From Candida dubliniensis CD36 (Eukaryota; Ascomycota; Pichiomycetes; Serinales; Debaryomycetaceae), in NCBI RefSeq assembly GCF_000026945.1, contig NC_012867.1:1674001-1738000 (forward strand): 64,000 nucleotides of DNA, given 5' to 3'. A program made the position numbers and the translations under genes. The notes under the pieces are model-generated. The model had not been told where the DNA came from. It was given only the letters and a program-made list of their open reading frames with translations, and made no database searches. How positions within the stretch are numbered: position 1 is the stretch's first letter; the number at the start of each line of letters is the position of its first letter. This document shows, in pieces, positions 1-64,000 of this stretch.

Positions 1-91
1 TATATGTTGTTTGTCATTTTTTATGTAGTTTATGTTATAGTATGGATATATCAATTTAAATGAATATATATATGCAAATGGTCATAATTTA

Positions 92-122
<31 letters not shown>

Positions 123-704
123 GATTGTTAGACCATTTGCTTCCTTATAATAGGTTGATTCATTTGCAGTCTGTTTGAACTTTGTTGTAAGATTTGATAC
201 AACCTTTCTCCATATAAATCACAAACAATATCCATACTATTAAAATACCCATAAAATTTATATATATATATATGTATATATATGTATATATATATAGGCA
301 TGAATACATAGTATATGTGTATATAATATCTCTCAACTTTAGCAAAAAGCAAAACAAAACAAAACAAAACAAAGTTAAACTAAATAAACACTAATAATCA
401 TCATCATCTTATGAATCAAAAGCAGAAATAAAATCTTTTTAAAAATAAAAATTAAAACACAAGCCATAAAATATCAATCAAACTAAAATTCAACATAATA
501 AACCAAATATCAATGATAAACAATCAACCGTAAATCAACTGAGAATCCAATAAAAAAAATAATGGCCATAATTATACTAACGTTGTTTTCTAGAGAAACA
601 GCAACAATATCACCTCTATCATCACTTGTTTATTTAAAGAAATATTGGTAGTGGTGGTGGTGATAACAGTAATAACAAATAGCCAATATGGGTACAACAG
701 TAAT
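1..704. other. Low-complexity intergenic DNA with microsatellites
   Basis: No gene is supported here. A (TGT)n microsatellite runs from about 92 to 123, and TA/ATGT-type dinucleotide-rich DNA lies around 258-296. The rest is A-rich and is probably the 3' flank of the minus-strand gene that ends at 705. The open frames in this stretch read through the simple repeats and show no protein-like composition. Confidence 0.6.
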
Positions 705-1160
705 TTACTTTCTTCCCAAGGCTGCATTTAATGAATTCAATGCTAATGAAGAATTACGTCGATAAACAATAACGTGATCATCTTCAACATGATCTTGGAA
801 AAAATTATCAAAACTATTATTACTACTAGGGTTACTATTATTACTATCATCATTCAAATTGAAACTAGATCCAGTGGTAGTTATATCTAATCCTGGAGGA
901 ATGAAATTGAAATTACTCAATTTACGTTCTTGATGAGGAGGGAAATTCTTTAATGGTTGTGAACAATTACAACTATTAGGAGAATAACCATATTGAACAT
1001 GACGTTCAAATATACTTTCAGCTGATGAATTGGCTCTCATTAATGGTGGTGGTGATGATGCTGAGAAAGTTGATGATGGTGATGATGGGGAAGTAGCAAT
1101 ATTGCTGTTATGGTTATTGTTGTTGTTGTTGCTGTTGTTGATCTTATTAGTTACTGCCAT
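705..1160 (-). CDS. Small Ser/Asn-rich protein of unknown function
   Basis: An ATG-started frame of 151 codons on the minus strand with protein-like composition. An Asn-rich N-terminus (about residues 5-20, encoded by the GTT/GTTGTT tract near 1105-1143) is followed by a Ser/Pro tract (24-40) and a more ordered segment around residues 45-85 containing AESIFERHVQYGYSP. A second Asn/Ser tract (about 103-118) and a C-terminal block with RRNSSLALNSLNAALG follow; RRNSS is a plausible basophilic-kinase site. There is no signal peptide or membrane segment. I do not recognise the family. The non-repetitive middle and end argue that it is a real gene rather than a chance frame in simple repeats. The nearest neighbour upstream is almost 3 kb away, so it has a long promoter. 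Confidence 0.6.
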   Translation of the reverse strand: MAVTNKINNSNNNNNNHNSNIATSPSSPSSTFSASSPPPLMRANSSAESIFERHVQYGYSPNSCNCSQPLKNFPPHQERKLSNFNFIPPGLDITTTGSSFNLNDDSNNSNPSSNNSFDNFFQDHVEDDHVIVYRRNSSLALNSLNAALGRK

Positions 1161-4156
1161 TATTGTTACTAGATGTTATGAAAATACAAATAATATACAA
1201 GTTGGTTTATATAATACCTTTAATAGATGTAGGACAAGATAGAATTAGTTGATCGGTTGATTGTAAGTTGGGTAGGAGAAGCAAATCAAATAAAAAACAA
1301 CTAAAACTGAATTGAAATGGATACAATTTTGAATATAAATGAAATGTAGTAAGTGAGTGAATAAATTAGTGAATGAATTGGAAGTAAGGAATTTGTTGTT
1401 GTTGTTGTTTCTTTTCTTAAACAAAAATGTAATTGAGAATAATCTAAAACAAGACGGGGAAAAAAAAATGAAACAAGGAAATACAAAAGGTAGGAGGAGA
1501 AGGGAAATCAAGAGAAAGGGAAATGAATAAAGGAATGGTAAAAAAATTTGCAAATGAAAGTTATAAAAAAAAGGAAAAATGTGTGGAAGAGAAAACAGTG
1601 TATATATATATGTGTGTTGGTATTGATAATGAAACTGGTGACTACAGTTTAAACAGGTAGAACAAAGACTGAAAAAAAAAAAAAATACAAAGCCCAATCC
1701 ACTACTAACAAACATGAGAATAGAATAGAAAAAAAAAAATCAGTGACCCTTTTTCAATCAATTCTTTTTGCACCCCCCCCCCATTTCTAGGGAGAGAAAA
1801 ATGTCTCCATTTTGTCGTTTATCTTTTTTTGTTACTGTGATCCGCCTCAAATTTATCAATCTCGACCTTTATCACATTACTGTTGTTCTGAATGCTACCA
1901 ACTCATGTATTCATTGCTTTTCTTTACTTTTTGTTGGCTGTTTGATTCACATTTCTTACTGTATTGGTACCAGTAAGGAAAGTAGCAGTCTCTATTCTCC
2001 TATAACAACTCGAGTATCTTTGTCCGAGGTTAAGCTTCAAGTCAGTAAACTAACTTTACGGTTGTTGTAAAGTAAAAGAATATGAATCTATTAAGGTTGA
2101 TATGATTGGTTGTGTGTGCAAAATAGAAAAAAAAAAAAAAACCTCTATACTTGAACTAAGATCATAACGCACGGCATTAAAATTCGAAAGAAAGAAACAA
2201 AACCATCTCCACAACCAATCTAAATCATAAGAATCTATTCTAGCCTAAGTGGAGTTCTGAAGAACTAATATTTTATAACATTTTTCTTGTTAAACTTTCT
2301 TGGTTAGGTCAATAACGGAGAATCCACTTTTCTTTTTTGATTAACAACGGATTAAGTTACCTAATGGAAGGGAGAGAAAGGAGATTGATTAATTATTGCA
2401 AAAAGGAACGAAAAACGACATGAAATTCGATTTAGTGTCAAGTCTACTCATATTATCACCATCCCCTTGGTAATCTATATTTTATTCCTTTTATTATTCA
2501 ACCGATGAAAAGTAACGGAAACGGCTTGACGGAAAAAAAAAGATTGGCGAAATGAGTTGGCTGGGCTGGCTGGTTCCTGTTGTTGATTGGCGAATGCAAT
2601 TGTTTTGCCTTAGTTTCAGTTCCTGCTGCTCTGTTCTTTGTGTTACTGTTACTATTTGTTCTACGTATGATATCCGGTGAAGAAATTAGTGAATACTAAT
2701 AAACTAGGGCGTGGACATGCATAGATGGAGGAAAAAGTATACACATATTACATCATAGGTATTCCAATCATAGATGGGTGGAACTCATGCATAGAAACCA
2801 CAACCTCGAAGGGAATTAGTTAGTAATAATTACCTTTTTGGTCGAGAAAGAGAAATTGAGGTGGGTGGAAGTATTGGAGAGGATACTTTAAGCTAATTCA
2901 GAGTGCCAACTTACTCCAACTTCCTTTAATCAATTGTTCCTCCTTACTTTAATAATTTGTTTCTCATGTACAACCAGTTGAAGTTGAAATTTCACCCCTT
3001 TTTCATTCTTCTCTTCTCTTCTTCCCTTACATAAATTATATACAATCAATCCAATCTAAAAATCTCTTCTTCGTCAATGTACACTACCGTCTCACAAGTT
3101 TCACAATCTATGCGGGATTTTAATTTATTTATTTTTTTTTACACCCCCTTTTTGTTGACGACATTTTTTTTGATATCATCCATCCATCATCATCACCACC
3201 ACCACCACCAACTCTTCGTCGTCGTTATCAATTGTTTTTCTTTTTTTTCCATTTTTTGCATTTTCCGTTTGTTTTTTTTTTCTTCTCTATTTCCACTCTT
3301 ACCTTTCCTCTGATAATACCAAGTTTTTTTGAACGACTAACAGTTGCTGTCAATTATATTATCCATTCAATATATAACAAGATAAGGTTTAGTTTCTCTC
3401 TTTTGTAATTTGATTCAAGAAACAATGTCACTAGAAAATACGACATTGAGAGATTCTGTACCCCGAAAAACAAAGAATTTAGTCTTGGTGCTACCAGTTG
3501 TTTTTTTTTTTTTTGTTGGGTGTAGAGATAAGAGAATGGGGAAGAAGCAATACCATATCTTGGTCATCGTTATCTTTTCGTTTTTAATAAAAACCATCAA
3601 TAGATAACTAAAAAAGAGTAAGCATGACCTAAAGTTATTCATATTATTAGTTTTATTGTGCTTAAATTTGATTATTCTACAAACGGGATGAAAAAGAACT
3701 AATGACTAGAGCAACAGAAACAGGCAATTTGTTGAGTTTTGTTTTGTAAGAAGGTGTTTTGGCATTCAATGCATTTTGTAGTATACGATGTGTATTATCA
3801 TTATCAGGGTATATTATTTAGTTAGGGAGATGTTTCTATGTAGATCTATTAAATTTGTTTTGTGGCATGGGTGTGTATGAGTTTTTCACAGATACTTATA
3901 CTTCATACCCTTGGCAATAACCCAAGCACCAGTAATATCAATATTAATCAAACAATTCAAAAACAATCAAAAGTATGGGCATTTTAGAAAGTGGGTGTTA
4001 AATACCGATAATCTGGTCTCTGCACAAGAATTGTAGGACTATGGTGGTGGTAGTAGTGGTGGCGAAAACAATTAAGCAGTCGCTGCTCCTCCTCTCCCCA
4101 TCCCCCCCTGCAACGAAAAAAAAAAAATAAACAAACCTAAAAGAGGAAAGAAGGTG
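1161..4156. other. Long gene-free upstream region
   Basis: Three kilobases without a convincing gene. The open frames here (for example near 1768-2070 and 3077-3313) cross homopolymers and pyrimidine tracts and look like chance. It contains a run of ten C at 1772-1781, a CAT/CAC tract near 3184-3210, and several A or T runs. It is probably the promoter of the minus-strand gene at 705-1160, ending where the transposon relic inserted. Confidence 0.5.
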
Positions 4157-4165
4157 TGAAATCAT
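4157..4165 (+). repeat. Left target-site duplication of the Mutator-like element
   Basis: The nonamer TGAAATCAT directly precedes the left terminal inverted repeat and is repeated without mismatch directly after the right one, at 6361-6369. A 9-bp duplication is the usual target-site size for Mutator-like elements. Confidence 0.85.
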
Positions 4166-4196
4166 GATGCTATCTATTTTGGCGGTGAATTGACAG
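4166..4196 (+). repeat. Left terminal inverted repeat of the MULE
   Basis: 31 bp identical in reverse complement to 6330-6360. The outer end starts with G, as is common for Mutator-type ends. Confidence 0.88.
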
Positions 4197-5050
4197 AAAA
4201 TTGCCAATGGCGATAACATGCATATTTGAGCATAAGAATTCTGCATGTTGTACTCCTTTTGTTTACATTTTTTTGTTTACATTTTGCTTACCTCCAAAAT
4301 ATCTTTCATCCCTTGCTCTGTCCTTTTTCTTCTTCATGATGATAAATGCCAGGCTGGCGTGACCTCAATTATTTTCCTCTCACCACCACTTTTTTCTCCT
4401 TCTTCTTTCACCATTCGTTCATCAATCCATCAGTTTCCATCATAAATCAATCAAATAGTTACTGCTACTGGGATTACAGATACTTTAAGTCGTGATATGT
4501 ATGATTAATACCCTTGTTTTTAAAAAACTGTGCTTACTAACTAACTAATATAGATGAGTTATTGATTTTTGTTTGACCAGTAGGTGTCAAACTTTTGGAA
4601 TTGCAATTTGGTGAGTTATAATAATTCAAAAATGGTGTACTTCTATTTGACAATTTCTGTCGGATGTTATTGCTCAAATTGCTTGATGCTAAAGTGGGTT
4701 TTTATTTTGAGGATTGAATAGCGAGTGGCATGTTCATTATCCATGAAATCTTATTATTAGGGCTGTTGAGTGGATCATTTAACTTGATTTGACAGGGGCT
4801 TAGGGCTATTAATTTGCATTTACTTGAAGTTATGGTATGATCTAAACTAGTTTTCCACTTCAACAATTACAGATAGATAAATTGTTAGTGTGATGTACAT
4901 TTTCCAGCCAATTTGGATTTATGATTCAATATCAAGGGCACAAACGAGTTTTTATAAAGTATATACTTGTTTATAGAGGTTTTGTATTCAATGAGATGAA
5001 TTTAAGTTAATGATTTGATCATAATTAATGTGTCATATCACATAAAGTAG

Positions 5051-5942
5051 CCTAAGGTTTCTCACGGTCACAAGAACGCTGCTGTGGAATACGAGGAATA
5101 CCACTGCAACCGTGGTGATTCCTATACTCAAACAAGTTTAAACCATCAACAAAATCAAAGTGAAGCTGCGAATGAAAACAATATCAACAATGTATTTGCT
5201 GTGAAAAAAAGAAACAGAAAAGAATCCATAAAAATAAACTGTCCAGCAAAAATCATAGTTCAGCAGAAACATAAAGGGGAACAGTGGTTTGCTGATTGGA
5301 TTTATCACCATAACCATGATTTTTCAAATAGCTACTACCATAATAGTCGGCTAAGCAAAAAATTGGTTAATTCAATGTTGGATCCAATTTACAGAAGTTG
5401 CCAAAATGTGGCTCTGAAATTAAAACAAATTGTAGTTTTTGAAGACAAGCAGCGACCAAAGGCCACTCATGACCTGATAATAAAAGACTTGCAGCATATT
5501 TTATTCAATCCAGAAAATACTGAAAATGATATCCAAAGTTTTCTTAATAAATATGCATCTTTTGAAAGATTTATAACCTATTTTAATTGAGCTGCTCACT
5601 TCACTGCCACCTCCACGTCACAATACAACAGCTTCAGAAAGTCACAATACAACAGCTTTAGCAATTCACAATACAGCAGCCTCAACAAGTCAGAATATGC
5701 TGAATATATCAAGAATAAGTGCAGATAACTTTGAGAAACTCGATGATATGGAGAACGGTCTCCCCCAACTATCCGAATTAATTGCTGATATTAAAAGACG
5801 AAAGCTATACGAAAAAAGCCAGTTCAATGATATTTATATAAGGTACCTTGTACTTAAGAAAGATTTGAAACATTTATCTTCTGGCAAGAGAAACTTATCA
5901 TATACTAACAAGTCAGAAAAACGAAGGAGATTAAATGAATGA
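5051..5942 (+). pseudogene. Broken MULE transposase remnant with a FAR1-type DNA-binding domain
   Basis: The first open segment follows a TAG at 5048-5050 and has no ATG before the conserved part, so its N-terminus is lost. It encodes a FAR1/WRKY-GCM1-type pattern: CNRG at 5105-5116, a second Cys in NCPAKI at 5240-5242, a Trp-containing strand, then HHNHDF near 5306-5323. The segment closes with TGA at 5588-5590. A second frame, shifted by one base and open across that point, carries three 24-bp tandem units and then about 80 codons of charged, helix-prone sequence from the ATG at 5697 to the stop at 5940-5942. The two pieces look like the head and tail of one protein joined by a frameshift and a deletion of the catalytic core. 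No restored protein is proposed. The family assignment rests on the motif and on the transposon ends around it. Confidence 0.65.
5618..5713 (+). repeat. 24-bp tandem repeat, about 3-4 units, inside the MULE remnant
   Basis: Units start at 5618, 5642 and 5666, with a fourth diverged unit at 5690. Each of the first three begins TCACAATACA. In the second frame of the remnant they encode an eight-residue repeat of the form SHNTTAxx. Confidence 0.8.
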
Positions 5943-6329
5943 ATTGTTCTTATTATTTTATATAAAGTTTGATTTTATATATAGTTGTTTGTTTTATTGA
6001 GTATAAATTATTAAGACTTGAAGTGAGAAGCCGAAGAGATGGGGCCGAGTTTAATTCTCTAGTGCGAGGAGGTAATACCACTTCGACCTAGAGTTGTCGA
6101 CCTAGACAAAGGTTTCAAGGGATAAAGAATCCAAAAAAGGAAATTTAGGGGAGGATAATTGCATATTTTTCTATTTATAGTAATAGAAATACTAATTTCG
6201 AACCGGCTCCATACATATTTTGCTGTAGAAAAGATGACTCTTTATTGAATTTTCTTCCTAAACCAGTAACTGAGAATCTGAAAATCACACGAGAAATATG
6301 CATGCAGTAATTAAAAAAAAAAGAAATTC

Positions 6330-6360
6330 CTGTCAATTCACCGCCAAAATAGATAGCATC
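6330..6360 (-). repeat. Right terminal inverted repeat of the MULE
   Basis: 31 bp, the exact reverse complement of 4166-4196. Confidence 0.88.
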
Positions 6361-6369
6361 TGAAATCAT
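6361..6369 (+). repeat. Right target-site duplication of the Mutator-like element
   Basis: TGAAATCAT, identical to 4157-4165 and abutting the right terminal inverted repeat. Confidence 0.85.
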
Positions 6370-6652
6370 AACAAACAACAATAATATGAAGAGATGTGTG
6401 CGTGCAAGAAAAACAAAAAAAATTATTAGTAATAAAATATAAACAACCAAGAACCTACTATCACAACCAATCACCACAACAACAGCAACAACAACTAGGA
6501 GTGGCATTTGCATACAGCATTTTTTATTTTTGTTTTATTATCTGGCTTACCTATTGCTAGACTTGCTTGTTTTTATATATTGGTATTAGTTGTTGAAATT
6601 GCCTATGTGCCCCTACTGATTGGAATCGAGTGATCTCATTTTTGCATCAACA

Positions 6653-8419
6653 ATGGCGTTATCAGAAGAATCGATACCAAAATTGTATCCTAACTCAAAC
6701 CGATTATCTAGTGGTAATATTAGAGACTCCACGACGATACAAGCCTCGTCCACTCCTCCTCCTCCTGATATATCAACTAGTACCCCAATTGAAACTCCTT
6801 GGTATCATAAAAGATCAACTGGATCAGAAACTGATGAAGATGATGATGACAATAAAGATAGCGATGATGATGATGACGATGATTATTATCAAGACGACGG
6901 CGAAACAATACAAAAGACACCATCCCCAAATAAACTGAAAGGTTACAGATTTACCAATCAATTTGATTTTGCATCGACTCCATTGAATCTGAATTGTACT
7001 CTTTCATTTTCATCTCCTATGAATAAGCTCAATCAACTAAATTTGGAATCTGAACTCGATATTGAAGGGTTTGAAGAAAAACATCTAAAAGAGCAACAAG
7101 ATGAAGAAGATGACGATGAATATTCATTAGGGAATAAAACAATAACTGCACCTGAATCTGAATCTGATTTTGATCAATATGAGGAGATTGATATTAAGTT
7201 TGAACCAAAATATATAAGTTCACGAAGGAAACGAGTGCATCTGGAATCTCCCGATATGATGGTTTTAACTCCAAACATCAACTACAAGAATAACATTAAT
7301 GAGAAAAATGATTTCAATGATATGTCCATTTGTAACACCACCACAACAACAACAACAAATACATCGACCATTAGTGCATCAGCTTTTAAATTTAGTTTTT
7401 CCAATACTAGCGATTCAACACCTTGTCCCCGACAACCTAAACGGAAGAGATTGAAATTTAAACATGAACTGACAAAAAATATATTGGATTTGAATTATGC
7501 AAAAAAATCTATACTATCACAACCACTGTCATTCCCATTATATAATGATGGAGATGAATTGTCTAATGAAAGATATTGTAATGATGATGAGAATAATAGC
7601 GGTATCAGTAGTGGTAGTACAGACAATAAGAGTATCACCAGTAAACTAGAGTCAACGCCGATTTCACAGTCAACACCAGCATCACTGAGGGCTTCATCAC
7701 CACCACCACCACCACAACCACAACCACAACCACCAAAACAACAATCTTCAGGTCAAGAATATGGTGATACAATCAATGGGTACAAATTTGTCAAACCTAA
7801 GAGCCCAACAAACAATACTAAATTCCCTCAATTCAAATACGAAACACCTTTAAATAATAATCGTTACCATCAATTGTGTCAGGATTATAATAGCAACAAT
7901 TATCAAATAATGAATGAATTACCTGTGACAGCAGCTGGGTTGATGCCTCATGCAGACGAAGACGATGATGATATCCATATTGGTGATCGTCGAATAGGTG
8001 ATCCTTATTTAAATATACTGAGAGGAAACGACGATAATGACAACAGCATCAACAACAACAATAACGCTAATGATCATGGAAGTATTATTAATACTCAACT
8101 ACGAGAAATGTATTTCACGGAAAATAGATTACCATTACCGACACCTTATTTTTATGAATTGAAATCATTATCAGTTGACCAAATATTGCCATTAATAAAT
8201 TATGATAATCTATTGAAATTTTATGAGACAATTTTAGATGAAAATGAAAATGAAACTTTATTTGATTTATTAAAACAAGAACGAATTCGATGGCATCCTG
8301 ATAAATGGATAGGTAAATTGAATCAAAAGGAAATGAACGTGGATGTTGATTATGAACTTACTATAAAAATAGTTGATACAATTAGTCAAACGATAAACTC
8401 AATAATTGAATCGTTATAA
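6653..8419 (+). CDS. Low-complexity protein with a C-terminal J-like HPDKW segment
   Basis: 588 codons from the first ATG in this frame; the frame is open upstream, but only from a TTG. Most of the protein is disordered: acidic Asp/Glu runs near residues 60-90 and 155-165, a Ser/Pro/Gln stretch around 340-375, and basic patches such as KRKRLKFKHE. The last 110 residues are ordered and Leu/Tyr-rich, with RIRWHPDKW at about residues 543-551. HPD followed by KW or RW in a short C-terminal helical segment is known from fungal proteins distantly related to the J domain, as in NF-kappa-B-inhibitor-like proteins. A complete J domain is not visible, so Hsp70 binding is only a guess. It converges on ASF1 with 155 bp between the stops. 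The transposon relic sits 284 bp upstream of the ATG, within the likely promoter. Confidence 0.75.
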   Translation: MALSEESIPKLYPNSNRLSSGNIRDSTTIQASSTPPPPDISTSTPIETPWYHKRSTGSETDEDDDDNKDSDDDDDDDYYQDDGETIQKTPSPNKLKGYRFTNQFDFASTPLNLNCTLSFSSPMNKLNQLNLESELDIEGFEEKHLKEQQDEEDDDEYSLGNKTITAPESESDFDQYEEIDIKFEPKYISSRRKRVHLESPDMMVLTPNINYKNNINEKNDFNDMSICNTTTTTTTNTSTISASAFKFSFSNTSDSTPCPRQPKRKRLKFKHELTKNILDLNYAKKSILSQPLSFPLYNDGDELSNERYCNDDENNSGISSGSTDNKSITSKLESTPISQSTPASLRASSPPPPPQPQPQPPKQQSSGQEYGDTINGYKFVKPKSPTNNTKFPQFKYETPLNNNRYHQLCQDYNSNNYQIMNELPVTAAGLMPHADEDDDDIHIGDRRIGDPYLNILRGNDDNDNSINNNNNANDHGSIINTQLREMYFTENRLPLPTPYFYELKSLSVDQILPLINYDNLLKFYETILDENENETLFDLLKQERIRWHPDKWIGKLNQKEMNVDVDYELTIKIVDTISQTINSIIESL

Positions 8420-8464
8420 ACTACTATTTGAATGTTGGGAATAAGTTTGTGGAAATATACGAAT

Positions 8465-8486
8465 TTCTTTTTTTTTTTTTTTTTTT
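8465..8486. terminator. Poly-T/poly-A tract between convergent genes
   Basis: A T run of about 20 lies in the 155-bp gap between the convergent stop codons of the J-like gene and ASF1. It is a likely part of the 3' processing region shared by the two genes. No single cleavage site can be assigned by eye. Confidence 0.35.
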
Positions 8487-8574
8487 GAAGTTTATTAAAA
8501 TAAAAATACAAATTACAAATTACACAATGAAAAGACTAAAACGGTAAAAAGATCTATGCTATTTACTTGCTTGG

Positions 8575-9327
8575 TTAGTCTTTTGGAGTATTTACTTTTT
8601 CTTCTTCTTCTACTTCTTCACCACCTTCCTCCACATCACTTTCACTAGCTATATCTATTTCGATATCTTCTTCATTATCTCTAGGAGTCAGTATTTCTTC
8701 TTTTTCCAAATCCACCACTGCATCACCATTAAGGCCTTCTTCTTCGTCCTCGTCATAATCTTCTTCCTCATCTTCTTCATCATCTTCTTCCTCCTCCTCC
8801 TCTTCTTCCTCTTCTTCTTCGTCTTCTTGTTGTTCAGGAGGATATTCATCAGCTCCATCATCATTATCCCAAATAATATTAAATCGAGTAACTCTTGGTT
8901 TTTCTGCTAAAATATTTCTTACAACATGATCAATAGCCACTTTTGCCGGAGGGTTTTCTCTTAATTCTTCAGTATCATATTCATTATTAACATAATATCC
9001 AACTCGAACAAATTCTTTATCATTATAAGAACAACTTAATATTATTACCGTGACACTAACTAATTCACTAGCAGGAATCAATTCCGGACTTGGAGCATCA
9101 GCTTTAAATAAAAATGAATTAATTCCCACAGGGACAGGGCCAACTAATATACTATCTAATTCTTGATCATGATCTAATGAATCCGATGATCCAACATAAG
9201 TTAATTTCCATTCTAAATCTTCTTTTAATGGTTCTAAACATTCAAAAGTGATTTGAAATTCATATGGATCAGTGAATTTTGCTGGGTTGTTTAATACTTC
9301 AATTCCTGTTAATGATACTATGGACAT
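8575..9327 (-). CDS. ASF1: Histone H3-H4 chaperone Asf1
   Basis: The protein has 250 residues. The N-terminal 155 match the Asf1 immunoglobulin-like core: the start [17 protein letters not shown], the segment [17 protein letters not shown], the strand GYYVNNEY and the end [11 protein letters not shown] are all diagnostic. After it comes a long Glu/Asp tail (about 160-250, with more than 15 acidic residues in a row), as in budding yeast Asf1. Asf1 binds the H3-H4 dimer in the nucleus, hands it to CAF-1, HIR or Rtt109, and so couples histone supply to DNA replication and H3K56 acetylation. The length is slightly under the roughly 280 residues of the S. cerevisiae protein. An ACGCGT box lies 227 bp upstream of the ATG, which fits G1/S expression. 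The gene converges with the preceding plus-strand gene. Confidence 0.97.
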
Positions 9328-9553
9328 GGTTGGTTATATAAAATTATTCCTTGTAGATGGAGTTAATGAGTCTATAAAGATATCCTGGTGATGGGATATA
9401 TATATATATATGTATATCTCTGTGTGTGTGTAAGTTGTGAAGAAGTGGTAAATTGTTTTATTTTTTTTTTTTAAACTGTGTTTTTTTTTTTTTTTTCGCT
9501 GTTTGGTGTGTGTGACATCTTTCTTGGGTTGGTATAGTTTTAGGAGAATTTAA

Positions 9554-9559
9554 ACGCGT
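9554..9559. promoter_or_regulatory. MCB-type box (ACGCGT) upstream of ASF1
   Basis: The palindrome ACGCGT sits 227 bp upstream of the ASF1 start codon, and a second CGCG core (CGCGTTTT) lies at 9601-9608. ACGCGT is the binding site of the G1/S factors MBF/SBF in budding yeasts including C. albicans, and ASF1 is a G1/S gene in yeast. CpG-containing hexamers are rare in this AT-rich DNA, so the pair is unlikely to be chance. Confidence 0.5.
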
Positions 9560-10499
9560 CTCAATTACTTCCCTACTAAATAATATTGTTGTTGTTTTGT
9601 CGCGTTTTGTTAAGAGTATCAATACTCATTGCTTTCTTTCTTTATCTAGTAGGTAGGTGGTGATTAGACCTTCTAACTATAGTCAAACATTACATTGTAT
9701 ATTATCAAATGGTTGAACAGAACTTGTACTTATTTTTTCCTGTTTAATGATAGTGTTTTGCCAATGTCTAGAGTTTGACATCTCTAAAATATATCTCTGT
9801 CAACAAACTAATCTTGAAAGTACCTTCAAAAATAATACATCATTTTTGTAGAGCAATACATATATATTGCTATTCTCAGTTTACAATGAATATGATTAGA
9901 TGAATACAGGGGAAATCAAGTTTGAAGTAAAAATTGATTCATTATTTTTGCGAAACATAGAATAAATTCATGCAATGGTTCGATATTAACAAATAATGTG
10001 TTTGAATTATTCGCTATAAGTCAAAAAAGAAGGGAAGCTTACCTACGTTACAGAAAAGAATAACATCAATTGTTTCTATTACTGTTTCTTGTGAGATATA
10101 TTTTAGAAATTGTTGGTTTTTATAATGGCCATGTTTTTGTTTAATTATTACTGATTTAGGAAGTCTACCGAAAAGTACAATTGCAAACTTTTGCAACCAA
10201 TATGGGTGACTTTCACGATTATCACACATTTAGGTACTTATAACAAGATTTATATATATATATATATAAACTTCTTTTGGCGTCTAATCTTTTTTTTTTT
10301 GAACCTTTTCACCACTTTTCTTCTTTTTTACATTCAACTTGTGAAAATCCATTTCATTTATTGGAGGGAACCAGGAATCTCATAGTTTGCTGGAGCATCA
10401 GTATATGGAAAAGAAACAAATCATTGATATAAAAGCTTAATTACTAGATTAAAAATTACTAAAAACAAATGCATAATAAGGTTGTCATACCATAGCTAA

Positions 10500-10853
10500 T
10501 ACAGTAGATCCTGAAATTGATATTACTATCACCTTGTCATAAATCCTCATCAATAAGGAACTTGTTAATGAAATTAAAACTGACTATGCAATCACATATG
10601 AAGCTGTCCAATCAATATTAAATATAAAAGTTACACGCTGAAGCTGCTATAATAATTGAAACATGTCCTTATATTACTGAAGTATTGTCTAATAATTTAT
10701 TAAAAATGTTATATCTTTGAAATGTCAAATGAAAGAGAATAGAAAAAGATAAGAACCAATTATTAAGTTGTTGCTGTATCAAATTGGTCTTCAAAAGCTG
10801 ATTATAAAACCTTGTTTGCTAGCTTAAAAGATATTGATATATATTATCTATAG
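10500..10853 (+). pseudogene. Possible degraded coding fragment, unknown origin
   Basis: Plus-strand translation gives protein-like stretches such as ELVNEIKTDYAITYEAVQS near 10560-10615. After a shift of frame it gives EAAIIIETCPYITEVLSNN, and later ADYKTLFASLKDIDIYY near 10800. All are interrupted by stops and frame changes. The composition (amphipathic, few simple repeats) differs from surrounding noise. It may be a retroelement or gene relic; the family was not recognised. Confidence 0.3.
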
Positions 10854-10863
10854 GATACGATAT

Positions 10864-11230
10864 TCAGGGGGATAGGTGATACGATGTTATGAATGGTGCT
10901 ATTGGGAGGAAGGAGTAGGTCCGAGGAAGACGTAGTTTGTGATCCACGGATTCGAAACTCTTCTCATAGTGCAGCGCATCTCTCATAAACAGGGCGTTAG
11001 GTACAAAGTGGGGGCACGAGAGCCACTGCTGGGACGGTTTGATCCTATCCTGGAGAACGGTTGTGCCGGTTGCCAACACTTGTACCATCTCTAGCGCCAA
11101 CAAAGGGCTAGTGCCAGAGCCAGGGCCAGAGCCAGCTCGCTGAACCCCAAGCTCAAGGGAAATGAACAACCCCAGAGCAGGGTCGTAGTGCCAGTACAAT
11201 GGCAATCCTGGTAGTTAGTCTAGACCAACA
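10864..11230. other. GC-rich island of unknown origin
   Basis: GC content rises abruptly here: hand counts give 32 of 60 bases G+C for 11041-11100 and 38 of 60 for 11101-11160, against roughly a third or less in the flanks. The island contains a short tandem pattern (GCCAGAGCCAGGGCCAGAGCCAG-like, near 11113-11135). A 113-codon open frame on the minus strand covers it but has no recognisable motif. It is an anomalous insert or relic; the source is unknown. Confidence 0.5.
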
Positions 11231-11619
11231 GCCAGCTATAAACTCAATGGTCTTTGGCTAGTGGACAAATTAGTTTCTGTGTCTAGTCTGATTGCTGGGC
11301 TGGCATTACAACCAATTAAAAGACCAGAGAATGGAGTAGCAGAATTGCTTATCGAATCTGTTTGGATACCCCAAAGCAAAGTCAGCACAGTATGTGGTAT
11401 GTATAGGAGAAACTTAGTATATTCCATATACAGTGTGGTTTACACCAAGTCACCATTAAAAGAGTATTTGAAGATAGACGGGTAACAATAATTGCAGAAT
11501 ATCGGTAGAATTATTTACATGCCCAGTGACACATTGTTGATGGTGGAGAAAAAAAGAAGGAGAAAGGAAAAAAACGAATGTGGGCACCAACCACAACATA
11601 AACATTTTCTTGATTATTA

Positions 11620-12528
11620 ATGTTTCGTTTATTGGCAAGACGCAGTTATAGTATACAATGGCGATTCAAGGATGTTTGTCCATCACCCAAATATGATACA
11701 GGCTGCACATATTGTCAACCAGAATTACCATCGAACCTAGCCATTGATTTTGATAAGAATTTGAACAAAACAGGTGCAATACCGACCAAACATGTAATGG
11801 TATTGACCAATCCGATTAACCAGATTTCAGAATTACCTTCCAAAACTGAGCTTATTCCCAACAGTATACCGAGTGACATAATAAAGTATCGAACAATGTT
11901 TCAAACTGATGAGCAACGAGTTACCATTTCAGTGATCCATCTTAATGATAATCGTCACCAACAGATATTAGATCAATATAATATAAAACAAGGCTCTTCA
12001 CAACAGTTGGTGTTTTTGTATCCATATATGAAAATTATTACATTTGATCTAAGTGTATTGGATCAATTTGTGAAAAAATATTTGTATTCCAAACCTGCAG
12101 CCCCAGTTTATAACCCATTTGTTCAAGCCCAATCCTCGGCGTCAAGTGATGGTTTATTCGATTCTATAGTTGTGGATGAATCAAATTTCACTGAGTTTGA
12201 GTTGGATAAAGACTTATTGGTGATATGTGGACATGGCAAACGAGATTTACGATGTGGAATCATGGCTCCACAGTTGGAATCAGAATTCAATCAGGTACTT
12301 GCTCGTCATAATTTACAAGGAACGATATATACGGGGCAAATTTCTCATGTTGGTGGCCACGCTTATGCTGGGAACGTATTGTACTATCCCAAAGATTGTC
12401 AGACATCAAAAGATTTCATATGGTACGGACGGGTTTTCCCAAAAGATGTCCAAGGCATTGTTGAGCTGACAATAGTAAATAAAGAAATCATTAAAGACTT
12501 ATTTCGTGGAGATATAGAAGCATATTAG
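11620..12528 (+). CDS. AIM32: Aim32-type thioredoxin-like [2Fe-2S] protein
   Basis: 302 codons from the first ATG. The N-terminus (MFRLLARRSYSIQWRF) is basic, Arg-rich and free of acidic residues, as expected for mitochondrial import. The C-terminal half carries CGHGKRDLRCG with Cys203 and Cys212, then HVGGHAYAGN with His243 and His247. This Cys-x8-Cys plus His-x3-His layout binds the [2Fe-2S] cluster in Aim32 and the sucrase/ferredoxin-like family. The protein has an additional N-terminal CxxC (CTYCQP, about residue 30). In yeast, Aim32 acts in the mitochondrial matrix and intermembrane space in thiol redox quality control of imported proteins. The length is close to S. cerevisiae Aim32 (about 311). 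The tRNA-Gly gene lies downstream on the other strand. Confidence 0.9.
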   Translation: MFRLLARRSYSIQWRFKDVCPSPKYDTGCTYCQPELPSNLAIDFDKNLNKTGAIPTKHVMVLTNPINQISELPSKTELIPNSIPSDIIKYRTMFQTDEQRVTISVIHLNDNRHQQILDQYNIKQGSSQQLVFLYPYMKIITFDLSVLDQFVKKYLYSKPAAPVYNPFVQAQSSASSDGLFDSIVVDESNFTEFELDKDLLVICGHGKRDLRCGIMAPQLESEFNQVLARHNLQGTIYTGQISHVGGHAYAGNVLYYPKDCQTSKDFIWYGRVFPKDVQGIVELTIVNKEIIKDLFRGDIEAY

Positions 12529-12810
12529 AATTTGACTACGTTTTCCGTTTTCTTCTCGGTTTACATGGAGCAACTTGAGCCTGGTGCTAAGCAAATCGCG
12601 AGAGCTATTTTTATAGATATTGTGGTATATACCCCTTCAACGTTTTTCAATCAAAAACATAGATAATTTTTAAAGTAATAAACATAAATCGAATCATTTC
12701 TATCTGACCCGGAGATCTTTTAACAAAAAAAATAAAAACGAGAGTATCTTGTAAAGCTTCAAAGGTTGTGAACAAATCTTCCAAAGCCACTCTTGAAATA
12801 GCAAAAAAAA

Positions 12811-12881
12811 TGCAAGAACCGGGAATCGAACCCGGGGCCCAACGATGGCAACGTTGGATTTTACCACTAAACCATTCTTGC
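12811..12881 (-). tRNA. tRNA-Gly (anticodon GCC)
   Basis: The 71-nt sequence folds as a cloverleaf on the minus strand. The acceptor stem GCAAGAA pairs with TTCTTGC and is followed by discriminator A. The D arm contains GTTTAGTGGTAAAA. The anticodon arm CAACG/CGTTG closes the loop TTGCCAT (anticodon GCC). The T arm is CCGGG-TTCGATT-CCCGG. It has no intron, and A-box- and B-box-like segments are present internally. Its transcription runs toward AIM32. It is the only tRNA I find in the window. Confidence 0.95.
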
Positions 12882-15800
12882 TGATTTGATGACTTCCTAA
12901 TTTGGAATGTTTGTCATAACGTATAGGTAAAGCCATGGTTCAACACATAATTGTGAGTTGCAATGGTTTTTGGATCGTTTGCTAAAGGAATATAAAAACA
13001 GAATCAAGGCGGAATGTCTTTTTTTAAAAAACCTCTTCTAGAATTATATAACAACTATATGGTTAGACCATGATTGGTTTTCCAATATAATTAGAAAGAA
13101 GATCAGCGTACGCATCAGCAGTCATCTGTCAAACACAGGGAAGTTTCATGCAGACCAATGTATAATGACTGGTTTTCCATGTAGCATTGGCATACTTGCT
13201 TATTTGTACAACCAGCTTGTTTTATATCAGGATTCGATTGATTGGCGATTTTTTGCCGAAACAAGATTTGCAACAAATCAAAATGCATACCCATATGCGT
13301 TCACTTGCTTCACTTTGACATCGAATTTATTACCATTTTCACCTGTTTCGCATTAAGAAGCACCAAGGGGGGGAAACAAACTGCAAAAAAATGGAAGAGC
13401 TGGCAGATGACAGAAAAGATGCAATTCCTAATTGTTAGCTCTTATCTTCTCTGAGCACGCTTTCTTGATTTATTGACTGCTGAGCAACTACTACTTTAGT
13501 TTTTCATTGTTGACTTTTTAGACTTAAAAATCATCTGATATGGATTGATATTAGTTCAAACCCCATTCCTTCAAAAAAAAAAAAAAAAAAAAACAAATAA
13601 ATCAACTGAGGAAATTAGACTAGTAATCATCCTACAATCACAAACAGAACATGAAAATTCCATTTGACAATCTCACCAAACAAATAATGGTGATAGCAGA
13701 GATTCTTTTTTGTACTTTGAAATTATAAATCCGGTTAGAGTCTGGCCACCTCAATCATTTATATGGAATTATCGATATTTGAAAATTCTTTAGACAACAC
13801 AAGGACTAAAAAAAAAAAAAAAGGACAATTGGCCAAACAAACCATGCCACAAACACAACCATGTTTAAGTTGTTGTGCCGCAAGCGTCATTTGTAGTAAC
13901 AATAGCTGGAACACACTTTTGATTTTTAAATCTACTAATGCTATTATTTCTATGCTTGAGAATTATGTCACCGCCAATGCATAACTCGACAAAACGCTAA
14001 AATGTTTTAGTGTTGTTTGAGTTTTAGTACCAGTCTGTTTCAGAGTTGAGCTTTGTTGCACGCTCTTGGATCTAGAGCCAGAAAATGGCAGTAACAATAA
14101 CAATAACAAAACAAGTTAAATATTATAAAAATAGTAAAACATAGATAGAGTATATTCAATGATAAACAACTGGAGAGGCAGTTTTTCGTGTTCACTTGAG
14201 TGTGGGGTGTGTGTGTGTGTGTGTGTGTATGAGTATGTGCATATGCACCTGTGAAATTGTTTCAAAACCAAAACCTGCCCATTAATAGAAACTTAGAGAT
14301 AATAAAAAAACTTGAGTACTTAGATTTCAGTTTGATTCTACAAGCTCGTTGCGTGAGACAAAAGGTTTAGCTGGTTTGTGACGAGAGGTTCAAAATCCAA
14401 GATGGTTGCTCTTTTTACTTACCCAGATTATATGGGGATTTCCGGGTTTCTAAAGACAAATATGATTAAGTTTGTGTTGTAGCGGGGGCAGTTGCAATAG
14501 TACTGGAGTACATGCACAGAGAAAACACATCACAGGATGTTTTCGAAGAGAAAAAGAGCATAGAACTTTTCAAGCATGATGTAGAATCTTTGAATTTATA
14601 TGGGACAAAATACAATCGTCAATAATTTTTGAATTTACGATTCTTGCAAGTAGCGCAACTACTCTTGTAGAAATGTATACACACGATGAAAGATCATTGA
14701 TAGCTATGTAACTAGCCTCTGGGAATATCTGCAGAACATACCACTACCTAATGTCTTCAAAGTATCAGCACATCAAAGTCCATTTGTTTCCAAACCTTTG
14801 TCTCTTGTGTTTTTAGATTCGCTTTTATTTATAATTCATCATTGTGTATCCATAATACATCCATGAATGAAACAATGGTGCTGGAACGGCACAACAGAAA
14901 AAGGCTAGAACCAATAAATACATCTATTGTCATAGTAACACCAAAAACACTGAATAGTGAGTAACAATAAAAAAAACAATAGCTAAATCAAATCTTGATT
15001 ATCGAATCAACTAACAAATGAATGAATGGGAAATAGTAAATGTGAAAATCACTACTTTATCCCTTGCATTTACACTAGCCAAAACAACAACAACAACAAC
15101 AACAACATTAAAATATACAATAGAATTGTAAAAATTTAGTTCTTACGTTAATCAGAATCTGGCAATACTTTATATGCATGCACATTTACAGATTTAGTTA
15201 TTTATACACAACAAACATGTGGTCCGGCAATTATCGACACCTAGAGATATGCAAATGACAGAGACACGATCATTTACAGACTGACGTGTATAGGTACGAT
15301 AAGGTGATGTTTATCTAGCATACACTGTGTTTAGGAGACCTTGCTGATGACGTAGCTGTTGTTATTGATAGCCACATTGAAAAAAATTGAGCCTCCATTG
15401 GAGATAACAAACACAAAAGTGTGTTCTTCTAATTATATTATACCTTAAGTTTGAAGTTTAGTTCTAGCCTTCAACGTGATATTGTCCGGCACAATTTACA
15501 AGCCAAACAAAAACTAGCCAGGAAGGTTTATCCCAACTAAGCAAAAAACAAACTGTTACTCCTACTACTACGAACATTGTCATTGTTGTTATTAGGGACG
15601 AGTGAAGGGGGAAGCGATTGTTAACGCAAAGAGGATAAAACAACAATGAAACTTTCAAAGAAAAAAAAAAAGTGGCCTGATTTTTTTTTTAAAAAAAACT
15701 AATGTTGTGTAATTAAAGATCTGCATAAAGGTATTTTAGCAAATATGAATAAAGGCGTGGGCACAAATAGAACAGCAATTAACACAGGATAGATTTGTGT

Positions 15801-18800
15801 AAGTTTAGTTTTAGTTTCTAAAAAATGTTAAAAGTATAAGTTGCAGTGTATGTAGAATCTAAAAAAAAAAAATAGCAACAGTAGTTATATTCTTGTGCAT
15901 CTTATATTTGTTGGGCAACAACAAGAACAGCACTACTTGATTGTGTCTGGTTGACTAGAATCACATAGCAAAGTCTTTACTTCAAAAATCAGAAGAGTTT
16001 CAATAAGGAGTAAAAGCTGAGGATTAATTTTGTGGACCCGTACATTTAAACCCACATTAAATGCTACGCGATGAAGAATAAAGATTAGAGGGTGCGTGCG
16101 TGTGACTGTGAACAAAGGAGATTAGAACATGCAGAATACAGGGGGGACAAAAACAATTAGCAACGAAAAAAAAAAAAAAAAAAAAAAACTGGGATGAGGC
16201 AAAGGGAAATATGCCACACCTCAATTATTACACAATAACATATATTATTCTTTCGTGCTCATCTTCCTTTCTTTAAGCAGAATTCGATTTTTCTTTCTTT
16301 CTATTCAATTTAGGGGGAACTTCTGTAGATGAGATTGTCACAATCAAATTGTTTGATTTCGATTGTGCTTCTCTAAAAATAGCAAAATGTCAAATAACGA
16401 ACAGAAAGTTAAAGATATACTTTCCATTTAACAAAGTTACATGTCATGTAGCACTACTACTACTGCTACTAGCTATATGCAATGCATCAACGCAAAAGTG
16501 TTGTTATTTTCTTTTGCTTCGCTTGCCTCGCCTGACAAACCTAGTTAAAGGCGGGTGCAGCTTTTATGGTTTAAACTTCTCTCGATTGAAAACCAAAAGC
16601 TTAAAAAATTAAGCAACTCAAGAGGAACCCTGCACTGGAGATGCATAGATATTTTAACCTCAACAAAATAGACAGGAATGAGGATTGTAGACTAGTTATT
16701 TTCCAAAGTTCCGACACCCCTATCGGTTGTTGTTGCTGATGTAGCAGCTGCTGTTGTTATTGACAATTTCAAGATCATACGAGAATTGGACTAATTCTCT
16801 TTTAGCATGCTTCTTGGCATCTATTATTTTCTTTGAATTGTCGTCGTCGTTGATAGGTTCTACAACAAGCTTAAAATAGTTACTTGTTTGGAAGTTTATA
16901 ATTTAGTTGAGTTTATCTTTAGAGGGTTGTGAGCCAATTAGTCATGCTAAGCCAATCCAATTCACAACAAAATTAAAAAGAAGTAGTGGCACTAAATATG
17001 TTTTATGTAATGTTCATTGTGTCGCATTTATGCGATTACGGCAAATTTGCCAAAAAGCAACAGTCTTTTTGTTCTACTTTCCATTTCTCAGTGAACGAGG
17101 CAAGAGAAGCCAATTACAAATGCCAGCAGGCGCCCAAATAGAAGAAAAAGAACCTAACAACAACAACATTCTATGTAAGGTTTGTTAAACCTGCTTGGTT
17201 TTTTTTTTTGGGCACCGCCTTCTTGGATAAAACTTATGTGTATATGAATTGTAGTAGTAGTTTAGGTATTTGCAATTTACAAATTTATTTGGTTATGGTA
17301 GGGGCTATAGTTTCTGTAACCAGATACTATTTTTTTTTTTTTTTCATCTTTTCATTGGTATATTTTTAGGTTAAAATTGACGATCCATAGATAAATGGAG
17401 AAAGTTAAATTGGCGATTACGTAATTATTCATAGATTGTCTAAGAAGCAGCAGCAAAGGCACGACGCAAAGCATACATTATTGTCTTGAGTTTATCTCTG
17501 CCTGCCTGCCTGCTTGTTTTATTTTTGTTCTTTATTTTTTTGTTGCAACGAGGATGGTCCAACAAGATTCAAAAAAAAAGGAAAAAAGGGAATTTCTTAC
17601 AATATGGGAATACTAGTTTTGGGTGTAATGTTGTTTTGAATTATGAAATTACTACTGGCACACAAGAAGGGACGTAAATGTTGCATTTAGAGAAGACATA
17701 CAAGAATGTGACAACTAAAGTTAGACGTTAATATCAGTAGAATTGGTAGAAGAAGCAAGGGGACCAAGAAGAAAGCTTGAACAAAAAAAAAAAAACGATC
17801 TGCACGAAACTTAACCTAAAATATTCAAGTGGCATACCTTTTCTGTCTGTCTACTGGTTCAACACCACCTAGCAACCCAAGAATTCGACTTTCTGCCTAG
17901 ATTTCGTAACATCGGGAGGGAAAAAAAAAAGAAACTACCACCAACAACAACTACACGTACGAGAAGTCATAGTATGAAGAAGGTTTGAATACCCTAGGCT
18001 ATGGTCGTGGTTCTGAACTAGAGCCAAATGGTTTGTGTAATCCAATAAACCAAATTTAGACGCCAAAGTGAAAGAAAATATTAGTTACATTACATTCTGT
18101 TCTGGCTCAAACTCCATACCAAAGCAAAGCAATCACACCTAAACTACAGAGAAAAAGAAAAGCTAAAAAAAGAAACAAAAGTGGAAACTAAATTCCACCA
18201 ATAGATTGTCTAATTAATTAGAGAATGTAAGCTCTTTTTTTTTAGTAGTCTTATCTGCACACCAAGAGTTTTGTAGAAGTTTAGTTGTACATACATGCCT
18301 CATCAAAAATTCCACAAATCTACAATCAAAAAATGTTCTAAAATGGTAATAACACCAATCAAGAGAAATTGTAATTTACTCCAACTTTCAACCCGTTCTG
18401 CAGGAAATTACACACAGGTGATTATGTAACCAACTGAACAATAGAAACAAGTTTGTTCGTCCACAAAGTTATAACAGTCACAAAAAAAAAAATAAGGTTC
18501 TTCTTCTTCTCCTCCTCCTCCCATCAACTTGACGAACAAAAACAAAAAAAAAACAACCCATCTTACTCCCATCCTGTTCACCATTTGAGTATGTTAATGA
18601 ACATATATGTATTTTAACTTTTTAGCTTAATGTGAAACTGATATCTCTAAAAAGAAACAACTTTATTCACTTATCTGAGTAACCAATAATTCCAAACCAA
18701 AGCAAGATGCTTCGTATATAGCACTAGAAACACAGACACGTACAAGAACAATTGTGATTGTATGTCGTGTGTCGGTGCATTCTTTTAATTGTGTAATAGA

Positions 18801-21800
18801 TATCCTTAACCCACTCATTTGTCTACTTTGTTACCGGTGCCGAGTAATTATTTCCGTGTGTGTGTGTGTATGTATTGTACTATTTCTGCCGAATATTTTT
18901 TCCGTTTCTTCTACAGCCATGGCAGCGCGCGCCTCGATATTATTTTCATCTCCCTAAGCCAAAAGTATGTACACACACACACTTTCGTTCTTTTATTTCT
19001 GCAAAGGCATAATAAAAGAAAAGCTTGACAGAAAGGGGAGCAAAAGGGGTCAGGCGATATGTCTAATCCAAATCACATTCTGGCTGTAATGATGTCTCGT
19101 TTAATTTATTGAGAGCTGGATGGTGGGAGAAAAAGTGAGAGCCATTTTGCAACAATAAACACAAATTATCTTTAAAATCTCCCATTTCCATTTTCCGGGT
19201 ATTATTCGCTACCCGGTTTCATAGAAGGCTCTCCAAGGTACTCCCAAAACCGAAAGGAAAAGAGAGAACAAACAGACAGTACGTTAACAATTGCCACCAT
19301 GTCAAATAATAATTATCGTCACCCTCAAACCTATTGTCTGTCTTGGTGCCGAACAAAAAGAAAAATAGAAATAATAATACATAACTTGCACATTCTAATA
19401 TAAAACAATTTGTAACACTTCTTTTTTAGGAAACGACATGAGTTCTTGTGTTAGAATACTCTCTTCTCCTCCTTTCTCTAACAACACTTTATTCTAATGT
19501 TCTTGGTGTCGCTTTGTCTTTCATATTTTCTTTTACCATCTCTCTAATTCATTCCCCTTTTTATTTTTCAGGTAGTGAGAGCAAGAAAAGAGTGAAGGAA
19601 TAGTATAAGCAGTGCAAATGTGAGTGTGGTGACTCTTCTTTTTGCAGTGGCATGTTGGCACTTTCATTCCAGTCCTCATGTGCAAGAAATTATTAATGCA
19701 TCTAATCAAGATGCAACTGCAGCCGAACTGGTATCATTGCTACAGACGTTACAGAAATGAGTGAATAAATGGTTGTTCTATATGTGGTAATTTTATTCTA
19801 CAACAGCGATGTGTCAAGTAAAAGACTATGAATCAAAGAAAGAAATGACAAAAGAGGGGGGTGGAATAGGGGGAAGAAGGGGGTAGAAACAAGCAATAAC
19901 CCTGGCCCTTGTGGTGAATGTGGATGAGTGTGTGTGTATAGTTTATTGTTGAATTGGTGAATCAAAATTACCCAAAAAGCGTGTGTGTGTGTGCGTGAGT
20001 GCGTTACTCACAATCAAGCAGCTGAACTCTTTGCATTGTCATTTTGTGTGTTTGCTGTTGTTATTGACAACTTATCAAACAACAACAATGGTGGCTACAA
20101 AAATTGAAACAGCAAGTTTTTGAAATTTAGTGCTATACAGCTAATTAATTAATTAAGATTGGGTTTGATTAGTATTTTTTTTTTGGCCAAGAATTTACAT
20201 TGCATTGTCCATTGTGCATTCTTTCTATTTGCTATTTTATTCCCAGTTTGTTGTTGTTGTCGACACCAACAATAACTAATTTTACAAGTTTATATGCATA
20301 TATGCATACTAGCTAAAACAATGGCACAATAACAACAATGGTAACAAAGGGAGGAGGTTTTTGTAATATGCATTTCGTGATAAAATGGCTTATTATGCAT
20401 TCAGAGTCATACATATAAACCATACATATACATATATTACACCATGCAATCAAGACTAATTATATAAACCACTAAAGCAGAATTCATCAAGTGAGAAGTA
20501 GCAGAAGGATTTCATTGTTGTTGGAATCTCTTTTAAGCAAAAACCCAAAAAATATCACTAAACACAAAATCGGTTTTGCCTTTTTTCCTTCTTTTTTGAT
20601 CAAAATCTTGTATCTTCTTATACCCTTTTCTTTATTTACATAATATTATTAATATTATTAAGTGGAACTTACTAAATACGTTTCCATTCATATACTAACC
20701 TTTGAGTTATTCCGCCTAAAAAAAAAATAATTTTCATATTACCAACAGGTATTCTTTTTTTTTTTTTTTTAGTTTGGTGGGAGCAAAATTAAGAAAATCA
20801 GAAATATAAATAACATCCAAAAGGATCCAAACCTTTGCAAGGAAAAAAAAAATTACTTTTATTTGAAAAAGAATTCATTTTACAATTTTGAATATCTATC
20901 ATTTATCAATTAGACTCGATTGGTATTAATAACAATAGATTTGAATATAATACAAAAAAAAAAAAGAATAGGAATTGATTTTTCACAAATATTATTCTTT
21001 CATCCTTTAAAGTCTTTCCGAGTTTTTTCAGTTTATTTAACTATCCAATTATCCCAACTTTAATTCATCCCTTATACGTATTTCCTTTCTTTTTTTTACT
21101 CAAAAGTTTGAAAGAAATTAGATTTGCTAGAAGAGATTTCAAGTCGTTCCTTAGTTATCGTTTCAACCAATTTCCCTACCCACCTAACTCGTATTGTATA
21201 TCACCAAACATATATCAAACGATTCACCCAGGGTTATTTCAAGTCTCTCATTCACCCCTTGCTTCAAATAATCAAGTTTAAATAGTAATTGCTACCAAAC
21301 AGACAGAGTCGAAAGGTTAGCAGAGAACAAAAAAGAAAAAAAAACCTACTATTATTTACTGTACTAACCCTAACACCAACTTTAATATTTTAGCTTATTG
21401 CTTTTACTTGGTAGGGAAAATTTTTAACTTTAAGTTTGCATACTGGAAGCTATAAATCTATTAAAGTGTATTACATCCAGCCCATCCTGCTTAAACTAAC
21501 AATTTGAAGAGGTAAGCAAACAAACGACCGAATTACATATATATATATATATAAAAAAAAAAGAGAAAACAGAATACTAAAGCAATAGAATTTTATTTTT
21601 TTTGTTTTTGTTTTTGTTTTTTTTTTTTGGTTTAATCCCTTTGTGTCCCTTGCATACTTTTACATTAGAAACATACATACATTGGCATTCAGACTCATTA
21701 CACTCACACAGTTTACGATTTTGTTGTGAAGATAGACCCATTTATTGAATATTCTTCATAACGTCCATTTAATCTTATATTTCAAGAGTTAATTGAATAA

Positions 21801-22041
21801 CCACTTGGTCCAAGAATTCATACTAAGGCGGGTTTTACTATTTTATTTAGCCTTTTTTGCCTCCCACAATACTTGCTCAGGTCACGTTATTTACATATTT
21901 CTTTTTTTTTCTTTTTGTCTTACTTGCTGAAAAAAAAAAAAGGAAAATAAACAATACAAACAACACCAACCTTTAACTCATCATCCAATTATCCTATATA
22001 AGATTTGTTCTATTAGACTACCCAGAATATAACCCACATTA
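12882..22041 (+). promoter_or_regulatory. 9-kb gene-free upstream region of EFG1
   Basis: No convincing coding sequence is seen over 9.1 kb; the frames present are short and cross repeats. The C. albicans EFG1 upstream region is likewise around 10 kb, binds several morphology regulators, and yields long 5' leaders with different lengths in white and opaque cells. Visible here are: a (GT)n tract at about 14210-14228; further GT tracts near 18857 and 19981; G-rich runs at 19856-19883; the 14-mer GCTGTTGTTATTGA three times (ending 15368, 16763, 20067); many A/T homopolymers; and, close to the gene, a TACTAAC (21362-21368) followed by TTTTAG at 21388-21393, which could be part of a leader intron. 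The whole block is likely regulatory DNA plus 5' UTR (inference). Confidence 0.65.
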
Positions 22042-23676
22042 ATGTCAACGTATTCTATACCCTATTACAATCAAATGAACGGAAATAATTACAACGGTAT
22101 GCCCCAGCAGACAACTGCAGCTAACCAACAAGCTTTTTCTCAGCAACAACCGACAGCAACAGGTAATACTAGCCAACAGCAACAACAACAATCAGCAGCC
22201 GTGGCCGCCGCTGCTGCTGCTCAACAACCTTACAACTACATGTTTTATCAGCAACAAGGACAACCGGGTCAACAGACAACAGGACAGCAACAATATGATT
22301 ATAGTGCATACAATAGATACCTGTACCCTGCCGCAACATCTCAGCCAAATTACTATCAGCAAACAATCCCTAATCAATTGTCACAACCACAACCACAGCA
22401 TTACAATGGATCAAACCGTAATTACACAAGCGCTCCTAGCGGGGCCCCTATACCTTCAAATTCCACCAGCGGGCCTTCACAACAGCCACCACTACCAGGT
22501 CAGCAGGCAGTACCCATTCCACCACATGTATCGACAATGCAACAACCAACTCCTGTTCAGGATACATTGAACACCTCGAATACTTCCACTGTGGGGCAAT
22601 TCCAACCACCGGGAATCAGGCCACGAGTGACAACTACGATGTGGGAAGATGAAAAGACCTTGTGTTATCAAGTCGATGCCAATAATGTGTCAGTTGTCAG
22701 AAGAGCAGATAATAATATGATCAATGGGACCAAATTGCTCAATGTGGCCCAAATGACACGTGGTAGAAGAGACGGGATTTTGAAATCGGAAAAAGTAAGA
22801 CACGTTGTGAAAATTGGATCGATGCATTTGAAAGGAGTCTGGATTCCATTTGAAAGAGCGTTGGTCATGGCTCAACGTGAAGGCATTGTGGATATGTTAT
22901 ATCCTTTGTTTGTCAGAGATATTAAACGAGTCATCCAAACAGGAGTCACTCCTAATGCTGCTGCTGCCGCCGCCGCTGCAACAGCCGCCGCTGCTTCTAC
23001 CTCGGCTCCTCCCCCACCACCTGCTGGTACTGCTACTGCTGGTACTCCCAAAATCACTGGTGGAAATAGGAACAGTATTTCTGCTACCAATGGTGGTAGT
23101 AGTGCGTCTGGTGCTTCTGGTGCGGGTTCCACCACTAGTCCTGTAAATACCAAAGCTGCTACTACTGGTACACCTCAAGGTAATTATTATCAAGCTTACA
23201 ATCAGCAGCAGCAGCAGTATCCTCAACAGTATGGTCAATACAATGCTCCTGGTAAGAATCAGAATACACCTGGATCACAACAAGGCTCTGCAACTTCAAC
23301 CAACGATCTGTACTTACAGCAAGCTCAAGCTCAACAGCAACAAGTATACGGCTATCAACTGAATTTTTATCCGAATGCTGCCCCTGCTGGCGGTAATTAC
23401 TATTCGAATTATTACCAACAGCAGCAACCAAACTATGCATCATCATATCCATATCAACAACAGCTGCTGCAACAAAAACAACAGCCTAATCAACAACAAC
23501 AATCAGATCAACAGCAAACAGTTGCATCTTCTACACCCAGTGGTGGTACAGGAACTAGATCGGTCCATCAATCACCTCAAGTTCAAGGGTCGGTTCACCC
23601 CTCACCCCAACAACACCAAACTAATCAATCTGCTCTACAATCTACTACCACTCACGCTAAGGAAGAAAAGCAGTAA
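22042..23676 (+). CDS. EFG1: APSES transcription factor Efg1
   Basis: 544 codons. The N-terminus [15 protein letters not shown] and the core match C. albicans Efg1. A Gln-rich N-terminal region with polyQ and polyA runs (about 45-85) precedes the APSES DNA-binding domain (about 195-302). That domain includes [40 protein letters not shown] and [13 protein letters not shown], the basic helix-loop-helix-like fold. Ala/Pro runs (306-340) and a Gln/Tyr-rich tail follow; these low-complexity ends support condensates and activation or repression in C. albicans. Efg1 is a nuclear master regulator of hyphal growth, biofilms, white-opaque switching and metabolism. Five in-frame CTG codons (94, 423, 440, 475, 476) lie outside the DNA-binding domain and should encode Ser. 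Compared with my memory of the C. albicans protein the polyQ runs are shorter, suggesting C. dubliniensis. It converges with RAD26. Confidence 0.98.
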
Positions 23677-24657
23677 GCATCAGCCTTGTTCTCGTCCACT
23701 GGTGTTTTAGAGGTATAGCATATATTTAATTAAAAAATAAGGGAAAGCTTCCTCCATCAGAAATAAGACAAAAGAAATAGTATATATCATAACCCTCTCT
23801 TCTTTTCCCCTCCCCTCCCCTCCCCCCAATCCATTGACATAAACGATTTAGTACTATCTGTGACAAATTTAAATTTTGATTTATTATTATTTTCAGTTCT
23901 ATCATAGAAATCAACATAAACATAAACGTTATTTTTTGTTTTTATTTTTTGCATAATATCTATCTATATGTATATATATATGTGTGTGTAATTCATTGTC
24001 TTTTCCTTTTCCTTTTCTTTTTTGTTTTCTCAAGTGTGTAATAATATTATTAATAGTATCTAAAATATTCATGCAAGTCTGTTTTATTGATTGGCTGCAA
24101 AAAAAAAGAGATATTAGTGTGTTCTATGTGTTGTTACGGTGCATGAAACATGAAGCAGCAAGCACCAGCAGGCAAGCAAGTATCAAGATGCAAGCACCCA
24201 AATGCGGAAGGTACAAACAAAATGTAATTGGACAAAAGTGAACAAACAAGAAACAAAAATGCATAAATGTAATTATTTAAAAGAAAGAAACCATTGGGAT
24301 ACCTGCAGTTTCGTTAGGAGTAATATTAATTCTTTTGAATGACAAGTAAATATAATCGCTTCTTTTTATTACCGTTGCACAATTGAGGTATGATATCATC
24401 AGATTGATATCATTACCGATTATAAGTAGCAAAAACAACTGTACATCTCAAGAAAAATGCCGTCCTTCGTAGAGAAACCAAAAAAAAAGAGTATCTTCAT
24501 TTACATAGCTTAACAGCGGTAGTGTTACAGATAAAATGAATTGCAACTACTAAGCGTACTATCATTATTATACCATCAAAAGATGTATAAATAGCTACAT
24601 TATATCTATTCTAACACCCAAAAAAAGGTAGCCAGAACATCAACCTCGTAATATTCC
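23677..24657. other. Convergent 3' region between EFG1 and RAD26
   Basis: This is the 3' UTR territory of two convergent genes. It contains a striking C-run cluster at 23807-23827 (four C runs of 4-6 separated by single T), an (ATGT) stretch near 23960-23990, and otherwise AT-rich DNA with no supported gene. Confidence 0.6.
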
Positions 24658-27600
24658 TCATTCTTGTTGCTTTATAAACTCATTCTTCAATTTCCAGCCC
24701 TTTCTTGATGAATCCCAATTCGCAATTTCTCTCAACATAGACCTAATCATAATCATTTCATTTTCAGTACTCATGGATAACTTGACATTCTTAATAATAT
24801 CATTAGAAGTACTGAAGTTGTCCATTTGGTCACCCAAATAATCCACTAAACTTTCCATTATTTGTTTTCGATCTGGTTCTACTTTAATATCATCTGGCTT
24901 GTCGGCTCCTGCTAATTCATTCTTTTGCCTCAAATTTTGTAAAATGGTACTTGACGAGTTTGTCAACTTTCTCTTTTTCAGCCCAAACTTGCCAGCACTT
25001 CCAAATTTCCCCGTCCATGTCGGCGTACCTATTACATTTTTTCTTGTTTGCATTCGAGATCTCTTTAATGCTTCCGCAGCAGCAGTGGCAAGTTTATCTG
25101 CTTCTTTTTCAACAAGACTAGATTCATTCTCATTCGATCCACTGATGATATCGTCATGCTGCAATGTACTATGGACTCCACTCTGGGCAAAAATACTCGA
25201 CATGATACGATTATCTTCATTTGCCAGGTATGTGCTGTCTCTGGTTTCCCCATTTTGCTCACCATCTTCAAACTTGTCCAATTTTGAAACTCCAGATATA
25301 TTGGCAACCTGTGAAAAATCATCGTCGTCCTTGTATTTTTTCTTAAACAACCCTTTGGACTTCCGAGGCTTTGTCCCAGAATATTTTTGCTGTGATTGCT
25401 CTCCACCTTCAAACAAATGTGCTGTCTCGGTGCCTTCCTCATCCTGGTCCCCCAATGTAAACAAATCATGCAAATCATTGGCTTTGAAAAACCGTCGCTG
25501 TTTAGGATCCTTTAAAATCTTGTTGGTCAAAAACGTCTTAAATATTTGCCGGTGGTAAATTTTCTCTTCAATAGACCCTGTAGTCATTAACCTGTAAATT
25601 GTTATGTCTCGTTTCTGGCCCAATCTCCATGCCCTCTCTCTTGCTTGGATATCGGTAGAAGGGTTCCAGTCGGGATCATAAATAATCACCCTGTCAGCCC
25701 CCGTCAAATTAACTCCTAACCCTCCCACTTTTGTTGTCAACAAAAACACATGCATATCTGGATCCTGATTGAATGCATCAACTAACATTTGACGCTTGGA
25801 AATCGGTGTACTGCCATCCATTCGCAAGTACTTGAAATCACCACCATTAATCAAAGACAAATTGGCAACAAACTTTTCTAGTATATCCAACATTTGTCGA
25901 GTTTGACAGAAAAGTAATGTTTTATGATTCTCATGTTGCCAAAGCCGTAACAAGTTCTTCAATACTTGCATTTTGCCTGATTTCGCGGGGTCGCCGTAGT
26001 TTTTCTTCTTCATTAATGTATCTCGATATACCAAGTCTGGGTGATTGCATATTTTGCGAAGTATATCCACCCCCATTAAAACGTTTCTTTTGCCCTTTAA
26101 AATAGATTCTAAATCTTCGCTTTGGAGAAAGCTCTCGTACAATTCCTGTTGGATTTTGGTTAATTTGACAAATAAGACCATTTCATTTTTCTTGGGCAAG
26201 TCTTGCGCAACATCGCTTTTCAATCGTCGAAGCATATATGGGGATATCAAATCACGTAGCACCACAGCACATTTGTACGCCGTTTTCACTTGCAAGTTGT
26301 TTGAGTTGGCATAGCCCCCAATGTTTATAGGGATCGAAAACTGCTGTTGAAACACAGGCAAAGTCCCCAATCTACCGGGGAAAACAAAATCAAATAGTGA
26401 CCATAATTCAATCAAGTTGTTTTGAATAGGGGTACCAGATAATATGATCCTATTGACAGTTTTGATCTTTTTGCAAGTAAGGGAAATATCCAGATCCGGG
26501 TTTCTTATTTTGTGTCCTTCATCTAATACCACATAGCCCCATTCTCGTGGTAGGATATGTTTCGAGTATATTCTTAACCCAACATAAGTAGTCACTAACA
26601 CATGACCTTTTTCCATAACTCTATCAATAATCTCTTGGGCATTAATTTGGCTCTTGATCCCGTGAAGGGAGGATTGCGTTGAATCTGGGTCGGTCGACTC
26701 CAAGTATTCTTCTAATTTTGATTCCGATACAGCACCACTCATTCCTGACCCAATGCTATGCAAAATAATACACCTCAATGGGGGCCACCATCGATGAAAC
26801 TCGTTAACCCATTGGTTCAATACGGTCGCTGGAACAACAATTAGAACAGGCTTATCTAGCAAACCCGAATAATGCAAGCCCGCAAGGAACGATATAATTT
26901 GAATGGTTTTCCCAAGCCCCATCTCGTCACCAATTATCCCACCAGTCTTTTGGGTGTATAATTCCCATAGCCATTGAACACAAGTTTTCTGATAATCAAA
27001 CAAGGAAGGATAGATATCGCCAGGTAGTTTGAATTTATCATTTAGCTTAGCGTCGGCTATCTTTGGATGTGGAAGAAACCATTCTTCAATTCCCTCTGGA
27101 TGGGGCTGGGTTCTGAGTGATGCTCTTTTGCGTACCCACGTTTGTAATCTTTGCTGGTATAATGATTCATCTCCGTCATCTAAATTATGGAGGAGCAGTT
27201 CTGGCTCTTCATTTGTTTCCTCTCTATCCTCGACTGCATTTTCATTGGCGTCGTCATTGTTGTTGTCATTAACCTCCGAGTCCGACTGATACGCGTAGTC
27301 CTCATCGTTTATCTCGTTGTCAAGACCTGGCTCTCTCAAGAACACATGGCTTTGTTCTTCATGAGTCTGTTCCTGTTCCAGTTGAAATGCATTCTCATTA
27401 CCAAAGGCTGTGATTTTCCCTGTTCGAATCAAATAGTCCCGTTCTGTTTCATCGGGTAGTCTGCTAGTTGATTGGGTTGGCGGTGGCGCACCCTTTTTCA
27501 ATTGAGTCTGGTTCTCTCTCAATCTACTTCTAATATCGTCCACGTCTTGTTGTCGAGGAATCAATTCATTCTCTTCAAACCAGCGAATTTCGTCTTTTAA

Positions 27601-27822
27601 TCGTTTCCTTTCACTTATTTTGGTTCTAGGGTGTGTTAGTTTTGCAGATAGACTTGCAATTTGCCTTTGCGTTGACTCCAAATCTTTTATCGCCTTTGAT
27701 AACCTCTTTTCATCTAATTCTGCATCCTTCAGTAGCAAAACTTTGTTTGCCTTATTGGTTATAGACGTTTCCAATTCATCCTGGTTGACTAACTTGACAT
27801 CTAATTCGTCTAATTCAGACAT
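24658..27822 (-). CDS. RAD26: SNF2-family ATPase Rad26 (Cockayne syndrome B homologue)
   Basis: 1054 codons. An N-terminal helical segment (about 15-110) and an acidic linker (about 170-220) precede the Swi2/Snf2 motor. Motif I is GDEMGLGKT at about 297-304, motif II DEGH near 434, motif III LSGTPIQNN, and the second lobe carries RMDGSTPISKRQ near 665 and GGLGVNLTGADRVIIYDPDWNP with ARERAWRLGQ near 705-740. The order and the extra N- and C-terminal regions are those of Rad26/CSB, which pushes on stalled RNA polymerase II and starts transcription-coupled nucleotide excision repair in the nucleus. The length is close to S. cerevisiae Rad26 (1085). The motif detail and the N-terminal leucine-latch-like region favour Rad26 over other SNF2 members. 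Confidence 0.93.
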   Translation of the reverse strand: MSELDELDVKLVNQDELETSITNKANKVLLLKDAELDEKRLSKAIKDLESTQRQIASLSAKLTHPRTKISERKRLKDEIRWFEENELIPRQQDVDDIRSRLRENQTQLKKGAPPPTQSTSRLPDETERDYLIRTGKITAFGNENAFQLEQEQTHEEQSHVFLREPGLDNEINDEDYAYQSDSEVNDNNNDDANENAVEDREETNEEPELLLHNLDDGDESLYQQRLQTWVRKRASLRTQPHPEGIEEWFLPHPKIADAKLNDKFKLPGDIYPSLFDYQKTCVQWLWELYTQKTGGIIGDEMGLGKTIQIISFLAGLHYSGLLDKPVLIVVPATVLNQWVNEFHRWWPPLRCIILHSIGSGMSGAVSESKLEEYLESTDPDSTQSSLHGIKSQINAQEIIDRVMEKGHVLVTTYVGLRIYSKHILPREWGYVVLDEGHKIRNPDLDISLTCKKIKTVNRIILSGTPIQNNLIELWSLFDFVFPGRLGTLPVFQQQFSIPINIGGYANSNNLQVKTAYKCAVVLRDLISPYMLRRLKSDVAQDLPKKNEMVLFVKLTKIQQELYESFLQSEDLESILKGKRNVLMGVDILRKICNHPDLVYRDTLMKKKNYGDPAKSGKMQVLKNLLRLWQHENHKTLLFCQTRQMLDILEKFVANLSLINGGDFKYLRMDGSTPISKRQMLVDAFNQDPDMHVFLLTTKVGGLGVNLTGADRVIIYDPDWNPSTDIQARERAWRLGQKRDITIYRLMTTGSIEEKIYHRQIFKTFLTNKILKDPKQRRFFKANDLHDLFTLGDQDEEGTETAHLFEGGEQSQQKYSGTKPRKSKGLFKKKYKDDDDFSQVANISGVSKLDKFEDGEQNGETRDSTYLANEDNRIMSSIFAQSGVHSTLQHDDIISGSNENESSLVEKEADKLATAAAEALKRSRMQTRKNVIGTPTWTGKFGSAGKFGLKKRKLTNSSSTILQNLRQKNELAGADKPDDIKVEPDRKQIMESLVDYLGDQMDNFSTSNDIIKNVKLSMSTENEMIMIRSMLREIANWDSSRKGWKLKNEFIKQQE

Positions 27823-29544
27823 GACTAGGGGGTTGATGGAAAAAACATATGAGAGCAGATCATCTTAGCACTAACCTTTTTCATTTTCTTTTTCTTCTTT
27901 TTTTTCTGTCCTAGTTTCTGGAGTTTCACACTTGGGTTGCGAAAGACAAACCGTTATATCACATTAAATTTCTCTAGATAAACTGGGATATATTTTACAA
28001 GTATTGAACAACAGAAACAGCACTGCCCAACGATTGCAAACACTAGATTTGGAGCAAAAAAGCAGTTTAATTGTTAGGTTTGAAAAGTGTAGGACTAAAC
28101 TAAGGAATGTCTTCAAATTGGTAGACTTTCCGCACGACCTTGGCAAATAGTGAATTCAATTGTACCATGAAACAACAGTCTTGACATTTCTTTATTACAA
28201 ATCATGGTATGTGTAACTAAACGTTTGGCTTAATTATGGTTGAATAGATGGTCAATCGATAATTTCTCCTCCTTTCGCTGCTTTTCTTCTTTAGCGGCTG
28301 GGTGATTGAATTCGCGGGGATAGAGAAAAACCCCGAACCAATAGAGAAAATAAATGCCGTGAGGTTTTTAAAAGAAAGTTTAATGTCATTTATTTCTAAG
28401 TAATTCCTTGTTGATGGGTGACATTGCACACATCACCCCCACTGTCTCTTTCATTTCCACCAAATGTTTAATAATTGTAAACTTGAAACACATATAATTA
28501 AAATTTATCTATTAAGCTCGTGGTGATTTTGGCTATAGATTAAACTGCATCGACATTGTTAGTTTTGGGCTTTTTCGAATATCGGCTATAAACAAAACTA
28601 AAAAAAAAAAAAAAAATTGATCTGCACCTGGGGGCCGTCTCTAAATTAGCACACTATTTTTTTTTTTTTGTTGAAGAGGAGGAGGGGGAGGGGGGGGAAT
28701 TGTTGCAAACAGCACTAACCCAATCACTACAACAATTATTGGAAACAGTGCAAAGAAGAGCTTGGTCTTCTCATTTGTAATGAAATATCTTAAAGTACTA
28801 CTATACATAGTGTATTGGATTAAAATGGCTGCTCCTACACGGCAGTTAAAGTCTCGCATATTCTAATTGGTTCGGAGTACACAGCTTCCGAATTCCACCA
28901 TTTGAAACTGTAGTTTGATTTTGAATCAATAGTAGCTGTCAGTACACTTATTTCTTTTTTTCCATTGCAAAAAATGAAGAACATAACATCAATGGTATCT
29001 ATAGATACGCTTTGACCCAGAGAAGTTTGTTCACACACATCAGTAGAATTGGGCTAATAAGAATAGTGATTTGATTTAAACTTTTTGTTTTCTCTCACTT
29101 TTGGCGCCTGTATTTATATGTGTGCGTGTGTGTGTGCCTAAATTAAAATTTCTTGAACTCCAAATATAATTTTAGATTCTTATTTTTTTTTGGTTTCATA
29201 TCATTTTTTTATTCATTCCTTTCTTTATTCTTGTAATTAATTTATTAAGTCACGACGAAGAATTTCTAATTATATATTGCATTTGGTTTATTGGAACTGG
29301 AAGAAGTTTTGTTTGGTCATTTAACTTCAAAAGTAATCTTACAACGAGAAATACCAATCTACATAAAGCTTGTGAGACAACTTCAATCGATTAATTCTGT
29401 GTATTTGTTTATCTCCACTTCCACGACGATCATTTTCTTTGTTTTGAATTGTTTAGTCATTTAATTTTTGTTTCCATTTTCCCTTTCTACTTACGATATC
29501 CCTCCTTTCTTTACATTAGGACTGACGCGAACACCCATTCAACT
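27823..29544. other. Divergent intergenic region between RAD26 and the LRR gene
   Basis: Promoters for both neighbours must lie here. A purine tract with a run of eight G occurs at 28677-28698. A 67-codon minus-strand frame (28835-29038) encodes SIDTIDVMFFIFCNGKK, protein-like and similar to a peptide encoded near 10.1 kb, so a decayed gene copy is possible. TG repeats occur near 29117-29135. No intact gene is seen. Confidence 0.45.
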
Positions 29545-31461
29545 ATGGATTTCAATTTGCAGCATCGAAAGTACCTAGACAAGATTAAAGCCAGTGTGTT
29601 TAAGAAACAGCAAGAACTCCAGCAGCCGGAAGTTTGCCAGCGGCGTCAACCAGACAATGATTTATCCCTTGTGCCAGTCACTTCCCCACCCGACGATCCG
29701 CATCAATATCCTTCCACGTTTTTTTTGAGTCCGGTCACTTCAAACGAATCATATAATTACTATTCTGATCAATCTCTGTCAAAGCGACAGTATTTTGCAG
29801 AGCCTCAGTCACCAGCATCATCTGTAGATGATGGGGAAACCGAGAAGGAAGACAATGAAGATGTCAACTCAGATGCACAGGAAGATCAGGTTGTAGTGAT
29901 GACGACTGAAAGTGAACAAGAGGAGCCCTTTTCACCATTACTTTCCTTCCCATTGGAAATACTTTACAACATTATTGAATATGTGTATGTCGACAATGAC
30001 ATATCATCGATCAATTCCAACTTGGAAAAGTTTGCCAATACAATCCCATTGTTACTGAAAAAGTTCCACAGCTTATCCCTTTGCTTTTTGTACAAGTATA
30101 CAATATTCAACCGACCACATTCATTTGACAAGTTTTTACATAATTTAATAACAGATCCCACGATTGGCAAATACGTTGAGTTTATGGATTTCCAGCAGTT
30201 TACTTCAATAGGCTTGGGAAGGACGGGAAGAATGAATCAAGAAATACAGATGGTTACATATAAAACAATCTCTCAGGCACTTTCCATGACGCCAAACTTG
30301 TTGGAATTCTTAGCATCAGAAAATATCCAAGACGACATGAACGTGACTGTTTTGGATTACTTGTTTAACAAACTACCTAAAATGAAAGCATTAGATTTCT
30401 GTGGCGCTAGCTCAGAATTATTTGCTCGTGCATTTAATGAATTGCACATTACTCGAGAAGATTCATCAATCACAAAATTATCTTTTCATGATTGTTCAAA
30501 CTTGTCGCCAGAAGTGTTTGGCAAAGTATTCCCTCATTTAGTTAACTTGAAACGGTTAGATTTGAACCATACATCAATCACATCACCGGTATTGTTGAAG
30601 CTTCCACTAAATATCCGGTTGACACACTTGTCGCTCGCCCGATGCTCAAAGTTGACAACTAAGGATTTGATCCAATTTTTGGTAGACCATCCAGCAGTAA
30701 ACGGAGGATCGTTACAATGGCTCAATTTGCAAATCGATTCTAATGTGGTAAGCCCATTATCGGATATATATTTATTATACACTCTAAAACATTTAAAGGC
30801 TCCAAAATTGAAATATTTGAATATTGGGGGGATGCCAATTAATTACAAAATATTATTGACAATAAAGGCCAAGTTCGCTGAGTTGGAAAGTTTGAATATT
30901 AGTCACTCACAGCTCAAGGTTGAAGAGTTGAATGAGTTTATGAAAGATAACACGATAATTAAATATCTCGATTTAACTGGGATCAAACTGTTAACTTCCA
31001 ACCTATCGGCATTTATGAAGAAGAACTTTTATAGCGGGCTTGTCGCCATTGAATATGATTACAAATCATTATACGATTATACTGCGAATGGCGACCTTAT
31101 TAGAATATCACCTTTGCAAACGTCATTTATCGGAGAGCTGATTCCACCCACTACATGGCGGTTTTACGACAATGAAGGAAGACGAGCATGGATATACAAA
31201 ACTGATGAAATAGCCAACAAGCCAAATACACCCAAAACATCAAATCTTGTGTTTTATGATTTGGAAACCGGGAACAAAATTGTAAACACTGTGAAAAAGC
31301 CCGAGTTTTTAAAGTATGGGAGTCGTAAAATAAACTGTTCTATTGGGTACTATAACTTGAATGGTTACAAGGGTAAAAAGAGTATAGATGACTCTTATTG
31401 CTGGCCTGTTGAATTCAGTCAACGTGGAATTTATAATTATTATTCCTTGAATGTGAAATAA
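29545..31461 (+). CDS. Leucine-rich-repeat protein with an F-box-like segment
   Basis: 638 codons from the ATG at 29545; the frame is open upstream but begins without an ATG. The first 120 residues are polar and acidic. LSFPLEILYNIIEYVYVD (about residues 132-149) resembles an F-box: Pro-Leu-Glu-Ile-Leu followed by a hydrophobic helix. From about 250 to 510 there are irregular leucine-rich repeats, for example NLKRLDLNHTSI, LTHLSLARCSKL, KLKYLNIGGMPI and ELESLNISHSQL. The C-terminus has a WRFYDNEGRRAWIYK block. Such F-box/LRR proteins usually choose substrates for SCF ubiquitin ligases; I cannot name the substrate or a yeast gene with confidence. The nearest likely counterparts are uncharacterised F-box proteins of the S. 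cerevisiae YDR306C type. It is divergent from RAD26. Confidence 0.8.
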   Translation: MDFNLQHRKYLDKIKASVFKKQQELQQPEVCQRRQPDNDLSLVPVTSPPDDPHQYPSTFFLSPVTSNESYNYYSDQSLSKRQYFAEPQSPASSVDDGETEKEDNEDVNSDAQEDQVVVMTTESEQEEPFSPLLSFPLEILYNIIEYVYVDNDISSINSNLEKFANTIPLLLKKFHSLSLCFLYKYTIFNRPHSFDKFLHNLITDPTIGKYVEFMDFQQFTSIGLGRTGRMNQEIQMVTYKTISQALSMTPNLLEFLASENIQDDMNVTVLDYLFNKLPKMKALDFCGASSELFARAFNELHITREDSSITKLSFHDCSNLSPEVFGKVFPHLVNLKRLDLNHTSITSPVLLKLPLNIRLTHLSLARCSKLTTKDLIQFLVDHPAVNGGSLQWLNLQIDSNVVSPLSDIYLLYTLKHLKAPKLKYLNIGGMPINYKILLTIKAKFAELESLNISHSQLKVEELNEFMKDNTIIKYLDLTGIKLLTSNLSAFMKKNFYSGLVAIEYDYKSLYDYTANGDLIRISPLQTSFIGELIPPTTWRFYDNEGRRAWIYKTDEIANKPNTPKTSNLVFYDLETGNKIVNTVKKPEFLKYGSRKINCSIGYYNLNGYKGKKSIDDSYCWPVEFSQRGIYNYYSLNVK

Positions 31462-32727
31462 GAGTGTTTAATGGTGGTAAGTGTTTTTGAGTTTGTATTG
31501 GTATGCACTGACTATATAGGTTTTCGAAGAGCAACCTGGACTAGCCAGAGTAGTTTTCCACAATATACAAAAGTTCTGCATGCATTTAGTAACTATAACA
31601 GTAAATACAAATCAGTTTTTCCATAACTTGGTCTTTCTAATTATTTTATGTTCTTTTTTTGTTTGGTTTTTTGTCTTTTTTTTGTTGCAAATCATCCTCA
31701 AAGTTTTACTTATCAATATTGTGGTACTCGGATAAAAGAAAAAAAAAAGATCATTCGAAAAGATTAATAAAAAAATACAAAGTAAAAAAGAGCCAGGTTG
31801 AATTGGTGGTGTGGTGTGGGGTGGGGTGGGTTTGGAGATGTTAGATAAAACATGTAATTACAAGTTAACTGGCTCAAGTACAATAAAGCAAAATTGACAT
31901 GGTTTCGGAAAAGTGCTTTTTTTATTTACTAATCCAGCAACAATAAGAACGTTTCTGGCTAGTGATAGCAGCTTGTCAATTGTTGTAGGCTATAGTAGTA
32001 AGCAATTACACATAGAGGGTGGTATTGGAAAAGTGTTCTCGGAATTGTTGAATCATGATTAGTGTCCTGATTGTGGGGAAAACAAAATATAGGCAAAGGT
32101 CGGCTTTAAAATCAAAGGAACAAATCAAACGAGAAAAGTATGGCGGAGAATCTCTAAACCTACACAGTGTCCAGTTCTGAACTGCCGTTCTGTCATCCAT
32201 ATCTATTTACCATAGAATGATGAAAGAAAAGAGAAAAAAGTCAAATGCTTTTAATTGTAAAGTCTGTAAGATATAATCAGCTTTTACATTTCCTTCGCCG
32301 CCCATATTGATTCACAGTCATTAGAATATACTACTTGTTTCTGTAAACATGGTGTAGTCCATTATAAACTATACGAATAAAAGTGTTGATAATGATGAGG
32401 ATGTATCTAGTACTTTTGAAATGTCGGAAATACTGGAAATTGACGTTGGTTATGAATACCGGAACAATATTTTGCAACTCTATCATAGCTTCCCCCACAA
32501 GCACCGGAAATACAAAAAATACCAACTACTATCAAAAAAAAAGTGTCAAACACAATCAATCCAAAACCAAATCAAATTGTATATATATGACAAGCAAGTT
32601 CATGATGTTCAAGATTTTTGTTTTCCATTCTTGTTCTTATTACTCAACTTGAACCTTTATTCATTAAAAGCATAGCAACAAGAAAAGCAAACCACAAATA
32701 AACCTCCTGCTCCTCCCAAGAAATAAA
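31462..32727. other. Intergenic region upstream of the flavin monooxygenase
   Basis: Contains GT/TGGGG-rich DNA at 31807-31832 and several A runs. A short plus-strand frame (32421-32675, 84 codons from ATG, open back to a TAG at about 32357) has a protein-like first half (ILEIDVGYEYRNNILQLYHS) but ends in low-complexity sequence just before the next gene. It may be a relic or a leader-encoded peptide. No supported gene. Confidence 0.4.
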
Positions 32728-34857
32728 ATGGCTATCAAAGAATCTCACACTGACGTATTAATCATTGGTGCTGGTCCTTCAGGACTCATGTGTGCAACCT
32801 GGTTAGCAAGATGCGGAATTCCTTTTCGAATTATTGACAAAAGGTCCAACGAAGTGTTTACTGGCCAGGCTGATGGTTTACAGAGTCGCTCCTTGGAAAT
32901 TTTCAAGTCCTTTTCCGAACCAGCATTTGATTTTGCAACATTAGATCAAAGTTGGAAAATGGCTAACCATGTCATTGACATGTGTTTCTGGTCGCCTGAT
33001 GAAACTGGTAAATTGATTAGAAACTCCAGAGTTGCTGACACCATTCCAGGCATATCCAGGTATACTGAATCGGTGATTCACCAAGGCAACGTTGAAAGGT
33101 GGTTTGAAAACTCAATTAACTATTTTTCTGATGGGAAAGTCAAAGTCGAAAGACCATTGTTGCCACTTTCTCTCAAGATTGATGCTACTAAAACCAATGA
33201 CCCACAATCTCATGCTGTTGAAGTGTTGGTTACAAAGTTGAATTCTGAGGCTGCCAGACCAGAACAATATGGTAAGGTTGCCAATGGTCTTTTCCGTGCC
33301 TTTGACGGCGACCAAGAAAAGTTTTATAAAAACATAGATGAAACTAACGAGCACAACTACGAAATAATTCATGCAAAATATGTTGTTGGTTCTGACGGTG
33401 CCCACAGTTGGGTAAGAAAACAATTAGACATTGATATGGAAGGTGAACAGACTGATTTTGTTTGGGGGGTTTTAGATATGGTCCCCATTACTACTTTCCC
33501 CGATATTAGAAACCGTTGTGCCATTCATCTGAAAGATTCTGGTTCTGTTATGGTTATCCCCCGTGAAAATGATTTAGTCCGGTTCTATATTCAATTGAAA
33601 GAAGTAGAAAGAGACCCAGCTACTAAAACCGACAATAAGCAATTCAATGGTAATGTTGATGACACAAAAGCTAAAACTAAAGGTAGAATTGATCGTTCGA
33701 AAATCACTCCAGAATTAATTCTTAAACAAGCTCAAAAAATTTTCGAACCTTATACTCTTGAAATGACTGACTTGAGTTGGTACACTGGTTATCAAATCGG
33801 ACAAAGAGTTAGTCCTCGATTTTCTAAACAGAACCGCGTTTTCATTTCCGGCGATGCATGTCATACCCATTCCCCTAAAGCAGGTCAAGGAATGAACGTT
33901 TCCATGCAAGATACTTATAATCTTGGATTCAAATTAGCTTTGGTATGCAAAGGGTTGGCTAGATCAGAGATATTGTCCACTTATGAACTGGAAAGAATGA
34001 AAGTTGCTCGTGATTTGATTGCCTTTGATCATAAGTTATCTCGATTGTTTAGTGGTAAACCAATGATCCCCAATTCGGATATATTAGATGGTGTTGATAT
34101 GGATGAGTTCCATCAGGTGTATCTTGAAGGGAATAAGTTTGCATCTGGTACTATTGTTGACTATGAAGATTCGTTGTTGGTATCCAAAAAGGAAGCATTG
34201 CCAGTCGACATCAATGATTGCACAATGGACCAAAAAGCTGCCAAAGTTCCTATTGGAAGAAGGTTGTATAGCAGCAATATTATTTCCCAAGCAAATGGTC
34301 AACCAATTCACATTGCAGATCGTCTTGCTTCTGATGGTAGATTCAGAGTATTAATTTTTCCCGGCGACGTGGTAGAATACCCTGAAAACATGAAAATATT
34401 GCACAAGTTTCAGGATTCCTTGGACTCAAAGCATTTTTTCGCCAAAAAATTTACCCCCATCAATGCGTTTGCCAATTCGGTGATTGACATTATTACGGTC
34501 CATGGGTCCAGCAGACACAAAGTTGAAACGTTTGATTTTCCGGAATTTACTCATCCACTCGATTTTAAGCGTCGTTGTGATTATTGGAGATTGTATTCAG
34601 GGGTAGGAGACACGTATCACGAAGGCAGTGTTGACATTTATGACCGCTATGCTATTAGTAAGAGCAAAGGTGTTATTTTGACCATAAGACCAGATTCTCA
34701 TGTTGCTCAAGTTTCTCAATATTCACTTGATGGATTAAAAGAAGTTGACAGCTATTTCAATAAGTTTATGATTCCTCAAACCAATAACATTTTACCAACC
34801 AAATCTTCTGACATCGATGATTCAAAAAGATTCATACAACCCCGGTTAGCTGTTTGA
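32728..34857 (+). CDS. FAD-dependent aromatic hydroxylase, phenol 2-monooxygenase type
   Basis: 709 codons. The N-terminal Rossmann motif is VLIIGAGPSGLMCATWLARCG (Gly14, Gly16, Gly19). The DG motif VVGSDGAHSWVRKQL is near residues 219-233. The FAD ribityl-binding segment ISGDACHTHSPKAGQGMNVSMQD is near 374-396. The C-terminal 200 residues match the thioredoxin-like domain that marks phenol hydroxylases of the Trichosporon type (usual length 650-710). These enzymes use NADPH and O2 to add an ortho hydroxyl to phenols, giving catechols for the 3-oxoadipate route. The true substrate is uncertain; 3-hydroxybenzoate-type hydroxylases are close. No signal peptide is seen, so it is probably cytosolic. 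The gene is followed by IMP4 on the same strand, 470 bp on, with no functional link. Confidence 0.88.
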   Translation: MAIKESHTDVLIIGAGPSGLMCATWLARCGIPFRIIDKRSNEVFTGQADGLQSRSLEIFKSFSEPAFDFATLDQSWKMANHVIDMCFWSPDETGKLIRNSRVADTIPGISRYTESVIHQGNVERWFENSINYFSDGKVKVERPLLPLSLKIDATKTNDPQSHAVEVLVTKLNSEAARPEQYGKVANGLFRAFDGDQEKFYKNIDETNEHNYEIIHAKYVVGSDGAHSWVRKQLDIDMEGEQTDFVWGVLDMVPITTFPDIRNRCAIHLKDSGSVMVIPRENDLVRFYIQLKEVERDPATKTDNKQFNGNVDDTKAKTKGRIDRSKITPELILKQAQKIFEPYTLEMTDLSWYTGYQIGQRVSPRFSKQNRVFISGDACHTHSPKAGQGMNVSMQDTYNLGFKLALVCKGLARSEILSTYELERMKVARDLIAFDHKLSRLFSGKPMIPNSDILDGVDMDEFHQVYLEGNKFASGTIVDYEDSLLVSKKEALPVDINDCTMDQKAAKVPIGRRLYSSNIISQANGQPIHIADRLASDGRFRVLIFPGDVVEYPENMKILHKFQDSLDSKHFFAKKFTPINAFANSVIDIITVHGSSRHKVETFDFPEFTHPLDFKRRCDYWRLYSGVGDTYHEGSVDIYDRYAISKSKGVILTIRPDSHVAQVSQYSLDGLKEVDSYFNKFMIPQTNNILPTKSSDIDDSKRFIQPRLAV

Positions 34858-35327
34858 GTAACACTTTCTCTCAATGTTCCACAATTAAATAACATATGAT
34901 TATTCTCATTTCGTCTGATTCCAATTGTCTCTTCTCTTGTTTCTTAATATAAAATTAGTTGTTTAACATTCTCGCAAATATAATAACAAAGGGGAGCCAA
35001 ATGTAAGGTTTTGTTGCTCTCTAATAAACAAACAAACAACAAAACAACAAGTCTAGCTATCAACCATTTTCAAAACATGGAAAAATAAACTTGTTGTGTT
35101 GGATGGGGTCTAATAATTGTATTGCACTCTTCTACGAATATGATAGAACACCAGTCGTGCGAGATTCAAAACACCATCGCAAAAAGTCTAGGGAAAAAAA
35201 AAAAAAAATTAATCAAGACAGGGACATATTCTATAATAGCTCATCACAACAATCTTTCTACTTTTCACCCGATCTTTCGTTTGATTATAACGTGTACATA
35301 TTATATTAACACACAGACGTAGAAGCC
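34858..35327 (+). promoter_or_regulatory. IMP4 upstream region with a PAC-like element
   Basis: CTCATC (reverse of GATGAG, the core of the PAC element of ribosome-biogenesis promoters) lies at 35240-35245, 83 bp before the IMP4 ATG. That is the usual PAC distance. Poly-A (35191-35206) lies just upstream. The rest of the region is the 3' flank of the monooxygenase. Confidence 0.35.
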
Positions 35328-36179
35328 ATGATAAGAAAACAAGCTAGGGAGAGAAGAGAATACCTCTATAGAAAGGCCTTACAGCTTCAGGAATCATCCT
35401 TAACAGAAAAGAGACAACAATTGAAAGCAGCCCTAGCAAGTGGAAAACCACTATCAAAGGAGCTTGCCGAAGATGAAAAGTTACAACGTGATTTCATCTA
35501 CGATGAAAGTGAACAAATTGAAATAGATGATGAGTACAGTCGGTTGTCGGGAATATCTGATCCAAAAGTCGTTATTACTACCTCTCGTGATCCATCAGTC
35601 AAGTTGCTACAATTCCTGAAAGAAATCAAGTTGATGTTCCCAAATAGCTTGAAGTTGAATCGAGGAAACTATATAATTTCAGATTTGGTGAGTACCTGTA
35701 ACAGAGTGCAGGTTTCGGATATGATTATATTGCACGAGCATCGTGGTGTCCCATCAAGTATAACTGTGAGCCACTTTCCTCATGGACCAACTGCAATTTT
35801 CACTTTACATAATGTCAAACTAAGACATGATTTGCCAAACTTGGGAAACGTTTCCGAATCGTACCCTCATTTGATATTTGAGAATTTCCAATCTGACTTG
35901 GGTAAGCGTGTGGTTAAAATATTGCAACATTTGTTCCCCCCAGGTGTCAAGAAAGATAGCTCCAGAGTTATAACATTTGTGAATAACGATGATTACATAT
36001 CGGTGAGACATCACGTTTACGTTAAAACTAAGGATTCAGTAGAGTTGAGTGAAATCGGCCCGCGTTTCGAGATGAGATTGTACGAAATCAGACTAGGATT
36101 ACCTGACAACAAAGATGCTGATGTTGAGTGGCAGATGAGAAGGTTTATAAGAACTGCCAATAGAAAGAATTATTTGTAA
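35328..36179 (+). CDS. IMP4: U3 snoRNP protein Imp4 (Brix domain)
   Basis: 283 codons, near the 290 of the yeast protein. It begins [18 protein letters not shown], a basic helix typical of Imp4. The Brix domain follows at about 80-265 with [53 protein letters not shown] and [14 protein letters not shown]. The end [11 protein letters not shown] is also conserved. Imp4 works with Imp3 and Mpp10 in the nucleolar SSU processome to let U3 snoRNA pair with pre-rRNA. Codon 97 is CTG in QF(x)KEIK, a place where S. cerevisiae has Ala as I recall; Ser is a better fit than Leu, supporting the alternative CTG code. It converges with TRK1; the stops are only about 75 bp apart. Confidence 0.96.
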
Positions 36180-36254
36180 CCACAATCTACAAAAAGAAAA
36201 TTCCATAAATAATGCACTGTATAGTTTGATATACACTAAGTTGGTACTATGAGA

Positions 36255-39200
36255 TCATACTTCACTCACAGTTCTTACTACATAACGGGGATCCTCACTC
36301 ACAGTCAGACTCTCAGACCGCCCATCTCTTCTGGTCCTCCATCTCTGTTCGATATTAGTAATTGCTCGAGTTAACAAATTATTGCCCCCGTCGATTGGTC
36401 CATTTCCAAAAGTGGCAACACGACCTAGTGTGGTTGTTCTTTCCATAGTATTGTGTCTATTAATTGCGTGCTCTTCTTGTAACCTGTCATGACGTTTCAT
36501 GGCTGCATTAGGTAGCATGATAGCACGATCGATAGTGTATGGCAATCCTCTATGTCTTCCTCTTATCATCATCGCAATAATCACCAACTTTGAAATGACA
36601 TTAAATTCACCACTAAGAGAGCAGTCCACGCCTGGGTATCCCATAGACATCCCCACTGTACCGTAAGCACTGACTATTTCAAAAAGAACTGCAAAAATCG
36701 AAAAGCGTAGGTCCTGCTCTTGCAATCTCTTACCCTCGGCAATACAAATTATGAACAACCCAAGACAAATATACCACAAATCATATGACAATTGGTTTCT
36801 CAAATGCGACCCAACATAGTTTGATGGTGCGTTCTCATCGACACCCTCAGCATTCTCCTTTGCATACACCCCCAAAGACTGTTCCTCATAAACATTGGTT
36901 CGTCTCACGGAAATAGCAATGGGCAAAACAGAAATATACATCATGATCAAGTAACTCACCTGAGTTGCCGCATGCAACAGCGACAAATCCATTACTGAAA
37001 ATCCCACAGTTCTAGTGCAAAATGCTTGGAACAAACCATTCAAAACCCTATAGCCCATATCAACTCCTTTGAAAGACTCGTCGTGGAGATCAAGTATGCA
37101 GAATATGACCAAGTCAAACCCATTCAATACTACCAATATAAAAAACAACCACCAAGTAGGAACAGAAGGAAATAACAACGTAAAACAGCGACGTGGGTGA
37201 TCTAACAAGAACCCTAAAGACTCCTTATACAAAGATAATGGCCTTGCCGTTTTGAACATGACCCAGATTATGAATCTCAATAATATGGGAAACCCCGTGT
37301 TCCCAATGACAATCAAAAATGAGCAGAGGATTTGTACAAAGGCATTCTGGTTGAAAGACATCATAGAATTGGACGTTAAAGTTAAGCCCAAGTCGTTGAA
37401 TGACGACTGCAGTGTGAAAAACGCCCACCAGGCAGGGGAGATCGAGTTGCTAATCATCAAATTTTTATAGTGAGGCATACAATAAATCCATATCAGCAAC
37501 ATTACACCAGGGATAATATTGAATCCCACATAATAGACTGCAATAATTTTGATCAACAACTTAACTGCCCGATACTCGATACCTCCTAACTCCTCTTTTT
37601 GCTCGTCTGTCAACTTAATAAATGTAGAGTTTCGACCAACAGTGGGCGTCCACGATAGATAATTACCACTCATTGTTCGCGATAATCTCTGGTACGAATC
37701 GTTTGTGTCAACATTTTCTATTGAGCCATCGCCAATCGAAACATTGGAATGTTGATTAAAAGACGCATTCCTTTGTGCTCTCGGAATTTTCCGCTTTGTT
37801 GCTTTGTTTCGAGTTTTGCGCCCACCGCTCGTGTTGTGTTGCGGAACATCGAGGGTATTGCTTCTCTTGGTATATTTCCTTCCACCAGTTTCGTCTTTTG
37901 ATGGCAATACCAAATTAGATTGTGCCTTAATTAATGATGCACCATTTTCTAGACTCCTCTCGCATTCATCATCGTCGTCGTCGTCGTCTTGTTCATGTTC
38001 ATCATTGCTATCGTCTTCTATGTCTTCATCGTCCTCATATGACCCTACATTATCACTATCATTGCCTTCAGCATGGTTGGCCACTTGTTTGCCATCTGAA
38101 ATATCACTGTTTTCAGAATCTATTGATGCATAATCCTCTTCTTCCCCGTCATCTTCAGTATCAGTCGGTGCAACATTTATAGATCCTTTTTTACTTGAAT
38201 TTGATAATGTTTTCTTCAACTTGCTTGTCCAGGGGTTGTAGTTTTTGCGCTTCTTTGAGGTGATCCATTTCTTTGCTTTTCCAGGAGTTTCTTTAAGCTG
38301 TATCTCTGGTGTTCGTTTCTTCTTTTTAGTGAATATTGGATTTGCCCCGTCTGAATTTTCTATTTCTATTGGTGGCTTAATAATCAAAATATCGTCTTCA
38401 TCCTCTTCGTTATTGCTGGCACCTATGCTATTTGTTGCGGGAGTAATTCCATCGTCACGCAAAGAATTAGTATCGTCTTCTTGATCAGCAGAAACCTCGA
38501 TGTTTGAGCCGCGAGTTTTTCTACGAGCCAGTGAACCGATGTTCAAAAACTGAATTCCCTTAGATCTAGCCTCTTGATTCTTCTTGTGCTCTTGTAACAT
38601 ATTGATGGAGCGATACATATCTTCAGGATCAATTGATTTCCTTCTTCTGGGATGAGGCAAAGCACTGAATTTGATACCAGAATCGGTGCGACTGTGTCGA
38701 TGTTGAGGTCTTGGTCTCTGTGGTTCTTCAAAATGAATTTTCTCCTGGATACTGACAGGGCCATCACGATTCTCCTCCTCATAACTATCTGAAGGCTCGC
38801 TATGGTGCTCTATACTGTTCCCGCTTTGTTCATTGTAAGCCGCCAGCACTGGTTGGCTTGTTTGTGACGATGACGACTGGGGCGATGAAGACGACCCCTT
38901 TTCCGCCTCCTGCGCTTGAAACCCCAATACTTGGTTATTGAAAGTGTTTAATCTTGTTGAACTCATTGTTGGTGCCGATCCCATCCTCGCAAGTGTTGCA
39001 GACTTCCGCATTCTATAGTCCATTAACGAACGTTCTTTAATGTTATCGAAATGACGCTCAAAGTAATAAAGTCTGACAAAAAGCAATGAGCCATGAATAA
39101 ATATTGGCGTTGCCATAGTGGTCAACAAATACAAGATAATTTGTTGGTATAGGGATAGGTCGTTGACATTGACGGTATTCAAACCTGCTTGGGTGGAGGC

Positions 39201-39449
39201 CCCCGCCGTGAAAAACAAAACGTCAATATATGCACATGTCTTTACCGGATACACCAATATTGATCCCAAAATGACCAAGGTGAGAATGTAAAAGTAATGA
39301 ACAGCCCGGAAATTGGGTAGCACAACCTTGGCATAGGGGTATATTTTTGATGCTATATGGTGGATAAAATTTCTAACGTAGTATCCATAGTCAATATTGG
39401 TGAAGTTTCGGGTGTGGCGTTTGTAGAATCCGGATATTCTGTACAACAT
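36255..39449 (-). CDS. TRK1: Potassium transporter Trk1
   Basis: 1064 codons. The plasma-membrane Trk/Ktr/HKT fold is four membrane-pore-membrane units. The four filter segments are visible as GASTQAGLNTV (about residue 84), SSFNDLGLTLTSN, CTRTVGFSV and SAYGTVGMSMG, each with its essential Gly. Between the first two units is a hydrophilic loop of roughly 480 residues (about 150-630), full of Ser, Lys/Arg and long acidic runs including a row of Asp. Fungal Trk proteins differ mostly in this loop. Trk1 takes up K+ driven by membrane potential and also passes chloride in C. albicans. The gene runs away from the centromere candidate on its right and is the last gene before it, 1.8 kb from the left arm. 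Confidence 0.96.
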   Translation of the reverse strand: MLYRISGFYKRHTRNFTNIDYGYYVRNFIHHIASKIYPYAKVVLPNFRAVHYFYILTLVILGSILVYPVKTCAYIDVLFFTAGASTQAGLNTVNVNDLSLYQQIILYLLTTMATPIFIHGSLLFVRLYYFERHFDNIKERSLMDYRMRKSATLARMGSAPTMSSTRLNTFNNQVLGFQAQEAEKGSSSSPQSSSSQTSQPVLAAYNEQSGNSIEHHSEPSDSYEEENRDGPVSIQEKIHFEEPQRPRPQHRHSRTDSGIKFSALPHPRRRKSIDPEDMYRSINMLQEHKKNQEARSKGIQFLNIGSLARRKTRGSNIEVSADQEDDTNSLRDDGITPATNSIGASNNEEDEDDILIIKPPIEIENSDGANPIFTKKKKRTPEIQLKETPGKAKKWITSKKRKNYNPWTSKLKKTLSNSSKKGSINVAPTDTEDDGEEEDYASIDSENSDISDGKQVANHAEGNDSDNVGSYEDDEDIEDDSNDEHEQDDDDDDDECERSLENGASLIKAQSNLVLPSKDETGGRKYTKRSNTLDVPQHNTSGGRKTRNKATKRKIPRAQRNASFNQHSNVSIGDGSIENVDTNDSYQRLSRTMSGNYLSWTPTVGRNSTFIKLTDEQKEELGGIEYRAVKLLIKIIAVYYVGFNIIPGVMLLIWIYCMPHYKNLMISNSISPAWWAFFTLQSSFNDLGLTLTSNSMMSFNQNAFVQILCSFLIVIGNTGFPILLRFIIWVMFKTARPLSLYKESLGFLLDHPRRCFTLLFPSVPTWWLFFILVVLNGFDLVIFCILDLHDESFKGVDMGYRVLNGLFQAFCTRTVGFSVMDLSLLHAATQVSYLIMMYISVLPIAISVRRTNVYEEQSLGVYAKENAEGVDENAPSNYVGSHLRNQLSYDLWYICLGLFIICIAEGKRLQEQDLRFSIFAVLFEIVSAYGTVGMSMGYPGVDCSLSGEFNVISKLVIIAMMIRGRHRGLPYTIDRAIMLPNAAMKRHDRLQEEHAINRHNTMERTTTLGRVATFGNGPIDGGNNLLTRAITNIEQRWRTRRDGRSESLTVSEDPRYVVRTVSEV

Positions 39450-41227
39450 AGTTTGGTTTGATGACTCTCTCGTACACCAATCTAAATGTCCTATACTTGA
39501 TGAACTAATATCAACTGTTTAATGTTAGATACTTTTTCTGTTTAATTGGGGTGATGGGTATAGTCTGTGCTTATATCGGGGCAAAGACTAAAAGGCGAGA
39601 TCTCTGAAATAAATACCAATCACCTGCCAGGGGCAAACACTTTGATATTTATAATACATACCTCTGACAAAGGGATCAATGGTTTCAGTTTAAATTTGAC
39701 GACAGCTTTTGTCTTTCTTATCTTTTCTGTTATATGTCACCAGTCTTCTTGTCAAAATAATTTCCCCCCTCGTGCTCTAGATATGTATCTTTCTTCTGAT
39801 ATTGCTGTTTGAGACTATCGGTAAAACTCTTTATATTCCAAAAATAGTTAAAGGGATTCCAAATATTCAATCAGCTTGTTGTTATTATAAATATATTTTG
39901 CAAGACAATTCACACTGCGGTTTTGTTTATCTTATTTTTCGTTTCTCATTTCATTTTTGTCATATTATTTTTGCTTTTTTTTTTTTTTTCATCTGAAACG
40001 ATGACCATCATTGGTGTATCAATTTTTAGAATCTCACCATAAATTTTAGGTGGTAGATAACTCGCTTAAAAAGGTTAAATTCACAACGACTATTTATGCC
40101 ATTTCAATGTACTACCATTGTGCAGCTACATTATACCTTTCGTATCATGTGTTGTTTTCTTTTTTGAACTTGCAGAGGTCCCCTTCCAACTATGCAGAGA
40201 GTTTTTAGAATTAGATGGGTGCCGTGCCCATGTGATTCAGATACAGAGAACTAAGACACAGTAACAATTACAGCCTTCGGTAGTATAGTATGCGACAAAG
40301 TTGTGATTTTTTACATCAAACCTGGTAGTAATGTTAACCTTGCACGTGGATGCTAAGTCTTGGTTCACATTCAACAAACCAATCTTACCACGGTCATGTC
40401 TATTATCCGTTGCGTGATTAAATGAATTATTTCATCAATGTGTACAGCATTTAGGGGTTTGTACAATATTTGATGAGCGTGACTAAAGTATTCAACAAAG
40501 CACACATAGTATCTGCAAGCGTCTGTAACAAAAAACTAGCTAACTCCCAGTCGATTAAATAAGTTTTGCAACATGTTCAACTAATCATTGTGGTCTTTTT
40601 GTACCCTGATGACATTTTCGCGTCTCAACACTTTTGTTGGAGCATGTATTTTTAGTGATTATAATAGAATTCCAAGTCTTGAAATTGATTTGCCATAGTA
40701 TTCAGCATAGATGCTTTTACATTATAGCAATGTTTGGGATTCACTTAATCTTCTACAACCCAATGATGTTACTTTCAAACTTATTAAGACAATCAAAAAT
40801 CATGTACTGAATTATTATGAACGGAAACTGTGTTACTTTGGCTATTCTCGAAACTTTGACATTTCAACTGTATCTTACATGTATGTCATTTGTTGAATTG
40901 TGCTTCTTCAGATCTATTAAAATTCTGATGCTCTAGTTATAATTAGCATGTCCACTCTCGCTAAACTACTTGATGGTATATATTAGATTGCTCAACTAAA
41001 AATCCATGGCTATTACATTTCAAATGCCTCAGCATCCACTCCTATTTTCAACCTAGAATTGACAAAATTAACCAGCTGCAAAGTATTTTTTAACAAAATA
41101 CACTTTTTCCTGCTACAGTACAACACAGTAGGGCCATCCTTATAGACGAGTTGTTAAAAATTGCACATAAACGTATCCTCTCGAACATCTATCGGCTCTT
41201 TTTCCAATTTTAAATGTGTATCCCAAT
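39450..41227. other. Pericentric intergenic DNA left of the inverted repeat
   Basis: TRK1 promoter plus DNA that flanks the centromere candidate. No gene is supported; the frames at 39567-39812 and 40711-40896 are short, without known motifs. A T run of 14 lies at 39976-39989. Confidence 0.5.
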
Positions 41228-42362
41228 AAAAAAGTATAATTTTTCACGTTCTTTTCGTAATCTAGCTCTGATAGATTCACCTTCTTACGTGCCATAGTGA
41301 AAACCCAATACCCACAACCATCGTCAATAGCACTTGGTGTTGCTCCTCAATGTTGCTTTTTTTTTTTTATTTGGTTGCGAAACGTTGCTTACTGGTGGCT
41401 ATGCGGGTTTTCAGGACACCAGAAGATGGCCACCATCTTGTCATTCATCTTTGAAAATAGCCAGTGGTGGGATTTTATTACCTGTAGGTATATGAGCTGC
41501 ATGGTCATTCTATTGCAAAGAATGTTGATGCTTTCTACAAACAGATAAGTTTTAATACAACATTGATGCTAACTTTTGGTAAAATTGTTTGCTAAACATT
41601 ATTTTCCCCCAGTTCACCGCAATAAAAGCTTATCCCGGCAAATACACTCATTAGCAACACCTTACATCCACTAATATGCTATATTACACAACACACATCA
41701 ATTTATACAGTATAACATGGTTCCAGTTTTAGAGAGAGACAACAGTGTTCCATGTTGAGTTGCAATGACCAGAAAGGCTTTTTCCGGCCACCTCTCCAAT
41801 TAACGCTTGGGCAAAAATTATCAGAAACACTCAAATGCCAAAAACAGGAGATAGACAATACCATCCACGCAGATAGCCCACATACCCAAATGACAGACAC
41901 TTGCCATGCATAGCTCCCAACTCCACCACGCTTTTCAGAGACACCTGCTACATCGATCATCTAACAGACAAGGACAAAAGCCTTTCCTGGCATTAGCAAA
42001 AACCAAGAAGCCACATATTGCATGTCGTGGCAAGGTTTTGCCTACAACTTGCAGCCAAAAAAATACATACACACCAGTTTCCCTTACCCCTAGAAAAACA
42101 TTTCCACAGTACGAAAACTCAACCCACTTCTGTTATTCATGCTACCAAAACATGAGAACCACAGCAGGTCTGGTGTTTATTCCACAGTGACTTGGGTGTC
42201 CACAGTATGTCTTCCGCAACAACAGAATCTTTTCGCTGCCACAGACGGAGGCACCATCACCACAAGCGTTATGCCAGAGCAGCACAAGGAGTCATTGCCA
42301 CGCATTGACCAGCAACAAGTAAGCGTCGGGAACAACCTCCAAACCAACCCGCAACTTCAACA
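41228..42362 (+). repeat. Left arm of the large centromeric inverted repeat (1135 bp)
   Basis: The reverse complement of this segment recurs at 46730-47866. By eye I find about eleven substitutions and one length change (a T run of 12 at 41357-41368 against 14 A on the other side), so identity is about 99%. The length change accounts for the whole 2-bp difference between arms. About half of the substitutions fall in the outermost 90 bp. Open frames inside (for example 41906-42190) are translated identically in both arms, but have no known motif and look non-coding. Confidence 0.95.
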
Positions 42363-45300
42363 AAAGTGAAACTAAGCTTGCTGTATCTCTTCTAACCGAG
42401 TCAGTCAACCAACGAAATTGAACCTATCAAAGCACTTGCAGCACACATTATAAACTGCAGGATTCTTGGTCATATGTCTTGGGATCTCTAGAGATCTGGT
42501 TTGCAAACGTAACTAACTTCAAAATGATCTAATCAAATCGCTGACATCCTGAATGTCAAAGCACAAAAACAACACTATTTTAATTCAAATAGTTTGCAAC
42601 TACTTCTAATGTTGCATACACAAACAACACCGAAAAGACCCATCCGCTCCTGACAAATCTTCAAATTGACCTACCAATTCTTCGCTCGAACAAAAGATTG
42701 GGAAATGCATCAATCCTTGAATCAAACCAGAGAGTGAGATCCTGTATTTCTATTTACATTTCCATCTATTCTCAAAACACGAAAGCGTTATCTGCGTAAT
42801 TGCAATCATTCTAATTAGGTTATGGAATATAGAAAATCCATTTCCAAAAAGATAGTCTTTTATAAACAAGAAACTCCTGAATATTCAACTATAACTCAAT
42901 ACCACCGATAGCATATAAATCTGACAATACAGCATAGCAATGAATCTCTACAACACTAATGTACGACTATTTCCCACATTCTATTCTGCATAGTCCATGA
43001 CTGAAACATAACAAGCCCACCATCAATTGGGACGACCACCAATTCCATTTCAATACACACAAACCGTGTTTCTAACCAGATATCTCGTCTCCTATAAACA
43101 TGGACTTCTCTTCACCCTTAACCAAACAAAGCGAAGAAAGTACATTAACACTTGTACTGCTAAGTTCAAGCATAGCCTCTGCTCTTACCAATACAAGTTC
43201 TACCAACTTAGATTAATACCAGAAGCGTATCTGTAACCTCATTTAGAATAATATTTCCTTATACTCATTCTTAACTTTTCCAAACTTTCACAAACCAAGT
43301 CTAAACAATCAATCTGACCACCACTACCAACAGTTTCCACACAACTCAGCAAGACACGTATTGTCAATATCATACTTATATCCTCTGTTACTTCACAATC
43401 ATCCAAAAAGCTCTATCAAACAATAGCCACCTCCCCTATAATTACAACTCAAGGTCATACACCTTTAGAAACCTAATTCAAATAGCTATTGGTATCAACA
43501 GACCGAATGCAACACTTAGTCTCCAATTTCACTACGGATTCTCAGAATCCATGCCTAATCGAATATCTATTCTGGGTGCACCAAACACCCTTTGTCTACT
43601 AACAGAACTTGTTTTAGTCTCTGAATAGGGAGTTACAGTTCTAAATCAACAACTAACACTTGCTGTATACTCGATCTACATGAAGATACTCTTGTGCCAA
43701 TTCTGCTTAATAACACTCTCTAAAAGACGAACCTTAGGAAAATTCCCAAGTAGACATAACACAGTTACAGAACTAACTCAACGAAACTCTATACATCACA
43801 GCCAGTAATGTGACTCAGTGATCAATAAAATTCACTTACTTGCAAACAAACCAATGGCTTCCTGAGTCAAATCACCATCTGAGATGCAAAGCGTAATTTT
43901 GGAAATAGCTCTCTTTTGCCCATGTGGCAATAAATATTACGCTACGGCTGCAATCCATCGTCCCTACAGTACACACCCAAAGTAAAGCCATTGCACTACA
44001 CAATTCTAGATGATATGCAAAACGGATCCAAATAATATAAATTCTACACTATTCTAATAAACATAATCCAAAAGAGTTCTCGTTAAAATGCATTTAGCGG
44101 TAGTACAAGATGCAGTAACTACAATAAATTTGTCATTGGTTCTCTCAACGATCGCTATTCTAATGAGAATATGATTCATAGCCAGAAAGGGTTTGCAGAG
44201 ACAACTTTTCCTACCACTCAATCCCAATTTCTCTCTAGAAGCTACTCTTTGATTTTTGGGTCAATCACAGTACTTACATTCACAAAGGCAATGGAACATG
44301 TTCCTTTAGATCGGTCCGCATTCAACCAATTGGAGCTTTGACTGATTACAGAACCGGTCGATTGTGGTGGATATTTGGGTTGCAATGTGCTCTTTCTAAG
44401 AATCATCCTAATTGCTCTATCCTCGTAGTATACTCGGATGGTTCAATGTACAATGAAAGCACGTCGGATTTTGACAACTTTAGGATCAACCAGTAGAATG
44501 TAAGTTCAATGTTGCACGAATGAACGGTTTGCTGTTTTAGATAGACCTGTTAGGGTACTGTACATTTACATTGTAAAAGACAATCAAAAGGCTACGATGA
44601 CAAGATCGTGTAGGCAACCTGCTCTTTTGAAATGCGTTTTGTAATAACTACTACTAGCTTATACTGTTGATACAACTGTTTAGCATACACTAGTAATTGA
44701 AGTTTTCGGACACCTATATAATTATATATTTGATGATCTGCATCCACGATTTGTTTGCACTATACAATTGGTGCTATTTTGTATCAATTCAACCACTAAT
44801 TAGTAAGATATAACAAACGAATTGGCTGCCAAATTTACAAATCTCTGATTTTTTGGTTTCCCGTACCTGCAGCTATAGCTATTGAAGCTTCAGTTTTCAT
44901 CTTCTTAAGAGCTGGTTCTACATAAATTAGCTTAAAGGTTGACAAAAATAGATTATGGTTATATGGTTAAAGGTTGACAAAAATAGATTATGGTTATATG
45001 GTTACCAACTATGACGTTTAGGCGTTATTCTTTCTGGTGGTTTATAATAGAAGGTAAGTCGATTATGAGCGAAATTAATATGTGTAGAGTATCTGCCAGT
45101 TTTATACTTAACAGTTAGTGGCTTATGTTGATGCTAGTCAACTAATGCCTACTTTGTATACCTTCATCAATATATAGATGTTTAGATTAATCAATTTTGT
45201 TTGACATTGTGGAAAGTTAATCGCGGGTATATAAGAATTTGATAGTGTGATGTTTTTGACAGGCTTATCAAATGAGAGCGAGTTTTGTATTTTATTAAAT

Positions 45301-46729
45301 CGCCAGGTTTTTAGCAATGTTTCTGTAAAACGACTTTTCTTATTGGCAAGGCGTGTGGTAGGCTATTATATGTTATCTGAACATAGCATAGCTAAAGTGG
45401 TTGTTGCCATACATGAAATAAGGTTATTTGCAATAAGCTGGAATTTTTGTTCGAATTAGAACTGGTACTGGTATAATGAGATGACAATAGTCATGGAAAA
45501 ATCAGATTGCTGGTTTGGTTGGTAGATTTGTTTAGTTATACGGTTACTGAAGTTGTAAGAATTAGTAGTTTCTAAAAGGCAAGAGTATCGGTAGAAAATT
45601 ATGGTGATAGTACTATAGTCTTATATTAGGCTTTAATTTTCAGATATATGAGAAAGATGTTTGGTCTGATAATTCCTATGTACATTTATTAATCTATTCT
45701 ACAGGAAGGGGTCAATTTTTCTCTTTGGGTTGAGATTCTTATTCTAAAGGCGCAAAATTTTAGAAGGGTTATCACTTTGCATTTTGGCTGGGACTCCAGG
45801 AATGCATTGGAACAATCTGAGTAAGCTGCCTTTTGTATGTGGAAATGAATTGCGTTGGGTAAAGATAATTTTAATGCAGTTTTTCTTGAATAACGGTACA
45901 GAGTGTTTGAATAAATTTTTAGTAGTTTGCAGATTCACGTAGTGTGCTTGCCCCACAGCGGCCTCGTTTAGTTGCTGTTTGGCTTGGGTTGTTGTTTTCT
46001 GCTTTAAATTATGTAATGTAATTGGTATGGGACTGGTGGTGAGACCCCAAAATGAAAGTGATTAATAGACTATGCTAGTTCGTATTCCCAAAATATATGC
46101 ATGAAGAGTTCCAGTTTTGGACATTTTGCAATGGGTGAATTTATATAGCAGTCTTAACAGACCTCCAATGAATATTGGGTTAAGATATTAGTTGTATTAG
46201 TAAATCTTGTGAGGAAATAGTGATTAAGTTTTAGTATTTGGCAGTTATTCTATTTGCGAGTGCTACGTAGCTCATTCTTTGATTTGTTGGTGGGTATTGA
46301 TCTGGATGTTGTGGGTGGCTGGTGGTGCTTCAATGCGAGGAATGGTAAGGCTTTGTTAATTTTGAAGATTGAGTTATTTAATGTGCTTGCACGTCTTTTA
46401 AATTAATTGGATTAGATTGGGAAAGAAGTTCTTTGTTAATAGTCCTTGATATTTTAGTTGTAATGGTATATTGATTAACTTCCTTAACTTTTGGAATTGT
46501 GAAGAAGTTAAAGCGTTTTTCTCGTTGGTAAATGAGTCATTGTTGGATTGATATGGTCCAGGTTTTTAAGGTGCGTAAGTTATCGGGATTTCCTCAGTCA
46601 AAATATGCTTGTGTTTTTATATCCGGATTCTGAGACATGCTTCAGTGTATAGATGTACAACGTAAAAGTGGGAGTTCACTGAGCATGACATGTTGCAGGA
46701 ATGGTAAACCCTTGTTAATTAACCGTTGG
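42363..46729. other. Unique centromere core with strand-composition switch
   Basis: 4.4 kb with no supported gene on either strand. The left half is C- and A-rich on the top strand: 43321-43440 has 39 C and 8 G. The right half is G- and T-rich: 46201-46320 has 33 G and 11 C. The change lies between about 44.05 and 44.4 kb. Only short frames (70 codons or fewer) occur, and none has a recognisable motif. Confidence 0.8.
44932..45001 (+). repeat. Perfect 35-bp tandem duplication in the centromere core
   Basis: Two identical copies, 44932-44966 and 44967-45001, each beginning TTAAAGGTTGAC, followed by three matching bases of a third. It lies about 0.6 kb to the right of the composition switch. 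Confidence 0.95.
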
Positions 46730-47866
46730 TGTTGAAGTTGCCGGTTGGTTTGGAGGTTGTTCCCGACGCTTACTTGTTGATGGTCAATGCGTGGCAATGA
46801 CTCCTTGTGCTGCTCTGGCATAACGCTTGTGGTGATGGTGCCAACGTCTGTGGCAGCGAAAAGATTCTGTTGTTGCGGAAGACATACTGTGGACACCCAA
46901 GTCACTGTGGAATAAACACCAGACCTGCTGTGGTTCTCATGTTTTGGTAGCAGGAATAACAGAAGTGGGTTGAGTTTTCGTACTGTGGAAATGTTTTTCT
47001 AGGGGTAAGGGAAACTGGTGTGTATGTATTTTTTTGGCTGCAAGTTGTAGGCAAAACCTTGCCACGACATGCAATATGTGGCTTCTTGGTTTTTGCTAAT
47101 GCCAGGAAAGGCTTTTGTCCTTGTCTGTTAGATGATCGATGTAGCAGGTGTCTCTGAAAAGCGTGGTGGAGTTGGGAGCTATGCATGGCAAGTGTCTGTC
47201 ATTTGGGTATGTGGGCTATCTGCGTGGATGGTATTGTCTATCTCCTGTTTTTGGCATTTGAGTGTTTCTGATAATTTTTGCCCAAGCGTTAATTGGAGAG
47301 GTGGCCGGAAAAAGCCTTTCTGGTCATTGCAACTCAACATGGAACACTGTTGTCTCTCTCTAAAACTGGAACCATGTTATACTGTATAAATTGATGTGTG
47401 TTGTGTAATATAGCATATTAGTGGATGTAAGGTGTTGCTAATGAGTGTATTTGCCGGGATAAGCTTTTATTGCGGTGAACTGGGGGAAAATAATGTTTAG
47501 CAAACAATTTTACCAAAAGTTAGCATCAATGTTGTATTAAAACTTATCTGTTTGTAGAAAGCATCAACATTCTTTGCAATAGAATGACCATGCAGCTCAT
47601 ATACCTACAGGTAATAAAATCCCACCACTGGCTATTTTCAAAGATGAATGACAAGATGGTGGCCATGTTCTGGTGTCCTGAAAACCCGCATAGCCACCAG
47701 TAAGCAACGTTTCGCAACCAAATAAAAAAAAAAAAAAGCAACATTGAGGAGCAACACCAAGTGCTATTGACGATGGTTGTGGTTGTTGGGTTTTCACTAT
47801 GACACGTAAGAAGGTGAGTCTATCAGAGCTAGATTACGAAAAGAACGTGAGAAATTATACTTTTTT
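46730..47866 (-). repeat. Right arm of the large centromeric inverted repeat (1137 bp)
   Basis: Reverse complement of 41228-42362 with about 99% identity. It differs in length only in an A run (47724-47737, 14 A). The outer edge contains the start of a 62-codon frame (47799-47987) that reads out of the arm into unique DNA; the left arm has the same first 23 codons with three amino-acid changes. Confidence 0.95.
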
Positions 47867-48609
47867 GATGGCGGGGTTATTTCACAGAAATTCAATCAAG
47901 AAACTTCTTTCAATTGAAAGAACCTACAGTTCGATAGAACTGTTTTATCGCACATTTAACGTGTACGTTAAATCTGAGATTCAATAATCTTTATGAACCC
48001 ATGGACACAATTAAATTGTTTTTCAAGCTAACTTTTTAGATATATTATATGTGATATTATGGATTGTTCATTTAATATTTAAGTTACTATTTATTATTAA
48101 TAAGGTTAATTCCTCTTGATTTCGAAGACAGACTTGACATTTATCTTAATATAAGCTCTATTTGATTTTGCTTTTGACAATAAAGACAGTTTGCTACTAA
48201 GGCACATTCGCAAAAAGCTCTCCAAAACCAACTACAATGGGATGAGGATACAAGCTCTAAAAGTTGGTTGCTGACTCTACAACCTTTTCTTTATGAAATT
48301 TTCATTGAAGCAAATCCGAATAACAGAAAATGCTTGTACCACACCCCGACTCTCAATATTACAATATTATTATTAGTCCTTATTAGTTTCTTTTGGTGTT
48401 TATTCAAACCAAAGTGGTCACCTGCCTTTTGTTAATCAAACTATTTATATAAATTCTGACACAATCAGGTCTCCAGTCATTATCAGTTGCAATGCCGCCA
48501 ACACTCAAGACTGTGATTCCAAAAAAAAGGCCAGCTTTGTAATTACATCACAGTGCTGAAATATGAAATCAAAAAAATACTATTTTATTGTATACTTCTA
48601 CAGGCAGTT
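47867..48609. other. Intergenic DNA right of the inverted repeat
   Basis: AT-rich flank between the right arm and the 3' end of the aminotransferase gene. Apart from the tail of the 62-codon frame leaving the arm, nothing recognisable is seen. Confidence 0.5.
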
Positions 48610-50292
48610 CTAATTATTGATGTCGTATGGCAAGCACCCAAACCTGTGCAAAATACGCTCAATACCGTCCATACCATTTTCCAAATGGTGCAATTCAGGT
48701 CCATAACTAATTCTAACGTAATTATACCAAATGATCTCTTCCATATGAGCCAAGTTTTGTGGATTAATCAAGAAAAAGAACCCAGGAACCACAATAACCT
48801 TCTCATGTAAACATTCATGGAAAAAACCCAAACAATTACTCAACTTCCCTGGCAAATGACTCAAATTCAACCACAAATAAAAAGTGGAGTTTGGGATAGT
48901 TTTCTTGGTGAACTTGAACCCCATCTTTGACAATCTTCCAATGATATAATCACGCTTCATTTTAAAGTGCAACTGCAATGCCATCATTTCTTGCTTCACT
49001 TTCAATGGCTGCAAGAAATCAACAGCAACATGTTGCAAAGGCGAGTTTGATCCACCATCCAAAAACGACCCTGCAGAGGAAAGGGCATTGATGTAATCTT
49101 CGGGACCCAAAATCCAACATATTCTCCACCCAGGCAATCTAAATGCCTTTGTCAAACCATTCAAAATCAACACAGGATCACGGTTCACATCCTCGACATA
49201 TTCGGCCGAACTTATGGACGACCCAGTACAGCCTTCATCATAATAATAGTGTGAGTAGAATTCGTCCATAATAATTAAACACTTTTCACGACACATGCGA
49301 TGCAACTCCTGCAATTGATCTCTCGATAAACAGTTTCCAGTTGGGTTTCGAGGGTTTGATGTCAACAATGCACTCATTCCCCTTGCCAATTCATCTCTAA
49401 TCAACTCAAGATGCATTTCATAATTGTCCATTTCCTTCAAAGGCACCGGGATGGGAGAGAAATTTTTCATGGTGGCAATAAGCTCCGAGTATGCAGTGTA
49501 ATCAGGAAGAAAGAATGACAAATAACAATCGGCAATGATTGTGGCAATTCTTGTCAAACCAGCTCTACCCCCTGGCACAATACATACGTTTTTGTACGTG
49601 TATTTCGATGCTTTGTCTTGACGGTACTCTTCGTTGTAGTAGTTTGCGACAGCCTCACGAAGCTCCTTAATACCAGCAGTTGGGGCATACTCACGGTAGT
49701 CTACTGGCAAATTAATTTGCTTGGGCCTAGGAAAGGACCCAGGAATTGAGTCACCGTGTTCAGGTGCACCTTGACCCAAATTGGCCCAATCACCAACATG
49801 TTCAGAGTCGTACCCATACTCTGCAGCCCTTTCGGTTACCCACAAGACCCCAGTCGAAGACTGTTTGGTGTTCAATGCAGGCTTGAAGGTGCTCTCGTTA
49901 AATCTTGGTTTAGGCAATGGGATGGGTGAGCTTTCTCTACCATTCTCCAGCTTTGACAATTTGGAGATCAAATGTTGTCTAAAGTTTGAGTTTTTCAAGT
50001 TTGGGGTGGCCAGTGGTGTTCTTCCTGGGATTGTCTGATATGTGCTCGCATGGTAGTTTTCACGAACATGGTGTGGCTGCGGAGACCTCAAGTTTGGCTC
50101 ATCATGAATGTGGTGGGTCCCAGATTGTGAAATCGGATTGTGCAATGGAGTTGTGGGGGAAGCTTGAATTGCTTCCAATAACGAGGATGCAGACCTTTTC
50201 AAAGCAGGAGGTAATGTTGATTCCAATCTTTCAAACTCTAACAAGGACTCCTGGTCATTGTCGGACTCATCAGTGAGCTGAAAACTAGACAT
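48610..50292 (-). CDS. Class I/II PLP-dependent aminotransferase, substrate unknown
   Basis: 560 codons. The first 145 residues are polar, Ser/Pro-rich and not part of the enzyme fold. The catalytic part begins near VLWVTERAAEYGYD. It has the family's landmarks: WANLGQGAPE, EYAPTAGIKELREAV, IVPGGRAGLTRI, TSNPRNPTGNCLS (the Asn-Pro-x-Gly loop), IMDEFYSHYYYDE (Asp and Tyr for the PLP ring) and LNGLTKAFRLPGWRICW, with Lys382 as the likely Schiff-base lysine. A C-terminal Arg (VRISYG) fits carboxylate binding. It resembles fungal relatives of aspartate/aromatic aminotransferases with a long N-terminal extension; I cannot assign the substrate. It is the first gene to the right of the centromere candidate and is divergent from DAD4. 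Confidence 0.85.
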   Translation of the reverse strand: MSSFQLTDESDNDQESLLEFERLESTLPPALKRSASSLLEAIQASPTTPLHNPISQSGTHHIHDEPNLRSPQPHHVRENYHASTYQTIPGRTPLATPNLKNSNFRQHLISKLSKLENGRESSPIPLPKPRFNESTFKPALNTKQSSTGVLWVTERAAEYGYDSEHVGDWANLGQGAPEHGDSIPGSFPRPKQINLPVDYREYAPTAGIKELREAVANYYNEEYRQDKASKYTYKNVCIVPGGRAGLTRIATIIADCYLSFFLPDYTAYSELIATMKNFSPIPVPLKEMDNYEMHLELIRDELARGMSALLTSNPRNPTGNCLSRDQLQELHRMCREKCLIIMDEFYSHYYYDEGCTGSSISSAEYVEDVNRDPVLILNGLTKAFRLPGWRICWILGPEDYINALSSAGSFLDGGSNSPLQHVAVDFLQPLKVKQEMMALQLHFKMKRDYIIGRLSKMGFKFTKKTIPNSTFYLWLNLSHLPGKLSNCLGFFHECLHEKVIVVPGFFFLINPQNLAHMEEIIWYNYVRISYGPELHHLENGMDGIERILHRFGCLPYDINN

Positions 50293-50996
50293 CCTGAGGT
50301 TAGTGATAATGATGTGCTTTATGAACGAAGATAACCTTCTAAGATCAAATCTTGCGCAAATTTTTTTTTTTTCCTTCTTTCAACGGCTGTTTCAGTCTTC
50401 ATTTTTTCTGCAACTTGGGGGCTGAGAAGTTTAAATCATTTGCTCAATAGATTCCAATTAGTCATAAATGCGCTAATTCAACCCTTTGTCCCGGATTACC
50501 TAATCATATAAACTTCATATGATTGATTAATCGAGTCTAATCTTGCAGCTCCTATTTTAGCTTAAGTTATTCATAGCGATATACTACCATAATGAGTATA
50601 TTGTTACAAGAATAATAAAACTAACTAACAACAACCCAAGATCTATCAAGTCTTATACACACCAAGAAATTAGGAACATCAAATTGACTAAAACAAAAGC
50701 CCGTTCGATGTATTGGTAAGACCAAACTTGGATTTTCAAACTTTTCCAAGGAAAGAGCAGCATAGAGAATGTTCTAGTCAATAGTATACCAAAAACGTGC
50801 CAAGATCTTGTATCGAACCCCACCCAAAGTAATTTAATCTGGGTGAAGTTATTCTCAAGGAAGGGTATTTTTTTTCGTTGGCAACAAATCCACGCGCTTC
50901 TCAAGCCATGTAAGGACAAAACCAAAAAAAAAAAACAAAACCACAACAACTAGGTCCACACCCCTTATCGTTTTACCTTGAAGCAGTGCTGATACA
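50293..50996. promoter_or_regulatory. Divergent promoter between the aminotransferase and DAD4
   Basis: No gene is seen here. CACGCG at 50891-50896, about 100 bp before the DAD4 ATG, contains the ACGCG core found in G1/S promoters; one copy only, so weak evidence. Confidence 0.35.
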
Positions 50997-51314
50997 ATGG
51001 AAAACCCTCATGAACAGACACATAATGCATTGTTGTCGAGGATAATTAATAATATGGTATGTTGTATTAGCTATAACAATACCAACAAACTAGAAACTGA
51101 TAGAAACTGAAAGCAACAGTGTATACTAACTTACTAATAGGAAAGCTTGAATGAATCGGTGGTTGCGGTAAACAAATCCTTACAACAAATCAACAACAAC
51201 AATTTACAAACAGAAATATTGTCGCAGATGTGGGAAAACTATATTCGGAACTCTGAGTACAATTTAGAGGTGACCGGTTTGAAGAAGGAGCCATTGTTTG
51301 AGAAGAGAGAATGA
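50997..51314 (+). CDS. DAD4: DASH/Dam1 complex subunit Dad4, intron-containing
   Basis: Split gene. Exon 1 is 50997-51056 (20 codons, starting MENPHEQTHNALLSRIINNM), the intron 51057-51140 (84 bp), and exon 2 51141-51311 plus the stop at 51312-51314, giving 77 residues. The intron has a perfect GTATGT donor (51057-51062), a TACTAAC branch site (51124-51130) and a TAG acceptor. The joined product has the Dad4 hallmarks MENPHEQ, LLSRII, LNESV, a helical middle and EYNLEVTGLKK; yeast Dad4 has 72 residues. Dad4 is one of ten DASH subunits that form rings on microtubules and tie kinetochores to them; DASH is essential in C. albicans. It lies 3.1 kb to the right of the centromeric repeat. Because of the intron, a simple open-frame scan misses it. 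Confidence 0.95.
51057..51140 (+). other. DAD4: DAD4 intron
   Basis: 84 bp with consensus GTATGT, TACTAAC and TAG. It interrupts between codons 20 and 21 (phase 0). The distance from branch site to acceptor is 10 nt, short but workable in yeasts. Confidence 0.93.
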
Positions 51315-51673
51315 GTCTCGGTAAGAGGAAAGCTGACGAATACAGGCTGTTGATGCTGTTGCCCAAAGAGTCTAAATTTTATTGCTGTGATTATTGAGTT
51401 AGGACCGTTTACTTCAACCTTGGCTCCTTGCAATGAGAGGAGAACCATGGGCAGACTACATTCAAAAGTCTATAATTCTCAGTTATATTGTCATGATCAA
51501 TAATTAATATGTATTACTATTTGTATATTCCATCTTAACCAAGTATTCTTATTGATTGGCCTACGCCAAGTCAATAGTATGTAATGTACAAAGCAACAAA
51601 ACCAAGCGAAATCGTAGCCTAAAAATATCCTCTAGAAATGAAATGATTGTTTGTTTGTGGGACTGCAATCTTT
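51315..51673. other. Convergent 3' region between DAD4 and NOP10
   Basis: 3' flanks of DAD4 (plus) and NOP10 (minus). No gene is supported; the frame at 51239-51448 is the antisense of DAD4 exon 2 and its flank. Confidence 0.5.
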
Positions 51674-51853
51674 TTAGTTTTGGGTTGGCAACAATCCAAA
51701 CCTCTTCTTCAAGGTTACTCTTTGTCTGGAGTATTTGTCATCTGGGGAGAATCTAGCTGGATGGGCAGACTTGGTGATTTCTCCGGCTTCTGTTATCTTT
51801 TTCAAAGTGTAGATTCTTTTGCCTTCGGCGTCTAAGGTGTACATCAAATGCAT
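51674..51853 (-). CDS. NOP10: H/ACA snoRNP protein Nop10
   Basis: 59 codons starting at [19 protein letters not shown], at the ATG at 51851-51853. The frame is open for another 55 codons upstream, but that part is a Lys run from a poly-A tract, and the family always starts here. The central block [20 protein letters not shown] and the helix [13 protein letters not shown] cover the whole Nop10 length (58 in yeast). Nop10 joins Cbf5, Nhp2 and Gar1 in the box H/ACA pseudouridine synthase that modifies rRNA and snRNA in the nucleolus. The promoter side contains a long A run (minus strand) and GTCATCGC at 51965-51972, one base from a PAC box, in line with ribosome-biogenesis control. Confidence 0.97.
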
Positions 51854-52100
51854 TGTGGACCAAGTATTGTTGTAAAGATAAGCAGTTCTAGTCAAGAGCA
51901 GACTATCTGAATATTTTTTTTTTCTTTTTTTTTTTTTTTTTTTTTCACTTTTCTGATGGCTTGTGTCATCGCACCATGCGAAATTGATCAATTTGACACG
52001 AACAAAAATCCAGAACAACTTTTTGACTTGGAGTTACAGTCCAGACAGATGCTGCTAACTACTACAAAGTATTCTCATGCCTATTCAAACCGTATATTAC

Positions 52101-54419
52101 TTATATATTCTCTTCCTGTTTAAAAGCCTCCCAACGCTTATTTAAAATAATAAAGACTCCATTACATATCAATCCCAGTTCCCTATTGTCCTTAATTTGG
52201 GACGCTAACTTGTCAGGATGAATGCTGCTGATAACCTTCATGTACTGAATTTTCACTTGCTTTGGTAGCATCAAATCGTTTGTAGTCAAGTTACGCAATT
52301 TCTCACTCATTTTGATATTTGGAGGTATAATCTCATTTAAATTAGTCAACATGGCTCGAAGATTGTTCTGTTTGGGGGCTGCCCAAGATTTAATTTTGTC
52401 ATCAATCTTGTCTTTAGTCAAAGCATCAATTTCGTCCTCTCCCAGTTTTGTTTGTCGCTTTGTTTCAATAGCAGGAATTCTATTTGAAGGTGTTGCAGGA
52501 CGCGACGACACACTTGGTTTAGAGGGTTTGTAATTTTGTGGATTGACAATTTTATCTACTCTCCGTTTACCGTCCATAACTTTTTTATCGTTACAGTTCA
52601 ATTCTCTTATCAAAACAAGGTACTGTTCTAAAGCCTCGCCGTATTTCTCTAGCAATTCCAACACTTCTGCCTTTATCATAAACAATTTAGTACTCCAATA
52701 CTTGATCAGTTTGGCTGCAATTTCATAATCACTCAGAATCTCTTGAGGCATGAACAATGCCTCTGCATCCTTGATATTATCCAAGCTTTCCTTCAAATGT
52801 CCCAGCAACTTATTGACCGATGCTAAATTGGATAAAATAACAATCCGCAATTCGTGATTAGGAGGCAAACAACCAAGACAAATCGCATAGGATTCTAGCG
52901 CAGTAGTATAATCCCCAGACTTATATGCCGCTGTAGCTTTTTCCTTCGCAGTAGTGTAATCAGTATAAATAAACTGATTCAAAGGAGTCGAATCACGAAT
53001 AGACCCCGGGGCTGCTGTCTTTCTGGCATTTGATGTTCCTGAAGTTCCCAATCCTAGCAAATCCTCATCGGGAGTAGTGTTGCCGACAGAGGAGTTGGCT
53101 GAAACTGGGTCTGACGCAGGCATTTTTCCATGATGAGCTACCGGAATCAGTCTCTCCAAGGGTGTTGTAGCTTGACTCTTTCTTGCTGGTCTCTGCGGCA
53201 ATTCAAGGCTTTCCTTCTGGTGCACGTTGCGTCTGGATGGTACTCTCTTTTCCGAGCTGATAATGCCATGGTAATCTGAATTCAGCGGTCTATGCGGTAA
53301 TTCTGGACTTGATTCTTTAGACGAGCGGAGTGATTGTTTTGGCTTGCCATCTATCCAACCTTCAAAACGGGCCCTGGATCTATCTCTGTCCCGCTCCCTT
53401 TGCTGCTTCATAAAGCGCTCTATGTCTTTTTGATTTATATTTTCTTCATCTGTTCCATACTCCTCCCCTCCATATTTCTTCTCCACTGCATCCGACTCAT
53501 ACTTCTCTTTCGTTTTCATCCACGCAGGAATGTTGTCGTTGCTGCTTCTAGGACCGCCAAATTGTTCCAAATTTTGCAATACCGCTCGTTTAGAAAAATT
53601 GTAGAAGCTGTTTGCTTTCTTGAATAAATCAGTACCCAACTCATTCAATTTGATCCCTTCAGGACGTTGACCTAGTACGGGACCATTGTTCTCCACCCTT
53701 TCCGTGTTTGAATTACCAGAGTTCTTATTCATAATGTAATTGACACATTTCTGTAAATCCAACCCTTTTTTGTTAATGGCCTCATTAGCATCTTCGACGC
53801 TGAATCCAATGTCGACCAATTCAGCAACAACAAAGTCTTTTTGTTCATCTGCTGTAGTTGGTGGTCGGTTGTCACGCAGAGCTGTCAGATGGAAGTCTGA
53901 TTGGGAGGTATGTGACAGTATAGAAGGAGACGCAGTTGATTTCGAAGGTGTTTTGCTTTCTTGAAAAAAATCTGTAAAATCGTCATCCAACAAAGAAATC
54001 TCAGCTGGGTTTGGGTTGCCCCTACTGCCCCTAGTAATTGGGTTTGTGCCTGACTTACTAGACAGGTTCTGGGGTTTGCTTTCCAGAAATATCAGAAATG
54101 GATCTTCTGGTTGGACAGACAAGGTGCGTGTTTGGTGAAGCAAAACACCCAGCTCAGAATTTCCACTATTGCTAACTGGGCTAGCCGTCCTACTTGGCGT
54201 TAAAATATCAATGTTGGACCAGCTTGAATTGACCGAATTGTTCTGAGACTGAGATTGAAATAGAGTGTTTTTTGCAGGTTGTTGAAGATTTTGTTGCTGA
54301 AGCTTTTGACGTTCAGATAGTGACAAATTGTTGAGCTTTGAATTCAAGCTACTATTACTATTCCCACTACTGGCAGATTGAAATAAATCTGCAAATGCAT
54401 CTTTCTTTGGAGGAACCAT
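52101..54419 (-). CDS. SWA2: Auxilin-like J protein Swa2
   Basis: 772 codons. The N-terminal third is Ser/Asn-rich with short acidic-Phe and Asp-Pro-Phe-type patches (for example DDDFTDFFQ and EDPFLIF), suitable for clathrin or adaptor binding. A UBA domain (about 190-232, AELVDIGFSVEDANEAINKKG) follows. TPR-like helices lie at about 485-620 (TTAKEKATAAYKSGDYTTALESY). A C-terminal J domain with HPDK near residue 733 and ending RWEAFKQEEN completes it. This order is that of yeast Swa2, the auxilin that recruits Hsp70 to strip clathrin from vesicles and also helps cortical ER inheritance. The yeast protein has 668 residues; the extra length is in the disordered parts. It diverges from the methyltransferase-like gene across 254 bp. 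Confidence 0.93.
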   Translation of the reverse strand: MVPPKKDAFADLFQSASSGNSNSSLNSKLNNLSLSERQKLQQQNLQQPAKNTLFQSQSQNNSVNSSWSNIDILTPSRTASPVSNSGNSELGVLLHQTRTLSVQPEDPFLIFLESKPQNLSSKSGTNPITRGSRGNPNPAEISLLDDDFTDFFQESKTPSKSTASPSILSHTSQSDFHLTALRDNRPPTTADEQKDFVVAELVDIGFSVEDANEAINKKGLDLQKCVNYIMNKNSGNSNTERVENNGPVLGQRPEGIKLNELGTDLFKKANSFYNFSKRAVLQNLEQFGGPRSSNDNIPAWMKTKEKYESDAVEKKYGGEEYGTDEENINQKDIERFMKQQRERDRDRSRARFEGWIDGKPKQSLRSSKESSPELPHRPLNSDYHGIISSEKRVPSRRNVHQKESLELPQRPARKSQATTPLERLIPVAHHGKMPASDPVSANSSVGNTTPDEDLLGLGTSGTSNARKTAAPGSIRDSTPLNQFIYTDYTTAKEKATAAYKSGDYTTALESYAICLGCLPPNHELRIVILSNLASVNKLLGHLKESLDNIKDAEALFMPQEILSDYEIAAKLIKYWSTKLFMIKAEVLELLEKYGEALEQYLVLIRELNCNDKKVMDGKRRVDKIVNPQNYKPSKPSVSSRPATPSNRIPAIETKRQTKLGEDEIDALTKDKIDDKIKSWAAPKQNNLRAMLTNLNEIIPPNIKMSEKLRNLTTNDLMLPKQVKIQYMKVISSIHPDKLASQIKDNRELGLICNGVFIILNKRWEAFKQEENI

Positions 54420-54673
54420 ATTCCATAAAAGCTAACAACAAACTTTTGTTCAAAAGACGAAAAGGTTCACCAGGAGACAACAACAACAAAAAAAGAAAAA
54501 AACAACGAAAATGTTCTCGCCAGTGTTCCGCGTAGTGTTCTCCCACCGCCACGAACATTTTTTTCCAGGAGATCTCATTTTTCTTTCTGTTTTCCCTGTT
54601 GCGAGGAAGTTCCTCGTACTTTTCTTTCAAGATCTTGCGATAAGGTAAGCATAGGGAAACGTTGCAGACACAA

Positions 54674-55861
54674 ATGAGCCAAGATGCCGCTGAATATGAA
54701 GCTTTAACGGCCACTTTACTGTCGTTTTACAATTTTTTCAAACACCAATTCGAGCACATTATCAAACCAAGACTAATAAAATTTCGAGCCATGACCGAAG
54801 AAGAAAGAGCATTGCTTCCGTGGTACGAGGAACACACTGAGCAGTTGAAACAGTGTATAGAAGTGAACCGTGGTTTTACCGAATCGTTATCTACAAACAT
54901 TGCGAATGACTGGGGCGTGACTGGGACCTCTCTAGATTGGCATCCAGCTGGCCCTCGAGAGTTTGAGATAACGTCCACCACGTTATTGCAGTTGATGAGG
55001 GAGTGGAGTGACGAGGGCCAAGCTGAAAGAGACATTGCATTTAGTCGTATCGTAAGTGAGCTAGAAGAGCTTTATCCTGACGAGTCTCTGCGACAGTCGA
55101 TTAGAATTTTGAACCCTGGTTGTGGTTTAGGTCGATTGGTTATGGAGTTGGTGATAAGAGGATTTTGGACACAAGGAAACGAGATTAGCTACCACATGCT
55201 ATTGACATCCAATTTTATATTGAACCACAGCCAGTTCCCTCATAGCCACTCCATATTTCCGTTTTTATCCAGATCGTCACACTTGGTTAAGCGGAAATAT
55301 CAAACAAGAGGTATCACAATTCCCGATGTGGCGCCATTTGCAGTCCTCTCAGAGTTGAAGGAGAAGACCCCCAGCATTGCCTACGAAGAGTTGATGTCAA
55401 TAACAGCAGGCTCCTTTCTCGAATTATACGGTCCCAGCAAGCCAAATAACACTATAAAAGATTCGGCTGCAATTGAGTTAAAGAATTCAAGCAAAGGTAG
55501 CTTTGATGTTGTTGTTACGAATTTTTTTTTGGACACAGCAAGCAATATTATTGAGTATGTAAGAGCAATTAACCATGTTTTGAAAACCGGTGGAAGGTGG
55601 ATAAATTTCGGACCGTTATTGTGGCACTTTGAAGGTGACTACAATGTCAGCTACATCAACAAAGAAGATAACGTTTCCATTCCAGATATTAAAAAAGGGC
55701 TAGAGTTGTCTCGGGAAGACTTGATTCAGCTAATCAAGAATATGGGCTTTGAGTTTGTGAGGCATGAGTCTGACATAGAGAGCACGTATTGCAAGGACGT
55801 AAAGCTGTTGGGTTCATTTGTTTTCAAATGTGAGTACTGGGTGTGTATTAAAGTGAGATAA
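54674..55861 (+). CDS. Carnosine N-methyltransferase-like protein
   Basis: 395 codons from the ATG at 54674; the frame is open a few codons more, but only from a non-ATG. This is the N2227/carnosine N-methyltransferase family (yeast YNL092W). The start TALLSFYNFFKHQFEHI and LDWHPAGPREFEITSTT are typical. The SAM-binding motif LNPGCGLGRLVMELVIRGF is at about 146-164. NEISYHMLLTSNFILNH and SFDVVVTNFFLDTASNIIEYVRAINHVLKTGGRWINFGPLLWH are the family signatures that hold the catalytic site. Animal enzymes methylate carnosine to anserine; the fungal substrate is not known, and carnosine is not a usual fungal metabolite. No signal peptide is seen. The 3' end is only 92 bp from the convergent end of the next gene. 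Confidence 0.92.
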   Translation: MSQDAAEYEALTATLLSFYNFFKHQFEHIIKPRLIKFRAMTEEERALLPWYEEHTEQLKQCIEVNRGFTESLSTNIANDWGVTGTSLDWHPAGPREFEITSTTLLQLMREWSDEGQAERDIAFSRIVSELEELYPDESLRQSIRILNPGCGLGRLVMELVIRGFWTQGNEISYHMLLTSNFILNHSQFPHSHSIFPFLSRSSHLVKRKYQTRGITIPDVAPFAVLSELKEKTPSIAYEELMSITAGSFLELYGPSKPNNTIKDSAAIELKNSSKGSFDVVVTNFFLDTASNIIEYVRAINHVLKTGGRWINFGPLLWHFEGDYNVSYINKEDNVSIPDIKKGLELSREDLIQLIKNMGFEFVRHESDIESTYCKDVKLLGSFVFKCEYWVCIKVR

Positions 55862-55953
55862 AAAAGAAAAAAGGTTCGTTGTACTATATTACTCTGTTCA
55901 ATTCTACCAAGCAAGATTCTTCCTCTACAACTACACTTTTTGTAAAAAGAGTA

Positions 55954-56853
55954 TCACAAGTTTGTCTTTTTAACATTAGAATTCAATCTCTTCAAGATGG
56001 TATCGTCTGATTCGGTTAAAACACCTGCCAACTTCAAAGTGTCCTTAGTTTTGACGACGACAGTGTCCCAGTCCAATGGTGTCCTTCCAATATTTGAATT
56101 GAACTCAACAGTCTTTGTCCACTCTTTAGCATCTTCAGCAGAATAATCCAAATTGGAAGAGATATATTCTATAGCCTCATTGATGTTTCCATTATAGTAT
56201 TGGATTCCTTCGTGGACGGCGTCAAGGAAGTTCTTGACAGCATCTGATTTAGTTTGCAACGAGTTGGAAGATGTTGCAACAACCCATGATGACCAAGGTG
56301 TATATATCTGATCAATCTGTTTGATTTCATGGTTATCGTAATACCTTTTGCTTGTAAAGTATTCCCACATGAATGCGTCTGAACCTTCCACCCCATCTTT
56401 CAAATTTACAGAGTCCCGTAAATTCTTGAAATTGGACAAAACCTGAAATTGGTCGAATGAAGGAATCCCCAATTGATGGGCCAAAACAAAGCTCATTACA
56501 TACGACCCAGACCCTATTCTACTCACTCCAATCCTTTTTAAATGCTTGGCGTCGGTGACATCATCACGGTGGTAACCGGTGCTAACAGCCCACAACAAGG
56601 GCGATTTGACATAAGTATCTAAAACGTGAATATTTGCATTACCCTTTGCAATATCAGCAATAAAGGCTTCTGTTAACCCAATTGCGATATCTACCTCATT
56701 CGAATTGAGCAAATTAATGAGTCTCCCACTTCCTTCAGGGACTTTAACGAACTCAATGCTGAGATCATGTGCTTTGTAGTAGCCTTGTTGTTGAGCAAAA
56801 AATAGCGGCGTGGAAAAGTGTTCAGGAATATATGCAACTTTTAATGTGGGCAT
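55954..56853 (-). CDS. Type-II periplasmic-binding-protein-like cytosolic protein
   Basis: 299 codons with the two-lobed solute-binding fold of the NMT1/THI5-like class: LKVAYIPEHFSTPLFFAQQQGYY at the start, then EFVKVPEGSGRLINLLNSNEVDIAIGLTEAFIADI and RIGVSRIGSGSYVMSFVLAHQLGI. It lacks a signal peptide or lipobox and has no ABC transporter partner nearby, as expected for a eukaryote. A C. albicans protein of this type (Ca3427) has a known crystal structure; it founded a fungal family without known ligand, as I recall. It lacks the CCCFC-type motif of Thi5 pyrimidine synthases, so thiamin synthesis is unlikely. Origin by old transfer from bacteria is possible. It lies upstream of VPS21 on the opposite side of a 450-bp gap, both on the minus strand. 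Confidence 0.82.
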   Translation of the reverse strand: MPTLKVAYIPEHFSTPLFFAQQQGYYKAHDLSIEFVKVPEGSGRLINLLNSNEVDIAIGLTEAFIADIAKGNANIHVLDTYVKSPLLWAVSTGYHRDDVTDAKHLKRIGVSRIGSGSYVMSFVLAHQLGIPSFDQFQVLSNFKNLRDSVNLKDGVEGSDAFMWEYFTSKRYYDNHEIKQIDQIYTPWSSWVVATSSNSLQTKSDAVKNFLDAVHEGIQYYNGNINEAIEYISSNLDYSAEDAKEWTKTVEFNSNIGRTPLDWDTVVVKTKDTLKLAGVLTESDDTILKRLNSNVKKTNL

Positions 56854-57305
56854 TGTTTACTTGATAGTACTTTCAATTGTATAGACTGTTGTGAAGAAGA
56901 AGGCCAACCACCACTGTTCTAGCTCGTTTCTGCTCGCTGCAGAAAATCTCGGAAAACTGATTTGTCACTCTGTGTAAACTGCACGACTATAGAAGCACTC
57001 GTGTTTCTTATTGAACACACTCACTACAAAAGCGTACTTATACGTTGTATAAATAGTCGTCCCAGAGAAGGGCATGTATCGGCTTAAAAAACAAATAGTA
57101 TACAAATGTCAAACAATTCAAGAACTACAGTGCAAAGACATTCAACTTCTAAGATTAATAATATAGAATTGAACTGACAAAATACGAAGAACCATAGCAT
57201 TTACATAAAGACGTATTTATGCAAAAAAAAAAAAGACCATAGAAGTCAGTATGCCTTCCCCTATTTGTATACTACCTTAGTTTCAGTCTCCTCGTTCATT
57301 TATTT
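56854..57305. other. Intergenic region between VPS21 and the PBP-like gene
   Basis: Promoter of the PBP-like gene and 3' flank of VPS21. TATAAATA at 57047-57054 lies about 195 bp from the PBP-like ATG and could be a TATA element. No gene is seen. Confidence 0.4.
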
Positions 57306-57956
57306 TTAGCAGCATGTGCTTCTTGTAGCATTACTATCATCAGTATTTGCAGTCAAGTCAATTCTGCGACCATTTGAACTCTCTTGAGCCTCGCTACCAG
57401 CAACTGTCACACTCGGGATTTTGCTTCCAATTCCCACAAAAACTTCATTGACATTATTGCCAGTTTTTGCACTGGTCTCGAAAAATAGCAATCCTTCTTC
57501 ATCGGCCAAAGTTTGGCCCTCTTCGATACTCACTTTTCGTAAAGTTTCACCATCCTCAGCACTGTCATCCTCTACCAAGTCAAGCTTGTTTCCAACTAAA
57601 GCAATCGTTATATCTCTATTTGCCTGTTCATGCAATTCCTTAACCCAATGTCTGGCTTTTATAAACGAGGCTGGTTTAGTAATATCGTAAACAACAACAG
57701 CGGCTTGGGCATTTCTATAATACATCGGGGCTAAAGAAGCAAAACGCTCTTGCCCAGCAGTATCCCAGATTTCATACTTTATAGTACGCTCACCAATGGT
57801 GCATTTTTGGGTTAAAAATGCAGCTCCTATGGTTGGCTCTTTGTTTTCTTGAAAATCATTAGACACAAATCGCAATACTAACGACGATTTTCCTACTGCA
57901 GCTTCTCCTAACAAAACCAATTTCACTGCTGTTGCCGGGGCTGGATGTTGACTCAT
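57306..57956 (-). CDS. VPS21: Rab5-type GTPase Vps21
   Basis: 216 codons with every Ras-family G motif. The P-loop is GEAAVGKSS (17-25). Switch I contains EPTIGAAF, the Rab5 effector sequence. Switch II is [19 protein letters not shown]4 is GNKLDL and G5 is ETSAKTG. The protein ends in CC, the site for double geranylgeranylation. Vps21 marks early endosomes and recruits CORVET, Vac1 and Vps34 for traffic to the vacuole. It is the closest match among the yeast Rab5 paralogues (Vps21, Ypt52, Ypt53) in length and in the start; Ypt52 is the main alternative. A short acidic insert ([14 protein letters not shown]) follows the G4 motif. Confidence 0.93.
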
Positions 57957-59082
57957 TGCTGGTATGTATTTAGACTCTTCGATTTAAACTTCCTGAATGC
58001 GATAATGCAATACGAATAAAAGAAATGATGATGGTGATACCAATAATAATGATAATAATAGCTCAGGAGAAAATATCTCAAAATAAATCAGTGCCCTGTG
58101 AGGTGGATGTACAAATATTGGTGGTGTATAAAGCTAAATAGAATATCTCGTTATGATTTCCAATGATAAGAAAAGATGAGAGATTAAGGAAACATCTCCT
58201 ATAAAGTTGTATCGCCACCTTTTTTTTTGTAGTGGTAGTGTCGGTTTGGTTTTCTCATTAATTAAGATTCTTGCGATAACGCACGACCATGATCATTTAC
58301 ATGCTTCTCGTTTATTTGGTTTTCTTTTTTGTGTGGGTTATAGATATCAGTCGGTTGCAAGTGCACGAGTGGTGGTGGTGCTGCTGCTGCGGCCGGACCA
58401 CGATTGCTAGAAATTCAGGGGGGGGAGGAGGCAACTTTTCACAACCAATGCCAAAAATATATGAGTTATTCAAAAGAAAAACTACAGGGTATGGCATACT
58501 TCTTCTTCTTCTTTCTCTTGATTTGAAACTTTGACCTAGCTTTGTGTTTATTCCCGATATTGTTTGGTAGAACAACATATCCCAATAAGGTTTTTATTGC
58601 TTGTTTAGAGCGTGTAGTAGTGTAGTAATGAGAGATATGATTCTTCTCTCCTCCCTCCTACCCCTTGACTATTGACTTCTTTTTCTTTTTTCTATTATTA
58701 GTCATGTTTGGATTAGTATATATATATATTGTCATTGTCGTCACGAAGCCCACAATCATTATCAAGTATTTTGTTTTTCTCTTTGTCTATCTCGTTTAAT
58801 CGTTATCACTGTTTTGGGCTGTTGCAATTTCTTCCTTTCTCCAGTTGAGGCTTTTACTCTCTGCTAGAGTTTCCATTTATAATTTTTAGACGCACAAAAG
58901 CACAACCTTCACTTTGTCTTTACAAGGTATAGTTGATAGCATAGTACTAGAGATAACCTGGGGAGTGACAAAAAAAAGTAAAAAGAAAACAAAAGAAAAA
59001 GAAAACCAAAAGGACATACACACAACCTAGTTTGACTGGGCAATCCCACAAAGGAAAAAAAAAAAAATAGTCTCGTGTAGCA
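57957..59082. other. Divergent intergenic region between VPS21 and the phosphatase
   Basis: Contains ATG/ATA-rich repeats (58023-58060), a run of eight G near 58419-58426, a CTGCTGCTGC tract, TA repeats at 58719-58730, and A-rich leader DNA directly before the phosphatase ATG. No gene is supported. Confidence 0.5.
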
Positions 59083-60189
59083 ATGTTTCAGTCCATTCCT
59101 TTTCTAATATCATTCACAAGAATGAATATATTCAAGAAACCAATAACAGCAGTGACAAGTGGGTTAACGGCTATTGCATCCAATGAATCCCACAAAGAAA
59201 ACTCAGACTCCTCGTCCAAGAAAAAGGTGCCTGCAGTTCTTAAAATCACCTCGCACAAGCAAAGGGAGGATTTCAATGAATTGAATGAGATTGAGTCGCA
59301 GCGTATAGTGGAAGGGTTGAACAACGCAGCCATCTCCATCTGGTCAATCAGTGCTGGGATATCTCGTGCAAACCGCAAGAGAAATAGATATGCTAACGTT
59401 ACACCATGGGATAGCACAAGGGTGAAACTACCCGTTGTGGATGGATCGTTTTCTGATTATATTAACGCATCACACATTCACTTGAAAACCACGGCAAACA
59501 AAATCTCCAACAGATACATTGCATGCCAAGGCCCCTTGGAACATACAATTCATCACTTTTGGGCAATGTGTTTTAATGAACTGGAAAAGCAAAAAAACGA
59601 CGTGGTTGTTGTTGTGATGGTGACTCCTTTGGTGGAAAACGGAATGGTAAAGTGCGATAAGTATTGGCCAGAATTGCAGGAAACCTGGGATTTCACCTCC
59701 AGAAATGAAGAGGATGGTATCAAGTACGAGAAACTATCCCTCACAAACATCAGCGAGAATCACAAGGAACTGGAAGACTACTTGGTCACCGAATTGGAAT
59801 TGAAATCGCCCACCAAGAGCAAAAAGGTTTATCACTACTACTACTATAAATGGGCAGATGCCAAAGTCCCGCCATCTATCAAACCGTTAATTGACTTGTC
59901 CCACAGTGTTTATGAAATCAATCAACCGTTGATCGAATCCGGGAAGCCACTTGTGCCAATAGTGCATTGCTCTGCCGGGGTTGGCAGATCTGGAACATTT
60001 ATGGCATTTGATCATTTGTTTAGAGATGGTGACAAGTTTCGAAACCTAGTGCATGAAGACAGATTCGCAAGTAAGGATTTGGTATACCAAACTGTCTGTC
60101 AGCTACGTAACCAACGTATGATGTCGGTACAGACTGTGTACCAGTATTGCTTTTTATACGAGGCTGCTAGAACTATATATAAAGGATAG
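59083..60189 (+). CDS. PTP1: Protein tyrosine phosphatase, Ptp1-like
   Basis: 368 codons from ATG 59083; a second in-frame ATG at codon 14 could be the real start. The classical PTP domain covers about 70-366. It has NRYANVTPWDSTRVKL, DYINASHI, ACQGPLEHTIHHFWAM, a movable loop KWADAKVPP in place of the usual WPD (yeast Ptp1 also departs from WPD), and HCSAGVGRSGTF with the catalytic Cys296 and phosphate-binding Arg302. QTVYQYCF carries the Q-loop Gln. The size and the lack of the long N-terminal extension of Ptp2/Ptp3 favour Ptp1, which dephosphorylates phosphotyrosine proteins in the cytosol. Confidence in the activity is high, in the exact orthologue moderate. Confidence 0.88.
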   Translation: MFQSIPFLISFTRMNIFKKPITAVTSGLTAIASNESHKENSDSSSKKKVPAVLKITSHKQREDFNELNEIESQRIVEGLNNAAISIWSISAGISRANRKRNRYANVTPWDSTRVKLPVVDGSFSDYINASHIHLKTTANKISNRYIACQGPLEHTIHHFWAMCFNELEKQKNDVVVVVMVTPLVENGMVKCDKYWPELQETWDFTSRNEEDGIKYEKLSLTNISENHKELEDYLVTELELKSPTKSKKVYHYYYYKWADAKVPPSIKPLIDLSHSVYEINQPLIESGKPLVPIVHCSAGVGRSGTFMAFDHLFRDGDKFRNLVHEDRFASKDLVYQTVCQLRNQRMMSVQTVYQYCFLYEAARTIYKG

Positions 60190-60206
60190 AGTTTGTTTTT
60201 GTTTTT

Positions 60207-60231
60207 TGGTTTTGGTTTTGGTTTTGGTTTT
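60207..60231 (+). repeat. GGTTTT tandem repeat after the phosphatase gene
   Basis: Four GGTTTT units in a row, about 20 bp after the stop codon. It is simple-sequence DNA in the 3' UTR; a poly-A tract (60280-60299) lies 50 bp further on. Confidence 0.7.
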
Positions 60232-60357
60232 CTAATCAATTTGATTTAATTTTTAATACCTAATATACAATTTGTTGCAAAAAAAAAAAAAAAAAAAAAT
60301 TCTTTCCAATACTGAGATATTGTTCAAGAGCCTCTTTAGTAATCAAATCTTGACTAT

Positions 60358-61110
60358 ATGAAACTAGTGTCCAACCATTCAACACGGGTTCTCGCAAAGG
60401 TGATTGATTTGTTGATAACCTTAGACGAGTTCTCGCTAGAGACCAAAAGAGATAATGTGCAACCACAATTAACGATTGTAATAGCTACTGCAACACTTCA
60501 ACACATTCTACTTGACCTCCTTAATAATCCATTGATGCGTGTGGCAGATACAGGAGAAGGTAACCTAACGTTTGGTAAGAGTTTGCCGTTTTCCCACTGG
60601 TACTTGACTGTGCACTCGTGTGAGACAAAGCTTGTTGAGAAAATCTTTACTATTCAGAATCTGGTGGAGAAGAAAATAACCGTCAAGGGGTCTCTATTAA
60701 ACGCTTTCCAACTAAATGGCTGCTACCACCAAGGCCTAATTACTTGTGAGTGCCGAGGTATCCAGAACTTCATCTCAAAATTCCTAAACTGCGTGGTAAA
60801 CGAACAACTAAGCATCTCACCACTTGGTTCACTCAAAGACCTAGAGATAAGCACGAAAACAGACCCCAAAAGTACTTGGTCTCAAAACAAGTCTATCACG
60901 TTGATGTACAGTGAGAGTCAAGTATCCGCCATTTTAGGAATAGGCGGACACAAACTCAATTCCATCAGATTCCAATCAAAATGCTGGATATATGTGCTGC
61001 CTGTTTCTGGTTTCAGGAAACCCAGAACTCAAAGAATCCAAATATCAGGCACAGTTGACAACATTGCAATAGCAGTGTATGAGATTAATAGGATAGTCTC
61101 AGGTAAGTAG
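60358..61110 (+). CDS. Small protein with one C-terminal KH domain
   Basis: 250 codons. The first 170 residues are not recognisable but contain several hydrophobic helices. Residues 183-246 form a KH RNA-binding domain: a beta strand KSITLMYSE, then the Ile-Leu-Gly-Ile-Gly-Gly-His-Lys loop at 191-198 (the GxxG turn), the helix LNSIRFQS, a strand CWIYVLPV, and the last strand and helix TQRIQISGTVDNIAIAVYEINRIV. A single KH at the very end of a protein of about 250-270 residues is the layout of yeast Mer1, a meiotic splicing enhancer, but sequence similarity outside the domain is not evident to me. The start is only 170 bp from the phosphatase stop, on the same strand. Confidence 0.8.
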   Translation: MKLVSNHSTRVLAKVIDLLITLDEFSLETKRDNVQPQLTIVIATATLQHILLDLLNNPLMRVADTGEGNLTFGKSLPFSHWYLTVHSCETKLVEKIFTIQNLVEKKITVKGSLLNAFQLNGCYHQGLITCECRGIQNFISKFLNCVVNEQLSISPLGSLKDLEISTKTDPKSTWSQNKSITLMYSESQVSAILGIGGHKLNSIRFQSKCWIYVLPVSGFRKPRTQRIQISGTVDNIAIAVYEINRIVSGK

Positions 61111-61412
61111 CAAATACTGGCTCTTCTTTTTTTTTTTCCTACTGCTGCCACACCATGTGTGCCGGGTGAATAATGTCCTGCACATATATCGGCATCGCAC
61201 TCTTGAATTTTTTTTTTTTTTTTTTTTCCCACCATTATAATGGTGCTCATACACTTTTAATAGCTTTCTCTTTTTTTTTGGGTTAATTTTTCACTTTGGC
61301 ACTAAAAAAAAAATTTTCACCATCATCTTACAAAAATTTTCTTCCTCCCCTTTTTCTTTTTTTCTTTCTTCTTTCCTTCAATTAACCTACACTTTTACAT
61401 TATCTTAATAAA
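61111..61412 (+). promoter_or_regulatory. SSB1 promoter and leader
   Basis: AAAAATTTTCA at 61309-61319 is the reverse of the RRPE element (TGAAAATTTTT) found in ribosome-biogenesis and translation promoters. A near copy, TTAATTTTTCAC, is at 61283-61294. Long T runs (61206-61227) and a pyrimidine-rich leader (61342-61380) precede the ATG, as is usual for strongly expressed yeast genes. Confidence 0.4.
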
Positions 61413-63254
61413 ATGGCTGACGGTGTTTTCCAAGGTGCTATTGGTATCGATTTAGGTACTACTTACTCATGTGTTGCTACTTATGATTCTGCTGTTGAAA
61501 TCATTGCCAACGAACAAGGTAACAGAGTCACTCCATCTTTTGTCGCTTTCACTAGTGAAGAAAGATTGATTGGTGACGCTGCTAAGAATCAAGCTGCTTT
61601 GAACCCAAAGAATACTGTTTTCGACGCTAAGCGTTTGATTGGTAGAGCTTTCGACGATGAATCTGTCCAAAAAGATATCAAATCATGGCCATTCAAAGTT
61701 GTTGAATCCAACGGTCAACCATTGATTGAAGTTGAATACTTGGACGAAACCAAGACTTTCTCCCCACAAGAAATCTCCTCCATGGTCTTGACCAAGATGA
61801 AGGAAATTGCTGAAGCCAAGATTGGTAAAAAAGTTGAAAAGGCTGTTGTCACCGTTCCAGCTTACTTCAATGATGCTCAAAGACAAGCCACCAAAGATGC
61901 TGGTGCCATTGCTGGTTTAAACGTTTTGAGAATCATCAACGAACCAACTGCCGCCGCCATTGCTTACGGTTTGGGTGCTGGTAAGTCCGAAAAAGAAAGA
62001 CACGTTTTGATCTTCGATTTGGGTGGTGGTACTTTCGATGTTTCCTTATTGAACATTACTGGTGGTGTCTTCACTGTTAAGGCCACTGCTGGTGACACTC
62101 ACTTGGGTGGTCAAGATTTCGATACCAACTTGTTGGAACACTTTAAGAAGGAATTCCAAAAGAAGACTGGTCACGATATTTCTGGCGATGCTAGAGCTTT
62201 AAGAAGATTGAGAACTGCTTGTGAAAGAGCCAAGAGATCTTTGTCTTCTGGTACCCAAACCACTGTTGAAATCGACTCCTTGTTTGAAGGTGAAGATTTC
62301 TCTGCCAACATTACCAGAGCCAGATTCGAAGATATCAACTCTGCTTTGTTCAAATCTACTTTAGAACCAGTCGAACAAGTGTTGAAGGATGCTAAAATCG
62401 GCAAATCCCAAGTTGACGAAGTTGTCTTGGTTGGTGGTTCCACCAGAATTCCAAAAGTCCAAAAATTGTTGTCTGACTTCTTTGACGGTAAACAATTGGA
62501 AAAATCTATCAACCCAGATGAAGCTGTTGCTTATGGTGCTGCTGTTCAAGGTGCTATCTTAACTGGTCAATCCACCAACGACGACACCAAAGACTTGTTA
62601 TTGTTGGATGTCATCCCATTGTCTCTCGGTGTTGCTATGCAAGGTAACGTTTTCGCTCCAGTTGTTCCAAGAAACACCACTGTTCCAACCATCAAGAGAA
62701 GAACCTTCACCACTGTTGCTGACCACCAAACTACTGTTCAATTCCCAGTTTACCAAGGTGAACGTGTCAACTGTACTGAAAACACCTTGTTGGGTGAATT
62801 TGACTTGAAGAACATCCCACCAATGCAAGCCGGTGAACCAGTTTTGGAAGCCATTTTCGAAGTTGATGCTAACGGTATCTTGAAGGTCACTGCTGTTGAA
62901 AAATCCACCGGTAGATCCGCCAACATCACCATCTCCAACTCCATTGGTAGATTGTCAACTGAAGAAATCGAAAAAATGATCTCTGATGCTGAAAAATTCA
63001 AATCATCCGATGATGCTTTTGCTAAGAGACACGAACAAAAACAAAAATTAGAAGCTTACGTTGCTTCCGTTGAATCTACTGTCACCGACCCAGTCTTGTC
63101 CGCTAAATTGAAGAAATCTGCCAAGGACAAGATTGAAGCTGCTTTGTCTGATGCTTTGCAAACTTTGGAAATCGAAGAATCTTCTGCTGACGACTACAGA
63201 AAAGCTGAATTGGCTTTGAAGAGAGCTGTCACAAAAGGTATGGCTACCCGTTAA
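61413..63254 (+). CDS. SSB1: Ribosome-associated Hsp70 chaperone Ssb1
   Basis: 613 codons, the length of yeast Ssb1. It starts [20 protein letters not shown]. The nucleotide-binding domain has [10 protein letters not shown] (phosphate 1), [35 protein letters not shown] (connect 1) and [14 protein letters not shown] (phosphate 2). The substrate-binding domain begins near residue 400 after the linker [13 protein letters not shown]. It ends without the EEVD of cytosolic Ssa. Ssb works with RAC (Zuo1/Ssz1) on chains leaving the ribosome. Codon use is strongly biased (Leu almost only TTG, Arg AGA, Gly GGT), as in highly expressed Candida genes, and clearly unlike its neighbours. It converges with RIO2, with 180 bp between the stops. 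Confidence 0.98.
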
Positions 63255-63433
63255 GTAAACTAGATGTTGAATGTCATTTTTTTTTACGCTAAATTTTCTT
63301 CCTCCCCTAACATCATTCGTCCCCCTCCACCCCCTTTACTATGTGTGTATATTTAGTATAGTCATCAACTAATACAGAAAGTAAAAATAAATTTGATTGA
63401 AAAAAAAAAAATGCTTACAACAGTTGTATATTT

Positions 63434-64000
63434 CTATTCGTCAAGTATATAGTTTCCTAATTTATCCATCTTAAGTTTCTTATCACCTTTGGACAATGCT
63501 TCTATGATTTTTTCGTTCTCTTCAGCTTCTGCCTGTTCGTCAACTCCGTCCTCGTCTTCAAGTAAATCCTCATCGTATTCGTCCTCCTCGTCCTCGTCCT
63601 CGTCCATCTCATCATCTGTGGCAACTTCTTCATCTTCAATTTCAGAAAGATCTTCATCTTCGTCAGCCTTGATTCGCATTCCCAAAACGGCTTTTTCCAA
63701 ATCTTTATCTTCACGGTTTCCAGTCTTCTTTTTTGCATACCCTGACGCTTGTACTTCCACGTCCAAACTCTTTTCTCTGATAACGTCACGCTTGAAATTG
63801 GGGTATGCGTATTTATACCCATCACCGTAGCCATCAGTGTCAAACATGGTTGGGTCATGCTGTGGATTGTATCTAAATTTCTTACTGAAAAAATCTCTAA
63901 TACCCTGCACATCACGATCGAAATATTCTTTGGCGTCTGGGTGTTCGATAGAAACACATTGTGGGAAATCAATAACAACAAAATCAAACTCGTGACCGTC
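63434..64000 (-). CDS. RIO2: Atypical protein kinase Rio2, C-terminal part (runs off the window)
   Basis: 188 codons are visible and the frame is open to the last base, so the start and most of the kinase lie beyond the window. The visible N-terminal end, HEFDFVVIDFPQCVSIEHPD followed by AKEYFDRDVQGIRDFFSKKF, is the end of the RIO kinase domain: VIDFPQ holds the metal-binding Asp (DFG equivalent). The remainder has the Rio2 C-terminal features: LDVEVQASGY, then a long Glu/Asp-rich stretch and a short Lys-rich end. Rio2 is an ATPase/kinase of late pre-40S particles needed to mature 20S into 18S rRNA. A 158-codon frame starting at 63910 begins at a GTG within this gene and is not a separate start. 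Confidence 0.96.
   Translation of the reverse strand, partial: DGHEFDFVVIDFPQCVSIEHPDAKEYFDRDVQGIRDFFSKKFRYNPQHDPTMFDTDGYGDGYKYAYPNFKRDVIREKSLDVEVQASGYAKKKTGNREDKDLEKAVLGMRIKADEDEDLSEIEDEEVATDDEMDEDEDEEDEYDEDLLEDEDGVDEQAEAEENEKIIEALSKGDKKLKMDKLGNYILDE

Follow-up and report, generated by a model that had tools for sequence, protein, structure and literature searches.

The ORF-poor interval described here can be assigned with near certainty to CENR, the chromosome R centromere of Candida dubliniensis, which is of the small regional type and has a unique core enclosed by two inverted arms. Both this kind of centromere and its inverted repeats are already in print. The strongest sequence evidence for the assignment is a reversal of GC and AT skew within the unique core, a feature absent from the original prediction, in which a reader working from the letters alone found a real regional centromere. 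The whole stretch analysed (the window, 64 kb) corresponds to bases 1674001-1738000 of contig C1, and positions given below are those of the window unless another contig is named. From size, order and neighbours, C1 (2,267,510 bases) is taken to be chromosome R and C2 to C8, which descend from 3,214,061 to 1,022,435 bases, are taken to be chromosomes 1 to 7, with C. albicans chromosome sizes as the guide.

The left arm (41228-42362, plus strand, 1135 bp) pairs with the reverse complement of the right arm (46730-47866, minus strand, 1137 bp), agreeing in 1124 of 1137 aligned columns (98.9%); the differences comprise 11 substitutions and one 2-base change in the length of a poly-T run. Between the arms lies a core of 4367 bp (42363-46729), the probable Cse4-binding region. 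The 4.4-kb core between two opposite 1.14-kb arms proposed at the outset was confirmed, with its outer limits (41228 and 47866) exact to the base, and self-comparison of the 64-kb window returned these arms as its sole long inverted repeat (the two pairs that reached 60 bp are fragments of this one repeat). The whole structure sits in an ORF-poor pericentromeric interval of 9160 bp (39450-48609), bounded by the end of a TrkH-family gene at 39449 and the start of an aminotransferase gene at 48610. With ATG starts and genetic code table 12, 23 ORFs of at least 40 aa overlap this interval and the longest has 94 aa, in agreement with a core described as gene-free. These dimensions are those of the small regional centromere as defined in PMC3276562, that is, a CENP-A region of 3-5 kb in an ORF-free region of 4-18 kb. 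When the DNA from 41228 to 47866 was searched against its own genome (14,618,422 bases, 8 contigs), three places were recovered, all of them at the same locus and representing the self match and the arms against each other, in a loose first look that scored one candidate, skipped simple repeats and could let weak or simple repeats escape. An older inverted repeat inside the core was not detected by local alignment of one half with the reverse complement of the other (score 50.0, against a mean of 57.2 and sd of 7.9 in 60 shuffles of 3-base blocks), and the DNA just outside both arms showed no similarity (score 33, against 33-56 in 10 shuffles). A 35-bp unit in 2.1 perfect tandem copies (44932-45004, plus strand) is found within the core, ~0.6 kb to the right of the skew switch.

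The core was divided into fifteen steps of 300 bp. GC skew lies between -0.19 and -0.55 over the initial six, crosses zero and lies between +0.13 and +0.47 over the final seven; AT skew moves in the opposite direction. The sign change occupies positions 44128-44351: the cumulative AT maximum is at 44128 and the cumulative GC-skew minimum at 44327, and the GC-skew switch is placed at 44331 with 2-kb halves and at 44351 with 2.5-kb halves. With halves of 2 kb, GC skew rises from -0.33 to +0.25 (a delta of 0.58) and AT skew falls from +0.12 to -0.13. The delta in the rest of the window is at most 0.31 (maximum at 9241), and the 0.58 of CENR exceeds all 13 of 13 comparison stretches (delta at most 0.36), a nonrandom set partly chosen during the hunt for centromeres. 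One additional sample had been taken from each of C2 to C7, and two from C1 besides the window. Extra comparison stretches gave values of 0.14 and 0.01 (two stretches) and 0.21 (one joined stretch of 18 kb). In this regard, Koren et al. (2010) described the skew pattern at all C. albicans centromeres, together with ORC and earliest replication, attributed the skew to an origin that is constitutive and the earliest to fire, and stated that the pattern is virtually identical at all C. dubliniensis centromeres (PMC2924309). At CENR, the switch would mark a bidirectional, constitutive origin at ~44.3 kb that, to judge from the skew, may fire early and in almost all S phases; the two forks leaving it would build up, over evolutionary time, a leading-strand excess of G (and T) on either side. 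Since inverting a core with a central origin leaves the skew pattern unchanged, the skew is uninformative on core orientation.

Four companion centromere loci were sought in the same genome by means of ribosomal L3 and Porin_3 family anchors, RPL3 presumably lying near CEN2 and TOM40 near CEN7, and of positions guessed from C. albicans coordinates. The loci were located at C2 1,598,021 (CEN1, delta 0.71), C3 1,945,111 (CEN2, delta 0.61), C6 497,401 (CEN5, delta 0.64) and C8 436,931 (CEN7, delta 0.69), and since they were recognised by their skew switch, the common skew (0.61-0.71) is partly circular and the inverted arms constitute the independent observation. Like CENR, CEN1 and CEN5 have a unique core with a mid-core skew reversal between inverted arms, but these arms (349 bp and 97.1% identical at CEN1; 2126/2128 bp and 98.7% at CEN5) are unlike those of CENR, with no DNA similarity at E 1e-5. 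CEN2 and CEN7 share with CENR the skew reversal and an ORF-poor core, whereas long arms around the core are lacking within 10 and 18 kb, respectively, and LTR sequences are found instead. At CEN2 there was no inverted match at E 1e-3 within 10 kb, whereas in the 18 kb around CEN7 a weak inverted match of 38 bp flanked the core (82%, E 6e-4), and inverted matches of 95 bp paired LTR ends with sequence at the far limit of the stretch, which truncates the match. The skew reversal is therefore suggested as a more general mark than the arms, being present at five of five loci, four of them recognised by it, whereas three of five have inverted arms. The arms at the C1, C2 and C6 loci, and not at C3 or C8, agree with the published set: PMC4741521, citing Padmanabhan 2008, assigns pericentric inverted repeats to CEN1, CEN5 and CENR in both C. 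albicans and C. dubliniensis, every one of these centromeres having its own. For C. albicans the printed lists vary, comprising CEN4, 5 and R in PMC7292649, 1, 4, 5 and R in PMC7263194, and 1, 4, 5, 6 and R in PMC4871872; regarding long repeats, PMC6591007 names CEN4 and CEN5, and a passage of PMC3276562 attributes them to chromosome 5 alone.

Some further features of the companion loci were observed. C8:428433-434829 is occupied by an LTR element whose two 516-bp LTRs are identical and which has a stop-to-stop frame of 1424 codons; it ends ~2 kb from the CEN7 skew switch, and a 516-bp inverted copy of its LTR, 98.6% identical, is located beside the CEN2 core (C3:1942372-1942887). An LTR retrotransposon has been published for CdCEN7 (Cd36_71790), with a similar one within 50 kb of C. 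albicans CEN7 (PMC4741521). A stretch of 110 bp is common to CEN1 and CEN5 (71% identity, E 2e-8), and the CEN1 interval (C2:1594160-1608000) contains no stop-to-stop ORF of at least 150 aa across at least 13.8 kb. CEN3, CEN4 and CEN6 were not located in one stretch each on C4, C5 and C7 plus one more on C5; CEN1 was absent from two C2 stretches and from two of three later ones, and CEN5 from one C6 stretch.

The 11 substitutions between the CENR arms are clustered, falling at arm positions 16-198 and 912-1123 and leaving between them a 714-bp stretch without any. For 11 uniformly placed points a gap of this length has a probability of 2.2e-4, in a test picked after the alignment had been seen. 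Clustering is weaker in the CEN5 arms (25 substitutions, longest gap 569, P 0.011) and is not found in those of CEN1 (10 substitutions, P 0.10). Gene conversion between the arms would leave such a pattern at CENR, the alternative being a recent duplication with other causes of change at the ends. Either way, their near-identity cannot date the repeat, as gene conversion would keep arms alike at any age. The idea that this copy preserves an ancestral form consequently found no support, as CENR is without DNA similarity to the four other loci and the likeness of its arms cannot show age; inverted-repeat centromeres have been raised in print as a possible ancestral state for C. albicans and C. 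tropicalis, and a comparable suggestion is relayed in PMC7263194. The arms, unshared with the other centromeres examined, probably recombine with one another, which would keep most of their length identical. In C. albicans, inverted-repeat recombination yields isochromosomes at CEN4 and CEN5 and, at CEN4, also core inversion (PMC6591007). The same outcomes are predicted for C. dubliniensis CENR, where arm recombination should let the core flip or isochromosomes of chromosome R form. As for Cse4 (CENP-A) chromatin, general knowledge and the published work suggest that it would cover ~3-5 kb centred on the unique core and be inherited epigenetically, with no sequence motif.

A comparison with C. 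tropicalis is pertinent here, as its homogenised inverted-repeat centromeres likewise enclose a mid core of a few kb in a pair of inverted arms (PMC4741521, PMC7292649). In that species all seven chromosomes carry similar arms, whereas those of CENR match none of the four other loci compared (CEN1, 2, 5 and 7), two of which lack arms, and the loose own-genome search, with its one scored candidate, returned the CENR arms at this locus only. Against those four loci the CENR sequence gave no match at E 1e-5, and a looser cut-off yielded only short chance-level pieces for CEN2, CEN5 and CEN7 (E 0.44 or weaker). Moreover, PMC7292649 describes the 12-bp IR motif of the C. tropicalis arms as absent from C. 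albicans and C. dubliniensis centromeres. A bolder proposal, which we consider unlikely, is that the arms exchange continually, so that they are kept identical and the core can flip, and that their mirror structure helps to load Cse4, making CENR partly dependent on DNA structure, as in C. tropicalis, with CEN2 and CEN7 purely epigenetic. If this were true, two centromere modes would coexist in one genome. In any event, armed and armless centromeres in a single genome offer a ready system for testing arm function, the facts themselves being in print.

The neighbouring genes also bear on the identity of the locus as CENR. To the left lies a TRK1-like gene of the TrkH family of potassium transporters (36255-39449, minus strand, 1064 aa; PF02386, E 6.5e-153) and to the right a class I/II aminotransferase gene (48610-50292, minus strand, 560 aa; PF00155) with 5137 homologues, the best 120 of which include a top match 97% identical and many entries named as yeasts. 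At ~17.6 kb from the left arm, a gene on the plus strand (22042-23676) encodes an EFG1-like APSES protein with a KilA-N domain, the name EFG1 being that of the original prediction. In C. albicans, the distance to the CENR core is 102 bp for orf19.599 and 1126 bp for orf19.598 (PMC4871872, Table 1), orf19.600 is TRK1 (PMC11878023), and the numbering of orf19.599 and orf19.600 suggests that they are adjacent. Synteny of the flanking genes with C. albicans CENR was thus borne out on the left side at the gene-family level, through the TRK1-like neighbour and these printed positions. The C. albicans centromere is next to orf19.599/598, near TRK1, and likewise has short inverted repeats unique to it, but according to PMC2924309 the primary DNA is not conserved between the two species. 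Taken together, the skew, the arms at the C1, C2 and C6 loci matching the published set, and the TRK1-like neighbour lead to C. dubliniensis CENR; of the two species first suggested, C. dubliniensis is favoured by that neighbour, by the arms at C1, C2 and C6 and not C3 or C8, and by the LTR element at C8.

Other aspects of the surroundings were less distinctive. The CENR interval is indeed gene-poor, but a density of one gene per 2-3 kb on both sides had been overstated, as a second gap of ~9 kb (12882-22041), without ATG ORFs of at least 120 aa, is present upstream of the EFG1-like gene. With two such gaps in one window, a lack of genes is not diagnostic by itself; the second gap showed no centromere-like skew switch (delta at most 0.31 outside the CENR interval). 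A search for RNA genes in the window found only a tRNA at 12811-12881. Linkage to rDNA is expected of chromosome R, and a search of the genome with the 5.8S rRNA family gave no match among the 39 of 401 candidates that were scored.

That the locus could instead be an ordinary long inverted duplication, or the remnant of a mobile element, in a non-centromeric gene desert, with skew produced by something like an ordinary origin, appears very improbable. Long repeats, some of them inverted, do exist outside C. albicans centromeres (PMC6591007), the window has its other ORF-poor gap, and the S9 legend of PMC2924309 mentions one weaker skewed non-centromeric site in C. dubliniensis. However, the skew delta at this locus is close to those of the four other centromere loci and above every comparison stretch, by its neighbouring gene its position agrees with that of C. 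albicans CENR, and the loose genome search recovered the arms nowhere else. It is more improbable still that this is a former or secondary centromere and that the active one lies elsewhere on the chromosome, a situation for which the polymorphic C. parapsilosis centromeres would be the model: relocation within a species is known in a related species (PMC7263194) and the skew, recording long-past activity only, is compatible with a recent move in the strain, but synteny with C. albicans served to identify the centromeres of C. dubliniensis, which are CENP-A-rich (PMC3276562), and the neighbouring gene puts this locus in the corresponding place.

Finally, a coding role was considered for the CENR arms, and a protein search with the 94-aa arm ORF gave no candidate. 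Another ORF of 62 aa (47799-47987) runs across the outer boundary of the right arm and is matched by a 57-aa protein from an ENA contig (P0122; 87% identity, 84% of the query aligned). Judged by eye, the match covers 37 of 40 residues beyond the arm and far fewer inside it, as if a relative had the flank in common but not the arm.
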